The position numbers and the translations under genes were made by a program. A stretch of DNA of 64,000 nt from Aplectana chamaeleonis (Eukaryota; Nematoda; Chromadorea; Rhabditida; Cosmocercidae), in assembly GCA_029168955.1 (NCBI GenBank), contig JAPDOI010001320.1, positions 1-64,000 of the forward strand, in the 5' to 3' direction. The notes under the pieces were generated by a model that was not told the origin of the DNA, ran no database searches, and saw nothing but the letters and a program-made list of their open reading frames with translations. This document shows positions 1 to 64,000 of this stretch, piece by piece (position 1 is the stretch's first letter; each line of letters begins with the position of its first letter).

Positions 1-3000
1 TCACTTTTCACGACGTCCCCGATGACGTCAATCAAGCCCGGAAGCACTTTTCGCGACGTCCCGAAGTAGACGCTCACTGGTCAGAAGCCCAGCACACTTT
101 GCACGACGTCCCGATGAGACGTCATCAATTGAAGCCCGTAGCATCTTTTCGCGACGTCCCGATGATGTCATCAGAAGCCCGGAACACTTTGCACGACGTC
201 CTGATGACGTCATCAGAAGCCCGTAGCACTTTTCGCGACGCGTCCCGATGACGTCATCAGAAGCCCGAAGCACTTTTCACGACGTTCCGATGATGCCATC
301 AGAAGCCCGGAACACTTTTTCGCGCGACGTTCCGATGACGTCATCAGAAGCCCGAATCACTTTTCACGACGTCCCGATGACGTCATCAGAAGCCCAAAGC
401 ACTTTTCGCGACGTCCCGATGGCACGTCATCAGAAGCCCGGCACACTTTTTCCACGACGCCCCGATGATGCCATCAGAAGCCCCGGAGCACTTTTCGCGA
501 CCTCCCGATGATGCGCAATCAGAAGCCCGGAACACTCTTTCGCGACGTCCCGATGACGTCATCAGAAGCCCGGAGCAGTTTTCATTGAGCGTCCCGATGA
601 GCGTCAATCAGAAGCCCGAAGCACTTTCTTCACGACTGTCCCGATGAGTGCCATCAGAAGCCCGGGCCGCACTTTTCACAGACCTCCCGGATGATCGCCA
701 TCAGAAGCCCTGACGCACTTTTCAAGAACGTCCCGATGACGTCATCCCAGAAGCCCGAACACTTTTTCGCGACGTCCCGATGACGTCATCAGAAGCCCGG
801 AGACATCTTTCACGACGTCCCGATGACGTCATCAGAAGCCCGTAGCACTTTTCGCGACGTCCCGATGATGTCACTCAGGAAGCCCGGAACACTTTGCACG
901 ACGCGTCCCGATGACGTCATCAGAAGCCCGTAGCACTTTTCGCGACGTCCCGATGACGTCATCAGAAGCCCGGAAGCACTTTACACTGACCGTCCCGATG
1001 ATGCCATCAGAAGCCCGGAGCACTTTTCGCGACGTCCCGATGACGCTACCATCAGAAGCCCGGAGCCACTTTTCACGACGTCCCGATTTGATGCCAATCA
1101 GAGCCCTGAACATCTTTCGCCGACGTCCCGATGACGTCATCAGAAGCCCGGAGCACTTTTCGCGACGTCCCGATGATGCAGCATCAGAAGCCCGGCACAC
1201 TTTGCACGACGTCCCGATGACGTCATCAGAAGTCCGTAGCACTTTTCGCGACGTCCCGATGATGTCATCAGAAGCCCCGGAACACTTTGCACGACGTCCC
1301 GGTGACGTCAATCAGCCCAAGCCCGGAGCACTTTTCGACGACGTCCCGATGATCTGCCATCAGAAGCCCAGGAGCCACTTTTCGCGACCTCCGATGATGC
1401 CATCAGAAGCCCGGAACCACTTTTCGGGCGACGTCCCGATGACGTCATCAGAAGCCTTCGGAGCACTTTTCACGACGTCCCGATGATGCCATCAGAAGCC
1501 CGGAACACTTTTCGCGACGTCCCGATGACGTCATCAGAACCCCAGAGCACTTTTCGCGACGGGAATCCCGATGACGTCATCAGAAGCCCGAAGCACTTTT
1601 ACCACGACGATCCCGGATGATGCCATCAGAAGCCCGTAACACTTTTTCGCGACGTCCCGATGACGTCATCAGAAGCCCGGAGCACTTTTCACGACGTCCC
1701 GATGATGCCATCAGAAGCCCGGAACACTTTTCGCGACGTCCCACGATACGACGCAGTCATCAGAAGCCCGGAGCACTTTTCACGACGTCCCGATGACGTC
1801 ATCAGAAGCCCGTAGCACTTTTCGCGACGTCCCTGATGATGTCAATATCAGAAGCCCGGAACCACTTTGCACGACGCAATCCCTGATGACGCAATCATCA
1901 GAAGCCCGTAGCACTTTTCGCGACGTCCCGATGACGCTCATCAAATGAAGCCCGGAGCACTTTTCGCTGACCTCCCGATGATGCCATCAGAAGCCCGGAA
2001 CACTTTTCGCGACGTCCCGATGACGTCATCAGAAGCCCGGAACGCACTTTTTCGCAACGTCTCGGTGACGTCATCAGAAGCCCGGAGCACTTTTCTTACG
2101 ACGTCCCGATGATTTGCCATCAGAAGCCCGGAGCACTTTTCGTGACCTCCTGATGATGCCATCAGAAGCCCGGAACACTTTTCGCGACGTCCCGATGACG
2201 TCAATCAGAAGCCCGGAGCACTTTTTCACGACGTCCCGATGACGTAATCAGAAGCCCGGAAGCGCACTTTTCGCGACGTCCCGATGATGCCAAATCAGAA
2301 GCCCGGCGACACTCTTTGCACGACGTCCCGATGACGTCATCAGAAGCCCGGATCGGCTTTCACGACGTCCCGATGACGTCATCAGAAGCCCGGAACACTT
2401 TTCTACGGACGTCCCGATGACGTCATCAGAAGCCCGGAGCACTTTTCACGACGTCCCGATGACGTCATCAGAAGCCCGGAGCACTTTTCGCGACCTCCCG
2501 ATGATGCCATCAGAAGCCCGGAACACTTTTCGCGACGTCCCGATGACGTCATCAGAAGCCCGGAGCACTTTTCACGACGTCCCGATGACGTAATCAGAAG
2601 CCCGAAGCACTTTTCGCGGCGTCCCGATGATGCCATCAGAAGCCCGGCACACTTTGCACGACGTCCCGATGACGTCATCAGAAGCCCGAAGCACTTTTCA
2701 CGACGTCCCGATGACGTCATCAGAAGCCCAGAGCACTTTTCCCGACGTCCCGATGACGTCATCAGAAGCACGAAGCACTTTTCACGACGTCCCGATGACG
2801 TCACCAGAAGCCCGAAACACTTTTCGCGACGTCCCGATGATGCCATCAGAAGCCCGGCACACTTTGCACGACGTCCCGATGACGTCATCAGAAGCCCGGA
2901 TCAGCTTTCACGACGTCCCGATGACGTCATCAGAAGCCCGAAACACTTTTCACGACGTCCCGATGACGTCATCAGAAGCCCGGATCAGCTTTCACGACGT

Positions 3001-3727
3001 CCCGATGACGTCATCAGAAGCCCGAAGCACTTTTCGCGACGTCCCGATGATGCCATCAGAAGCCCGGCACACTTTGCACGACGTCCCGATGACGTCATCA
3101 GAAGCCCGGATCAGCTTTCACGACGTCCCGATGACGTCATCAGAAGCCCTGAACACTTTCACGACGTCCCGATGACGTCATCAGAAGCCCGGAGCACTTT
3201 TCACGACGTCCCGATGACGTCATCAGAAGCCCGGAGCACTTTTCGCGACCTGATGATGCCATCAGAAGCCCGGAACACTTTTTCGCGACGTCCCGATGAC
3301 GTCATCAGAAGCCCGGAGCACTTTTCACGACGTCCCGATGACGTAATCAGAAGCCCGAAGCACTTTTCGCGACGTCCCGATGACGTCATCAGAAGCCCGG
3401 CACACTTTGCACGACGTCCCGATGACGTCATCAGAAGCCCGTAGCACTTTTCGCGACGTCCCGATGATGTCATCAGAAGCCCGGAACACTTTGCACGACG
3501 TCCCGATGACGTCATCAGAAGCCCGAAGCACTTTCACGACGTCCCGATGACGTCATCAGAAGCCCGAAGCACTTTTCACGACGTCCCCATGACCTCATCA
3601 GAAGTCCGAAGCACTCTCACGACGTCCCGATGACGTCATCAGAAACTCGAGGCACTTTTCACGACGTCCCGATGACGTCATCAGAAGCCCGAAGCACTTT
3701 TCACGACGTCCCGATGACGTCATCAGA
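1..3727. repeat. Satellite A, 42-bp tandem array (left edge outside window)
   Basis: About 88 head-to-tail units of 42 bp. Each has a core GATGACGTCATC (a perfect 12-bp palindrome) or a variant such as GATGATGCCATC, then agaagcccggagcactttt, then c(a/g)cgacgtccc. Because 42 is a multiple of 3 and the unit lacks stops, open frames appear on both strands with 14-residue repeats (MTSSEARSTFHDVP on the plus strand); I regard these as non-coding by-products. Units before about 2400 carry many one- or two-base insertions; from about 2400 to 3600 they are almost clean. The array stops at 3727 in non-repeat DNA. The other end lies outside the window. Confidence 0.95.
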
Positions 3728-4105
3728 ATCCCCCCTCACCTACAAATCGGTTAATTACCAGCCTACGTACCTCCTACGAACTTACCTGTCTGCCAAGTTG
3801 ATTGCCTGAGACCATTGGCAGTGGCTATTAGCAGTGAGGACTGAAAAGCGTGACGGCCTAGGGCCCACGGTCCATGGCCTACGGCCCACGACCTACGGCG
3901 CACACCATGAAATTTTCTTAAGCTTTCGGGCTCACAACTTTGTTATTTGAGAACCGATTTTGCTGAAATTTGGAGAGCAGGTGTCTTGTGGACCCCTTCA
4001 CTTATATCCAGAGGGAATCTTCAGAATCAAATCTTTGTTCCAAAGATTCTATAAACTATTTTATAAAATTCTAAGTGATCACAAGGTCTAGGCAAAACCA
4101 AACCT

Positions 4106-4128
4106 CTCCAGCCGCTTTGCGGCTGGAG
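4106..4128. repeat. Perfect 10-bp-stem hairpin
   Basis: CTCCAGCCGC, loop TTT, then GCGGCTGGAG. On the minus strand the hairpin is followed after 14 nt by CTAG, which resembles the 3' end of a canonical Helitron (hairpin then CTRR). The expected T after CTAG is missing (A instead) and I found no matching 5' TC end, so a Helitron call is weak. Confidence 0.5.
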
Positions 4129-4972
4129 CGATAAATGCACACAAACACGTTGACATTAATTAAAAACATCCCCGTCCTCATACACATTTAATAATCAAAA
4201 CTACACAACTTTTCCGCAAGCTTTAAAAGAACGATAAACGTCATCTCCCCTCTAGAAATCGTTGAAAGGAATAGGAGATTTCGGAGATCCATAGCGTCGA
4301 GAACCCAATCCTAGTTTTTGCGTGAAATCCAATATGGCATGTTTTCCCAAACTTCAGTGACCAGGCTGCTGCGCGGCGAAAACACCGCATGTGTCGCGCG
4401 ACGTCCCCAACGCGGCAAGTAATTTATGCTCTCAAGAAGTGAACGCTGCAAGAAATATCAACCTGAATTCACATGGCATTCACGACTTCGAGTCGTACTC
4501 ACAGATGCAGGGCTGAGCTGGGCGTTACGCCATTTTTTCAAAGGAGGTACGACCCACCCTGTTGACCGACAAAAATTTCATGAGCCCACTCCCCCCACCA
4601 AATTGTCATTTTTCTTCAAAAAAAATACCAAACTTTTTTACGTCCCCCCACTTCGCCAAGTCGCAACGCGTGCAGGGGGGGGGTCGTAAAATTTTCAGGT
4701 CAAAAAACGGACAGTGTGTACACTTGTGAAGGGAATCGTAATGAAAAAAAAACAAATTTCCACATGAGGGGTCCTGTTAAAATTTCGGACCTCTGGACCC
4801 CAAAATTGGGATTGATGGGGTTCCGCGGCTTGTCAAGCCGTTTTTTTTTCACCAAAATTGTCCCCTTGGGGATTTCCAATTTAATGGATGCCAAATCCGG
4901 AAATGAGATTCGCTTTGGGTTCTCTGCACGACTAAGGTGTGTTTACAGTGCTTCTCTGGGCGAAATTCTGGT

Positions 4973-5198
4973 TTGCAATTGCCTCCTAACACGCTTTGCG
5001 GCCGCGCGCATTCGATTCGGAAGAGTTTTCAGCGCCGCAGCTGCCGATATGTTGACTCTAGGTGGGTTTTAGAAAGTGGAAAGTAAACCAAATTGGAGAA
5101 AACTGAATAAAAAAGCCATATCGAGTCGGCTTTGGCGCTGGAAACTCCACTGACTCCAGCGCGTGCGGCCGCAAAGCGTGTCGAGACGCAATTGCGGA
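4973..5198. repeat. Inverted repeat, probable small foldback element
   Basis: Arms of about 37 bp (4973-5009 and 5158-5198) both contain the cgctttgcggccgc/gcggccgcaaagcg block and a caattgc motif in inverted order. It has no coding capacity. Target duplications could not be assigned. Probably a degenerate MITE. Confidence 0.5.
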
Positions 5199-5879
5199 AC
5201 GGAATTGGCCCAGATAAGCACAGTAGGTAAATAAGGCGCCCTTAGAACTACCGAATGTCGTTAGACGTAGTCCTTCGAGAAATAGAAGTTGGCCCTCGGA
5301 TTTGTGTTCAGCGCCCCGAACAACGCCTCTGAACTCATCAAAAAGTCTGACACGTCGGAGTCCGAAGGGTTGAGATGAGCATGCGCTATTACGGGCGACG
5401 GCCATACTTCGCTAGGATGGCAGCCTTAGGTCGGAGGCGTCGTTTAGGTCGGGATCATAGTTCCAGCGACGAGCGACGGGACGCAATAATTATTATCCAT
5501 GCCGAGCGAAATTCGATATGCCCGATTTGCACTATTGCTGTCGCAGGCCGGAAGAAATCGGTCCGAATCGGGATAAGTTTTTCTGAAACATTTCCAATCT
5601 GACGATATTACATGAAACAGTCTTCGGGTTACTTTCAAGACGGATGAATCAAGCAGAAAAAAAAACGATGCTTTTTGGCGAAATACAATAAAACGTGAAT
5701 CTGTCCACCTTCATGGTACCGCGGGTCAGCCAAGTGTTGCGTTGTAGGTTTACTGGCGACTGTCCAAGTCTGGGATAAACCAACGCAAACGTGGAACAAA
5801 GAGCAAATTAGTAAAATAGTAAAAAATAGTACGGAAATGAAAGACGGACAGCCGCACACGCGGTTATTAGGCCCCCGTC

Positions 5880-6448
5880 ATAGTCGGTGGATCTTTTGAG
5901 TCCCACCGGGTCGATACGCATCGAATTCGTGGAAGACGGGTGCAAAAAAATCAACCCGCTAAGTCCGACTGCGACCGTCTGATGCCCACCGCAATCTCCC
6001 CGGTCGATACTGATGGTTCTCATGCGTACAAGGGCGGGGCCAATGCATCGACTGAGTCCGACTGAGTCCCTCTGAGTCCCACCAAAATCGTCCTCACCCC
6101 ACCCGGTCGATATAGGAGTTTCTCACGTGATTTGGGTGCATTTTTTTCGGCCCACTGCGACCTGCCGAGTCCCGCCGCATCTCGACTCTCGTCGTCTGCG
6201 CTCTGCCCCACCTGCTGCTGATACGGAAATCAGATTCAGACATGTTGAAAACAAGAAAAATCAGCCACCAAACGCGTTCCGATTCACAGCTGAGGTGATA
6301 ATCGTCACTATCAATTGCGTGTTTCGCAGAGGAGTTGGTTGGCGCTGGGGGCAACCGGACTCAGTGGGACTCAGCAGGTTTTTCCACTCCGGACTCATTC
6401 GCACTCAGTCGGGCTCGGCAGGTTTTTCGACGAAGTCTGACCGGGGCC
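5880..6448. mobile_element. Harbinger-like MITE, GGCCCC family, copy 1
   Basis: The terminal inverted repeats are GGCCCCCGTCATAGTCGG on the left and TCTGACCGGGGCC on the right, flanked by the 3-bp duplication TTA (5877-5879 and 6449-6451). The family recurs at 29147-29750 (TGA) and 58510-59213 (TAA), so targets fit the TNA pattern of PIF/Harbinger elements. Inside are repeated cggtcgata motifs and actcagt/cgactgag stretches. No transposase is encoded; it is non-autonomous. Confidence 0.8.
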
Positions 6449-6509
6449 TTAGAGACGAAATGGGGAGCTGCGTAGCATCGTGAGAGGATCGATAGCGCAA
6501 TCAATCAAT

Positions 6510-6955
6510 TGACTGCAGCAGCTGCCCGAGCCCGAAGGCCTAGCAGCTGCACGAGTCGTTCGTGATTGGCCCGTTTCGATCTGGCCCCACCTCTACTCGG
6601 GCAGCTGCGGCCATGATAGTCCCAAGCTGCTCGGTGCAGCTGCAAGTGCAGCACTCTTCCACCGAGCAGCTCGGTAGCATAACAATTCCAGCCAATGACA
6701 GTAAGGCAGGAACGGAGCTAAGAGGGTGCTTTAAATCTGCAGCAGCTTCGGAGCGCTAAAGTTTTCACAGAGAAAACCTGCACCCTAGCAGCAGCTGCCC
6801 GGCCACAAACCTCATTGGTCCAATTTTCGCGGACACGCCCCCGACCAATCACAGACCGCGAGAGAGTTTCCAGCAGCTGCTCCCGTATACCGGCTGCTGC
6901 AAATGACGATGGGCGGGGAGGGGGCGTTTCCCTCGTCCCAAGCTGCTCCTGGTTT
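6510..6955. other. Cluster of CAGCTG (E-box) sites
   Basis: The palindrome CAGCTG, usually as gcagctgc, recurs about six times between 6517 and 6880, with further near matches (aagctgctc, agcagcagc). Both strands read almost alike. Either a degenerate foldback element with self-complementary internal repeats or a binding-site array for bHLH proteins; the sequence alone does not decide. No gene adjoins it within the window. Confidence 0.45.
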
Positions 6956-7245
6956 TTCTGAGTAGTTGGATGATCGGTGCAGCCAGCCCGGTCGACAATC
7001 ATGAAAGACATGCATGAGGTGGGATGCAAAAAACACCTGATGTGGCTGACCCGACCGATGTTCACATGATATAAGGTAAGAAATGAATGATATTCATGAT
7101 ATCGTTCTACATCTTTCATACATATTGACCGCGTCAGACACACATGGATACACCGGGTGTTTTCTGCAACCTCCATCATCCATGGTTCTCATATGTATCG
7201 ACCGGGCTGGCCACGGTGATTTTCTCAACCAACTCTGACAGGGAC
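6952..7245. mobile_element. Degenerate relative of the GGCCCC Harbinger-like family
   Basis: Shares internal blocks with 29147-29750: gttggatga near the left end, cccggtcgac/gaccgggctgg, gggatgcaaaaa, and gattttctcaaccaactctgac at the right end. Terminal GGCCCC repeats are eroded and no target duplication is left. Confidence 0.45.
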
Positions 7246-7454
7246 CAAAGATCCAACGCCCAGTTGAAACTGATAAGGATAATTATGAATCAATACGGAA
7301 TTAAAATCATCCGAAGCTTGTTTGGAAGAATATCAGACCATCTTATCAAATTAATATCGGATCATCTGGTAGGGGTGGTTCACTACAGCCCATGCTCTTT
7401 CGCTAAGCTCCCCTTTCCGACAGTTGTGAGCAGATGAAGTGCGTTCATAATTGT

Positions 7455-7475
7455 GGTGAGCGCGAAGCGCTCACC
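7455..7475. repeat. Terminal hairpin of satellite B element, copy 1
   Basis: GGTGAGCGC, loop GAA, GCGCTCACC: a perfect 9-bp stem starting 3 nt inside the element border. Identical in copy 2 at 39623-39643. Position and perfection suggest a replication or transposition terminator, as in rolling-circle elements; that role is inferred. Confidence 0.75.
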
Positions 7476-7664
7476 AGGATTTGGCTTTGATCTCTTCCCG
7501 CGCGGATGCCCTACAATGAGATCACCTATTCATACCGTCAACAGAGGTATGAGCTGTACACTATTCGACGCGCTGCAAGAAATTACATATGTGTGCAACT
7601 TTTCATCCCAATTGGTCCCCGCTTTCTGAAGTTATGACCTCTCAAAGTACGCAAAAACGTTCTC

Positions 7665-7822
7665 CACCACCGCCTCCGCCTCCGCCTCCGCCTCCGCCTC
7701 CGCCTCCGCCTCCGCCTCCGCCTCCGCCTCCGCCTCCGCCTCCGCCTCCGCCTCCGCCTCCGCCTCCGCCTCCGCCTCCGCCTCCGCCTCCGCCTCCGCC
7801 ACCGCCTCCGCCTCCGCCTCCA
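7665..7822. repeat. (CCTCCG)n microsatellite
   Basis: About 26 near-perfect CCTCCG hexamers. The plus strand would read poly-proline, the minus strand poly-arginine, poly-glycine or alternating Glu-Ala depending on frame; none is likely coding. Copy 2 of the element has the same tract at the same place (39836-39917), shorter and with interruptions, so it belongs to the element. Confidence 0.9.
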
Positions 7823-8050
7823 CACTCCATCCGTCGAAAACCATTTTTTTGGAAGGCGTGGACCAAATCGCTCGAAAATTTGTGACTAGATGTAATAGAC
7901 CACGGGAATGACGAAAATAATTGTCAGAACTCACCATAATGACTTCTGGGCCCCTAACGGGCGTTTGAAACTCGGAAACCGGCCTCTCAAGATTAGTTTA
8001 TAAAAATGACGGGTTTTTCGTTATCAGTCATTGTTTTCTTAGAGACTCCA

Positions 8051-8058
8051 TATAAATA
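8051..8058 (+). promoter_or_regulatory. TATA box upstream of the satellite B reading frame
   Basis: TATAAATA, preceded by gagactcca and followed by a pyrimidine-rich stretch (ccttgctctctag). The first ATG in a good context (accATGC) is at 8152. The same octamer and surroundings are kept at 40135-40142 in copy 2. A related but weaker block (tcattgtttttattagagctctacggaaatac) lies past the array near 14595. Promoter function is inferred from motif and spacing. Confidence 0.45.
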
Positions 8059-8151
8059 CCTTGCTCTCTAGGGTGGTGTACTCTAAACGTCCGGCTTGGA
8101 ACAGGACGCTATGCGGAATGGTTGTTTTTGAGCGTGGCGCGTGTTTTTACC

Positions 8152-8643
8152 ATGCGCACCAAAGATAAGAAGTCGTCGCAGGGTGTGCTGAAGTGTCGGT
8201 TGACTATGCGAGACCGCAGTAGGAGTATGCAGGACGTCGTGGAACTACAGCAACCCCTCAGTAGGGGTGTGCAGGACGCCGTAGAATGTGTGCAGGACCT
8301 CAGTAGGAGTGTGCAGGACCTTAGTAGGAGTGTGCAGGACATCATGGGACCTGTGCAGGACCCCAGTAGGGGTGTGCAGGACGTCGTAGAATGTGTGCAG
8401 GACCTCAGTAGGAGTGTGCAGGACCTTAGTAGGAGTGTGCAGGACATCATGGGACCTGTGCAGGACCCCAGTAGGGGTGTGCAGGACCTCAGTAGGAGCG
8501 TGCAGGACATGGTGGGACCTGTGCAGGACCCCAGAAAGGGGGAGCGGGACGGCGAAGAATGGGTGCAGGACCTCAGTGGGAGAGGGCAGGACGTTAGTAG
8601 GAGTGTGCAGGGACATCATGGGACCTGTGCAGGACCCCAGTAG
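8152..8643 (+). CDS. Possible leader plus heptad-repeat reading frame of the satellite B element
   Basis: From the ATG at 8152 a basic, non-repetitive leader of about 20 residues (MRTKDKKSSQGVLKCRLTMR) reads straight into the array, which translates as 7-residue units such as VQDLSRS, VQDIMGP, VQDPSRG and VQDVVEC. Hydrophobic residues at positions 1 and 4 of each heptad resemble a coiled-coil pattern. The frame is lost near 8611, where one extra G appears (gtgcagggac); without it, reading would continue to a TAG near 8884, where CAG has become TAG. The leader is also present in copy 2 (40224 onward). It may be a real element protein or a coincidence of a 21-bp unit without stops. I know no homologue. 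Confidence 0.25.
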   Translation: MRTKDKKSSQGVLKCRLTMRDRSRSMQDVVELQQPLSRGVQDAVECVQDLSRSVQDLSRSVQDIMGPVQDPSRGVQDVVECVQDLSRSVQDLSRSVQDIMGPVQDPSRGVQDLSRSVQDMVGPVQDPRKGERDGEEWVQDLSGRGQDVSRSVQGHHGTCAGPQ

Positions 8644-11600
8644 GGGTGTGCAGGACCTCAGTAGGAGTGTGCATGACATTATGGGACCTGTACAGGACCT
8701 CAGTAGGAGTGCGCAGGATATCATGGAACGTGTGCAGGACCCCAGTAGGGGTGTGCAGGACGTCGTAGAATGTGTGCAGGACCTCAGTAGGAGTGTGCAG
8801 GACCTTAGTAGGAGTGTGCAGGACATCATGGGACCTGGGCAGGACCCCAGTAGGAGTGTGCAGGACATCATGGAACCTGTGTAGGACCCCAGTAGGGGTG
8901 TGCAGGACATCGTAGAATGTGTGCAGAACATCAGTAGGAGTGTGCAGGACATCATGGGACCTGTGCAGGACCCCAGTAGGGGTGTGCAGGACGTCGTAGA
9001 ATGTGTGCAGGACCTTAGTAGGAGTGTGCAGGACATCATGAAACATGTGCAAGACCCCTGTAAGGATGAGCAGGACTTCATGGAATGTGTGCAGGACATC
9101 AGTAGGAGTGTGCAGGACATCATGAAGCGTGTGCAGGACCCCAGTAGGGTTGAGCAGGACGTCGTGGAATGTGTGTAGGACCTTAGTAAAATTACACAGG
9201 ACATCATAGAACGTGTGCAGGACCCCAATAGGGGTGTGCAGGACATCATGGAATGTGTGCAGGACCTTAGTAGGAGTGTGCAGGACATCATGAAACGTGT
9301 GCAAGACCCCTGTAAGGATGATCAGAACTTCGTGGAATGTGTGCAGAACATCAGTAAGAGTGTGCAGGACATCATGAAGCGTGTGCAGGACCCCAATAGG
9401 GGTGTGCAGGACATCATGGAATGTGTGCAGGACCTTAGTAGGAGTGTGCAGGACATCATGAAACGTGTGCAAGACCCCTGTAAGGATGATCAGAACTTCG
9501 TGGAATGTGTGCAGGACATCAGTAGGAGTGTGCAGGACATCATGAAACGTGTGCAAGACCCCTGTAAGGATGAGCAGGACTTCATGGAATGTGTGCTGGA
9601 TCTCAGTAGGGGTGTGCAGGACGCCGTAGAATGTGTGCAGGACCTCAGTAGGAGTGGGCAGGACCTTAGTAAGAGTGTGCAGGACATCATGGGACCTGTG
9701 CAGGACCCCAGTAGGGGTGTGCAGGACGTCGTAGAATGTGTGCAGGACCTCAGTAGGAGTGTGCAGGACCTTAGTAGGAGTGTGCAGGACATCATGGGAC
9801 CTGTGCAGGACCCCAATAGGGGTGTGCAGGACCTCAGTAGGAGTGTGCAGGACATTTTGGGACCTGTGCAGGACCCCAGTAAGGGTGTGCAGGACGTCGT
9901 AGAATGTGTGCAGGACCTCAGTGGGAGTGTGCAGGACCTTAGTAGGAGTGTGCAGGACATCATGGGACCTGTGCAGGACCCCAGTAGGGGTGTGCAGGAT
10001 CTCAGTAGGAGTGTGCATGACATTATGGGACCTGTACAGGACCTCAGTAGGAGTGCGCAGGATATCATGGAACGTGTGCAGGACCCCAGTAGGGGTGTGC
10101 AGGACGTCGTAGAATGTGTGCAGGACCTCAGTAGGAGTGTGCAGGACCTTAGTAGGAGTGTGCAGGACATCATGGGACCTGTGCAGGACCCCAGTAGGAG
10201 TGTGCAGGACATCATGGAACCTGTGTAGGACCCCAGTAGGGGTGTGCAGGACATCGTAGAATGTGTGCATAACATCAGTAGGAGTGTGCAGGACATCATG
10301 GGACCTGTGCAGGACCCCAGTAGGGGTGTGCAGGACGTCGTAGAATGTGTGCAGGACCTTAGTAGGAGTGTGCAGGACATCATGAAACATGTGCAAGACC
10401 CCTGTAAGGATGAGCAGGACTTCATGGAATGTGTGCAGGACATCAGTAGGAGTGTGCAGGACCCCAGTAGGGGTGTGCAGGACGTCGTAGAATGTGTGCA
10501 GGACCTCAGTAGGAGTGTGCAGGACCTTAGTAGGAGTGTGCAGGACATCAAGGGACCTGTGCAGGACCCCAGTAGGGGTGTGCAGGACCTCAGTAGGAGT
10601 GTGCAGGACATTTTGGGACCTGTGCAGGACCCCAGTAAGGGTGTGCAGGACGTCGTAGAATGTGTGCAGGACCTCAGTGGGAGTGTGCAGGACGCCGTAG
10701 AATGTGTGCAGGACCTCAGTAGGAGTGTGCAGGACCTTAGTAGGAGTGTGCAGGACATCATGGGACCTGTGCAGGACCCCAGTAGGGGTGTGCAGGACGT
10801 CGTAGAATGTGTGCAGGACCTCAGTAGGAGTGTGCAGGACCTTAGTAGGAGTGTGCAGGACATCATGGGACCTGTGCAGGACCCCAGTAGGGGTGTGCAG
10901 GACCTCAGTAGGAGTGTGCAGGACATTTTCGGACCTGTGCAGGACCCCAGTAAGGGTGTGCAGGACGTCGTAGAATGTGTGCAGGACCTCAGTGGGAGTG
11001 TGCAGGACCTTAGTAGGAGTGTGCAGGACATCATGGGACCTGTGCAGGACCCCAGTAGGGGTGTGCAGGACCTCAGTAGGAGTGTGCATGACATTATGGG
11101 ACCTGTACAGGACCTCAGTAGGAGTGCGCAGGATATCATGGAACCTGTGCAGGACCCCAGTAGGGGTGTGCAGGACGTCGTAGAATGTGTGCAGGACCTC
11201 AGTAGGAGTGTGCAGGACCTTAGTAGGAGTGTGCAGGACATCATGGGACCTGTGCAGGACCCCAGTAGGAGTGTGCAGGACATCATGGAACCTGTGTAGG
11301 ACCCCAGTAGGGGTGTGCAGGACATCGTAGAATGTGTGCAAAACATCAGTAGGAGTGTGAAGGACATCATGGGACCTGTGCAGGACCCCAGTAGGGGTGT
11401 GCAGGACGTCATAGAATGTGCAGGACCTTAGTAGGAGTGTGCAGGACATCATGAAACATGTGCAAGATCCCTGTAAGGATGAGCAGGACTTCATGGAATG
11501 TGTGCAGGACATCATGAAGCGTGTGCAGGACCCCAGTAGGGTTGAGCAGGACGTCATGGAATGTGTGTAGACCTTAGTAAAATTACACAGGACATCATAG

Positions 11601-13830
11601 AACGTGTGCAGGACCCCAATAGGGGTGTGCAGGACATCATGGAATGTGTGCAGGACCTTAGTAGGAGTGTGCAGGACATCATGAAACGTGTGCAAGACCC
11701 TGTAAGGATGATCAGAACTTCGTGGAATGTGTGCAGGACATCAGTAGGAGTGTGCAGGACATCATGAAGCGTGTGCAGGACCGCAATAGGGGTGTGCAGG
11801 ACATCATGGAATGTGTGCAGGACCTTAGTAGGAGTGTGCAGGACATCATGAAACGTGTGCAAGACCCCTGTAAGGATGATCAGAACTTCGTGGAATGTGT
11901 GCAGGACATCAGTAGGAGTGTGCAGGACATCATGAAACGTGTGCAAGACCCCTGTAAGGATGAGCAGGACTTCATGGAATGTGTGCTGGATCTCAGTAGG
12001 GGTGTGCAGGACATCATGGAACCTGTGTAGGACCCCAGTAGGGGTGTGCAGGACATCGTAGAATGTGTGCATAACATCAGTAGGAGTGTGCAGGACATCA
12101 TGGGACCTGTGCAGGACCCCAGTAGGGGTGTGCAGGACGTCGTAGAATGTGTGCAGGACCTTAGTAGGAGTGTGCAGGACATCATGAAACATGTGCAAGA
12201 CCCCTGTAAGGATGAGCAGGACTTCATGGAATGTGTGCAGGACATCAGTAGGAGTGTGCAGGACCCCAGTAGGGTGTGCAGGACGTCGTAGAATGTGTGC
12301 AGGACCTCAGTAGGAGTGTGCAGGACCTTAGTAGGAGTGTGCAGGACATCAAGGGACCTGTGCAGGACCCCAGTAGGGGTGTGCAGGACCTCAGTAGGAG
12401 TGTGCAGGACATTTTGGGACCTGTGCAGGACCCCAGTAAGGGTGTGCAGGACGTCGTAGAATGTGTGCAGGACCTCCAGTGGGAGTGTGCAGGACGCCGT
12501 AGAATGTGTGCAGGACCTCAGTAGGAGTGTGCAGGACCTTAGTAGGAGTGTGCAGGACATCATGGGACCTGTGCAGGACCCCCAGTAGGGGTGTGCAGGA
12601 CGTCGTAGAATGTGTGCAGGACCTCTCAGTAGGGAGTGTGCAGGACCTTAGTAGGAGTGTGCAGGACATCATGGGACCTGTGCAGGACCCCAGTAGGGGT
12701 GTGCAGGACCTCAGTAGGAGTGTGCAGGACATTTTCCGGACCTGTGCAGGACCCCAGTAAGGGTGTGCAGGACGTCGTAGAATGTGTGCAGGACCTCAGT
12801 GGGAGTGTGCAGGACCTTAGTAGGAGTGTGCAGGACATCATGGGACCTGTGCAGGACCCCAGTAGGGGTGTGCAGGACCTCAGTAGGAGTGTGCATGACA
12901 TTATGGGACCTGTACAGGACCTCAGTAGGAAGTGCGCAGGATATCATGGAACCTGTGCAGGACCCCAGTAGGGTGTGCAGGACGTCGTAGAATGTGTGCA
13001 GGACCTCAGTAGGAGTGTGCAGGACCTTAGTAGGAGTGTGCAGGACATCATGGGACCTGTGCAGGACCCCAGTAGGAAGTGTGCAGGACATCATGGAACC
13101 TGTGTAGGACCCTTTCAGTAGGGTGTGCAGGACATCGTAGAATGTGTGCAAAACATCAGTAGGAGTGTGAAGGACATCATGGGACCTGTGCAGGACCCCA
13201 GTAGAGTGTGCAGGACGTCATAGAATGTGTGCAGGACCTTAGTAGGAGTGTGCAGGACATCATGAAACATGTGCAAGATCCCTGTAAGGATGAGCAGGAC
13301 TTCATGGAATGTGTGCAGGACATCATGAAGCGTGTGCAGGACCCCAGTAGGGTTGAGCAGGACGTCATGGAATGTGTGTAGGACCCAGTAAAATTACACA
13401 GGACATCATAGAACGTGTGCAGGACCCCAATAGGGGTGTGCAGGACATCATGGAATGTGTGCAGGACCTTAGTAGGAGTGTGCAGGACATCATGAAACGT
13501 GTGCAAGACCCTGTAAGGATGATCAGAACTTCTGTGGAATGTGTGCAGGACATCAGTAGGAGTGTGCAGGACATCATGAAGCGTGTGCAGGACCGCAATA
13601 GGGGTGTGCAGGACATCATGGAATGTGTGCAGGACCTTAGTAGGAGTGTGCAGGACATCATGAAACGTGTGCAAGACCCTGTAAGGATGATCAGAACTGT
13701 GGAATGTGTGCAGGACATCCCAGTAGGAGTGTGCAGGACATCATGAAACGTGTGCAAGACCCCCTGTAAGGATGAGCAGGACTTCATGGAATGTGTGCTG
13801 GATCTCAGTAGGGGTGTGCAGGACCTCAGT
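8213..13830. repeat. Satellite B, 21-bp tandem array with higher-order structure
   Basis: About 265 units of 21 bp, each ending in gtgtgcaggac or close to it. The other ten bases define classes: ctcagtagga, cttagtagga, atcatgggac, ccccagtagg, gtcgtagaat, atcatgaaac, ctgtaaggat, ttcatggaat. Classes follow one another in fixed order, giving higher-order repeats. The block at about 10.22-12.02 kb is repeated at about 12.02-13.82 kb (offset about 1.8 kb), including the rare variant with ttagtaaaattacac. From about 12.26 kb on many single-base indels appear. Long open frames on both strands follow from the period being a multiple of 3. Confidence 0.95.
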
Positions 13831-13879
13831 TCAATGTTCAGGACACCGTATGCAAGCCAGGCCTCCGAATCTACAAGAA

Positions 13880-14190
13880 CGATAGTTAAGTCCGCCAGAA
13901 CAGGGCTACCGTAATCTCACTCGAGTTGGCTCTAAAATTTTCTAAGTTCTGACTCCGATTTCGCTTCATCTTCCCTACAGGTGGTGATGTTTCCCTGCTT
14001 TTTAGTCCAGGCAGATCCTCAACTGCTGACCCCTAGAGAAGGACGGTCTGTGAATCAAGACACACCGCTCTTCACTTCTTTTATACTTTATCATTGATCA
14101 ATTGGGTATCATCAAATTTGTTTACGAGAGCCGAATAACATCATTCCTGAGATTACGGTAGTCCTCTTCTGGCGCACTTAACTATCGTTC
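13880..14190. repeat. Inverted-repeat element inside the satellite B element
   Basis: Arms of about 40 bp: acgatagttaagtccgccag... ctaccgtaatctca at 13880-13920, answered by tgagattacggtag...ctggcgcacttaactatcgt at 14150-14190. The same structure is in copy 2 (about 43125-43437). A related element with the ctaccgtaacc arm and an inner accgctc/gtgtgtgaat block is at 59846-60130. Confidence 0.7.
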
Positions 14191-14950
14191 GCGCTGGAAA
14201 TCAATTTCCATTTTTCAGGCTCAATTTCATGATTGAGCCCGGTAGACCACACTGGTAAACTTTGGCGAGTCAAAAACGTTGAACGATGAGGTTAATATCC
14301 GCCACCAATTCTCACCAGTCATCTAGCCCTTTTTCCTAGAATGTTGGTGTGACAGTAAGATAACAGGAAAAATTGGTTACGGCACGAACTCCACATGCAG
14401 AAAAACTCCGAAAATGATTTAGGCGCGAAATTCAAATTCGTATTTACAATGTGTTCCGATTGACTTTTCTTTACAAATGAAGGTTTTTCATGGGCCCCTT
14501 CAACATTTTCTTTCACTAGAGGGGCCAAGCTACGCAAAAACTCATAGACATGATGAAAAACTCTGATAAAAGAGGCCTGATACTGCGCTATCAATCATTG
14601 TTTTTATTAGAGCTCTACGGAAATACTTCGACTGGTAGCCTCACCAATGGGCCGTTCATTTCATTTCTGTCTTGAGTGGTGCGTGCCCCCCCCCCCGTCT
14701 AGAAGAGTGCCTAGAACCTGTACAATTGGGTCATTTTGAAACTCATTTCTTCATTTTTCGACTTTTAAATTCAAAAAGTATATGCCTTGCATCTATTTGT
14801 AGGAAGCCGCGTTGCAACAATTATCTTGCAGTCTCAGCAGCGGAGCGGTTGTTTCTTCATTTCTACCCCTATGTTTTCAAAAAAAAAACAACTTGACTTC
14901 TGGAGCTCGACGATATTGTAGAAGGAAACCCTTGTAAAAAGTTGTGAAAT

Positions 14951-16491
14951 TTCTGAAAGTTGGGCTCCGCAGAAAAGGTCAAGGATTTGGCATTGCTCCT
15001 AAATGTTGTGAAATTGTTTTATTGGATTTGGCTCTCAACTTGATTTTTCAAATGTAGTGAAATTGTCGAATTGATTTGGCTGTGATGATACTATATGCTG
15101 ATAACATAATCATTAAATGTAGTGAAATTGTTGCAAACGAATTTGGCAGGAGCTCTATCAATTATCACAGTCAAATCACGCGTCAGAAGGTCCTCTGGCG
15201 AGCGAATGAAGACAAAAAGAAAAAAATAATAATCCTCAGTCAACAATGCTGAACGAAACGTGGCCTTATGGGCTAGAATTACGGTTTCCGAATGCTATTC
15301 TGCCCTTTCAGTGTAGCTCCCACTAACAATAAGGTACCAGACCTTCCCTCACCGATGAGATAAAATCATGAAAACGAAATCTAACGCAATTTACTCGCTA
15401 CTGACTCTATGTCTTCGTGTCCTCAACGCTTTCACGGTTCGCATTGTATTTAAACCTTTTTTCGTGCTAGAGTTATTCTTGTTCCCATTTGATTCAATAT
15501 GCGCTCCAAGAAAAACTCTTTCTGACGCGTGATTTGACTGTGATAATTCATAGAGCTCCTGCCAAATTCGTTTGCAACAATTTCACTACATTTAATGATT
15601 ATGTTATCAGCATATAGTATCATCACAGCCAAATCAATTCGACAATTTCACTACATTTGAAAAATCAAGTTGAGAGCCAAATCCAATAAAACAATTTCAC
15701 AACATTTAGGAGCAATGCCAAATCCTTGACCTTTTCTGCGGAGCCCAACTTTCAGAAATTGTTTTATTGGATTTGGCTCTCAACTTGATTTTTCAAATGT
15801 AGTGAAATTGTCGAATTGATTTGGCTGTGATGATACTATATGCAGATAACATAATCATTAAATGTAGTGAAATTGTTGCAAACGGACTTGGCAGGAGCTC
15901 TATCAATTATCACAGTCAAATCATGCGTCAGAAGGTCCTCTGGCGAGCGAATGAAGACAAAAAGAAAAAAATAATAGTCCTCAGTCAACAATGCTGAACG
16001 AAACGTGGCCTTATGGGCTAGAATTAAGGTTTCCAAATGCTATTCTGCCTTTTCAGTGTGGCCTTTTCAGGTACCAGACCTTCCCTCACCGATGAGATAA
16101 AATTCATGAAAACGAAATCTAACGCAATTTACTCGCTACTGACTATGTCTTCGTGTCCTCAACGCTTTCACGGTTCGCATTGTATAGAAACGTTTTTGCT
16201 GCTAGGTTTATTCCTGTTCTCATTCGATTCAATATGCGCTCCAAGGAAAACCCCTTCTGACGCGTGATTTGACTGTGATAATTGATAGAGCTCCTGCCAA
16301 ATCCGTTTGCAACAATTTCACTACATTTAATGATTATGTTATCTGCATATAGTATCATCACAGCCAAATCAATTCGACAATTTCACTACATTTGAAAAAT
16401 CAAGTTGAGAGCCAAATCCAATAAAACAATTTCACAACATTTAGGAGCAATGCCAAATCCTTGACCTTTTCTGCGAAGCCCAACTTTCAGA
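14951..16491. repeat. Nested foldback at the end of the satellite B element, copy 1
   Basis: The sequence starting tttctgaaagttgggctccg (14951) runs through ttggatttggctctcaac and tgatgatactatatgc to the gcgtcagaagg block near 15190. It is repeated inverted at about 15530-15770, direct again from 15760, and inverted at about 16260-16491, with short inner segments between. Copy 2 keeps a single pair of arms of about 167 bp (44202-44368 and 44640-44804). Copy 1 thus looks like a tandem or nested duplication of one foldback unit. The inner segments show no protein similarity. Confidence 0.8.
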
Positions 16492-16709
16492 AATTCAGTA
16501 GTGCTTTCGAAACTTGCACCATTCTGCTGCTTTCGGAAGACATGCATCGGAGTGTCTAATGAGACTGCACGCTAGCGCCGGAGACGAACTGCTGAGTAAG
16601 AACTCAGTAAAATGAGGGTTTCTGAAACCTCGTCAGTAAACGTCTTTTAAAGCGAGTTGAACGTTCAGGTTAGCTTATAGCTTTACATCTCGTAATTTAC
16701 ATCGAAGTA

Positions 16710-16896
16710 TAGTGGAGTCCACCAGGAGTGTCTCATTTACTAATCAGTTAGAAACGGTCGGCTGGGGATCAATGTGCATGAATCCCATACCAAAGCGCTC
16801 GATACCAATTGAGCGAGAGCTGTTGTGCTGCAACGAATCTCCAATCGACCGCTTCTCATCGATAAGCAAATGAGACACTCTTGGTGGACTCCACTG
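16710..16896. mobile_element. Tc1/mariner-type MITE, TA target
   Basis: Terminal inverted repeats of about 33 bp: TAGTGGAGTCCACCAGGAGT on the left, and on the right the complement of CAGTGGAGTCCACCAAGAGT. TA flanks both ends (16708-16709 and 16897-16898). 187 bp, no coding capacity. Confidence 0.75.
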
Positions 16897-16898
16897 TA

Positions 16899-18551
16899 GT
16901 TTATGGTACGTTCACCAGTCTTGACAACTTGCGTTGCGCTTATGATTCCAACAGCGCTTGCGATGCGCTTCGAGCAAGCATCGTCTTTACCGTCGTACTT
17001 ATGATGCGATCACTGGCTGTGGCTTGATTTGGTCGCATACCGTCACTCGGGGTACCTGGAATATCACACCACGACTGTTTTATATCCGACGACCACGGGT
17101 GGGCACGCGTCCCAGATAATCTTTGATGCGCCGGTAGGGTGGAAGAATGGGAATGGATGAAAATGGAAGTTTTTTTTGATTAGTATAAGAAAAAAAGGCT
17201 TGTTCAAAGGCGTTCATTAGAAAAGGAGGCAGTCGAGGGGCGAGGTGTGTGGCAGCTGCCGGTGGGTGTCCATGCACTACCCAAGAACAGCTATCCAGCG
17301 GAGTCACACGGTAATATCATAGGCGGCCTTTCTCTGAGGCGCCAAAGTCCATCATTTGAAAGTCGGGATGTGCCGCGACTTTCGCGGCCAGCGAAATATG
17401 GCATTAGCACCTTGATGATTATGAGGATGGAAATTGGGGAAAGACATTCGACCGAGGGGCTTGAGATCAGTCAGTACAACTAGATCCTAAAGAGACAAAT
17501 TCAGACACGTCAGTCAGATAACAAACAATAACGATCAGAACAGAACGCAATTGTGACGAGCGTGACAGCTTCAATTCTCGACGTTGCATAGGAGATGTGC
17601 CGACGGCTTATAGTTGAACTGACGTTGAGGACTGTGCGTAGTAGACGGCATGCCCAAAGAATGTTTTCAATGTGATAGGCGTGAGCTTGAATTCAAATCA
17701 ACGTCAGCACAGCGACCACTGGGACCAATCAAGGAAAAACGTGAAAGTAATGCGCAATGATCTTTTATGCAAAACAGTCGACGTCTTCGCGTCTTGACCA
17801 TTTTGAGAAAAAAAATGAGGCGGAAGGTTCTTCCGAGAGTTCTGCAAGGGAATCATAATACTTATCAATCTGTTCCTTTACGTCATTTCGATTACTTCGC
17901 CATCAGAAAACAGTGCCTGATGGTGAGTAAACGAATCGCAAGAGGAGCACCAGCTGAAACGTTACATTGACCAGGCTGATGTCGACAGAGACGAACAACA
18001 TAGTGTTCACCTCTGACGACAAAGCGAGCTCTCAGCGAGAGCTTACGCATTATTCGGCGCATTGCTGTATAGTGCGATCTGCTAGCGCACAATATATGTA
18101 CATCCTTTGTAATTTGAATGCGGAATGGCGTGGGCATGTCACTGGACGTGCGTCGTTCAAACTGGGGCCCGCGAAAGCTCGAGCGGTGGAAGGACCTAAT
18201 CGAACCTAATGGAAAGATCGTGCTGCAGAGCGTGCACGCGCAGGAGAACGTCTATGTGAACTGCTTCATCTGCTTTTGTCATCCGTATGAGTTTTTGAAT
18301 GGGTACTTAGAAGGTAGGAAGACCGTTTTTTGCATTTAATATACTTTAGAAAGCTGAATAACTGTTCAAAAAATGGTCCGGAATTGTTACCTGAGATTAG
18401 AGAAAACTTGCCAAATACGTGATTTTGGTCGAAAAAATGTCCATCTCCTTTTTTCAGTTGGCGTTCACGATATTGTTGGAACACTTATCGTTCAGCTAGA
18501 AAGCTCATTTCTGGCTAGAAAGTTGGTTATGATTGCACCTAGCTTCTGCGT
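16899..18551. other. Intergenic region, no gene recognised
   Basis: Open frames here are short and without recognisable similarity. 18118-18313 keeps an open frame containing WGPRKLERWKDLIEP and ending at a possible donor (GAAG/GTAGGA); it could be an upstream exon of the FkbM gene but I could not support that. Confidence 0.4.
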
Positions 18552-18974
18552 GAACGCCGTAGAAAGTGTGCGGGACCCAAGTGGGAGTGCGCCAGACGCC
18601 GTAGAAAGTGTGCGGGATCCAAGTAGTAGTACGCCAGACGCCGTAGAAAGCGCGCGGAACCCAAATGTGTGTGCGCAGAACGCCGTATAAAGTGTGCGAG
18701 ACCCAAGTGGGAGTGCACCGGGCGCCGAATAAAATGTGCGGCACCCAAGTGGAAGTGCGCAGGACGCCTTAGAAACTCGACGTGGCTTCAGTGAGAGTGC
18801 GCAGGATGCCGTAGAAAGTGTGTGAGACCAAGTGGGTGTGCGCAGAACGCAGTAGAAAGTGTGAGCAAACCAAATGAGAGTGCGCCGGACGCCGTGGAAA
18901 GTGTGCGGGACCCAAGTAGAAGTGCGCCGGACGCCGTAGAAAGTGTGCGGGACCCAAGTAGGAGTGCGCGGGAC
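18552..18974. repeat. Diverged relative of satellite B, 42-bp units
   Basis: About ten units of 42 bp, gccgtagaaagtgtgcggga followed by cccaagtgggagtgcgccggac. Against the dimer gtcgtagaatgtgtgcaggacctcagtaggagtgtgcaggac of satellite B roughly five bases in six agree. None of the leader, microsatellite or foldback flanks of the satellite B element surrounds it. Units differ from each other more than those in the main arrays, so it looks older. Confidence 0.85.
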
Positions 18975-20303
18975 ACCTCGAGTAATAAAAGCCAAACCCT
19001 TTTCAAAACAAATGCCATGGTATTGAATACGTCTACCAATACCGTCCCGAACCGTGATAAATGAGCAGCAAACGAGTAGATTCTAGTGAGTGATCACCAG
19101 GTCGAGCGTTTTCGATCGAATCAACACAAGGCAGTATGCATTTCCCAATGTCCTTCTGCCTGTATGGGCACCAGGGCTGTGCGGAAATCATTTTCAAGAT
19201 TTTCGGAAACGGAAACGGAAGAAAAATGGCTGAAAATCGCCGGAAACGGAAATCCGGAAACGGAAACGGAAGTGAACTAAAAATTATAGTATGATTAAAT
19301 GGTAGGCTTCTGTCGCTGTTCATGGCATGCAGATGTACTTCTGTAGCTTGTGATCTCAATCTATTCCCTAAAGCACCAGTGGGGCTACGGTCTAAAACTG
19401 CAAGCAAGCCGAGTACAAATAGATTTAAAGCATGAAAGGAAGACGTGCTGCTGCTGCAGGTTCTCCTAGTGAGCTGCAAACAAGTCTGCTTGAGCAACTT
19501 CTTTTCTAGAGTGCTGCTGATCTCTCTGATGTCGAGTTTCTACCTTCGACTGATTTTTCCAGTGCGATCGGTGTTCTACGACGGCTTCGGCTACATACAT
19601 ATGGCATTCACCATTGTTGAGAGAGCAGATGTCCGTTTGAGGCCGATCTCAGAAGGTGATCTGAAGTACTCGATTTTCCGAATATCAATTTTGGACGCTG
19701 GAAGGATGGTACTTGCTGCGCATCACGAGAAAATAATTATTCTAGTGGACCGAGATCATGCCTTTGTTGCGTACCTTCTGCGTTGGCAGCACGTGCTGCT
19801 GAAAACGAGGAGTTGGGGGCTATGGCGTGCAAATTCTATGGCGTTGAAGTATAACCCCGCGAGTGCGTGAGTAGGTAGAGAGACGAAGAGGAAAAGTTTC
19901 TACCTCTCTGGTCCCTCAATCGGGCGACTCGATTGTAACAAAGTATGGTACTGATGCATGAAAGGGTAATGATCAGCCAATAGTTCAGCGCTTCGAAAAA
20001 ATTTTGATAAAGAGTTGTAAAAGCAAACTGTGATGAGATGAGACTGATAACCACGGTTCGACTGCAAGATAACACCATTTACTCACCCGCGCAACAGTAC
20101 CTAAAGTATGCCTTCTGTAGCCGCCAAGGTCAAGCCCACGTTGGGATCGTCCTGTGCGTTGGTGGAGGGGGGGGCGTATACCGTGTGACGGTTGGAAGGA
20201 GCGGGACACCGATCCAAGCGATCAGGATTAGACTCACGCTGTGATGATAGCAGAGGTACCGCGGCTTTGTGAGCTGGGAAGGCGTGACCATTCACCTTGT
20301 AGT

Positions 20304-22200
20304 ATACATTGGATCCGAATCAAAAAAATTCGGATACTCGGATTTCGGATAACTCAAAAATCAAAGGTCGCGGATATCCGACTCAAACGGATAGATTCAA
20401 AATAGCAAGATCGGATAATCCGAGTCAATCGGATAGAGAGGCGAAACGGATAGTCGGATCTCGGATCAATCCGAAAATTACGTTTTTTCGGTGATTCGGA
20501 TTTTGGATCACTCGGATTTTGACCTTTTTTCGGTGAGTCGGAATCCGAATATCCGAGTCGGATATCCGGTCGGATACAAGGTAGTATAATTCAAAAAGTT
20601 TATCGAAAATTGATAGTCTGGTGAAAATCCTCAAAGAAAGAGATTTTTATACCTTTTTATGATAAACAAACTCATTGATAATCATCTTTATCGCGAAATC
20701 TTTGCAAACCAAACAGATGCGATCACCTTTCACAATCTCTTCAAAGTGAGAGTAATGTTAAAGCATTTGTCTAAAAGAGTATCGATCCTTCACATCGAAT
20801 TCGTAAATACCCGTGAGTTACTGTCTAATCCACTTAACAAAGGATTGCCCGTTCGATCAATACACATGGTTTTTGGTAGGCAATCGAACCCTCAATGCGC
20901 CATAAGGGGTATGGTATATTTCTGCGACACACTGTCGCGTCGCTCTGCACAGCGACAGCGAACGCCGGTCGCGGAGCTTCTACCCTTTTAACCTGTCACT
21001 ATCGCAGTGCGTTGCAAGCTCCGGCCGCGACAGGCTTCGGCCCATTCGCAGTATGTCGGCCCTCCGCGTCACGTCGCTGCGACAGACGCGCGATAATCGT
21101 GCCTACGACGACCAATGCCGTTGTTACGATGCAGGTCCCGCAGTGCTAGATTGCATGCCTGTCGGTCATGACAGCGGCAAACTATACCATAACCCTAAGA
21201 GCCTTTCAGAGTGGCGTCGCAGCAAAACTCGCTGTCGCGGTGACGGTGTGAGTGATGTGGGGGGGGGTGCTACGCAGCGCAAACTGTGCCGTGCGAGGGA
21301 GGCGACCGCGCTTTCAGAGTGCACGAGCTAGCAGCGACGGCAGCAACGTCGCGCGGTGGAAATGATTTGGACCATTTTTGTCTCTGCCGTCCCGCCTTGG
21401 TTTCTTTCTATTTGTTGATGTTACTTTGTCCATAAACTCTCTATAAAAATAATTATTTCCCCTATTTCACTGTTTTCTCCAATCGAACAAACGGACAAAA
21501 GTCGCACAGACAACTCAAACCAAGAGAATCAATGCTAATTATGCGCAAAATCTGCGCTGATGATGCGCAGAAAATGCGGCGTAAATTTTACGATGCGCGC
21601 CGATTGGATGTCTGCAGTGTACAGTCTATAAAAGGGCAAAATTCACTTGGTTCCTACGCGTGCTGGTGTGGATCGGAGGTTAAAGAAAGTGAGAGAGCGT
21701 AGGGCACACGGAGGCCGAGGCGTCTCGCGCGCCGCTCGCGCCTCGAATGATGTGAATTACGACGTTTTATAGAGGGTAACTACGCACCTGTATGGCTACT
21801 GTAGAATGGAATGTCGAGTTGTGACATAAGATACGCTTGTTTGAGTTACAGGACATGCCGAATCTACCAATATCCGACTCATTATCCGATCCGAATCATG
21901 ACATTTTTCGGATATTCGGTATCCGAATCATTATTCGACTCATGGCACATTTCGGTGATTCAGATTTTGAATCAAACGGATTTTGGCGTTTTTTCGGTGG
22001 ATCGGATTTTGGATCATTCGGATTTTGACTTTTTTCGGTGAATCGGATTCTGGATCATTCGGATTTTGACACTTTTTCGGTGATTCGGATTTTGGATCAT
22101 TCGGATTTTGACGTTTTTTCGGTGAATCGGAATTTGATTCATGAAAATCTCGGTTCATTCGGATGGATATCCGAAAATGAGTGAGTCGGATCCAATGTAT
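20304..22200. mobile_element. Mutator-like element nested in hAT element 1
   Basis: Termini ATACATTGGATCCGA / TCGGATCCAATGTAT with a perfect 10-bp duplication ACCTTGTAGT (20294-20303 and 22201-22210). Duplications of 9-11 bp fit MULEs. Subterminal tandem repeats of about 41 bp (tttttcggtgattcggattt then tggatcattcggattttgac) flank both ends, about four units at 21960-22130 and less at 20470-20560. No MULE transposase was found. An inner GC-rich region (20930-21330) has its own inverted aggggtatggtat / ataccataaccct ends and may be a further insertion. Confidence 0.8.
20659..20880 (+). pseudogene. Possible fragment of a copia-type RNase H C-terminus
   Basis: Translation contains ILHIEFVNTRELLSNPLNKG followed by LPVRSIHMVFG, resembling the end of Ty1/copia polyproteins (…adpLtKGLP… then a short tail). 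Upstream IDNHLYREIFANQ is less convincing. It lies inside the Mutator-like element and has no other retroelement part around it. Copia is uncommon in nematodes, so chance similarity is a real alternative. Confidence 0.25.
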
Positions 22201-22522
22201 ACCTTGTAGTACTATTTTCTTCCGTTTCCGGGCCCAAAACTCGGAAACGGAACGGAACAGCTCAAAAAGTACCGGAAATACGGAAACGGAATCGGAAACG
22301 GAACAGTTCCGCACAGCCCTGATGGGCACCTATCAGCGTTGAAGAGCGCTAAGAGCGAGAGCTAGCGTTCTCGTTACGTATGGACGGAGCATCAGCGGCC
22401 AATTACCGCACGGTTATCGTGTTTTAGGCGTATCCCACCAGTTCAAATGACAGATGCATGCCGAATAATCCTGCAACAGCTTTTTTTCTCTTGTATAGGT
22501 CCGGTCCCACACGAAATGTCAA

Positions 22523-23058
22523 AGGCAGTGGTCACGATTAAAAACGTTATAGAAAAACTACAAAAATCAGCTTAGATATAAAACAGCTCAAAAACTACGA
22601 AGGTAGCGCGGTGAGAAACGGGCTAGAATTGAAGTTATTAAGACCCTAAATTTTCAGTTCGTGCACACGTGCCCAGAAAGATCACAGTCTCATGCCAAGC
22701 AGTCAAAAACCATCGACACTCAGAGGAAGAAATAAATGCAAATTCACCTAATAAAACAGTTGAACAGTGAAAACAAACACTTCAACCAAGGTTTTTGACT
22801 AGATGTGTACATAAATCCGAAAGTTCATTGATTGAAATTCAAGTGCAAGTCAGCTGATGTTCTTGATATTAGAGATCGTCGATTCCGATGATGTGGGTGG
22901 ATTCGTCCACCATCAAAAGACAAGAAAGTTCAGGCTTCGAATTCGGCCCAGAACAGCTATTTTTTCGCGATTTTTTCTCATAGGTTCTAAAACTCTATAC
23001 CCAGAAAAGGGGTTAGAGAGGAGAAGAAGACGAGCATATTTGAGCGCGACCACTGCCT
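22523..23058. mobile_element. TTAA-type MITE, GGCAGTGGTC subfamily, copy 1
   Basis: Starts AGGCAGTGGTCACGATTA and ends GCGCGACCACTGCCT followed by TTAA (23059-23062); on the left the TTAA is altered (GTCA). The same 530-bp sequence recurs at 50580-51107 (TTAA on both sides) and inverted at about 63335-63897. TTAA targets are typical of piggyBac-related elements. It ends about 280 bp before the first FkbM exon called here. Confidence 0.8.
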
Positions 23059-23336
23059 TTAAACGAAACTGTCGTGTTTGCAGTTTTTTGGTGTAGCAGT
23101 GGATTATCAATAAGTTGATGTGATGCACATCATCCTAACACTGAAAATAATATTTTTACCGTCTTAAAAATTCACAAGAAACAAGAGAAAAGTTAGGTTT
23201 TTTTTCTATGAAAACGCTGCCTAAAATGTGACAGCATTAGTTGCTAAGCTTTGATAGAGGTTTATGTATGAAAGGAAATCTGACGGACTCATTGGCCACA
23301 GAGGAGATTTCCAAATTCTACTGCGAAAGGTTTCAG

Positions 23337-26300
23337 AATGAACAGAGTCCCGACACATTGTCCACCCTAAGGTCGATAAGAGCAAAGGCCAGAGTTGCAA
23401 CAATTAGTCCGGAGACAAACACGACGAACGGAAAGTACACTTTGGAAGACTTGCTAGCGATGGAAGGGATAACGGATTTCGAAATACTGAAAATTGACAT
23501 TGAAGGTGCGTTTAGGATTCTATTTAAAAAAATGCTCGACATTAGATTCATTGTTCATGAAGATCATCACTGAATCCTTGAAGATCAACAAGCTCCTTCG
23601 AAGCTCAGTTTGGAGCTTGAAGGCAGTGTTCACCGTGAAAAAGTTCCCCGTATTTTTGGCAAAAACTAAAGCTTTGGGTCCCTATCAGAAAAGTCTGAAT
23701 GAGACGAAAAACGGACAGGAAGAGGGGGGAAATCTTGTGGACCAGCCGAAATATCGGATCATCCCGGGCACGTCATATAACAGTTGTGCTGTGTTCGCTT
23801 CATTACAGGAGCAGTAGTCGGATTTTGAATAATCTTTGACCACTGGCCAATCTTTTGTTACGGGGAGTTTTCGATACAAGAAAGAAAAAATAAAGGCGCT
23901 CACCTGAGGATTTTGAAGCGCAAAACCGTTTCCTGATTTGGTTTTAGTTCTTTATCTGCAGTCCTCCGAAACACACCAAACAGGTGTAAAAAATGTTTCA
24001 GAGGTTTCTCCAAATTGTTGTTCTTCGACAATCGAGAGTTCTATAGAGCCTTCTCTCTATTAACCTCTATTTCGTGTATTGACGCTGCCTTCAATCCCCA
24101 ACCCAATAAATCTAGAATGTCCGATCCTCAGATTTTTTCTAGCTGTTTTTCGTGGAGCACCAATGATTCCTTTTTTCAGGAACGGAGTTTGAAATAATGA
24201 CACCGCTGCTCAAGAAGTATCAGCCAGCGCAGGTAAACACGTTTTGCCACCTATACTCGGCTTGATAGTCAAATGATTTTATTTCATCAATACATAAAAT
24301 GAAGAGTAAATACATACTGTTTCCACTCCGATTGAACCGTAATTATGATTTGGGGGCTCGATTCTTCAACATCGTTGAAATGAAGTTAATTTAAAGTATA
24401 GTCCGTGTCTTCGAGTCAGTAAGCTGCACTCAGCATTTAAGCGCGAAATCACTCGATCGATAGCCACGTTCTCTTCGTCTTCCCGCTTGCGAAATTTACC
24501 GCCAAGCAGCGTCGCGGCTTCCTTCTCGAAGTACACCGACCATAAGGGGATATACAGTTTACCGCAATGTTGAAAGGACATGTTCACACACTAAAACTAC
24601 GATGGAAAACTTAGCTCTTTGCCAGATTCAATTATCGATCGACAGCACAGCTGATTTTCTAGGTGAGTTACGGTTTTTTCTTGTGTGCTTCGGCACTATT
24701 TTTGTTTCTGGCTGTTTAAATATTGCGAATAAGGGCTTTTCTAAGTGCGTGAGAGTAACTAGCCGTTCGCTGTCTCGAAGTGTCTTTTTTGAAAAAGATG
24801 TTTTGAAATTTAAAAAAAAACGGCAAATTCCTCTCGCGCACTGAGAAAAGCCCTATTAGTAGATATTATTGCTAAAGTTAGAAACAAAAATAAAGCAGAA
24901 ACAAACAGAAAAAAAGAAAAATCAAAAGAAAAGCCAACTCACCCAGAAAATCGGGACAGGGGCTGTCTACACACCGATGGAGGAGTTGTCCCGTTTTTTC
25001 AGTTTGAAACGTCACGCCACTCAACGCGAGCGAAGTGATCCCGAGTGGAATAATAGCCGCAAAAGCAGTACAACTTTTCGCTCGGTGTGTAGAGAGCCCC
25101 TGTCCCCAGAAAATCAGCTGTGCTGTTGGTCAATAGAGAAATCTAGCAAAGAGCTAGGGTCTCCACCGTAGTTTTAGTTCGTGATCGTAACCTAGCCATG
25201 TCCTTTTAACATTGCGGTAAACTGTAATGTGTTGCCTGGAATTGGAAGCTGGTAAAGGTGAAATTCCGGGAAGAGGAAAAATGACTGCGTCAGGCTCGAG
25301 TTCGTTAACCAGAATTCGGGGTAAGGAGTGCTTGGGCATGTATATGCCTCGTAAAGAAGTGTAACTTCCCGTGTCTTTTTAAACGTTTCAGAATGTGTAG
25401 GAATTTTCGGGGAATCTCAAGTTTCCAGAACTGTTTGTGATTTCAAACAGTCCTTGAAGATTTCGATTATCATCTTTCAAAAAAGAATAAAATGCTGATT
25501 CATTAGCAGAACAGGCCGGTCCTTCTCAAACATTCACCTGTCAGGGTACTGAGAATAGTCTGAAATGGTATGCTGTACTTCAGTTATGAAGGTTTTGCCT
25601 TCAATATAACAAAAGTATGCAGCACGTGAACAAGCCAAAAGGCACTTTTACGACGTGTGGTGTCAATTAAATTTTACCCTCTCCAACTGTGAGAACTCTG
25701 AAACTCGCTTGGGAGTTGCCTCGGAGGGCGAGGTCACTTACGGCCACTTTTCTAGCCGCTCCAAAATTTCACCATATTCGAGCCGCTCGAAGCGAACAGG
25801 GATGTCAGAAAAAAGCAGGGATTTATTGGGGGAAAAGTAAGGCAATTTTCGCATCAGTTCGAGTCATTATTTCGAATAGCGCACTCGATGAACGCCCGCT
25901 GTTCGGGCGTTTTCGAACTGTCCGCATGGCAAAAATGGACCAACAAACATTCGAATTCGTCAATGGCCATCCCGGGATTGATCATCAAGTAAGCAATGCT
26001 GTTTTGTGTTGTTTTTGTGTTCTTGTTGATGCTTTTCTTGCTTCTTTTTTGCTTCGCTCTTGTTTTGTTCTTTTTTTGTTTTTGTTATTTCTTGCTTGCT
26101 TTGGCTTTGTTTTTGTTTCGTTTCGTTCATTTACTTGTCTCCTCAACTTACAATTTCTACATTTTCTTGTTTAGGGGAGAGGTTCGCCAGTGGGACATAA
26201 TCAATGGGCGTCTTACCGTGCGAATGGTGCTTATTGAATGCTTCACAATTTGTTCCAACTCTTTCTCCCATAACTATGTCCTTTCTTTCAGAAGAACAAG

Positions 26301-29007
26301 TTCATCCGTGTTGGTTCTGAAGGTGACGAGGATTATCTCGAGTGAGCGCGAGTCAATGATGGATAGATTCTGGGATGAACCTTCTGTTGTTCAGATAATC
26401 TTCGTTTTTTGTTTTCGTTTACTCTAGTGTTCTTGTTTCTGTCCAAAAACTTACGGCTTTAGTTTCCTACCTCTAGCATTTTTGAAGGGTGTTTCACATT
26501 TGTGCCCGCGCACATGTTGAGTGTTTTTACGAACAAAAAGTTGCATTTCAAGAATGAAATACCTACGCATTCTTGTTGTACAATTTCGAAAAAAATGTCG
26601 ATCGAACAAACATCGAAGTTTTTTCGCTCGAAAGGTTTCCGAACAAACGAAAAAAAATCCGTTCATAAAAATTCGAACGAACGAATTTGGGAAGACTTTT
26701 AAATTCTGGAGGTCGATCGAACAAATTACGAAACAAATCGAAATTTCGATTTTTTTTTCGAAAGGTGTTCAAAATTTTGAAATTTTTCGAATTTCGTCCG
26801 AAGTTCAGGAATTTTTTTCGATACTGCTTCAAAATTTCGGACATTTTTTCGACTCAACGCTCTATTAAAACCCTTCAGTCAGGGAATGAATAATCCACAC
26901 TTGTTCGATTTCTACGCAAGTCGAGAGCTTGCAGTGTCTTTCTCCCTTACTTTAAACAGTTCGTAGTGATGTTTATCGGGCTTATATTGCAAAAGTCTCC
27001 TAATCAGCGCTATATTTTTCCATGACCGATGGCTCCGCAGCTTGCTCTGCTCGGACTCATTAGAGCAAAAAAAACTTTATATTCCCCGGTCCCAAGCACA
27101 ACTTATTTAAAGGCACTGTTCGCGATAAACTTCATCCTCGAATTTTACATGACAAACGCCTCTCGTGGCTCTCAGAAGTAGAACAGTGTAGAAAAAACGG
27201 GACGAAAAGATACTCAGGAGCCGCAAAACGGCTTAGAAAAGTGGGCAAACCCGCCGCTGTGGGCAAGTCCCGCCCCTTTCCATCCCTCGACGTGAACAAA
27301 GGAACACTCGAAATCGTAAATTGAGCGATGGTTTCCCATGAAAAGCCCCGTTCTTCCCTTCATTCTCAACTTCTCTCTTTACTCAGGTTAGCTCGCATAC
27401 ATTGGCTGCAAAAGACGGAAGTTACAAGCCTCGGGCAGCTCGTCCACCATTTTCCCTAGCTCAGTTTTTGAAGGACCATAACTCCATTCCCAGAAGGTGT
27501 TGTACGATTCCAGAAGCATCATTGGAATCAGAGTGGGACCGCTTTTAAATAGGCAAAGAAACAGAAAAGCGATTTTTATCGCGAACAGTGCCTTGAAGCA
27601 GGCGAGTTGTTCGCTCACGCCCACGACAACTCCCCCGAGCAATAACGAACCAGCGTAACCTAAGCTTCGAGAAGCGTTTACGAAATCGAACGAAGTTTCG
27701 AAAAATCGGATTTTCAACGAACGAAAAAAATTTCGAAAAATCTTTCGGAAATTTCTTTCGTGTACAACTATACTATGTATCTTTACTGGGACTATGACGA
27801 GGAGTGAATAAAGGCTTGGTCCTAAATTAATCACCTGCTCCACGCACACATTTGCGAAGTCGTCTCGCGATTCATGAGGATGCACATTTCAGAACCTAGG
27901 TATGGTTCACTCTTTGTCAAATTTCAAGTAAGCCTGCCTGAAAGAGTATGTCAACGAAAATTCAGAAAACGAATATTCGGCCGAACAAGTGAATAATCGA
28001 ATAATTCGAAAAAGTCAATTTTTCGAATAAATCGTTCTAACGAATATTCGCAAAAGTCAGGTTTTCGAATAATTCGTTTATTCGAATACTCGGAAATTTT
28101 TATTCAATTGATATGCTCAACTGCATAAGTGTCTGATCCTAGGAATGTTAATTTCTATCCGTGAAACGCTCAACTACCTTCGAGCTCATATTGATGAATA
28201 CCCCGTTGGGTATGCTGTTTACCGCTCCATCATGTGTAGTGCCATATGGGTATGCCTGTAGTATTGCTGTTCTTATTACGTCTGTTGAATTTTCTCAACT
28301 TATTGTTAGCTTTCTCGCTGTTATTCTAGATTGTTAGCTTCTTCGCCGTTACTCTAGTTAGCGTTGATAAACTCAGTATCATTCAAAGCTCTTGTTTTGG
28401 TAAAGTGCCTACCGTCAGTTTTACCACGGGACCTCTATTATGGGAAGAACTGAGGGGGCGAAAGTAGGGCGAGTCGGCACTCCATTCGCGTAGTCTCCAT
28501 AAATGCCCCACATTTATCTCTGAAATCGCCCCACTCTTCCAACAGCTAATGGGGGTTTTTTCACCAAAATGAGGCAAGACAAGGGCCGATCCAGCGGGAG
28601 ATGATTCGATGTAACTAGGCAACTCTGACTTTTCTTAGAGGCGACTCCCGAGCTAGTTTCAGAGAATAACCTCCATGAAATCAACTATTTGTACGTCGTG
28701 TCTTCTGCGCAATAATCTTTATGGAAAAGGCAGAACCTGTGACAGGGCAGCATCCTGAAGCTTGAACCTTCCGGATTCATTGTCAGTCCTACTATTCTCT
28801 AACATCTACTCGTTTCAGATTCTCATCGAGATTCACGGAATGCCAGCAGAAGCGTTGATGCTGCTTCGGGAGATTTCAAGTAAAGGATACTGGCTCTTCT
28901 CATACGAAATCAATGGCTCATGGCATAACTTATGCGAATATTCTTTCATACATGAAAGTGCATTCGATCAATACGGTGTCACTCCGATTGCAAAATTTCT
29001 TACATAA
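23337..29007 (+). CDS. FkbM-domain methyltransferase, C-terminal part (three exons)
   Basis: Exons 23337-23505, 24180-24232 and 28819-29007, with donors GAAG/GTGCGT and GCAG/GTAAAC and acceptors TTTTTTCAG and TCGTTTCAG. Phases agree (one base left after exon 1, none after exon 2) and give 136 residues ending in TAA. Motifs: KYTLEDLLAMEGITDFEILK, then IDIEGTEFEIMTPLLKKYQ (the acidic motif II of FkbM/Methyltransf_21), then ILIEIHG, GYWLFSYEIN and LCEYSFIHESAFDQYGVTPI. This is the usual C-terminus of the large nematode family of predicted SAM-dependent methyltransferases; substrate unknown. The start of exon 1 (after TTTCAG at 23331-23336) is my choice; the frame is open to 23241 and N-terminal exons, presumably with a membrane anchor, were not identified. 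The last intron is 4.6 kb and full of transposons, but nothing in the exons is broken. Confidence 0.8.
23621..23815. mobile_element. TTAA-type MITE fragment in FkbM intron 1
   Basis: Begins AGGCAGTGTTCACCGTGAAA after TTGA and continues with tttggcaaaaact, gctttgggtccct, ctgtg and a cacgtc block. The same order is seen from 50245 to about 50500. The far end is not preserved here. Confidence 0.5.
24554..25223. mobile_element. Inverted-repeat element in FkbM intron 2
   Basis: Arms of about 110 bp (24554-24662 and 25113-25223) share cagtttaccgcaatgtt, aaaggacatg, aactaaaactacg, tagctctttgc and cagcacagctgattttct in inverted order. Inside, aagggcttttct and agaaaagccct form a second inverted pair. 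It encloses the small Mutator-like MITE. No protein is encoded. Confidence 0.65.
24953..25106. mobile_element. Small Mutator-type MITE, 154 bp
   Basis: Termini GGGACAGGGGCTGTCTACAC and GTGTGTAGAGAGCCCCTGTCCC (as read on the plus strand, split here as GTGTGTAGAG + AGCCCCTGTCCC), with a perfect 9-bp duplication CAGAAAATC (24944-24952 and 25107-25115). The duplication length points to a MULE-mobilised MITE. Nested within the inverted-repeat element. Confidence 0.75.
25963..26345 (+). CDS. Possible small three-exon gene inside FkbM intron 2
   Basis: Candidate exons 25963-25988 (from ATGGCC), 26175-26217 and 26292-26345 with donors CAA/GTAAGC and ACC/GTGCGA and acceptors GTTTAG and CTTTCAG. Phases are consistent and predict 40 residues, including KGEVRQWDIINGRLT and ending KNKFIRVGSEGDEDYLE. 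The second intron is 74 bp, a normal nematode size. I recognise no family. It may be the end of a longer nested gene, an old exon pair of a retired gene, or chance. Confidence 0.3.
26566..27768. mobile_element. Probable DNA transposon with TCGAAA-rich ends
   Basis: The outer ends GTTGTACAATTTCGAAA and (inverted) GTTGTACACGAAAGAAATTT match, and both subterminal zones (26570-26870 and 27660-27760) are packed with ttcgaaaa/gaacga motifs. No target duplication could be read. It contains the TTAA-type MITE at 27111-27593. Structure resembles the other DNA elements here with low-complexity subterminal repeats. Confidence 0.4.
27111..27593. mobile_element. TTAA-type MITE, GGCACTGTTCGCG subfamily
   Basis: Inverted termini AGGCACTGTTCGCGATAAA, matched on the right by tttatcgcgaacagtgcct. 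TTAA precedes it (27107-27110); the right flank has changed to TGAA. 483 bp, non-coding, in the last FkbM intron. Confidence 0.75.
27945..28110. repeat. Low-complexity CGAATAATTCG/CGAATATTCG cluster
   Basis: Short palindromic motifs cgaatattcg, cgaataattcg and ttcgaataa recur about ten times in 165 bp. They look like subterminal repeats of another DNA element whose ends I cannot identify. Confidence 0.5.
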
Positions 29008-29146
29008 GGAATCTATAACAAGGCCGCGATTCATTGTCTGACTAGAAGAAAACACTATTTTCGTCATCTGATTGTTATGACACCTTAGCTGAAACTCTTC
29101 AATTGAAGCACGAACTGTATCATTATTGAATCGCTTTGCGAACTGA

Positions 29147-29750
29147 GGCCCCGGTCATAGTTGGATGAGCCGACGTCTCCAGCCCGGTCGATACACACAG
29201 AATGCTTTGGAAATGGGATGCAAAAATCACTCGGTGTATCCCCCCCGCACCCCCAACACCCCCCAACACCCACCCGGTCGATACGTATGAACAACATGGT
29301 GAGGTGAAGCTGAGAAAATCATTCGGTGTATCCCCCCCACGCACCCCCCAACACCCCCCCCCGGTCGATACGTATGTTTAAAATGATGGAGTGAAGTTGA
29401 GAAAATCACTCGATGTATCCGACGCGGTCGATATCCATGCAATACGTGGATGAGAAAATCACCGGGTGGGCGGGTCGATGATAAAACATTGCGTATCACT
29501 AGAAAGCTAACCTTACTGCTACCTCCGTTACTTCACCATACTCTCCTTCACTATTTCTCTGAACAGGTGCAATCCTGTTGGCCACGTAATCATCGTTATA
29601 TCTAGTTGGATGCACCGAGTGATTTTCTCAACCTCACTCCATCATTTTAAAAATACGTATCGACCGGGTGGGTGTTGGGGGGTGTTGGGGGCTGCGGGGG
29701 GGGTGCGGGTGGGGATACAGATGCAAATAGCACCAACTCTGACCGGGGCC
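29147..29750. mobile_element. Harbinger-like MITE, GGCCCC family, copy 2
   Basis: Termini GGCCCCGGTCATAGTTGG and CAACTCTGACCGGGGCC, flanked by TGA (29144-29146 and 29751-29753). Inside are roughly 120-bp repeats with cggtcgatacgtatg, gagaaaatcact and gtgtatccccccc, followed by an inverted counterpart near the right end. C-runs at 29236-29275 and 29331-29362 and a G-run cluster at 29667-29714 could form G-quadruplexes. It begins 140 bp after the FkbM stop codon. Confidence 0.8.
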
Positions 29751-30069
29751 TGAAATACCCATATCAACTTTCAAGAATGTCATAATGGTGAAACTGTTTT
29801 TGGAAGACTGCAAAATATTATTGGACATATTAATCACATTGCCAGATAATCTTGTTGGCCGCTTGCTTAATTTTTTTGTTCCCTTTTACCGAATTTTCGC
29901 TGTTTCTCGCAAACGACAACTTCTCGGCTTCCTGCACCTGATGTAGAACTATTCCAAAACTCGACAAAAAAATCCCTTTCCTCACGAAGATTTCATTTGG
30001 TCTATGTATCAGCTGATTTGCTCATGTGCTGAGTCCTTCAAATCTCAATTGTCGCTCGTTCTTTTTATA

Positions 30070-30341
30070 GGGGTCTGCAGAGTTGCAGAGACCGGCGAGT
30101 GGTCGCCGAGCGTCAGCCTTGACACGGCGACAGAAATGTTTCGAAACATTATCGTCGCGGCGTCGGTTGCCGCTCGCTGGCAGTGATGCAGGGCCGTCGC
30201 GGCGTCAATACACTCTGCGGTGCCCCCTCATCGACCTTTACGCCGCGTCGGTCGCCCCCGTCGCTGAAAGTGATCGATATTGCATCACCCAGCGTTGCTC
30301 GTCGCTGCGAGCAACGCCGCAACTTGGACTCTGCAGACCCC
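30070..30341. mobile_element. GGGGTCTGCAGAG MITE, copy 1
   Basis: Termini GGGGTCTGCAGAGTT and (right) gactctgcagacccc, flanked by TTATA (30065-30069 and 30342-30346). GC-rich interior with repeated cgtcgcggcgtc and gtcgctgcgag blocks. A second copy lies at 34314-34581. Superfamily uncertain. Confidence 0.75.
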
Positions 30342-30679
30342 TTATAGCAATTATCTTTGAAGCTTGTTCATCGAAATCATAGCACACGGCGTGTTGGATC
30401 CCTGCCAGGGGTGTGCGGAATTTTCTGTTTTCTGATTTTTGTTTTCTGGCCATTTCAGCTTTTGTGTTTTCTGTTTCTGTTTTTTGAAAAACTGGCCAGA
30501 ATCAGGAAAAAAAATCAGAAAAATCAGTAACCATTGTTTCTCCTAAAAATGGTAAGTCGCGGTGACTTGCGAGGGTTATCACGTTTGTGGCAAATAGCTT
30601 TTGCACAGTTCCAAAGTGAGAAGGATGTTCTCCGTTGGAATCCAATCCTTAGTAAGAAAAACTTCTAGGCGTTTTCGAA

Positions 30680-30835
30680 TTTATAAAGTCGACTCTGGCG
30701 CCTGTAGCGTAATAGCAGGAAGCGCTGTTGCGGCCGTACATGAGCGAGCGTTCGATCCACACGAAAAACTAACCAACCCTGCTATCCATTCCGGATCGAT
30801 TTATTGGTTACAGGCTTGCCAAATAAGTTGATAAC
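30680..30835 (+). mobile_element. tRNA-derived SINE-like sequence
   Basis: An A-box-like tagcgtaatagc is followed after about 40 bp by a B-box-like gcgttcgatcc, then cacgaaaaactaacc and a conserved-looking tail (ctatccattccggatcgatt). The spacing fits a pol III promoter of a tRNA-derived SINE. It does not fold into a full tRNA by eye, so it is not called a tRNA gene. Confidence 0.4.
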
Positions 30836-31759
30836 CCTGGCATGAACATCGCCTGGCCTTCCAAGTTCTTGTATAAGTCCAATACATACTACTCCGAATG
30901 CTCTGCCAAACCTTCGCGACTTGCTTTGACCAAAATGACTTATTCATCTACAGGTGAATTTGAAGTCTGAAATCTTCGCGCTATGATCACCTCAGTTGTG
31001 AAAATGTATCGCGAGAAGATTGAGGCTGAAGAGCGTTCGTCGCGCATTACCCCATAATAGCGCGCTCGACACAACAATCGCTTTCAACTTCACCAAATTT
31101 CACCATACTATTGAATCTTGAGGGCGATTGTAGCACCAAAATTATGGAAGCCCAATATGCCTGTCGAGGAGCATGAAGGCCCATCATGCCTGTTGAGAAG
31201 CATGAAGGTCTATCATGTTCATCGATGAGCCAGAATGCCCAAAAGCAGCCAGTGGATGCGCGAAGCTTCCAGAGGCTGATCGGGGTCCAATTATCTCAAC
31301 CTTGGGTAATTTAACCGGCTTTGATGTTGATATCTGAATCCTGCCCCAAGAATGCGTCGTACACTTACCTTGTTCAATTAGATGCGCGTCCTTGGAAAGG
31401 TGAAATTCACGCGACGAGAATTTCAAACCAAACGCTTACGTCATCACATTACCATAGATCGCCCTACTAAATAACCTAGCGTTGTCGACTTCGCGGTAAC
31501 TTTACCATTGTCGCGAATACGGAGATAAATTCACAACAATGAATTACCGATCGCGATAAAGTGAAACCAGCGCTGCGAAGGAGAAGTGGGCGTAGCAGGC
31601 CTCCCTGTTAGGCAACTCTAGAACAGAGGGTGTGGCGTATCCCCAGGTAATAATAAAGAAGTTCGCTAAAACAATGTGATGAATGTTGAAATATATGTCA
31701 TTTTAGATTGAAAGGCACATTTTAGACAATGAATATAGACATGCATATTTATGTAACGT

Positions 31760-31900
31760 CGGCGTGGATCCTGAAGAGACGTCACGTTCACTGTTGAAGA
31801 TTGGCGCAAACTCGGTGCCATGTGCTATAACATATGTAGGTGCACCGAGTTTGTGCCAACCTCCAATTGGGAACGCAAAGTCTTTTCAGGATCCATGCCG
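31760..31900. mobile_element. GGATCC palindromic MITE, copy 1
   Basis: CGGCGTGGATCCTGAAGAG on the left is answered by cttttcaggatccatgccg on the right; inner blocks ggcgcaaactcggtg / caccgagtttgtgcc also pair, so nearly the whole 141 bp folds back. Present inside hAT-like element 3. Confidence 0.7.
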
Positions 31901-32437
31901 ATGCTACGTTTTGATTTTCCGAAAATTTCCTGTTTTCTGTTTTCTGGCCAGTTCGGCCTATCTGTTTTTTATTTTCTGAAGAACTGGATTTTTTGTTTTC
32001 TGAACATTTTTTTGAAAATTCCGCACACCCCTGCTCCCTGGTGTGAGGTGCGCCGCAGCGATGAGAGGGCAACCACGCACGTGTGAGCTGTTAATCGGTT
32101 TAACAAGCCGTTTTAGACACATTTGTTCTCATTTTCTCATTCCTTCGCAGTTTTCTCTGAGATATCTTGCTCCTAGTAGACTTTTCCGTTGTTTCGCTAT
32201 CACGTCTTGAAGACTAGGCTGGCGGCTACGGTTGATCGGCAACCTCGTTAGGAATCATAAAACAACTAAGCTGATATTTGGAGTCGCATCACGTAAATCG
32301 CCTCGCAGGCAGGGTCAAGCAACCCATTGGACAAAGTGCTCCCGTTGTTGCGACCCTCTCCGCTCGTGGCGGAGCTTTTTCCAAACAATGGCCGCGCTGG
32401 ATTCAGTGTAAGCTCCTCCCACTTTGCTGGAAACAAA

Positions 32438-33690
32438 TGCTTGTTAAAATTGCAATTGTTCGAGGAGCGAAAAATTAAATGGTTTTCGGGGTACTTTAGT
32501 TTCATCAACAATGCTCTGATGGACCGAAACTCAACCCGAAAAGTAAAAAAGACCCAGTAGTGAAGTAGAAAAAAAGCAAAGCCGCTCATGTAGAGTGAGG
32601 AACAGAAAGTATTGTCCGTTGGAAAACGTGGTGTGGAGGGGCAGTTTCTCTTTTCTTTCCAAATGACCTAGTTGTTATCCAGATCATTTAGGACTATCTA
32701 AAAATCGCATTTTTCTGCTTCATTTGAAACTGGATAGCATATAATGAGTAAATTTAAGGTAATACTCTATTTTTCTGGCATGTGAGGGTGAATTTCCGAA
32801 TAACTTCAAACAGTTTTTCTGGCGGTTTCAGCCTGCCCAGACCCGTATCTCAACCGTTGGCGACTTACATAACGCCGGCATGGATCCTGAAGAAACTTCG
32901 CGTTCACTGTTGAAGGTTGGCGCAAACTCGGTGCCTTATGCTATAACATATAGGTGCACCAAATTTGCACCATCCTACAACGAGGAACGCAAAGTCTCTT
33001 CAGGATCCATGCCGATCTTAAATGCTCGTCAAAGTTGCAGTTGCTCAGATAGCGAAAAAATAGTTTTTCAAAGCCTCCCATAGTTTTTTTTAGATCTTCT
33101 AGTGTTATCTTAATAGCTCTCATGGGTCGTAACTCAGAGGTTCTTAAATTAGACCCAGTAGTGAAAGAGACAAATGCCAAGTGGCTCATTTGGAGCTAGA
33201 AATATAATAGAAAAGAAAGCTTGTTGGAAAAAGTGGGGTGATAAAGCCATTTATTCCAAATGGCCTCCGCGACCTTAGTTTTGACATCTAGAGGGTGGCA
33301 GGCGGGAGGTGATCGCAACTACTGATGGGTTGCCGAAAACTACATTAGCTGGGTTTTTTCAAAAAAAAAAGATTTACACATGGTGAGGTGAAAAACCTCA
33401 AGTCAAAATCCAACGTAAGTAGTTTTCGACAACCATTCTTCAGATGCGTCTTTTGCCTGACTGTCGCCTTCTACAAGCCAAAACTTAGGTCGTAAAGGTC
33501 ATTTGGTGAAAAAAACGGCCTCTTTACGCCACTTTCTCCACCGGTCAGTTTTTTCTATTTATCAATATAAATTAGCGGCTTCGCTTTTTTCTACTTCATA
33601 ACTGAGTCTTTTTCACCGAATCGCTGAGTTACGGTCCGTCAGACCAAAAAATCGTTTTTTTGGTATTTGGGAGTTTGCAGTGTTGACGAG
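32438..33690. repeat. Three copies of a dispersed repeat around a MITE
   Basis: A block with ttg-caattgttc, gcgaaaaa, a cgtaactcagag-like stretch, and gacccagtagtgaa occurs at about 32438-32680 and 33024-33270 (same direction) and at about 33500-33690 (inverted). Each lies 3' of an AAATGCT/AATGCTCGT start. The first two also share the zone that precedes ccaaatggcct. No protein similarity. Ends are not clear enough to name a superfamily. Confidence 0.5.
32876..33014. mobile_element. GGATCC palindromic MITE, copy 2
   Basis: CGGCATGGATCCTGAAGAAA on the left and tctcttcaggatccatgccg on the right, with the inner caaactcggtg / caccaaatttg pair. 139 bp; the terminal BamHI-like hexamers are intact. 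Confidence 0.7.
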
Positions 33691-34313
33691 CATTTAGGTC
33701 TCGAGCGGTTTTCATACGAGTCTGAGCGATTCGTGGTTGTGTTAGAAATATTCTGTAATGAAGCGTAGTCAAAGCCGAGAAAAAACGACTAAAAAACCGG
33801 CGATGAGATCCCCTCAATTTTGGAGTTCGGTAGTGACCCCCCAGTTTAGAAAATTTTCGATTGCTTGACCTTGCTGCCTTCCTCTGCGGATTGACGCACT
33901 CATATCTTTGTTCTGGCCACAATACTCTTGCCACTACTGGTCTTTTTATGACTGGTTATGATTCTATTGAAATCGTTCACGTTAGTTCATGCAATTAATT
34001 TTTGATCGTATTTGTTAAGTAGCAAATAAATGTAAGAAATATTAATGTTTCGTCTTGGTCTTTTAGCGAATTAGTGTCTGATTGCGTTTACATTTCAGCA
34101 AATATATTCGAATAGCGAAACCAGACAGGTAAACAGTACACGTCGCGCTGTGCAGCCGCATAAGTCATTTTTATGTATACTGTAAGGTACACAAAAAATT
34201 TACCTCAAGCTATTTTTTGTAAAATTCAAATCTAGCGAGCAACATACCCTTTGACACAATACCGCTGCTATCCAAGGGAAAAACTGGAACTATTGCCAAC
34301 GTGGGCAACTAAA
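33691..34313. other. No gene recognised
   Basis: AT-rich, frames closed or short. The minus-strand open frame at 33629-33934 has no recognisable similarity. Confidence 0.5.
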
Positions 34314-34581
34314 GGGGTCTGCAGAGTTGCACCGACCAGCGACTGGTCGTCGAGCGTCAGCCTTGACGAGACGACAAAAATGTTTTCGAACGTTAACGTC
34401 GCCGTGTCGGTTGCCGCTCGCTGGCAGTGACGCAGTGCCGTCGCGGCGTCAAAACGCTGCGGTGTCCCCCGTGGCCCATCACGCTGCGTCACTCGCCCCC
34501 GTCGCCAAATGTGATCGATATTGTATCATCCAGCGCTGTTCGTCGCTGCGAGCAACACCGCGACTCGAACTCTGCAGGCCC
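34314..34581. mobile_element. GGGGTCTGCAGAG MITE, copy 2
   Basis: Same termini and internal order as 30070-30341 (gggtctgcagagttgca … cgactcgaactctgcaggccc), about four bases in five identical by eye. Target duplication is not evident. Confidence 0.7.
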
Positions 34582-34828
34582 ATTGAAGCGTCTTTCGGCT
34601 CGCTTCAATGTGCTCCGTTTTTAATTTTAAAAAGACAGCAATGTACAGCACGTCGTGATCCAGTCAATCATTAGAAATTACTCCGCAAAGTTTGGGAAGA
34701 ACATTATTTTCTATGGTGAAACACATTTTCATTTTCACATTGCTAGAGATCGCGCACGGTTGTTTTTCGTCATACAAGTGCATTATTCTGTTGAATCATT
34801 AACACATTCATATCAATCTGCACCTTAA

Positions 34829-35396
34829 AGGCATCGTTCGCGATGAAATTCGTTTCTGAGTTTTCACGATGTTTAGGAAGCTTTAGCACCTTACACAACA
34901 GCCACATTCGAAAAACCACTAGAAAGTTACTGAAAACTGCTCTTCCGGATCCCTGCTTCTTCGTTTTCAGACCCCATTCAACCAATCGACGCATGAGAGT
35001 GGAAGAGTTGATTGCTACGAATCGCTGTGTTGACCGGTGATCTCCCGATCAAATCCCGTTCATCTTTCTTTCAGCTGATTTTCAAGGGAGAAATGGTTGT
35101 CCGATATGTGCAGAAAAGGCATTCATGACGTAATCATATGATATATTTTATCAACTTCCTTGCATTTTACTATATCACTTTTTGATCAATCCCTTTAGTT
35201 TCCCATTAGGTGAACGAACGTAACAGATGATCGACCCAAAGGCCAACCCTCAAACCCAGAAATACGTTTTCAACTGGGGATAACTCCTTTTTGGTTTGAT
35301 TTTAAGACTACAGACTTTGTTAGTGGCCTTATTAAGGCCCCCTTGAACGATTTAACATGAAAACAGAAATTCGGTTTTCGGCGCGCACGGTGCCTT
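34829..35396. mobile_element. TTAA-type MITE
   Basis: Starts AGGCATCGTTCGCGATGAAA, ends ttttcggcgcgcacggtgcct, with TTAA on both sides (34825-34828 and 35397-35400). 568 bp. An internal open frame (34843-35040) is not credible as a gene. Confidence 0.75.
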
Positions 35397-35517
35397 TAAG
35401 AAAGCGTTTGCATTAGCAATTCCCGAACTTATCTGAAATACATTCAGTATTTAGTTGGATAGATTGTGGCGCGATAAACATATTCGTTCTTCCAAAATCA
35501 AAAACAAACCACTTTAA

Positions 35518-36292
35518 AGGCACAGTACACCCAGAAAATAGTTTTTCAGTTTCCATGCTTATATTGGAGAAGGTCAGACGCTGATCACAGCGGTATCTTT
35601 GAAATCGTTCAAGACCCCCTACAAAAGGAGTAATGGCTCCTTAAAAAAGCCTGTTATTTGAGGGCGAAAAATTGGTGGACGAGTTGTCCTAGGCCTATAT
35701 TTCCTTTCATTCGCAATCGTTGCACGAGAGCGAGCCAGGATTATGAGAAGGGCCGGTAATGGACTCAAGAACGTAGACTAGGTTAAAATTCATCCAACCA
35801 TACAGCCGATATCAAGGTCGAGAATCAGGAAGGGGGTCGGGTCTTTGGTGGTGAGTGAAGAAGGTCGGGCCCGTGGTGGTCGCTTATATCTCGCTTATTT
35901 GGAGGAATTGAGATCTCGCACTTGGCAAGTGTTATACAGGAGGGGTCTACGAGCGGCAAAATAACGGCCGCAAACAAGCGTTTTGGTGCCGCAGACACGC
36001 CTGGTGCCCCAGATCCGCCCCTCGGAATGAGCAAATGAAAACTCAGATTACAGGAATGATGAAGTCAGGGAAGTGCTGATAAGTGATCTGATCGCTTCAT
36101 TGCACTGATAGGTATCATCCTTCTAGCGGTCAATTCCTCCACGCTCAAAAATCAACATAAACAAGAGAGGGCCTATTTTTGCTCAAAAACGCGTCTTTCG
36201 TGTCCTTTTTAAGAATGTCTTGCTATATAGGGCACCATACCTGCCGTAAGCCGTGGAAATATCGGAAGTAAAATTTATCGTGATCTTTGCCT
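35518..36292. mobile_element. TTAA-type MITE, uninterrupted reference copy
   Basis: Starts AGGCACAGTACACCCAGAAA, ends tttatcgtgatctttgcct, with TTAA on both sides (35514-35517, 36293-36296). The same element, inverted, is found at 39374-44998, where it is split by the satellite B element. Position 36048 here corresponds to that insertion site (minus strand: attcctgtaatctgagt). Confidence 0.8.
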
Positions 36293-36322
36293 TTAATGGA
36301 ACGAGAATCTTAGCAGTGAAAT

Positions 36323-37290
36323 TCAACTGGACAGGAAGGTGACATCCCACACAGCTCTAGATCTTAGGAGACACAGAAGCCCGAAGCACTTTTCGCGACG
36401 TTCCGATGACGTCATCAGAAGCCCGAAGTTCCTAGTTAGAACGATCCTAGTTAGAACGTAATCGAGCTGTAGTTCCAAAGTTGTCATCTTCCGCTTCCGT
36501 TGCTGCTCTGGAGACATGGATTGGTCCCTGCCACGTAGGCTAATGACGACAATGATTCCTCCTGAATGTTGATGCAACAATCAGACCACTGAGTTCACAC
36601 AACTCGACAAGGCGGTAGCCATTGTCCGATGTTTGCTCCACTGGGTAAAACCATTTACCGAGTACTTCGGACTCCTGATCGAACCCCATCTTTGCGTTTG
36701 CGTCGATTCCCACGACAACAATATGTTGACAAGGTATCCTGGCTAGCAAAGTATTGAGTTCCACGTAGAAGGCATCCTTGGAGTTGTCCTAGGCGGTTTC
36801 ATTGGGCGCATGGGCGCTCACTATCCACCGATTGAATCCTCTGTGATCCCGCAGTCGCAAAAATTCTTTCCTACACAACGTTGAGCCGAATTTCTCGATA
36901 ATACCATTGTAGTCCTTCCTCACAGCTATCGCACAGCCTCCCACTCTCCTATCATCCGCGCTACCGCAGTAGATGGCGTACTCTCCGACGTTGATGATGG
37001 GTCTATCTTTGGGGAGAGTTTCCTGCAAAGCAGCAAACGGTGCATGGAAATAGCTTATAAGATTGGACAGCGCAGATTGTTGGATATCACTCGACAACGA
37101 CCGGCAATCCAGGGCGGCAAAATTGTGGCTTCTGGCGAAAGACTCCATGATCTCCCTAGGTACGGAACTTAAGGTTTCATGGATCAGAGGCCTTAGTGTG
37201 CCGGACGGCAGCACCTTTATGCAATGTATGGGATACTTTTGCGATATAGTTGTGCACGTTATATCGCGCAAACGTTCCCTGTGTATACTC
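36323..37290 (-). pseudogene. RTE-type LINE endonuclease domain, broken
   Basis: Minus-strand translation gives the APE-type endonuclease of nematode RTE elements: AALQETLPKDRPIINVGEYA, YCGSADDRRVGGCAIAVRKD, WIVSAHAPNETA, then, after a frameshift near 36790, HIVVVGIDANAKMGFDQESE, SDNGYRLVELCELSGLIVAS and, after another break, QRKRKMTTLELQLDYVLTR. The catalytic-site stretches (LQET, DANAK) are intact but the frame is broken at least twice. Between DYVLTR and the expected SRAVWDV the sequence is interrupted by 1.3 units of satellite A. No RT domain follows. Confidence 0.8.
36374..36428. repeat. Orphan satellite A fragment inside the RTE endonuclease
   Basis: 55 bp (1.3 units) match satellite A units almost base for base: cagaagcccgaagcactttt, cgcgacgttcc, gatgacgtcatc, agaagcccgaag. 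It is followed by a 15-bp direct duplication (tcctagttagaacga twice, 36430-36458). On the minus strand the reading frame passes through it. It is 32.6 kb away from the array. Confidence 0.9.
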
Positions 37291-37409
37291 GAATGTTTCC
37301 TCGGTCTAATGGAAGCATGAAAATCAAGGAGCAGGTACCAGCAAACTTGTATACACATCCCTAACATCATAGCAAAAGCGTGTACCAGAAGCCGGACGAC
37401 CCTCATCGA

Positions 37410-38323
37410 GCTTAAAGAGTTGGGAAGGTATCAAAGTTCTAAGAAGCAAAATCAATTTATTCCCATTATTTGAGAGGTAAAGTATACAGTTGGACTAGGA
37501 CGCTGCGTTGCGCAAAATTAAAAAAAAAAAACTTTTTCCAATTTTAGGTGATATAGGGGGTAATTGGTGTCACTGAATCCACCCCCCCACTTTTACTATC
37601 GCTGGATACAGAACACAGAAACACGCCTCAAGGTCTGCGAATTCGAAAGTAAACTCAGTGATGTCGATGACATTTTACAAATCTAGGTTCAGATTCGGTT
37701 TCTGAAACCCTGATAAAGTAGTGTGTTTTGACTATTTTGTCAGTGAAACACGCTCATTAGAACATGTTTTTCAAAAAGTTTTCTGGTTTTCTCTGCCGCA
37801 GAATGCAACGGGCCAGCTGTTCGCATGTCTTTAGGTCTTTAGCTGTGAGAGCATTTAATAAATCGACATTGTTTTTTGGATCGACAAGATGGAGCTCCGT
37901 AAATGAGAAGGAACCGGAAGTTTTGTGACATACGAACTCTGATCATCTATCGCTACTATTTTCTGAGAAGAACTGAAATAGAATTTGCCACATCTCCGCC
38001 ATCTGAACAAGATCAAGATGTTGTATGTTGGCGAATCGGAAATTCGCGCCGTCCGTGAACAGATAACATCTAGTTCTTGGTCAGATGACATTGGTGTTGT
38101 GAATTGTGGCCTTATTCGGTTCAACATTATGTTCAACAGGTGAAATTTATTAGCTTCACTATTATCTAAGGTTCTTCATCGGAATTTGTTTCACAAAAAT
38201 AAACTATTTCTCATCGCCCTGCTTTGCAGCGCTACGATCTCACTACAAAATAAAAAAATGATCGCACCTTTAATTTTCCTATTTGTGAAGTCAGTGTTTC
38301 AAAGAGTTTTTCACAGCGACAGC
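37410..38323. other. No gene recognised
   Basis: Contains A-runs and a C-run (37588-37596). The minus-strand open frame 37855-38136 has no recognisable similarity. Confidence 0.5.
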
Positions 38324-38443
38324 ATGTCTGCATTGAAGAAGAGATTCGATTTGATTATGCGTCGTTTGTTTGTGAGAACCGCTCGTAGGCGGATGGCAAC
38401 TACAGCACTTGTTTCCGTTTTCATAACTATTCTGCTCATTCAG
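38324..38443 (+). CDS. Possible first coding exon with a type II membrane anchor
   Basis: ATG at 38324 opens 40 codons ending exactly at a donor (ATTCAG/GTACGA). The peptide has a basic stretch (LIMRRLFVRTARRRM) followed by ATTALVSVFITILLIQ, which would make a signal anchor. Such N-termini are common on nematode glycosyltransferases and FkbM proteins. I could not find the next exon in the window, so it may be spurious. Confidence 0.25.
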
Positions 38444-38832
38444 GTACGAAATTTTTCACCTTTGTTCAAGGAAGTCAGTGTGATACCGATACCCGAAGTG
38501 TCGACATAGCTAAAAAATACATGAGAAGGTATTTTTCTAAAGATTGAATTAGCATGCAAAACAACGCAGGTTCCCGATTCAAAACCTTTGATTAAGATCG
38601 AGTTCGCGTGCAAACTATGATTATTCGCAGATAAGAAAAAAACATTTATGATATTTCTGAAAACTTCTTACATAGAGTTTCTACAGATAAAAGTTTTTAT
38701 TGATATAAGCGCTGACATAGATCGTCGGTTATAAGGAATCGATTCGCGTTATCAGGCTGGAAAAGGGATCGTCTGTCATGCCTAAAAATTCACTTTCCTG
38801 GGTCGGACGCCCCAACCTGTCGGGTTGGGGAA

Positions 38833-39016
38833 GGGGCAGGGCATTCGGTGCCATCGAAGATCCTCGTAGATCACAAAATCAGTTGTGCCCTGCGGTTTCT
38901 TTCGCTTCCTCAGTCGCCCCAGCTAGGATGTTGGGGCAGCTGGGGAAGCGGAAGACCCTGCAGGGCCCGATTTTGTGATCTACAGGGAGCTTTGAGTTCA
39001 ACGACTGCCCTGCCCC
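38833..39016. repeat. Near-perfect palindrome, about 90-bp arms
   Basis: ggggcagggcattcgg…tagatcacaaaatc…tgccctgcggtttctttcgctt is answered by aagcggaagaccctgcaggg…gattttgtgatcta…gactgccctgcccc around a short centre at about 38930. No coding capacity. As RNA it would fold into one long hairpin. Probably a young foldback MITE. Confidence 0.7.
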
Positions 39017-40134
39017 TGTCGAAATCCGGCATGTTGGTGCATCCGGCCCGTGTAACATAGCTTCGTTGGGTGGAGCCAGGCACTCTACCAACCATCACGT
39101 CTGTGCAGGTGAATGAGGGAACCTTCGCCATTGGAAAACTGGTAACGATCGGGAAAACGCCTGAAAAAACTGAAAGTGACCCGACATTCATGTACGTCAT
39201 TTTCAATTCTGGATGGGTGTCATTGCCGGTTTTTCTTCCATAACTTTTTTGCGCTTGGAAATTGACTTTTAGTGAAGATTGTTTTGGGAATCCCAGTAGA
39301 ATTCTGTATAGAATAGTTTTTGTCAAATTCAAAAGATACGTCCTCGCTCTTTCAGCCTGTTTCGGTTTATTAAAGGCAGTGTTCACGATAAATTTCACTT
39401 CCGATATCTCCACGGTTAACCGAAGGTCTGGTGCCCTATATAGCAAGGCATGCTTAAAAAGGACGCGAAAGACGCGTTTTTGAGCCAAGATAAGTCCTCC
39501 CTTGTTTACGTTGATTTTTGAGCGTGGAAGAATTAACCGCTAGAAGAATGATACCTATCAGTGCAATGAAGCGATCAGCTCACTTATCAGCACTTCCTTG
39601 ACTTGATCATTCCTGTAATTGTGGTGAGCGCGAAGCGCTCACCAGGATTTGGCTTTGATCTCTTCCCGCGCGGATGCCCTACAATGAGATCACCTATTCA
39701 TACCGTCAACAGAGGTATGAGCTGTACACTATTCGACGCGCTGCAAGAAATTACATATGTGTGCAACTTTTCATCCCAATTGGTCCCCGCTTTCTGAAGT
39801 TATGACCTCTCAAAGTACGCAAAAACGTTCTCCACCACCGCCTCTGCCTCCGCTCCGCCTCCGCCTCCGCCTCCGCCTCCGCCTCCGCCTCCGCCACCGC
39901 CTCCGCCTCCACCTCCGTCCGTCGAAAACCATTTTTGGAAGGCGTGGACCAAATCGCTCGAAAATTTGTGACTAGATGTAATAGACCACGGGAATGACGA
40001 AAATAATTGTCAGAACTCACCATAATGACTTCTGGGCTCTAACGGGCGTTTGAAACTCGAAACCGGCCTCTCAAGATTAGTTTATAAAAATGACGGGTTT
40101 TTCGTTATCAGTCATTGTTTTCTTAGAGACTCCA

Positions 40135-40142
40135 TATAAATA
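40135..40142 (+). promoter_or_regulatory. TATA box, copy 2
   Basis: TATAAATA in the same context as 8051-8058 (tagagactcca upstream, ccttgctctctagggtggtg downstream). The following ATG (accATGCGCACC) is at 40222. Conservation between copies may simply reflect recent duplication. Confidence 0.4.
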
Positions 40143-40295
40143 CCTTGCTCTCTAGGGTGGTGTACTCTAAACGTCCGGCTTGGAACAGGACGTTGTTTTT
40201 GAGCGTGGCGCGTGTTTGTACCATGCGCACCAAAGATAAGAAGTCGTCGCAGGGTGTGCTGAAGTGTCGGTTGACTATGCGAGACCGCAGTAGGA

Positions 40296-43078
40296 GTATG
40301 CAGGACGTCGTGGAACTACAGCAACCCCTCAGTAGGGTGTGCAGGACGCCAGAATGTGTGCAGGACCTCAGTAGGAGTGCAGGACCTTATTAGGAGTGTG
40401 CAGGACATCATGGGACTCTGTGCAGGACCTCAGTAGGGGGTGCAGGACGTCGTAGAATGTGTGCAGGACCTCAGTAGGAGTGTGCAGGACCTTAGTAGGA
40501 GTGCAGGGACATCATGGGACTCCAGCAGGACCCCAGTAGTGTGCAGGACCTCAGTAGGAGTGTGCAGGACATTTTGGGACCTGTGCAGGACCCCCAGTAA
40601 GGGTGTGCAGGACCTCATTAGGAGTGTGCAGGACATTTTGGGACCTGTGCAGGACCCCAGCAAGGGTGTGCAGGACGTCGTAGAATGTGTGCAGGACCTC
40701 AGTGGGAGTGTGCAGGACCTTAGTAGGAGTGTGAGGACATCATGGGACCTGTGCAGGACCCCAGTAGGGGTGTGCAGGACCTCAGTAGGAGTGTGCATGA
40801 CATTATGGGACCTGTACAGACCTCAGTAGGAGTGCAGGATATCATGGAACGTGTGCAGACCCCAGTAGGGGTGTGCAGGACGTCGTAGAATGTGTGCAGG
40901 ACCTCAGTAGGAGTGTGCAGGACCTTAGTAGGAGTGTGCAGGCTATCATGGGACCTGTGCAGGACCCCAGTAGAGTGTGCAGGACATCATGGAACTCTGT
41001 GTAGACCCCAGTAGGGGTGTGCAGGACATCGTAGAATGTGTGCAGAACATCAGTAGGAGTGTGCAGGACATCATGGGACTCTGTGCAGGACCCCAGTAGG
41101 GGTGTGCAGGACGTCGTAGAATGTGCAGGACCTTAGTAGGAGGTGCAGGACATCATGAAACATGTGCAAGACCCCTGTAAGGATGAGCAGGACTTCATGG
41201 AATGGGTGGAGGACATCAGTAGGAGTGGGCAGGACACTATGAAGCGTGTGCAGGACCCCAGTAGGGTTGGAGCAGGACGTCATGGAATGTGTGTAGGACC
41301 TTAGTAAAATTACACAGGACATCATAGAACGTGTGCAGGACCCCAATAGGGTGTGCAGGACATCATGGAATGTGTGTGCAGGACCTTAGTAGGAGTGCAG
41401 GACATCATGAAACGTGTGCAAGACCCTGTAAGGATGATCAGAACTGTGGAATGTGGGCAGGACATCAGTAGGAGTGTGCAGGACATCATGAAGGTGTGCA
41501 GACCCCAATAGGGTGTGCAGGACATCATGGAATGTGTGCAGGACCTTAGTAGGAGTGTGCAGGACATCATGAAACGTGTGCAAGACCCCTGTAAGGATGA
41601 TCAGAACTTCGTGGAATGTGTGCAGGACATCAGTAGGAGTGTGCAGGACATCATGAACGTGTGCAAGACCCCTGTAAGGATGAGCAGGACTTCATGGAAT
41701 GTGTGCTGGATCTCAGTAGGGGTGTGCAGGACGCCGTAGAATGTGTGCAGGACCTCAGTAGGAGTGTGCAGGACCTTAGTAGGAGTGTGCAGGACATCAT
41801 GGGACCTGTGCAGGACTCCAGTAGGGGTGTGCAGGACGTCGTAGAATGTGTGCAGGACCTCAGTAGGAGGTGCAGGACCTTAGTAGGAGTGTGCAGGACA
41901 TCATGGGACCTGTGCAGGACCCCAGTAGGGGTGTGCAGGACCTCAGTAGGAGTGTGCAGGACATTTTGGGACCTGTGCAGGACCCCAGTAAGGGTGTGCA
42001 GGACGTCGTAGAATGTGTGCAGGACCTCAGTGGGAGTGTGCAGGACCTTAGTAGGAGTGTGCAGGACATCATGGGACCTGTGCAGGACCCTAGTAGGGGT
42101 GTGCAGGACCTCAGTAGGAGTGTGCATGACATTATGGGACCCTGTCCAGGACCCGAGTAGGAGTGCCCAGGATATCATGGACCGTGTGCAGGACCCCAGT
42201 AGGGGTGTGCAGGACGTCGTAGAATGTGTGCAGGACCTCAGTAGGAGTGTGCAGGACCTCAATAGGAGTGTGCAGGAAATCATGGGACCTGTGCAGGACC
42301 CTCAGTAGGAGTGTGCAGGACATCATGGAACCTGTGTAGGACCCCAGTAGGGGTGTGCAGGACATCGTAGAATGTGTGCAGAACATCAGTAGGAGTGTGC
42401 AGGACATCATGGGACCTGTGCAGGACCCCAGTAGGGGTGTGCAGGACGTCGTAGAATGTGTGCAGGACCTTAGTAGGAGTGTGCAGGGACATCATGAAAC
42501 ATGTGCAAGACCCTGTAAGGATGAGCAGGACTTCATGGAATGTGTGCAGGACATCAGTAGGAGTGTGCAGGGACATCATGAAGCGTGTGCAGGACCCCAG
42601 TAGGGTTGAGCAGGACGTCATGGAATGTGTAGGACCTTAGTAAAATTACACAGGACATCATGGAACGTGTGCAGGACCCCAATAGGGGTGTGCAGGACAT
42701 CATGGAATGTGTGCAGGACCTTAGTAGGAGTGTGCAGGACATCATGAAACGTGTGCAAGACCCTGTAAGGATGATCAGAACTTCGTGGAATATGTGCAGG
42801 ACATCAGTAGGAGTGTGCAGGACATCATGAAGCGTGTGCAGGACCCCAATAGGGGTGTGCAGGACATCATGGAATGTGTGCAGGACCTTAGTAGGAGTGT
42901 GCTGACATCATGAAACGTGTGCAAGACCCTGTAAGGATGATCAGAACTTCGTGGAATGTGTGCAGGACATCAGTAGGAGTGTGCAGGACATCATGAAACG
43001 TGTGCAAGACCCCTGTAAGGATGAGCAGGACTTCATGGAATGTGTGCTGGATCTCAGTAGGGTGTGCAGGACCTCAGT
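40296..43078. repeat. Satellite B array, copy 2
   Basis: About 130 units of 21 bp with the same classes and order as copy 1, including the ttagtaaaattacac variant and the same terminal units (gtgctggatctcagtagg then cctcagttcaatgttcagg). Single-base deletions or insertions occur every 40-80 bp throughout, so all reading frames are short. Confidence 0.95.
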
Positions 43079-45002
43079 TCAATGTTCAGGACACCGTATG
43101 CAAGCCAGGCCTCCGAATCTACAAGAACGATAGTTAAGTCCGCCAGAACAGGGCTACCGTAATCTCACCTCGAGTTGGCTCTAAAATTTTCTAAGTTCTG
43201 ACTCCGATTTCGCTTTATCTTCCTACAGGTGGTGATGTTTCTGCTTTTTAGTCCAGGCAGATCCTCAACTGTTGACCCCTAGAGAAGGACGGTGTGTGAA
43301 TGAAGACACACCGCTCTTTCACTTCTTTTATACTTTATCATTGATCAATTGGGTATCATCAAATTTGTTTACGAGAGCCGAATAACATCATTCCTGAGAT
43401 TACGGTAGTCCTCTTCTGGCGCACTTAACTATCGTTCGCGCTGGAAATCAATTTCATTTTTCAGGCTCAATTTCATGATTGGAGCCCGGTAGACCACACT
43501 GGTAAAACTTTGGCGAGTCAAAACGTTGGACGATGAGGTTAATATCCGCCGCCAATTCTCACCAGTCATCTAGCCCTTTTTCCTAGAATGTTGGTGCGAC
43601 AGTAAGATAACAGGAAAAATTGGTTACGGCACGAACTCCACATGCAGAAAAACTCCGAAAATGATTTTGGCGCGAAATTCAAATTCGTATTTACAATGTG
43701 TTCCGATTGACTTTTCTTTACAAATGAAGGTTTTTCATGGGCACCTTCAACATTTTCTTTCGCTAGAGGGGCCAAGCTACGCAAAAAGTCATAGAAATGA
43801 TGGAAAACTCTGATAAAAGAGGCCTGATACTGCGCTATCAATCATTGTTTTTATTAGAGCTCTACGGAAATACTTCGACTGGTAGCCTCACCAATGGGCC
43901 GTTCATTTCATTTCTGTCTTGAGTGGTGCGTGCCCCCCCCCCCCCCGTCTAGAAGAGTGCCTAGAACCTGTACAATTGGGTCATTTTGAAACTCATTTCT
44001 TCATTTTTCGACTTTTAAATTCAAAAAGTATATGCCTTGCATCTATTTGTAGGAAGCCGCGTTGCAACAATTATCTTGCAGTCTTAGCAGCGGAGCGGTT
44101 GTTTCTTCATTTCTACCACTATGTTTTCGAAAAAAAAACAACTTGACTTCTGGAGCTCGACGATATTGTAGAAGGGAAACCCTTGTAAAAAGTTGTGAAA
44201 TTTCTGAAAGTTGGGCTCCGCAGAAAAAGGTCAAGGATTTGGCATTGCTCCTAAATGTTGTGAAATTGTTTTATTGGATTTGGCTCTCAACTTGATTTTT
44301 CAAATGTAGTGAAATTGTCGAATTGATTTGGCTGTGATGATACTATATGCAGATAACATAATCATTTTCAGGTACCAGACCTTCCCTCACCGATGAGATA
44401 AAAATCATGAAAACGAAATCTAACGCAATTTACTCGCTACTGACTCTATGTCTTCGTGTCCTCAACGCTTTCACGGTTCGCATTGTATAGAAACGTTTTT
44501 GCTGCTAGGTTTATTCCTGTTCTCATTCGATTCAATATGCGCTCCAAGGAAAACCCCTTCTGACGCGTGATTTGACTGTGATAATTGATAGAGCTCCTGC
44601 GAAATCCGTTTGCAACAATTTCACTAGATTTAATGATTATGTTATCTGCATATAGTATCATCACAGCCAAATCAATTCGACAATTTCACTACATTTGAAA
44701 AATCAAGTTGAGAGCCAAATCCAATAAAACAATTTCACAACATTTAGGAGCAATGCCAAATCCTTGACCTTTTCTGCGGAGCCCAACTTTCAGAAATCTG
44801 AGTCTTCATTTGTTCATTCCGATGGGCGGATCTGGGGCACCAGGCGTGACTGGGGCACCAAAACGCTTGTTTGCAGCCGTTATTTTGCCGCTCCTGGCTC
44901 TTTTTCTACCGTTATTTTGATACTGGGAGCCTAGGATCCTTCTCGCCTATCATGTTACTGTGGAAAGTCAACGAGGATGATCATCGTGAACACTGCCTTT
45001 AA

Positions 45003-45487
45003 AGGCAGCAGACACGCTCGAAAATGATATCAATTCCATGGATTAAATTGAAGGTCTGAAGCTGTTAGTATTCAGAAATAACAAAAAAGACGAAAACAAA
45101 TCGACGGGAATGAAGAAATAACGGCACGTTCTATATTGGCCCAGAAATGGACGAGTTGTACGGCACTGGCCGAAATAGCGGAGTTAGCAAAAAATTTGTT
45201 GGGATAACGACGCTAATGTACTCGTACGGCCCTTTCTGGAACGCTTACGCCGTTAGAAGCCTAAAAAGTAATCTAAAGTGGCCGCAATCGAGCAGTGAAT
45301 ACCTGTATGCAGGGGCGGAGCCCGTATCGATGGGCGGAGCAAGGATGATTTCGTGACTGACTACGGCTCAAATACGGCCATTTGGACTCGTTTTTAACGC
45401 TTGCAACTTCGTGAGGGCTCTTCTAGGGCCTGCACGATCCCGCTAATGTAGTTATCTCAACAAATTTTTCGAGCGTGTGTGCTGCCT
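45003..45487. mobile_element. TTAA-type MITE, GGCAGCAGACACG subfamily
   Basis: Termini AGGCAGCAGACACGCTCGAA and ttcgagcgtgtgtgctgcct, TTAA on both sides (44999-45002, 45488-45491). 485 bp. The internal open frame 45147-45356 is not credible as a gene. It abuts the preceding MITE, sharing one TTAA. Confidence 0.8.
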
Positions 45488-45488
45488 T

Positions 45489-46290
45489 TAAGTGCATTTT
45501 TGTGCCTGAAGTTATCGGTTTTTCGTGCATAACTTAAGAGATGGACGTTCGGTAAAGGTTGTTTTTTGAAATCTCCATAGAATTCTGCATCGACTAGTGT
45601 CTCCGGTTTGGGATAAAATTTTCTCGATCCTTCCGCCCAATTCATTTTATGAAAAACACTGGTTTTTCGCCTAAACTCTTTAACCACTAGATATGGGGTT
45701 CTGGCCAAGGCTGTTCTTGAAATGTAAGTAAAATTCTGCGTCGAATGATGTATCGGATTTCTAAGTTTGCCAGCTCATAATCCAGGCAGATCGGTGGAGC
45801 CGAGCTCCATAGTAATCTCCACAGGGTGCTCTTGCCTCTACGGAGTAAATAGGAGACGTAGAGTCTCACTAGAGCCAACAATGGAGTTCGGCTCCACCGA
45901 CCAGGGCTTATGGGGCAAGCGAAGTTAGGAATCCGAATAGCATTTTACGAAGAATTTTACGTAGATTTCAAAAACTACCTTTACCAATACCCTAGCTCCA
46001 ACGGGTAAAGAGTTATAGGCGAAAAACCGGTGTTTCATAAAAAGGATTAGGCTGAAGAATCGAGAAAATATTAAGGAATTTGGGAATTTCGAGAACACTC
46101 TTCATCAGAGGTTCATCTTTTAGCGTAGAAAAGTTAAGAACAAAAAACCGATAACTTCAGGCACAAAAAAAAACCGAAATCGGCGTGAAGATTGAGATCG
46201 TATTTTTTGAACTTGAGAACGTTACTCAATGCAGAATTTCATGAAGATTCCAAAAACAACCTTTACCAAGGGGTTATCTTTGAAGGGAAA
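45489..46290. mobile_element. Large foldback element with a nested palindrome
   Basis: tgcctgaagttatcggtttttcg near 45500 is answered by aaccgataacttcaggca near 46155; further inward aaacactggtttttcgcc and gaaaaaccggtgtttca also pair. At the centre, 45789-45903 is a separate small palindrome (cggtggagccgagctccat / atggagttcggctccaccg). No protein similarity. Confidence 0.6.
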
Positions 46291-46514
46291 ATTTTATAAG
46301 GGAAAACTGGCACTTTGCAAGCCGAACTTGGTTCGGAGTTCTGAAGCGCGGTAGATCCTCAAAATACTTTTCGTCGGAGAATTTTACGGAAAATTTAGAG
46401 AAAAAACACTTTTGCTTAATAACCTTTTCCGGACATAAAAATGTTACCTTTTGCCCGTCAACCCATCCAGCAACCTTCACCTCTCGGACCGTTGTCTTCA
46501 CACCAACGAAGTCA

Positions 46515-46797
46515 AAGTGTGCCCCAATGAGAAAGGCGGCTCATGCGGCCGGTGTGCTTGGCAGGCGGCCGTCGCGTTCACCGCTCTCGGATGAGCATGC
46601 AAAATTCCTCCACAGTCATCGACTACGAACAGGGCCGGCAGCGGCTGGCAGCAGACACTGCGCCGATCAATCAGCTCTGTAGAAGGGAGGAGGGGGATGG
46701 CCGTCGTTCAAATCCAACACTGGTCCGAGAGCCGCACATGCGACGGCCGCCAGCTAAGCACGCTGGCCGCCATTCTCATTTTGACACACATTCTATC
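46515..46797. mobile_element. Foldback MITE, GC-rich arms
   Basis: Arms of about 80 bp carry gtgtgccccaatgagaa, gcggccgg, gtgcttggcaggcggccgtcg on the left and cgacggccgccagctaagca, gctggccgcc, ttctcattttgacaca on the right. The centre is non-coding. Confidence 0.6.
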
Positions 46798-47149
46798 CTG
46801 TAGCCGATCACACCTTCGAAAAGGCGCTATACTTGAAAGGTCCGCAGTGATCGCTAGAACCGAAAATATTCAAAAAAGGTGTATTTAAACACAATTGCTT
46901 CGAAAGGCAGCTGTATAAAGCCAAAAAGCCCATGTGCAAGAGGCAAGCCTCACAACGATTCTATTTTTACACCAATTCTGAAGGAAATAATAGTAGGGAT
47001 AACCAATGAGGCGCAGATGGGAAGAGAAGCTAAAAACGTTTGCCGAAACACTATGCTAATTGTATGAAGCTGAATATGTGGACTACACTAAAAATCAAAA
47101 GCATCATGCGTGTGTGCTGTGATTCCTTTAATTTCAGAAGGGTCACACG

Positions 47150-49530
47150 TATCACCTGTCCTCCCGATCGACAGTATCGAGCGGGCGCCAGTGACATCTT
47201 TATTCGTCCCTGTCGCGCACCATGGCTGACCCGGAAATCCTACTCGCGCTAGGAACACAAAGAATCTCGCTCCTTTCATCAAGGCTCTTGGCGAAGAAGT
47301 CTGACCATCGTGTTGGAGGACGGCCATTAGTGCGCGTGAGGTCCCGCGGTACGCAATCTGTTACAGCTCTTGTCCAACGGTTATCCTCAAAATGTATGGC
47401 GTGTCCGGCCCACCTGATTCTCGACGACTTAGCATATTTGACCGCGTCCCTGATTTTTGACCGCCTGCGTAGCTCGAAACTCCTAACTCCTACTCTCACT
47501 TGCGTGAAACGTGACACTCTGAGCATCGTCCTCTCGATCGCGTGCTTGGTGACGCTGACCCCAATTCCATCCTGCTTACGTAATGCCTAGGTTTTCGGAG
47601 CAGGGATGTGCGGCGATTGCAGTTTGCCGGTTGCCGTTTGCCGGCCGTTTTTGGACAATTTTCGTCGATTGTCGTTTGCCGTTTTTTCTCTCACTTTTCG
47701 ACAAAATTCGGCAAAATGCGACTAACAGATAATAAGCGCCGCGATATGGACGCAAAGCGCATAGTAAGCTAGCCGCGCTGTAAAAACAAATGATGATTGA
47801 ACTCTCGCGTCTTTCAAATAGAACTTTTGTGTGTTTTGAGTAGAACCTTCTGAAAAACAGTTTGCTGTTCGGGTGTCATTGTATCCAGCTCCCACTATAC
47901 CGCAACTCTCACTCGAAGGATTTTATATTTCTGAAGCCTTTCTCGCTTCTATGAGTTCGGCCGGATTATGCAGCGCAGTGGTCAGCCATGGCAGAATACA
48001 TTTTCAGAGAGTCGGGGGGTCCGATTCGGCCACGATAGGCTTTCTAATCGGGTACCTAGTCGAGTTGAAAGGAATTTTCGCAGCAGCACGTGCTGCTCCG
48101 AGGAGCACGTGGCCTGTTCGATAGCACTACGTGGTTTCTGAAAAAGAGCGGGATTGGTCTAACGGTATAACTTCGACATCAAACTTGGTCCTGGGGTTTC
48201 AAGATTTTTTGAAAAGTCTTCATTCAGGAGAATCAAAGTTATCCTGCTCGTAGGCTAATCTTCAGTGGCGAGTCTATTATAGCTGAAGTTATCGCTCCGG
48301 CCCTCTCATAAAGGTTGACACCAGACATCCTCGAAAAAATACTATTCTAGCACCACAATATTCTTATCACCGATTTTCATTGGAATACTCATTCCGGCGC
48401 TGTTTTTTCATATCAGGCATTGTACTGAGAAGTTCAGCTTCTCGTGGTGTTATTGAAAAAACAAGTTCCTAATCTTGCGATTGTGATACGAACAGTGCAT
48501 GAAGAAATAACACTCTTTTCTACAGTTATTTTTCGAATATTCGTGTCCTTTTCTGTACGAGGTTTTTTATTTTGCCGTTTGTCGATTGCCGTTTGCCGGC
48601 CGTTTTTTGGGCGGTTTTTGTCGATTGTCGTTTGCCGATTTTTTAAAATCGTTTGCCGCACATCCCTGTTTCGGAGCATACGTTAAAGCTGGAAGAACTG
48701 TGAAATCAATCAGGTAGACACGGATCCGGGTGTTCTTCAATTTCATCAAGACTTCCTCGACGGTTTCAGAAGCTCTCCAAGCTGCTCGTTTTCTCCTACT
48801 CAACTTCGGTGCTGGATCGTTCTTTATGTTGACCTCGCAAAACAGATACCCGTAGCTTGAGCATTCAGAGATGTTCGTTCCGTTGAGCATGATTGGGGCA
48901 TCAGGAACGTATCCGTTTTTCATTAGAATATTTTCGTCAAATTCAGCTCGAGACCAAACTTCCACACGCGTTGTCGAAGTCGGTCAGCATTCGTTTGGCT
49001 TGCCTGAAGGATGGTGTTATGAGAACAATGTAATCAGCAAAGCGAAGACGACTTAGCTGCCGACCGTCGACTTTCACTCCCATATCTTGCCATTCGAACT
49101 CATGCATAACCTTCTCAAGAGAGGTATTGAAGAGTTTCGGTGAAATGGTATCGCTTTGACAACCCCCTCTTGACATCGACGATGATCTTCAATGAGCTTC
49201 GTATCGTGTGAATGTGATCGACCGTGCTTTACCTTTTCAAAACTTTGCTTGTTCGCATGGCTGTCCTTCTTCTAGCGTTCTGTCAATCCTGTTAAGAATA
49301 TGAACAACAAATGATCGGGTTTAGTTCTATTAGGACCGGGTGCAGTCCGACTTTTCACCGACATGATGACTTGACGGATCTCGGAAGGGAGAAAGGATGG
49401 AGCAACGTAGTCGTCAGCTGGTATGGAGGGACATGGACATGGCTATCGAAGAGATCGGAGTAGAAGTTGTGAAAATGCCGATAGATCTCCCTCCGTCTGG
49501 GATTTATGAAATGACCAAATCCAACCGTGC
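47150..49530 (-). pseudogene. RTE-type LINE, reverse transcriptase and C-terminus, broken
   Basis: Minus-strand pieces in order: YSDLFDSHVHVPPYQL and MSVKSRTAPGPN (near 49450-49330), then GGCQSDTISPKLFNTSLEKV, KVDGRQLSRLRFADYIVLI, LNGTNISECSSYGYLF, LPALTYAPK, and after the hAT insertion VTKHAIERTMLRVSR, SKIRDAVKYAKSSRIRWAGH, GRPPTRWSDFFAKSLDER and RDRDE. The RT active-site motif reads FADY instead of FADD, a TAG replaces the Trp codon after the insertion, and the RT palm between SRTAPGP and QSDTISP is mostly deleted. It is inactive. Confidence 0.8.
47601..48668. mobile_element. hAT element 2, inserted in the RTE LINE
   Basis: Termini CAGGGATGTGCGGCGATTG / cgtttgccgcacatccctg with a perfect 8-bp duplication TTTCGGAG (47593-47600, 48669-48676). 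Subterminal tandem motifs tttgccg(g/a)ttg and tcgattgtcg flank both ends (47625-47710, 48575-48655). No transposase in 1,068 bp. The interrupted LINE frame resumes on the other side. Confidence 0.85.
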
Positions 49531-50244
49531 CATATAGATGAGCGAAGAGATAGCTGGTTAATGTAGACTTGCGATAATTTTACCTCTTCACAAGAAGTTA
49601 TCTGCCTTGAACCCCAAGGTGTCATGTACATGGTTAGGAACGCAAAATTTTCAAGCGACTCATCGAACCTTGTGAGGGAACGACCAGAGAGGAGCAAGCC
49701 TGTTCTAGATCTGAAGTATCGAGCAGCGACCTTCGATGCCTTATTCAACTCTCTTTATCGTGATTAATTGCTGAACGCTCTGCGAGCCGAAAAAGTTCAT
49801 GAGAAAGATGTTCGGCTGATTGAGGATATGAACGAAGGAACAACAGCATCGTTCGTAAAGTCGTCGGATTTACTTTGGCTTTCGGGGCCAACGCTGGAAT
49901 ACGGCAAGTAGCTGTTACAGGACTTTTTCTATACAATTTTGCCGTTCATGATATCATGAGTAGACTTCCAGGTCAGTTTCTGGCGAACGTGATACTAACA
50001 CCATCAAGACGCTCCCTTGTCAACGTGGCGGATACTGACGACATTTTGCTTTTCGCTGAAAACATCGTAAAACTGCAAGGATTGTGAACCTTGCGTCGAA
50101 AATCGCCGCAGCCTATAAACTTCGCCTTTGTTCTGACGGATGCAAGTAGATAAGGGTTTCTCAGGGGAATTCAGAGGGAATTTGTGTGGAAGGGAAACGT
50201 ATCGGACTTGTTGATGATTTCTAGTATTCAGGCGGTTTTTTTGA

Positions 50245-50500
50245 AGGCAGTGTTCACGATCGAAAAGTTGTTCGTTTTTTTTTGGCAAAAACGTAAGCTT
50301 TGGGTCCTTCTAGGAAAAGTGAGAACGGAAGTGCGATGGAAAACGCACGGGAAGTGGGTGGCAATCTCGTGGGCCAGCCAACCCATTGGGACACCCAGCC
50401 CACGTCCTATATCAGTTGTCGGCGTCCGTTGTACCGTAGGAATTTCCGAAAATTTTTTCATCGCGAAAGGTTCTAACATCCCAGCATGTGCAAGACCCCC
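50245..50500. mobile_element. TTAA-type MITE fragment
   Basis: Begins AGGCAGTGTTCACGATCGAA after TTGA and shares tttggcaaaaacg, gctttgggtcc, and the ggccagcc and cacgtcctatatcag blocks with 23621-23815. Right end not recognised. Confidence 0.5.
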
Positions 50501-50579
50501 TCTTATTTTTGAAAAATTTTCAGTCCAGAAGATAGAAAGCAAAGCCAATTACCTAAGGATTCCATTTAAAGGCAGTGGT

Positions 50580-51107
50580 CACGATGAAAAACGTTGTCGA
50601 AAAAACTACAAAAAGCAGCTTAGAAATAAAACAGCTCAAAAACTATGAAGGTAGCGCGGTGAAAAACGGGCTACAATTAGAGTTATTGAGACCCTAAATT
50701 TCCAGTTCGTGCACACGTGCACAGAAAGATCACAGTCTCATGCCAAGCATTTAAAAATCATCGACACTCAGAGGAAGAAATAAGTGCAAATTTACCTAAT
50801 AAAGCAGTTGAACAATGAAAGCAAGCTTTTCAGTCAATGTTTTTGACTAGATGTGTACATGAATCCTAAAGTTCATCGATTGAAATTCAATTTCAAGCCA
50901 GCTGGTGTTCTTGATATTAGAGATCATCGATGCCGATGATGTGGGGTGGACTCGTCCACCATCAAAAGGCAAGAAAATTAGGGCTTCAAATTTGGCTCAG
51001 AACAGCTATTTTTTCGCGATTTTTCCTTATAGGTTGTACTACTCTATACCCAGAAAAGGGTTTAGAGAGGAAAAGAAGACGAGCATATTCGAGCGCGACC
51101 ACTGCCT
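50580..51107. mobile_element. TTAA-type MITE, GGCAGTGGTC subfamily, copy 2
   Basis: Termini AGGCAGTGGTCACGATGAAA and gagcgcgaccactgcct, TTAA on both sides (50576-50579, 51108-51111). Nearly identical to 22523-23058 over its length. Inserted in LINE debris. Confidence 0.85.
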
Positions 51108-51930
51108 TTAAGGGGCGCTAAACCACACTGACGTTAGGTTCGATGCGTTGTCTGCATTCTCCGAAACACACAAACAGGTACAGGCAAGTTTTTCCAGGAA
51201 CGGCTGTTTCCCGGTATTCGAGTGTTATGTGGGGACTTTTCCCTTCTAACCCCTACTTAGTAGACTTAGCAACTCAAAACGTCGAAAACTAAAATGCGGT
51301 TTTTTATTGTGAACTTTGCCTTTGAAAAACCGTAGTAGTTATGCAGCAAATATACAACAACGATGTGTTACATTCGCAATTCATTCTCTAATCAAGTATT
51401 TGTAGTCAACCCCCGCCACGAAAGAAGTCAAGTTGCGCGTCTACCTATCCGCTAATCGCCATAATTCATCCTCGATATCGCAGACGGAAAGGTTTCGCAC
51501 AGAGAAGAAGCTCTTAAGATGTTTGCTTGGATATTCCTGGCCGCGGCTGTGCTATAACGAAATTCAGTAGAATAGAATCGACGCATTACATCAACGATTG
51601 ACACGAGGGAGCAGCCAACATCTTCCAACGCCATCTCAAGCTGCAATGGAAGATAGACTTCTACCGTTCGGGCATATTTTATAAGGACCAGTGGATCGTC
51701 TCGTTCAACAGAATGCTTCCGAGTCCTGTCTTGAAACGGCTGCCTGAACGTAGGCGGATGACTCGGACGGATGTAGTGAAGAAGGGTTTAAAATCACTAG
51801 GCATCGAAAGGCAGTTTAGGCTCTGACAGATGGATGGAATATGTTCAAATTGTGGCTGAAAACCGTGACATTTGGACACTGCTGACTACTAGGACGGCGC
51901 ACTCAGGCAAAGATAAGGACTGAATGCGTC

Positions 51931-53479
51931 GGGCGGGAGCTCAACTATCAAGAAAATGAGTAGGTAAATAATTTCCCACCAAAAAAGTCAAAATTTTCAG
52001 ATTGACGGCAGTGTTAACAACTTTTTCATCTTCCGAGTTTCCCACTCAGAACACTACGTTAGCCACCATAAGTTACCGAAACCACAAATAATTTGTGAGA
52101 AACGCTCCAAAACGAGTTATATCCGGGTAAGAACTTTCTGACCTGGATTAGTTGTCCGGTGCTAGGAACAAGTTCTCGGTGTTTGAACCGGTGAATGATG
52201 GGGTCAATCAAAGATGCATGAGTATATTATGAAAATCATTTTCAGTAACGGTCCAAAGGGAAAACAGAGCAACGAAAAGTTAAGAGTTCGAACTAGGGTC
52301 ACTTTGAAATCGCCCCAACAAACAGTTCCGCTGAGATCGCGGGGGCGGAGTAAGAGGAGAATACTGTATTTGCCTTTCTTCTCGATGTTTCAGACGAGGA
52401 AATCTCTACTCAGAGAACAAGTGATGTCTTCAGGAAATTATTTCAAGGTTGAAAAATTTCATCAACTTAGCCTCCCCGTAAAATTCTCATTCGAGATAGT
52501 TTAAAGAAATAGTATTAACTGGGGCAAATTCAGAAAAATATGGTTAATGTGTGCAGAAAACGTGCTTGATCTCACTCTTTTTTACCGTCCTTCACTGGAT
52601 GAGGGATCGCCGCGACGCTGCTTCGCGGGAAAAATTGCGCGATCAATAACCACTCTCCCTTCGTTTTCCCGCGCGCAGTTTTTTCCGCCAAGCAGCGTGG
52701 CGGCGATCTCTCATCCAGTGATGGACGATAGTTAGAGTGCGCGCAATCATTTTAGTCTGATGAATGGACGGGGCTGCGACGGTAGATCACCCCGCGCGAA
52801 TCGAAACCCCATTCTCCAGTGAGGCCGCCAACCTCGCACGACCACCCGCCTGGTCCATGCGTCAGACTAAAATGAAAATGGAAACCATATGGACCAACAC
52901 AACGATGGCCTCCCCTTAATGCGGTTGCGTCCGCCCCAGCTGAAAACAGCGCGTGCCCTTGATATTCTACTGCAGTCGACTGAAAGATAGTGCGAACTCC
53001 AAATAACCCTCAGAGAATAATTTTTGAGACATATCTATCGTAGAAGTCCGGAAATCTTGAAAGTGGTGTTTTTCTCTTGAAATTTTCCCCGATTGATAAG
53101 CTTCAAACGAAATCAGCCTAAAACTCTGGAAAATCGACTAATAAGCCACAGATACGTAATCAGCGCCCCAAAAACCCCTGTGGAAGAATTTCAAGTCAAA
53201 TCTGCTACAGTTTCTTAATCACTTCCAGAGCCCTCTAATCGGTATAAATGTCCAAACGAGAATCCTAAAAAGTTCAAAACGCTGTCAGTCTGGACAAAGT
53301 ATGGAAAATGTGCCTTCACCGAAACTTTGCCCGGGGGGTAGTTTTGGGCGCTGAACAGATTCATGGGGTCCGTTTCCGGATTTTCCGAAGACTAATGCGC
53401 TTTTTGGAAGGTACAAAAAATACAAAAAACGACCTTTTCAAACTCCTTGTGCGACTCTTCATGAACCTTGGCATGATTG
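51931..53479. other. No gene recognised; contains a palindromic MITE
   Basis: 52587-52726 is a palindrome (gtccttcactggatgaggga … tctcatccagtgatggac, with cgacgctgcttcgcggga pairing ccgccaagcagcg); a similar half-motif ttaccgccaagcagcgtcgcg is at 24510. The open frame at 52214-52504 has a CAACAAACAGTTCCG/GGCGGAGT block also found at 57805-57840; both look like pieces of one dispersed repeat. The rest shows nothing recognisable. Confidence 0.5.
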
Positions 53480-54089
53480 TATGTCGGTTCTTCTTTGTTG
53501 TTGAACTCAGCACAAGGTTGGTACTAACTCTTCATGGCCGACGTTTCGGAGAAACCTCCTCTTTCGGAGCCTGAGAGGATCGAGTAAGATTTGTGCTTAT
53601 TCGATTAAACAACGCTTTAGACTTACCAATCCGAGAGCCCAAATTTCCCCCGCGTGGGTGTGAGAGAGGAAGGCAGAGGAACCTCACCCAGCCAGGAACT
53701 CGCTAGTAAACAAACAGCGCGAAAAGACGATAGTATAGCCGTCTCGCTCATTTAAGTCCGAGCAGAACAAGCAGCGGAGCTGTTGGTCATGACAAAACAC
53801 AACAGTGATACGAAGACTCTGGCATGATACGCCCGATGAGCCTAATTTCGACTGACTCCAAATGAGAACGAGAGGCTATAGGAACGCTGTAGACCACCAC
53901 TTGTGATGTCAGAAGGCTAGTCTTACGTTTGGCTTGAGCTCCCAGGTTATATGCAGACCTTCTCCCTTCGGATTAATCTGCGGATCATAAGCTTGGATAA
54001 AAAATGTCTCTAATGTTTTCGCGCTGCGGTATCAGTCTCTCGAGCAATTATTTGGACCTGATATCGAAGCTCTCACCAAAATGGGCCAT

Positions 54090-54403
54090 GACCCGATGCT
54101 GTGAGCTGCGCAGCGAAAAATACATCGGGGAAACGTCGCGGCCACTCCATGTCAGGATCAAAGAACACTTGGACGGCAAAGAAAGGCAGCGGGAAACAAC
54201 AATGCTTGGAGTGCATCGGGTCATGGCCCATTCTGGTGAGCTTTGATATCAAGGTCGAAATAATGGCTCGGGAGACTGATACCGCAGCGCGAAAAATAAT
54301 AGAGGCATTTTTCATCCAAGCTTATGATCCACAGATTAATCGGAAGGGAGAAGGTCTGCATATAACCCGGGAGCTCAAGCCAAACGTAAGACTAGCCTTC
54401 TAA
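54090..54403 (+). pseudogene. Penelope-like GIY-YIG endonuclease domain, frameshifted
   Basis: CCELRSEKYIGETSRPLHVR then IKEHLDGKERQ carries the YIG motif and the conserved R…EH of the GIY-YIG fold. After HRVMAHSGE the frame shifts by one near 54235 and continues FDIKVEIMARETDTAARKII, EAFFIQAYDPQINRKGEGLH and ITRELKP before a stop at 54401-54403. The upstream RT is absent. Family: Penelope-like retroelement. Confidence 0.75.
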
Positions 54404-54689
54404 CATCACAAGTGGAGGTCTAGTGAGGCTTATCGGGCGTATCATTTCGAAATCTTCGCATCACTGTTGTGTTTTGCCATGACCAACCGCTCCACTGCTT
54501 GTTCTGCTCGCACTTGTTTGAGCGAGACGGCTATACTATCGACTTTCCGCGCTGTTTGTTCACTAGCGAGTTCCTGGCTGGGTGACCCTTCCTCTCTCAC
54601 ACCCAAGCGGGGGAAAATTTGGGCTCTCGGATTGATAAGTTGAAGGCGACGTTCGATCGAATAAGCACAAATCTTAATTGATCCTTTCA

Positions 54690-54724
54690 GGCTCTGATGA
54701 AGTAGGTTTTTCTGAAATTTCGGC
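54690..54724 (+). ncRNA. Hammerhead-ribozyme-like core of a Penelope-like element
   Basis: CTGATGA (54694-54700), a short stem-loop (agtaggtttttct), then GAAA (54714-54717) and ttcggcc. The inverted counterpart at 53538-53573 (minus) has GAAACGTCGGCC intact but CTGATGA degraded to CCGAAAG. Hammerhead motifs are known in the pseudo-LTRs of Penelope-like elements, and the position just past the endonuclease fits. Neither copy has a complete core, so both are probably inactive. Confidence 0.45.
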
Positions 54725-54775
54725 CATAAAGAGTTTGTACCAACCTTGTGCTGAGTTAGACAAGAAAGAAGAACC

Positions 54776-55892
54776 GACCTCTATAAGTTTGTAACTTCTT
54801 GGAACCTACAGCTCGGGGCTGGATACTGCGCAGTCTTGCTATTAAGCTACAAGAAATACTCACTGTATCAGTCGTTTTTGCAGAAGCATTTGACACTCTG
54901 AACACTTCCCTTGTCAATCAAGTATTTCACTCAAACAGACTCAAAACCATGTGTTTTTCAAAAAACTAAAGTTTTTCATTCATGTTTAACATCATGTGCT
55001 GCTGTTTGTGAATTTAGGAGCTGACAGATTCGAAGCAACTGGATATGATCACTTCACAGACGACGAAACAGTTGAGAGTTACTTTTGTTGACAATGTTCT
55101 TGCCATCAGATCTGGTGTTGCCTCAATAGCAGTAACGCATGTAGTTGGAGTTGTTTTATCTACTGTCTCAAACACTGATCGCGGAATTTCACGTTTGAAA
55201 CGACAGAATGTTGCAGGCCTAAAATCTCACCCGTTATAGCCATCCTGGAAGCCGCGGATGAGAGCTCGATTGATTCGCTCTTCAGGCATGCTGTAGGCGA
55301 GTTTCCACTCAATCATAATTTGAGTGCATAAAATTTTGACTGATCTTGGCAAGTTTATTGCCACAATTCTATTAAAAAGGTACAGAAATCATGCTTATGT
55401 GCTGGGACCAAATAAATCAACGGAATTTGTGGGGTCAGGTCGCTATGCGGCTATGGCAGCGTTTGTGGACATGTTTGAGACATTGGCGCTTACACTCATA
55501 TGTTTCAAACACAAGTTTGCTGCTAGTGTACAGAAGACGTAGTACAATATCTGAGTTCTCTTTTCTCCATTTTAATCCTCAGGAATCGTAAGCTCTCATT
55601 TTTCCTATTCGTGTAGCTCCCATCTGTACTCACATCGCTCCTATTTCTGCATACGACATTTTCCTAAAGTGACATGATTAATAGAACAAAACAAAACAAA
55701 TAGCACAAATTGATTACTTTGGAAATGGGCTACTCTAGAGGCAGTATTCACTCTTATTTTTGTTTTCGAGTTTCCCCACTTGAAAAAAAAACGCATTGGT
55801 CAGCGTGTGTCAACAAACCACTAAAAATGGGAAAAAGCGCACTAATACGCTTCATCAATCAAATTATAATCTGAATTGGACTATTTGTCCAG
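54776..55892. other. No gene recognised; weak coding-like minus-strand segments
   Basis: On the minus strand 55240-55022 is open for about 70 codons, and just upstream a short open piece reads IEWKLAYSMPEERINRALIR before a potential donor. I could not relate them to any family and a stop separates them. 55670-55890 is AT-rich filler before the Tc1-like element. Confidence 0.3.
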
Positions 55893-56148
55893 TACAGTGC
55901 GTTTCAAAAGTGAAGAAGCACCCTCCAATATGTCGTATGTGATCTTAATGTGATTAGTTGCAGAAGATGTCATTACCACTAAACTCGTCGTGCCCGAAAA
56001 CACTAGTTTGCAATATTATAGAGCCATAAGAGAAAAAATAGTTTTTTTTTCTCCAAACTGCAAAGTACTGCGTTTTAAAAGTATAGACGCACTATCAACA
56101 GTGCAGAAAACGGTCAAGCTCCTCGTTTCAAAGGCTCAATAGATAGGC

Positions 56149-57133
56149 GTGACTGTTTGTAACTTATATTACCTCTCGGAGAGTGAGCAAGCTCAAATAC
56201 GAGTCCTGAATATCGCAGAAGTGAGCAACCGTAAGATCGCCAAGATACTCGTGCGTTCATCGAGAGTCGTCGACAGGTATCTGCGCATCCTAGGGAAAAA
56301 AGCAAAGCCCGGAAGGCCAAAGAAGCTGTCTGCCCAAGATGTTCGCCGTGTTGGTCGGCTTGTTTTCAACTCCAATCTTCGACCACTAAAGTTCGATCTA
56401 AGGTGTCGACTTCAGCCTCATAAACGACTGTCTGGAGGGTCATTTGACAAAACTAGAAACATCGTATATCGTTGTCTCCGACCCGCCCACTCCCCACTGG
56501 CACTCACAAGGCAGCACCGCTACAGTTTGCTAAGAGGAAAATGGCGACGGACTGGTCCAAAACGAGTATAAGTTTTTTCAGGCCGCACTTAAGCAATTTC
56601 TGTAAAATTTCGTGTTTAGGTGATATTTTCCGACGAGAAGAAGTTCAACTTAGATGGTCCCGATAGATATGCCTATTACTGGAGGGACCTTCGGAAGGAA
56701 CCCATGTTCTTTAGCAAGCGGTACTTCGGAGGTGGTACTCTCCTGGTTTGGGGTGCTTTCTGCAGTGACAGCGTTCTGGAGACTGCACTCATTTCCACTC
56801 ATGTGTACCAGCTCATGTTCAGATGCCACCTCTTGCCTTTCCTCACACAGCAGTATAAAGAGAAACTTATTTTCTAACAAGACAACGCTTCTGTCCACGT
56901 GAGTCGGTCGACGAAGGCGTGGTCGGAGAAGAGTATGGTAAAGCGAATGGACTGGCTTGCATGTTCTCTCGATCTTAATCCCATATAGAATATCTGCGGT
57001 AGGCTATTACGTGAAATTTATGGTCAAGCCCGAACGCACGCGAAGGCTGAAGACCTCAAGAGGCTGGTGAATTCGATGCCGAATCGCGTTTATGAAGTGA
57101 TGTCTAAGCATGGAGGACCGATCTGTTGCTGAA
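56149..57133 (+). pseudogene. Tc1/Tc3-type transposase with inactivating stops
   Basis: N-terminal helix-turn-helix (SESEQAQIRVLNIAEVSNRK … RVVDRYL) and GRPKK hook, a gap with a probable small intron ending at TTTAG (56619), then VIFSDEKKFNLDGPDRYAYY (first catalytic D), GGGTLLVWGAF, QDNASVHVSRSTKAW (second D), LDLNPI*NI, and SMPNRVYEV near the end. TAA at 56875-56877 replaces the usual Gln codon before QDN, and TAG at 56986-56988 sits exactly at the catalytic third acidic residue of DLNPIE. It cannot make an active enzyme. Confidence 0.85.
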
Positions 57134-57348
57134 CTTTCATTGCCTGTTGTTTTTGTTGATAGATCTGCTGCAAATCGTAAGTGCGTATACTCTTGACACG
57201 CTGTATTTTGAGGTTTATAAACGAAGGTACCTAATGTATTTACTAGAGGCACTGAAATGTTGTACTCTCGGGCTTCCGGGCACTACGAGTGGAATGGTAA
57301 TGATATCTTCCGCAGCCGATCACATTCAGATTGGATAACGACGTATTA

Positions 57349-57637
57349 GGCTCCGTCCATAGCAGACGAACAGCAGCAAAGTGTCAAGGCGTCAGAGCAT
57401 CATGCGCCAGCGCTGAAACGCTGGCGCATGACGGCTGGCGCAAGTAACGTGTACGAGGACGGCACGTGGTTAGCGATGGTATCGGTAATATTAGTGTCAG
57501 CCGCTACTGCCGCTTTGCCTCCACCGTCAGCGTCAGGGCGCCTGCAGTGGTCGCTGGGGAGTCAGATCAATAACGAATTTTAAAGGTGCGAGTCCCCAGC
57601 GTCACTTGGTGCTAGGTCGTTTGGCATGGACGGAACC
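57349..57637. mobile_element. GGCTCCGTCC MITE copy 1, inside the Tc1-like element
   Basis: Termini GGCTCCGTCCATAGCAGACG and (right) tttggcatggacggaacc, TTA on both sides (57346-57348, 57638-57640), fitting a Harbinger-type target. A second copy is at 59492-59787. The interior has the palindrome gccagcgctgaaacgctggc. Confidence 0.8.
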
Positions 57638-57660
57638 TTAGGCTTTTAAAACGCACTGTA

Positions 57661-58509
57661 AGATGAACGAGTACTTGCTGGCTGCAAATAAGAGTAGCGG
57701 CGTCAATCAAAAATACATCAAAGAAAGTATTATGCGAAACACTAGTCTCAAAAAATGGAGCACCAGAGTGTTGAGAATTACAACTGACAGGTAGTATGCA
57801 AAAGTTCCAACAAACAGCTCCTTTGATCGTACCGTGGCGGAGTGTTACTACAGCATTTTGCGTCCCTTTGGTGTGTTTTTATCAACTTCTCTGTAAGGAA
57901 AAAAGTTATCGCTACGGCAGCTCACTTCGAATAATTTTTATTTATACTCTTAATCGCAACAACACAAAAGATAGTGGGTTTTCTGCAAAGACCTCATCAT
58001 TCTTGCGTGCATTTCCTTCAAGCAGTGAAGCTCAATCTGCGGCGCCTCCTGTTTTTTTGCCATGCAACTTCTCAAACTTATAGAATCGCGTTGAAGGTGC
58101 TGACTCGGAAAAAAAAAGACTGAGCCTCTAATTTCATTATCTGAAAATAACAGTTCACGTCTGACGCTCTGAAGAGCTAATTACTGAAATTTCCGCGTTC
58201 AACGATATAAGTGGTGTTGATTCATTTTGGATAAAATCTGTTTTCAAGCTGGATTTCGCATAAAACGGTGTTTGGCTACATTTTTGGAACACACCGTAGC
58301 TGTTGCATAATACTGCTGGTACAAACTGCGTATCATGGAGATAAAACAACCCCCTGATCTCGTGTTTGTTAAGCGAGATAGATCTCTTTTGACGATACTA
58401 CTGAGCTCTCCTTTGATAAATATGTAGTCTTCGTCACTTATCAAAAAGATTTGACACCCCTGGGTTGAATCGGAATCCTTGTTCGACAAAATTGTGATCA
58501 GAAATCTAA
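57661..58509. other. No gene recognised
   Basis: Short open frames only. 57795-57850 resembles 52310-52350 (a dispersed repeat of unknown type). Confidence 0.5.
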
Positions 58510-59213
58510 GGCCCCCGTCATAGTCGGCCGAAAGCCGGACTGCGCCGTCCTCTCCCGCTCCGAGTGATCCTAAGCCGTCCTCTCCCGTTCCTTGTGATCC
58601 AGCGTCGTTCCTAGTATGTCGGCTGAGGGCAAAACCGATTAGGCGGGCGCCCTCAAGCACACTGCGGACAGTGCTGTTCGGCCACAACGGGGGATTCGCC
58701 ACCTCAGTGAACAATGTATTGCACACGTATCGACCGGGACGGACACGGACGGGACACTCCGGACTCGTCGAGGGGATTTTTTCCATCTGAGTGCGCATCG
58801 CATTGCATGCAGTTAAACTCCGCCTTGCCATTCAGTCCGCAAAGTGCACGTTGATTGCGAGAGCGTGCTTCGCGCGGTTGCGAGTATCCTCAGACAGGGA
58901 TGTGGGATCACCCGAGCGGTGATATCACCCAGGCACCGAAGGCAAAAACCGCCCGGGCGATCCCACATCCCTGTCTTAAGATACTTACAACCGTGCCGCA
59001 GCACGCTTCCGCAATCAGCGTGCACTTTGCGGACTGAACGGCAATGCGGAGTTGAACTGTACTGTATCGACCGAGGCGAACTTGTACGGGACAGGACGCA
59101 GCGGGCGGGTGCAATCGGGACTCATCGGGGGGAGTATCCCACCTGAGTGCTAATGCGTTGCATACGTATCGAACGGGGTGGCTGCAGCTGATCGGCCGAC
59201 TGTGACGGGGGCC
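58510..59213. mobile_element. Harbinger-like MITE, GGCCCC family, copy 3
   Basis: Termini GGCCCCCGTCATAGTCGG and (right) ccgactgtgacgggggcc, TAA on both sides (58507-58509, 59214-59216). Internal inverted segments: gtccgcaaagtgcacgttgattgcg near 58840 pairs with cgcaatcagcgtgcactttg near 59010, around a gggatgtgggatcac / gatcccacatccc palindrome at 58900-58975. Confidence 0.85.
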
Positions 59214-59357
59214 TAATGGTTGATTGGCCCACATCGCTGCTTTATCGCATCAAATACTCGATTCGGTTTTCTATCAACCAAGTTAACCAACCAACCCGAG
59301 TCGATATTGCTCCATTTCCCGAGTATGGCCTGTCTAAAGCCTCTTTCACGCTTGCCC

Positions 59358-59468
59358 GACCGACGTCGGACGACTCGTTATCGAGTGTGTAATATCTATC
59401 TACCCTACCCTACCCATCTTATCTATCCTAACTTATCAAATTTGAAAACGAGTCGTCCGACGTCGGCC
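59358..59468. repeat. Small palindromic element
   Basis: gaccgacgtcggacgactcg is answered by cgagtcgtccgacgtcggcc across a 65-bp spacer of ctaccctaccc-type sequence. Likely a short MITE; target duplication unclear. Confidence 0.55.
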
Positions 59469-59491
59469 GACACACTATGAATGAGGCATAA

Positions 59492-59787
59492 GGCTCCGTC
59501 CACAGCAGACGACCAACGACAAAGCGTCAAGGCGTTGGAGCATCATGCGACAGCGCTGAAACGCTGGCGCATGACGCTCGACGGCTGGCGCATTCATCGT
59601 GTCCGAGGACCGCTCGTGGTTAACGATGGTATCGATAATATCAGTGACAGCCGCTACTGCCGCTATGCCTCCACCGTCAGCGTCAGGGCGCCTGCAGTGG
59701 TCGCTGGGGAGTCAGATCAATAACGAATGTTAAAGATGCAAACCCCCAGCATCACTTGGCGTTAGATCGTCTGCTACGGACGGAACC
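59492..59787. mobile_element. GGCTCCGTCC MITE, copy 2
   Basis: Same termini and order as 57349-57637 (GGCTCCGTCCACAGCAGACG … ctgctacggacggaacc). The flanks TAA and AAT do not match, so the duplication is lost or the end has shifted. Confidence 0.75.
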
Positions 59788-59845
59788 AATGGCGCCGACC
59801 CGACGAAACGGAACAATTCAGAGATTTTCAATTGAGTACAAGCAC

Positions 59846-60130
59846 GCTCATGCCGATCATTTTTTCCGCAGGGCTACCGTAACCGTCCTTCAGAAATTTC
59901 CAAGTGTCAGCTGAGATATGAGCACATCGTAACAGCCAGCAAACATGCTTGCACCATTTCGACCTCAGCCACTTCCCAGTGGCCTCTCGAAGAAAGCGGT
60001 GTGTGAATGAATGCATACCGCTCCTCTGCCCTTGTATACCCCGCATTTTATGAGCGTGTGTTATCGTTCGTTATCATGTTTTGTTCAAGAATGGTTACGG
60101 TGGCCCTGCGGAAAAATGATCGGCATGAGC
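59846..60130. mobile_element. Inverted-repeat element related to that in the satellite B element
   Basis: Arms of 38 bp: gctcatgccgatcattttttcc + gcagggctaccgtaacc on the left, and ggttacggtggccctgc + ggaaaaatgatcggcatgagc on the right, nearly perfect. The ctaccgtaa arm and the inner gcggtgtgtgaatga / cataccgctc block resemble 13880-14190. Confidence 0.7.
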
Positions 60131-60164
60131 GGGCTTGTCAATTGAGTTGGGATCTAGGCTGTAG

Positions 60165-60785
60165 ACGAGCCTTTCTTGTCGAACAAGAAGTACACTTCAA
60201 GCTTGCTCACGTGAATTTTCACGTTTTCCTGCTAGAAACTACATTTTCGGCGGGCACAAGATGGGGAAATGAAGGTAGACGTCACTCTTGCATCCTCTCG
60301 TACTTGCTGGAAATCGTCCGACAGCTGGCGTCCTTCAGGAAAAAATGCTCTGACGCAATTTGGGAGATCTACTTACGCGGTTCTGAAGGCTGAAATGGAG
60401 AGGACTTACCCATGGATTCTTTAAGTAGCACTTCCGACCATCAGGCCTATCGAGCTTTCATTTGTTTTCGTCAGAAACCATCGCGTATGCGCAAACAGTC
60501 TAATTCGCTGTCCAAGTTCAACCGTCGGAACTGCGATCGTAAATCATCCATAATCTGTCAGAGTTTTTGCTTATGACCGGCTACAACTGCTCGCGTTCGT
60601 TAGCTATCGGACGATCCACAGCTAGTACGAGAGGATGCAAGTGTGAATTCTACCTTAAGTGAATTCTATTCATTTCCCCTTCTTACTGCGCGCCGAATTC
60701 GCACTATCTAGTCGGAAAACGTGAACGTTTAAGTGAGCACCTCTGATGTGTACTTCCTGTTTGACAAAAACGATCTTGCCTAGAG
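60165..60785. repeat. Diverged inverted repeat
   Basis: About 120-bp arms (60165-60290 and 60655-60785) share aagaagtacactt / aagtacacatc, cacgttttcc and gggaaatgaa in inverted order, at roughly three bases in four. The peptide similarity between arms (QEVHFKLAHVNFHVF against QEVHIRGAHLNVHVF) may mean they derive from a coding sequence, but I recognise none. Confidence 0.45.
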
Positions 60786-61069
60786 TGGTGACTTGTCTAT
60801 AACCCCACTCTCGCCCCAATGAAGAATCTCTGAAGTGTTTTTGTTCGTTGGGTCTGATCCAATAGCCGGTGGGCAATATCTCACGATATTCACGCTCCAA
60901 TAGACTATAAACGAGAAATGGAGCAAGACCGACTCGCAAAAGCTGGCTGACTTGGTGAATAGTATACCAAATTGAGTATGTGACGCGATAAAGTAGCGAG
61001 GAGAGCCAAGTGACCATCAGATTTGTGATCACACAATTTCATCAAGCGAGAATTCCTATTTACCCAGGG

Positions 61070-61275
61070 GTGTCCTATCTTTTTGATACGCGATTAAAAC
61101 ATAACTTTATCGTAGAAAAGTGCACAAACATTTGATCATACTCGAAAGAGGTGTACGGGGATTGATTCACGTCCAGATCACAGTAGTCCTAACAAAAATT
61201 ATCTATCCTGCTCAACAAGCACGAGACCAGCAAATTTTCCGGGGGTTTCCTATCTTTTTGGTACGCAGTGTATCA
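61070..61275. mobile_element. Tc1/mariner-type terminal repeats
   Basis: On the minus strand TACACTGCGTACCAAAAAGA then taggaaacc at 61272-61245 is a typical Tc1/mariner end. A similar block in the same direction (gtgtcctatctttttgatacg) lies at 61068-61090. No transposase lies between; a solo end or a rearranged MITE. Confidence 0.45.
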
Positions 61276-61391
61276 TTGAACTGCCCTGAGAATTACAGTA
61301 GAATACTACGACGGTAGCAAATAAAGTCTCATAGGTTGGCAGTATAGAACTGCTACTATCTTTTGTGTTCTGACGCCGCACTACATAGCGT

Positions 61392-61527
61392 CGGCGTGAA
61401 TCCGCAAGAGACTTCGCGCTCACCATTGAAGTTCGGCGCAGACTCGGTGCCATATGCTACAACATAGGTGCACCGAGTTTGCGCCAATCTCCTATGGGGA
61501 ACGCAAAGTCTCTTCAGGATCCATGCC
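61392..61527. mobile_element. GGATCC palindromic MITE, copy 3
   Basis: cggcgtgaatccgcaagaga on the left and tctcttcaggatccatgcc on the right; inner gcgcagactcggtg / caccgagtttgcgcc pair. The left GGATCC has mutated to GAATCC. Confidence 0.65.
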
Positions 61528-62814
61528 AACCATATCTCACTGACCGTAACTGGACTTTCCTTTTAATAATAAGTGTTAGAAACTGAGTTGTTATGGACGC
61601 GAGTACTCTTGTCGCCGGCACAAGTCGCTGAAAAAGACGGTTTGAACTCGAGTGATATTTTGAGCATGAACCATAATGTACAAATAATGTACACAAGTTC
61701 AAAACCTCTAGGGGCGACCACCACACGATTGCTGCAGTATACTTTTTACATAAAAGTTAAGCTTTTTTTGAACAGATTAGCACTTTGTACAAGGATATCT
61801 CGAGGTGTGTTTCTAGATTGAAAAAGCAAGACGGAGAGAACATCTATGCAAAATCGAAGATCTAATACACTAGAACAAATCTATTCAGTGAGCCTCCAAT
61901 GCTACGCCAAAGCACAGAATTACACCTACAAGTTGTTTGGAAGCTATGCTTATCCGGACAGGTGCAACCAATCTACGGTGAGAAAATTACGACTTAATCG
62001 AAATGATTGATATGTACTTCCAGGCAAATCGTTACCGAAAAATTGTGAAATTTTAAATATTAGGAGAAAACGAATCAAAACACAGTCTGAGGGAACGAAT
62101 ACAGGCTAGCCGATTGACAATAAAACGCTCTCGTGAGCTCTAGGAACCAACACCCGGGCTAACGACCCACTCACCTTTCTCAGTGAAGGCCAGCAGATTT
62201 TCTCATAGGTGGTGTCAATTTTAGACATAAATCGAAGATTTGAAGCCAGTAGTACAGACAACTAACAGAAAAAGCCAACGACAGCTGCATACAATTTCAG
62301 GAATAACGGTTGTTTTTGTTACGGGGTAAAGGTGGACAAGTTATATCCGCGCGGTTAAAATAGCAATCACTAGCGACAGATAGGTTGAGATAGCGAAACC
62401 GGTAGACCCTTCCAGCCGGTAATCGAATACTCTCCTCGTTGAAAGCATCAAGAACCAGTCAAAGTGACCGTATTCATATATTGAGGGGGGGAAGAGAGGA
62501 GGGATTTTCGAAGCTCATGGGCGAGGTTGTCAAAATACGCCGATCAGCCAATTATGACCGAGGCCTCATGCCGACTTGCAGACTACTTCATTTCGTCAGC
62601 TATCCTATTCCAAAATGACTCCCGTTCCGCCTTTGAATTGCATCGAGGTTCTTTCGACAGCTGGCAATGCCGATTGAAATCAGGCCCTTTTGCATGTTTC
62701 TGAGGCTATGTATGGTAGCGAGTGCTTGTCGTTGACAAAAAAGCATGAGCAGCATGACCTTCTTTACTGCATAGAAATGAAAATGCTCTAATGGTCTCTT
62801 GGATATACACGGCT
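61528..62814. other. No gene recognised
   Basis: AT-rich, short frames. A run of G at 62486-62493 and a gaccgaggcctca motif at 62559 (resembling the GGCCCC family end) are the only notable points. Confidence 0.5.
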
Positions 62815-63030
62815 GGACATGAAGCGGAACGATAACACAGGAAAACTCACTGGTGTTGTTCCGATTCAAGAGAAACTGAAAGAAAGCCGTTTCTTTGGTT
62901 TGGCCCATGTAACGAGATGCAGTCAAGATCCTGTCGCGAAGACTGCAATGACCCTCGAGGTCGAAGGACTTAGACCAAACGGAAGACCAAAGACGAAGTG
63001 GCTAGACTGCGAAACGCAAGATATCCTACA
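62815..63030 (+). pseudogene. LINE ORF2 C-terminal fragment
   Basis: Translation VVPIQEKLKESRFFGLAHVT then RCSQDPVAKTAMTLEVEGLR and PNGRPKTKWLD matches the end of nematode/arthropod non-LTR ORF2 (apI.eKmre.rlrWyGHv.Rr … G.RprGRPk.rW.d). Truncated upstream and with FGLAH in place of the usual WxGHV. It is followed by unrelated sequence. Confidence 0.6.
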
Positions 63031-63334
63031 TTTACCCGCTACTCGCAGGGTTGTGCATCATTATCACAAGAGTGGTGCGGTTTTGAGAATGATTTCTTCA
63101 TTTTCATGGCTGAATTTTTTTCAAGAGCAACCGCTTCGCATCTACGATAGTGATAATACGGCTGCAAGTAGCTCGGAAATGAAGGATATGTATAGCGATA
63201 TCCGGCTAGATTCCCAACCGCGGCTGCTATCCGGAAAGTTTCAAAATTTGGTACCAATTGATGATTTTTTCTAATTACTACCCTTTCTTAAGAGGACGGA
63301 GTCTTGTACAAAGATACGACCTGTCACATCTTTG

Positions 63335-63897
63335 AAGCAGTAGTCGCAATAACGTATGCTTGTCTTCTTTTCCTCTCTAAACCCTTCCCTGGGTTCAGAG
63401 TAGTACGACCTACAAGAAAGAATCGCGAGAAAACAGCTGTTTCGGGCCAAATTTGAAGCCTGAACTTTCTTGTCCTTTGATGATGGACGAGCTTACTCCA
63501 CATCATCGACGTCGATGATCTCTAATATCAAAAACATTAGCTGGCTTGAATTCGGATTTCAATCAATGAACATTAACTTTCGGAGAAACCTGCTCGAATA
63601 TTTATGTCTTCATCTAAAAAAAACATTGACAGAAGTGCTTGCTTCCATTGTTCATCTGTTTTAGCTAAATTTGCATTTATTTCTTCCTCTGAATGTCGAT
63701 AATTTTTGACTACTCCGCATGAGACTATGATTTTTTTGGGCGGAGCTGTGCACGTGTGCACGAACTCGCGTCTTTGGGTCTCAGAAACTCTAAATCTAGC
63801 CCGTTTTTCACCGCGCTACCTCCATAGTTTTTTAGCTGTTTTCGATCTAGCCTTATCTTCGTAGTTTTTTCGAAAACGTTTTTTATCGTGACCACTG
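63335..63897. mobile_element. TTAA-type MITE, GGCAGTGGTC subfamily, copy 3 (inverted, diverged)
   Basis: Reads as the reverse of 50580-51107: aagcagtagtcgcaataacg, tgcttgtcttcttttcctctcta, ggacgagcttactccacatc, tctctaatatcaa … cacgtgtgcacgaactcg … atcgtgaccactgct. Termini are eroded. The last 100 bp of the window show nothing recognisable. Confidence 0.7.
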
Positions 63898-64000
63898 CTT
63901 CTGAGGGCAGTGAGGTAAAACCTGCCACTGACCGCAGCAAGTATACCAACCCTACCTTCCTCACCGCGGGTCAAGGGTGAATCCCTCGGCGACCGAGAAT

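Follow-up and report, generated by a model that had tools for sequence, protein, structure and literature searches.

The window, a stretch of 64,000 nucleotides from Aplectana chamaeleonis, holds a satellite-carrying element which splits a MITE at one defined base. The element is probably a non-autonomous, Helitron2/Helentron (HINE)-like transposon which inserts beside AAT and has entered a single MITE family several separate times at the same TAAT, in addition to landing elsewhere. Its borders are exact, AAT is present in the empty sites, the inserts are younger than their hosts, and the filled MITEs have more than one origin.

The interrupted MITE, termed MITE-1, occupies positions 39370–45003 between TTAA flanks and consists of a left arm (39370–39619) and a right arm (44798–45003) separated by the insert. 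Read directly, this copy, which is inverted relative to the one at 35517–36297, runs ATTCCTGTAAT, then 5,178 bp, then CTGAGT, and the split point is TAAT/CTGAG (the slash marks the junction). Direct reading thereby confirmed the exact borders given in a preliminary description of this DNA and corrected the length of the insert from 5,185 to 5,178 bp. The inserted element (type A; 39620–44797, plus strand) is drawn with the hairpin first. The target TAAT (39616–39619, plus strand) adjoins the hairpin border, and AAT is found at the other border of the insert (44795–44797). From the left, the insert is composed of a terminal hairpin (39622–39644, plus strand; stem of 9–10 bp, loop GAA) located 2–3 bp from the border, a 10-bp subterminal repeat AGGATTTGGC 24 bp inside the hairpin border (39644–39653, plus strand), a (CTCCGC)n microsatellite (39830–39917, plus strand), a tandem array of a 21/42-bp unit extending over ~2.75 kb (40327–43078, plus strand), a ~1.1-kb stretch of other sequence, and a foldback (44199–44797, plus strand) with 168-bp arms (44199–44366 and 44632–44797) whose outer tip is the border. 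An inverted copy of AGGATTTGGC lies 33 bp inside this border (44755–44764, minus strand). The end sequences are TGTGG-hairpin-ATTTGGC and CTTTCAGAAAT, and the tips TGTGGTGAGC and TTTCTGAAAG do not form an inverted repeat; the element thus has no TIR. The earlier statement that simple terminal repeats are lacking is correct for TIRs but overlooks the 10-bp subterminal inverted repeat. Rfam returned no match.

The host is a TTAA-type MITE, that is, a short repeat with inverted ends, an outer TTAA and varied flanks (five plain copies of 455–457 bp plus the composites), although one base of the outer TTAA is changed in some composites. A MITE uninterrupted at the corresponding site (36047–36049) is located nearby at 35517–36297 (minus strand) and reads ATTCCTGTAATCTGAGT on that strand. 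It had been described as the empty site 3 kb away; it is indeed uninterrupted, but it represents a paralogous copy rather than the pre-insertion allele, and its other arm can be aligned over only about 99 bp. The window contains a second, 9,043-bp copy of the element outside MITE-1 (7452–16494, plus strand; previously 7452–16491). As had been noted, this copy is collinear and has the same borders; its tips and internal order also agree, with a longer array (8256–13830) and two tandem foldback units as opposed to one at 39620–44797. The reported AAT at each end was found to flank each border of both window copies.

A search of the genome (1.04 Gb in 2,087 contigs) with a left-junction query, which itself contained the MITE/insert junction, yielded 40 scored places. 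At 26 of these, the window included, the MITE is joined to a type-A insert at the same base, with a match covering 50 bp or more of the insert; at five, the match extends about 40 bp into the insert and corresponds to a second insert type (B), and the remaining nine stop at the junction and represent uninterrupted MITEs. Among the places fetched (20 of the 25 type-A places besides the window, 5/5 of type B and 5/9 plain), 13 of the 20 type-A composites, like the window, have both MITE arms flanking the insert at the same base and differ in their outer flanks. The junction lacks one A in L009, has one additional T in L018 and carries a substitution each in L012 and L023. The other seven composites (L014, L017, L020, L022, L024, L026, and L028) have no right MITE arm within the fetched stretch. 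In the five plain places (L034–L038), 455–457-bp MITEs, the left arm continues directly into the right arm. The 26 places with the same base, found with a query holding the junction, together with these five uninterrupted MITEs place the junction beyond chance. The same borders thus recur rather than varying from copy to copy, and the differing outer flanks of the composites show that this is neither a segmental duplication nor an assembly join. First-look lower bounds are at least 1085 foldback ends and at least 1305 MITEs in the genome.

Type B has only its ~43-bp hairpin end in common with type A. L030, the one type-B copy read through, has a different interior, whose 42-bp array is related to the one at 18554–18974 (plus strand) of the window, and the sequence preceding the latter looks, by eye, like type-B interior. 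The repeated hits at one MITE base and the use of this base by a second element type go beyond the preliminary description. That description had also proposed that hairpin, array and foldback moved as one unit, which is upheld by the many exact junctions, by empty sites in four families and by inserts younger than their hosts. The foldback was considered as a separate transposon and rejected, since the remainder of the element adjoins it in 10/10 fetched foldback loci.

Paralogous empty sites were identified in four repeat families, with AAT once at each junction and at both borders of the filled sites. These are the MITE-1 site (GTAAT/CTGAG), a second MITE with similar ends (AAAAAT/CG; filled in L107/L039, empty in L026 and at window position 27571, minus strand), a third repeat (CAGAAT/GAA; filled in L098/L047, empty in L021), and the repeat flanking L042, seen on the foldback side only (CAAT/CGTTTTATC; empty in L026). 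AAT is also present in 5/5 hairpin-side flanks that were read without AAT as a criterion (the 7452 copy, L098, L105, L106, and L107). On the minus strand this corresponds to ATT at both borders and one ATT in each of the four paralogous empty sites. AAT is present in every target observed, and a 3-bp duplication and a fixed element end look alike here. In the foldback-end sample, 1 (L010) of the 21 elements with a readable outer flank lies in MITE-1. The base following AAT in the other 20 is T in 16, C in three and G in one. MITE-1 has C at this position and its site is therefore not the commonest form of the target.

If a composite of MITE and insert had spread as a unit, arms and insert should be equally diverged. 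Pooled pairwise divergence, in which the pairs are non-independent, amounts to 2.0% for inserts vs. 8.5% for MITE arms in A1, 4.5% vs. 9.9% in A2 and 2.4% vs. 10.0% in A3, where the A2 set takes in L023, placed outside A2 in one of two insert trees, and L014, absent from that tree. For nine hand-picked pairs, the difference between arm and insert gave Fisher p-values of 9e-4 to 1e-14. Five A2 inserts are identical over the 206 bp beside the hairpin, and the left arms of their MITEs differ at 16–37 of 219–247 positions. By divergence, the inserts postdate their host MITEs. A tree of left arms (21 type A, 5 type B, 6 empty) is star-like and weakly supported, with A, B and empty copies intermixed. 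Constraining the left arms of the 26 filled MITEs to one clade was rejected (p-AU 0.0146), as was a clade of A2 hosts (0.0055) and, weakly, of A1 hosts (0.041); a clade was not rejected for A3 hosts (0.26) or type-B hosts (0.244). Ten inserts sampled via their foldback end nest among the MITE-borne inserts; for nine of the ten a flank was read, and it is not MITE-1. Since the inserts are younger than their hosts and a single origin of the filled MITEs is rejected, the site has been hit repeatedly in separate MITE copies.

These data weigh on two explanations which both start from a single composite. According to one of them, the element inserted once into one MITE and the filled MITE then spread as a TTAA-type DNA transposon, which would agree with the TTAA-like outer ends and differing flanks of the composites and with the failure of MITE arms alone to yield a strong tree. 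Spreading as one TTAA unit was dropped on the arm-vs-insert divergence, since divergence in the arms is two to four times that of the inserts; the rejected single clade and the use of one base by type A and type B inserts, with about 43 bp in common, also stand against it, making this history highly improbable. The simple spread of one composite does not account for the filled MITEs. The common base, the young inserts and a swap of type-A and type-B interiors between common ends would likewise follow if an old composite family had later had its inserts overwritten by younger ones via gene conversion or recombination. As a full account this is unlikely, because the filled MITEs form no clade apart from the empty ones and because inserts with the same borders occur at many other sites, indicating that insertion itself is active; gene conversion of old inserts could possibly have contributed. 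A further alternative concerns the mode of insertion, namely a DDE transposon which moves by cut-and-paste and duplicates a 3-bp target, AAT, to which AAT at both borders and once in the empty site would correspond. DDE-type terminal inverted repeats are absent, as the two tips are not mutually inverted, and the occurrence of the triplet AAT in every site suggests that the triplet is recognized and does not result from a free 3-bp stagger, which leaves a DDE transposon quite improbable. For the preferred reading, a Helitron2/Helentron-like element, the Rep/helicase would be supplied in trans and would recognize the hairpin and the subterminal repeats. AAT may serve as a cutting and joining motif common to the element end and the target, such that a site with one AAT would carry AAT at both borders after insertion, and the array would be copied together with the whole unit.

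Whether the MITE base is preferred over other AATs is a separate question. TAAT occurs once on the plus strand in 4/5 empty MITEs and twice in L036, and L038 has one additional TAAT on the minus strand. Control queries were built by joining two other AATs of MITE-1 to the insert; about a dozen further AATs exist in the MITE. With the control AAT that ends at MITE position 164, type-A insertions were seen in 0/40 and type-B insertions in 3/40 places (junctions read), and with the one that ends at position 198, type-A insertions in 0/40, as opposed to 26/40 for the junction query, which was longer than the controls. The 37 plain rows of the position-164 control, obtained with a query from which the site is absent, comprise 14 full-length MITEs and 23 others, of which 21 run through the site and two are unreadable. 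In this sample chosen without the site, 0/35 readable MITE copies are filled, and the figure of 26/40 therefore reflects a query holding the junction. Compared with the junction query, the two controls suggest that the element may prefer this TAAT over other AATs of the MITE; the rarity of filled copies overall and T as the usual base after AAT temper this. Tentatively, the element might be a rolling-circle satellite carrier with a real site preference, the TAAT of the MITE family acting as a landing pad where several subfamilies of inserts, and two types of element whose interiors are unrelated, independently entered the same base; the MITEs may in turn ferry the satellite onward. A MITE fold placing the site in a constant loop was not seen, as the predicted structures vary among copies (motif located in 3/5).

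The carriage of satellite arrays by HINEs has been published for the oyster Cg_HINE (PMC7492417), and central repeats of DINE-1 for Drosophila. No report was found of a rolling-circle element that repeatedly hits one and the same base within a MITE family, in a search of partial texts that mostly left aside the subscription literature and hence is weak evidence of absence. Separate landings of an array-carrying element illustrate a route by which satellite DNA can spread across a genome, and base-exact, replicated insertion sites make such scattering testable via counting and dating. The MITE family provides both a clock and a target library, in which a comparison of host and insert ages can tell a fresh insertion from co-transposition. 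Should the preference for this one base prove real, the element would be unusually selective in its target for a rolling-circle element.

Canonical Helitrons begin with TC at the 5′ end and terminate in CTRR at the 3′ end. The element shares with them the lack of a TIR and a hairpin near one end. Its tips (TGTGG… and …CAGAAAT) are without CTRR, however, and the minus strand could begin with TC but ends in CACCACA-ATT. The Helitron/Helentron-like label of the preliminary description gains from the subterminal inverted repeat, the GAA-loop hairpin and the microsatellite, but a Rep/helicase-encoding element with the same ends was not found in a partial, upstream-only search. The genome contains 42 PF14214 rows, and at ten places the open frame exceeds 1,000 codons; the element ends were not found upstream of five of these places (2.6 kb each, plus 1.0–1.3 kb for two).

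HINE/DINE-1-like non-autonomous Helentrons are characterized by the lack of a TIR, subterminal inverted repeats, a terminal palindrome and, in some copies, a microsatellite and/or a central tandem array (PMC4067079, PMC7492417), and they insert without target duplication into T-rich targets with two or more T at each end (PMC4067079, PMC7492417). The element matches this description in lacking a TIR and in its terminal palindrome, microsatellite and central array dispersed by the element; it also has a subterminal inverted repeat, of another length and placement. It shows no clear target duplication, although a 3-bp duplication of AAT would look the same, and the minus-strand ATT at both borders fits the rule of two or more T. 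Conversely, the subterminal repeat of mite HINEs is given there as 12–15 bp, with 11 identical bp used for family definition, and the palindrome as about 8–35 bp from the terminus, whereas here the repeat spans 10 bp and lies 24 bp from one border and 33 bp from the other, and the palindrome lies 2–3 bp from its border. Further departures from the HINEs as described are the microsatellite on the palindrome side, the defined AAT instead of a plain T-rich target, and the foldback with 168-bp arms at one tip. According to passages of PMC5148889, the Helitron2-type elements FoHeli1 and FoHeli2 of Fusarium also possess a terminal hairpin with a GAA loop, an inverted repeat about 20–50 bp inside the other end and a short defined target (TNAT in FoHeli, AAT here), although not all of the GAAT, CAAT and AAAT targets fit TNAT (PMC5148889). 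Unlike the element, they have hairpins at both ends and encode Rep/helicase (PMC5148889), and the passages of PMC5148889 mention no satellite array such as the one carried here. On these likenesses, the element resembles a non-autonomous Helitron2/Helentron (HINE) in the way it appears to work and is a candidate member of this group.

Seven tandem arrays in the window (81-3732, 8256-13830, 18554-18974, 20452-20542, 21950-22136, 27996-28096 and 40356-43076) have a period of 42 bp, and it is striking that one period, 42 (2 x 21) bp, is common to seven arrays of a single window. In at least two of them, the units look unrelated. Two open frames, 8594-11740 on the minus strand (1,048 codons) and 2377-3444 on the plus strand (355 codons), extend through the arrays; they are probably a mechanical effect of the period, since 42 is divisible by three. 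By eye, a short fragment of the 81-3732 satellite unit was also seen at 36370-36440, directly past the uninterrupted MITE.

The type-B elements (L029-L033; L149-L151) carry the same hairpin end of about 43 bp as type A, together with a different interior and a related array. They are inserted at the same MITE-1 base as type A in five places and at a different AAT of MITE-1 in three. A second MITE family, whose ends resemble those of MITE-1, is represented at 27288-27571 (minus strand), and a copy elsewhere in the genome (L039/L107) likewise contains the satellite-carrying element. The copy at 7452-16494 is closed by two foldback units in tandem (15010-16494; about 740 bp each, 94.7% alike), a doubling that may have been left behind when replication ran through the end.

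Imperfect long inverted repeats, noted by eye, flank MITE-1 on both sides (38790-39030 and 45790-45910). At L080 and L081, two places elsewhere in the genome, Helitron-type Rep domains are preceded on their upstream side by open frames that match the Pfam family STPRs (PF21107). Within the window, the frames at 36789-37430 (minus), 47200-47586 (minus) and 56143-56571 (plus) presumably resemble pieces of a non-LTR retrotransposon and of a Tc1-like transposase, in a style that may suggest a strongylid nematode.
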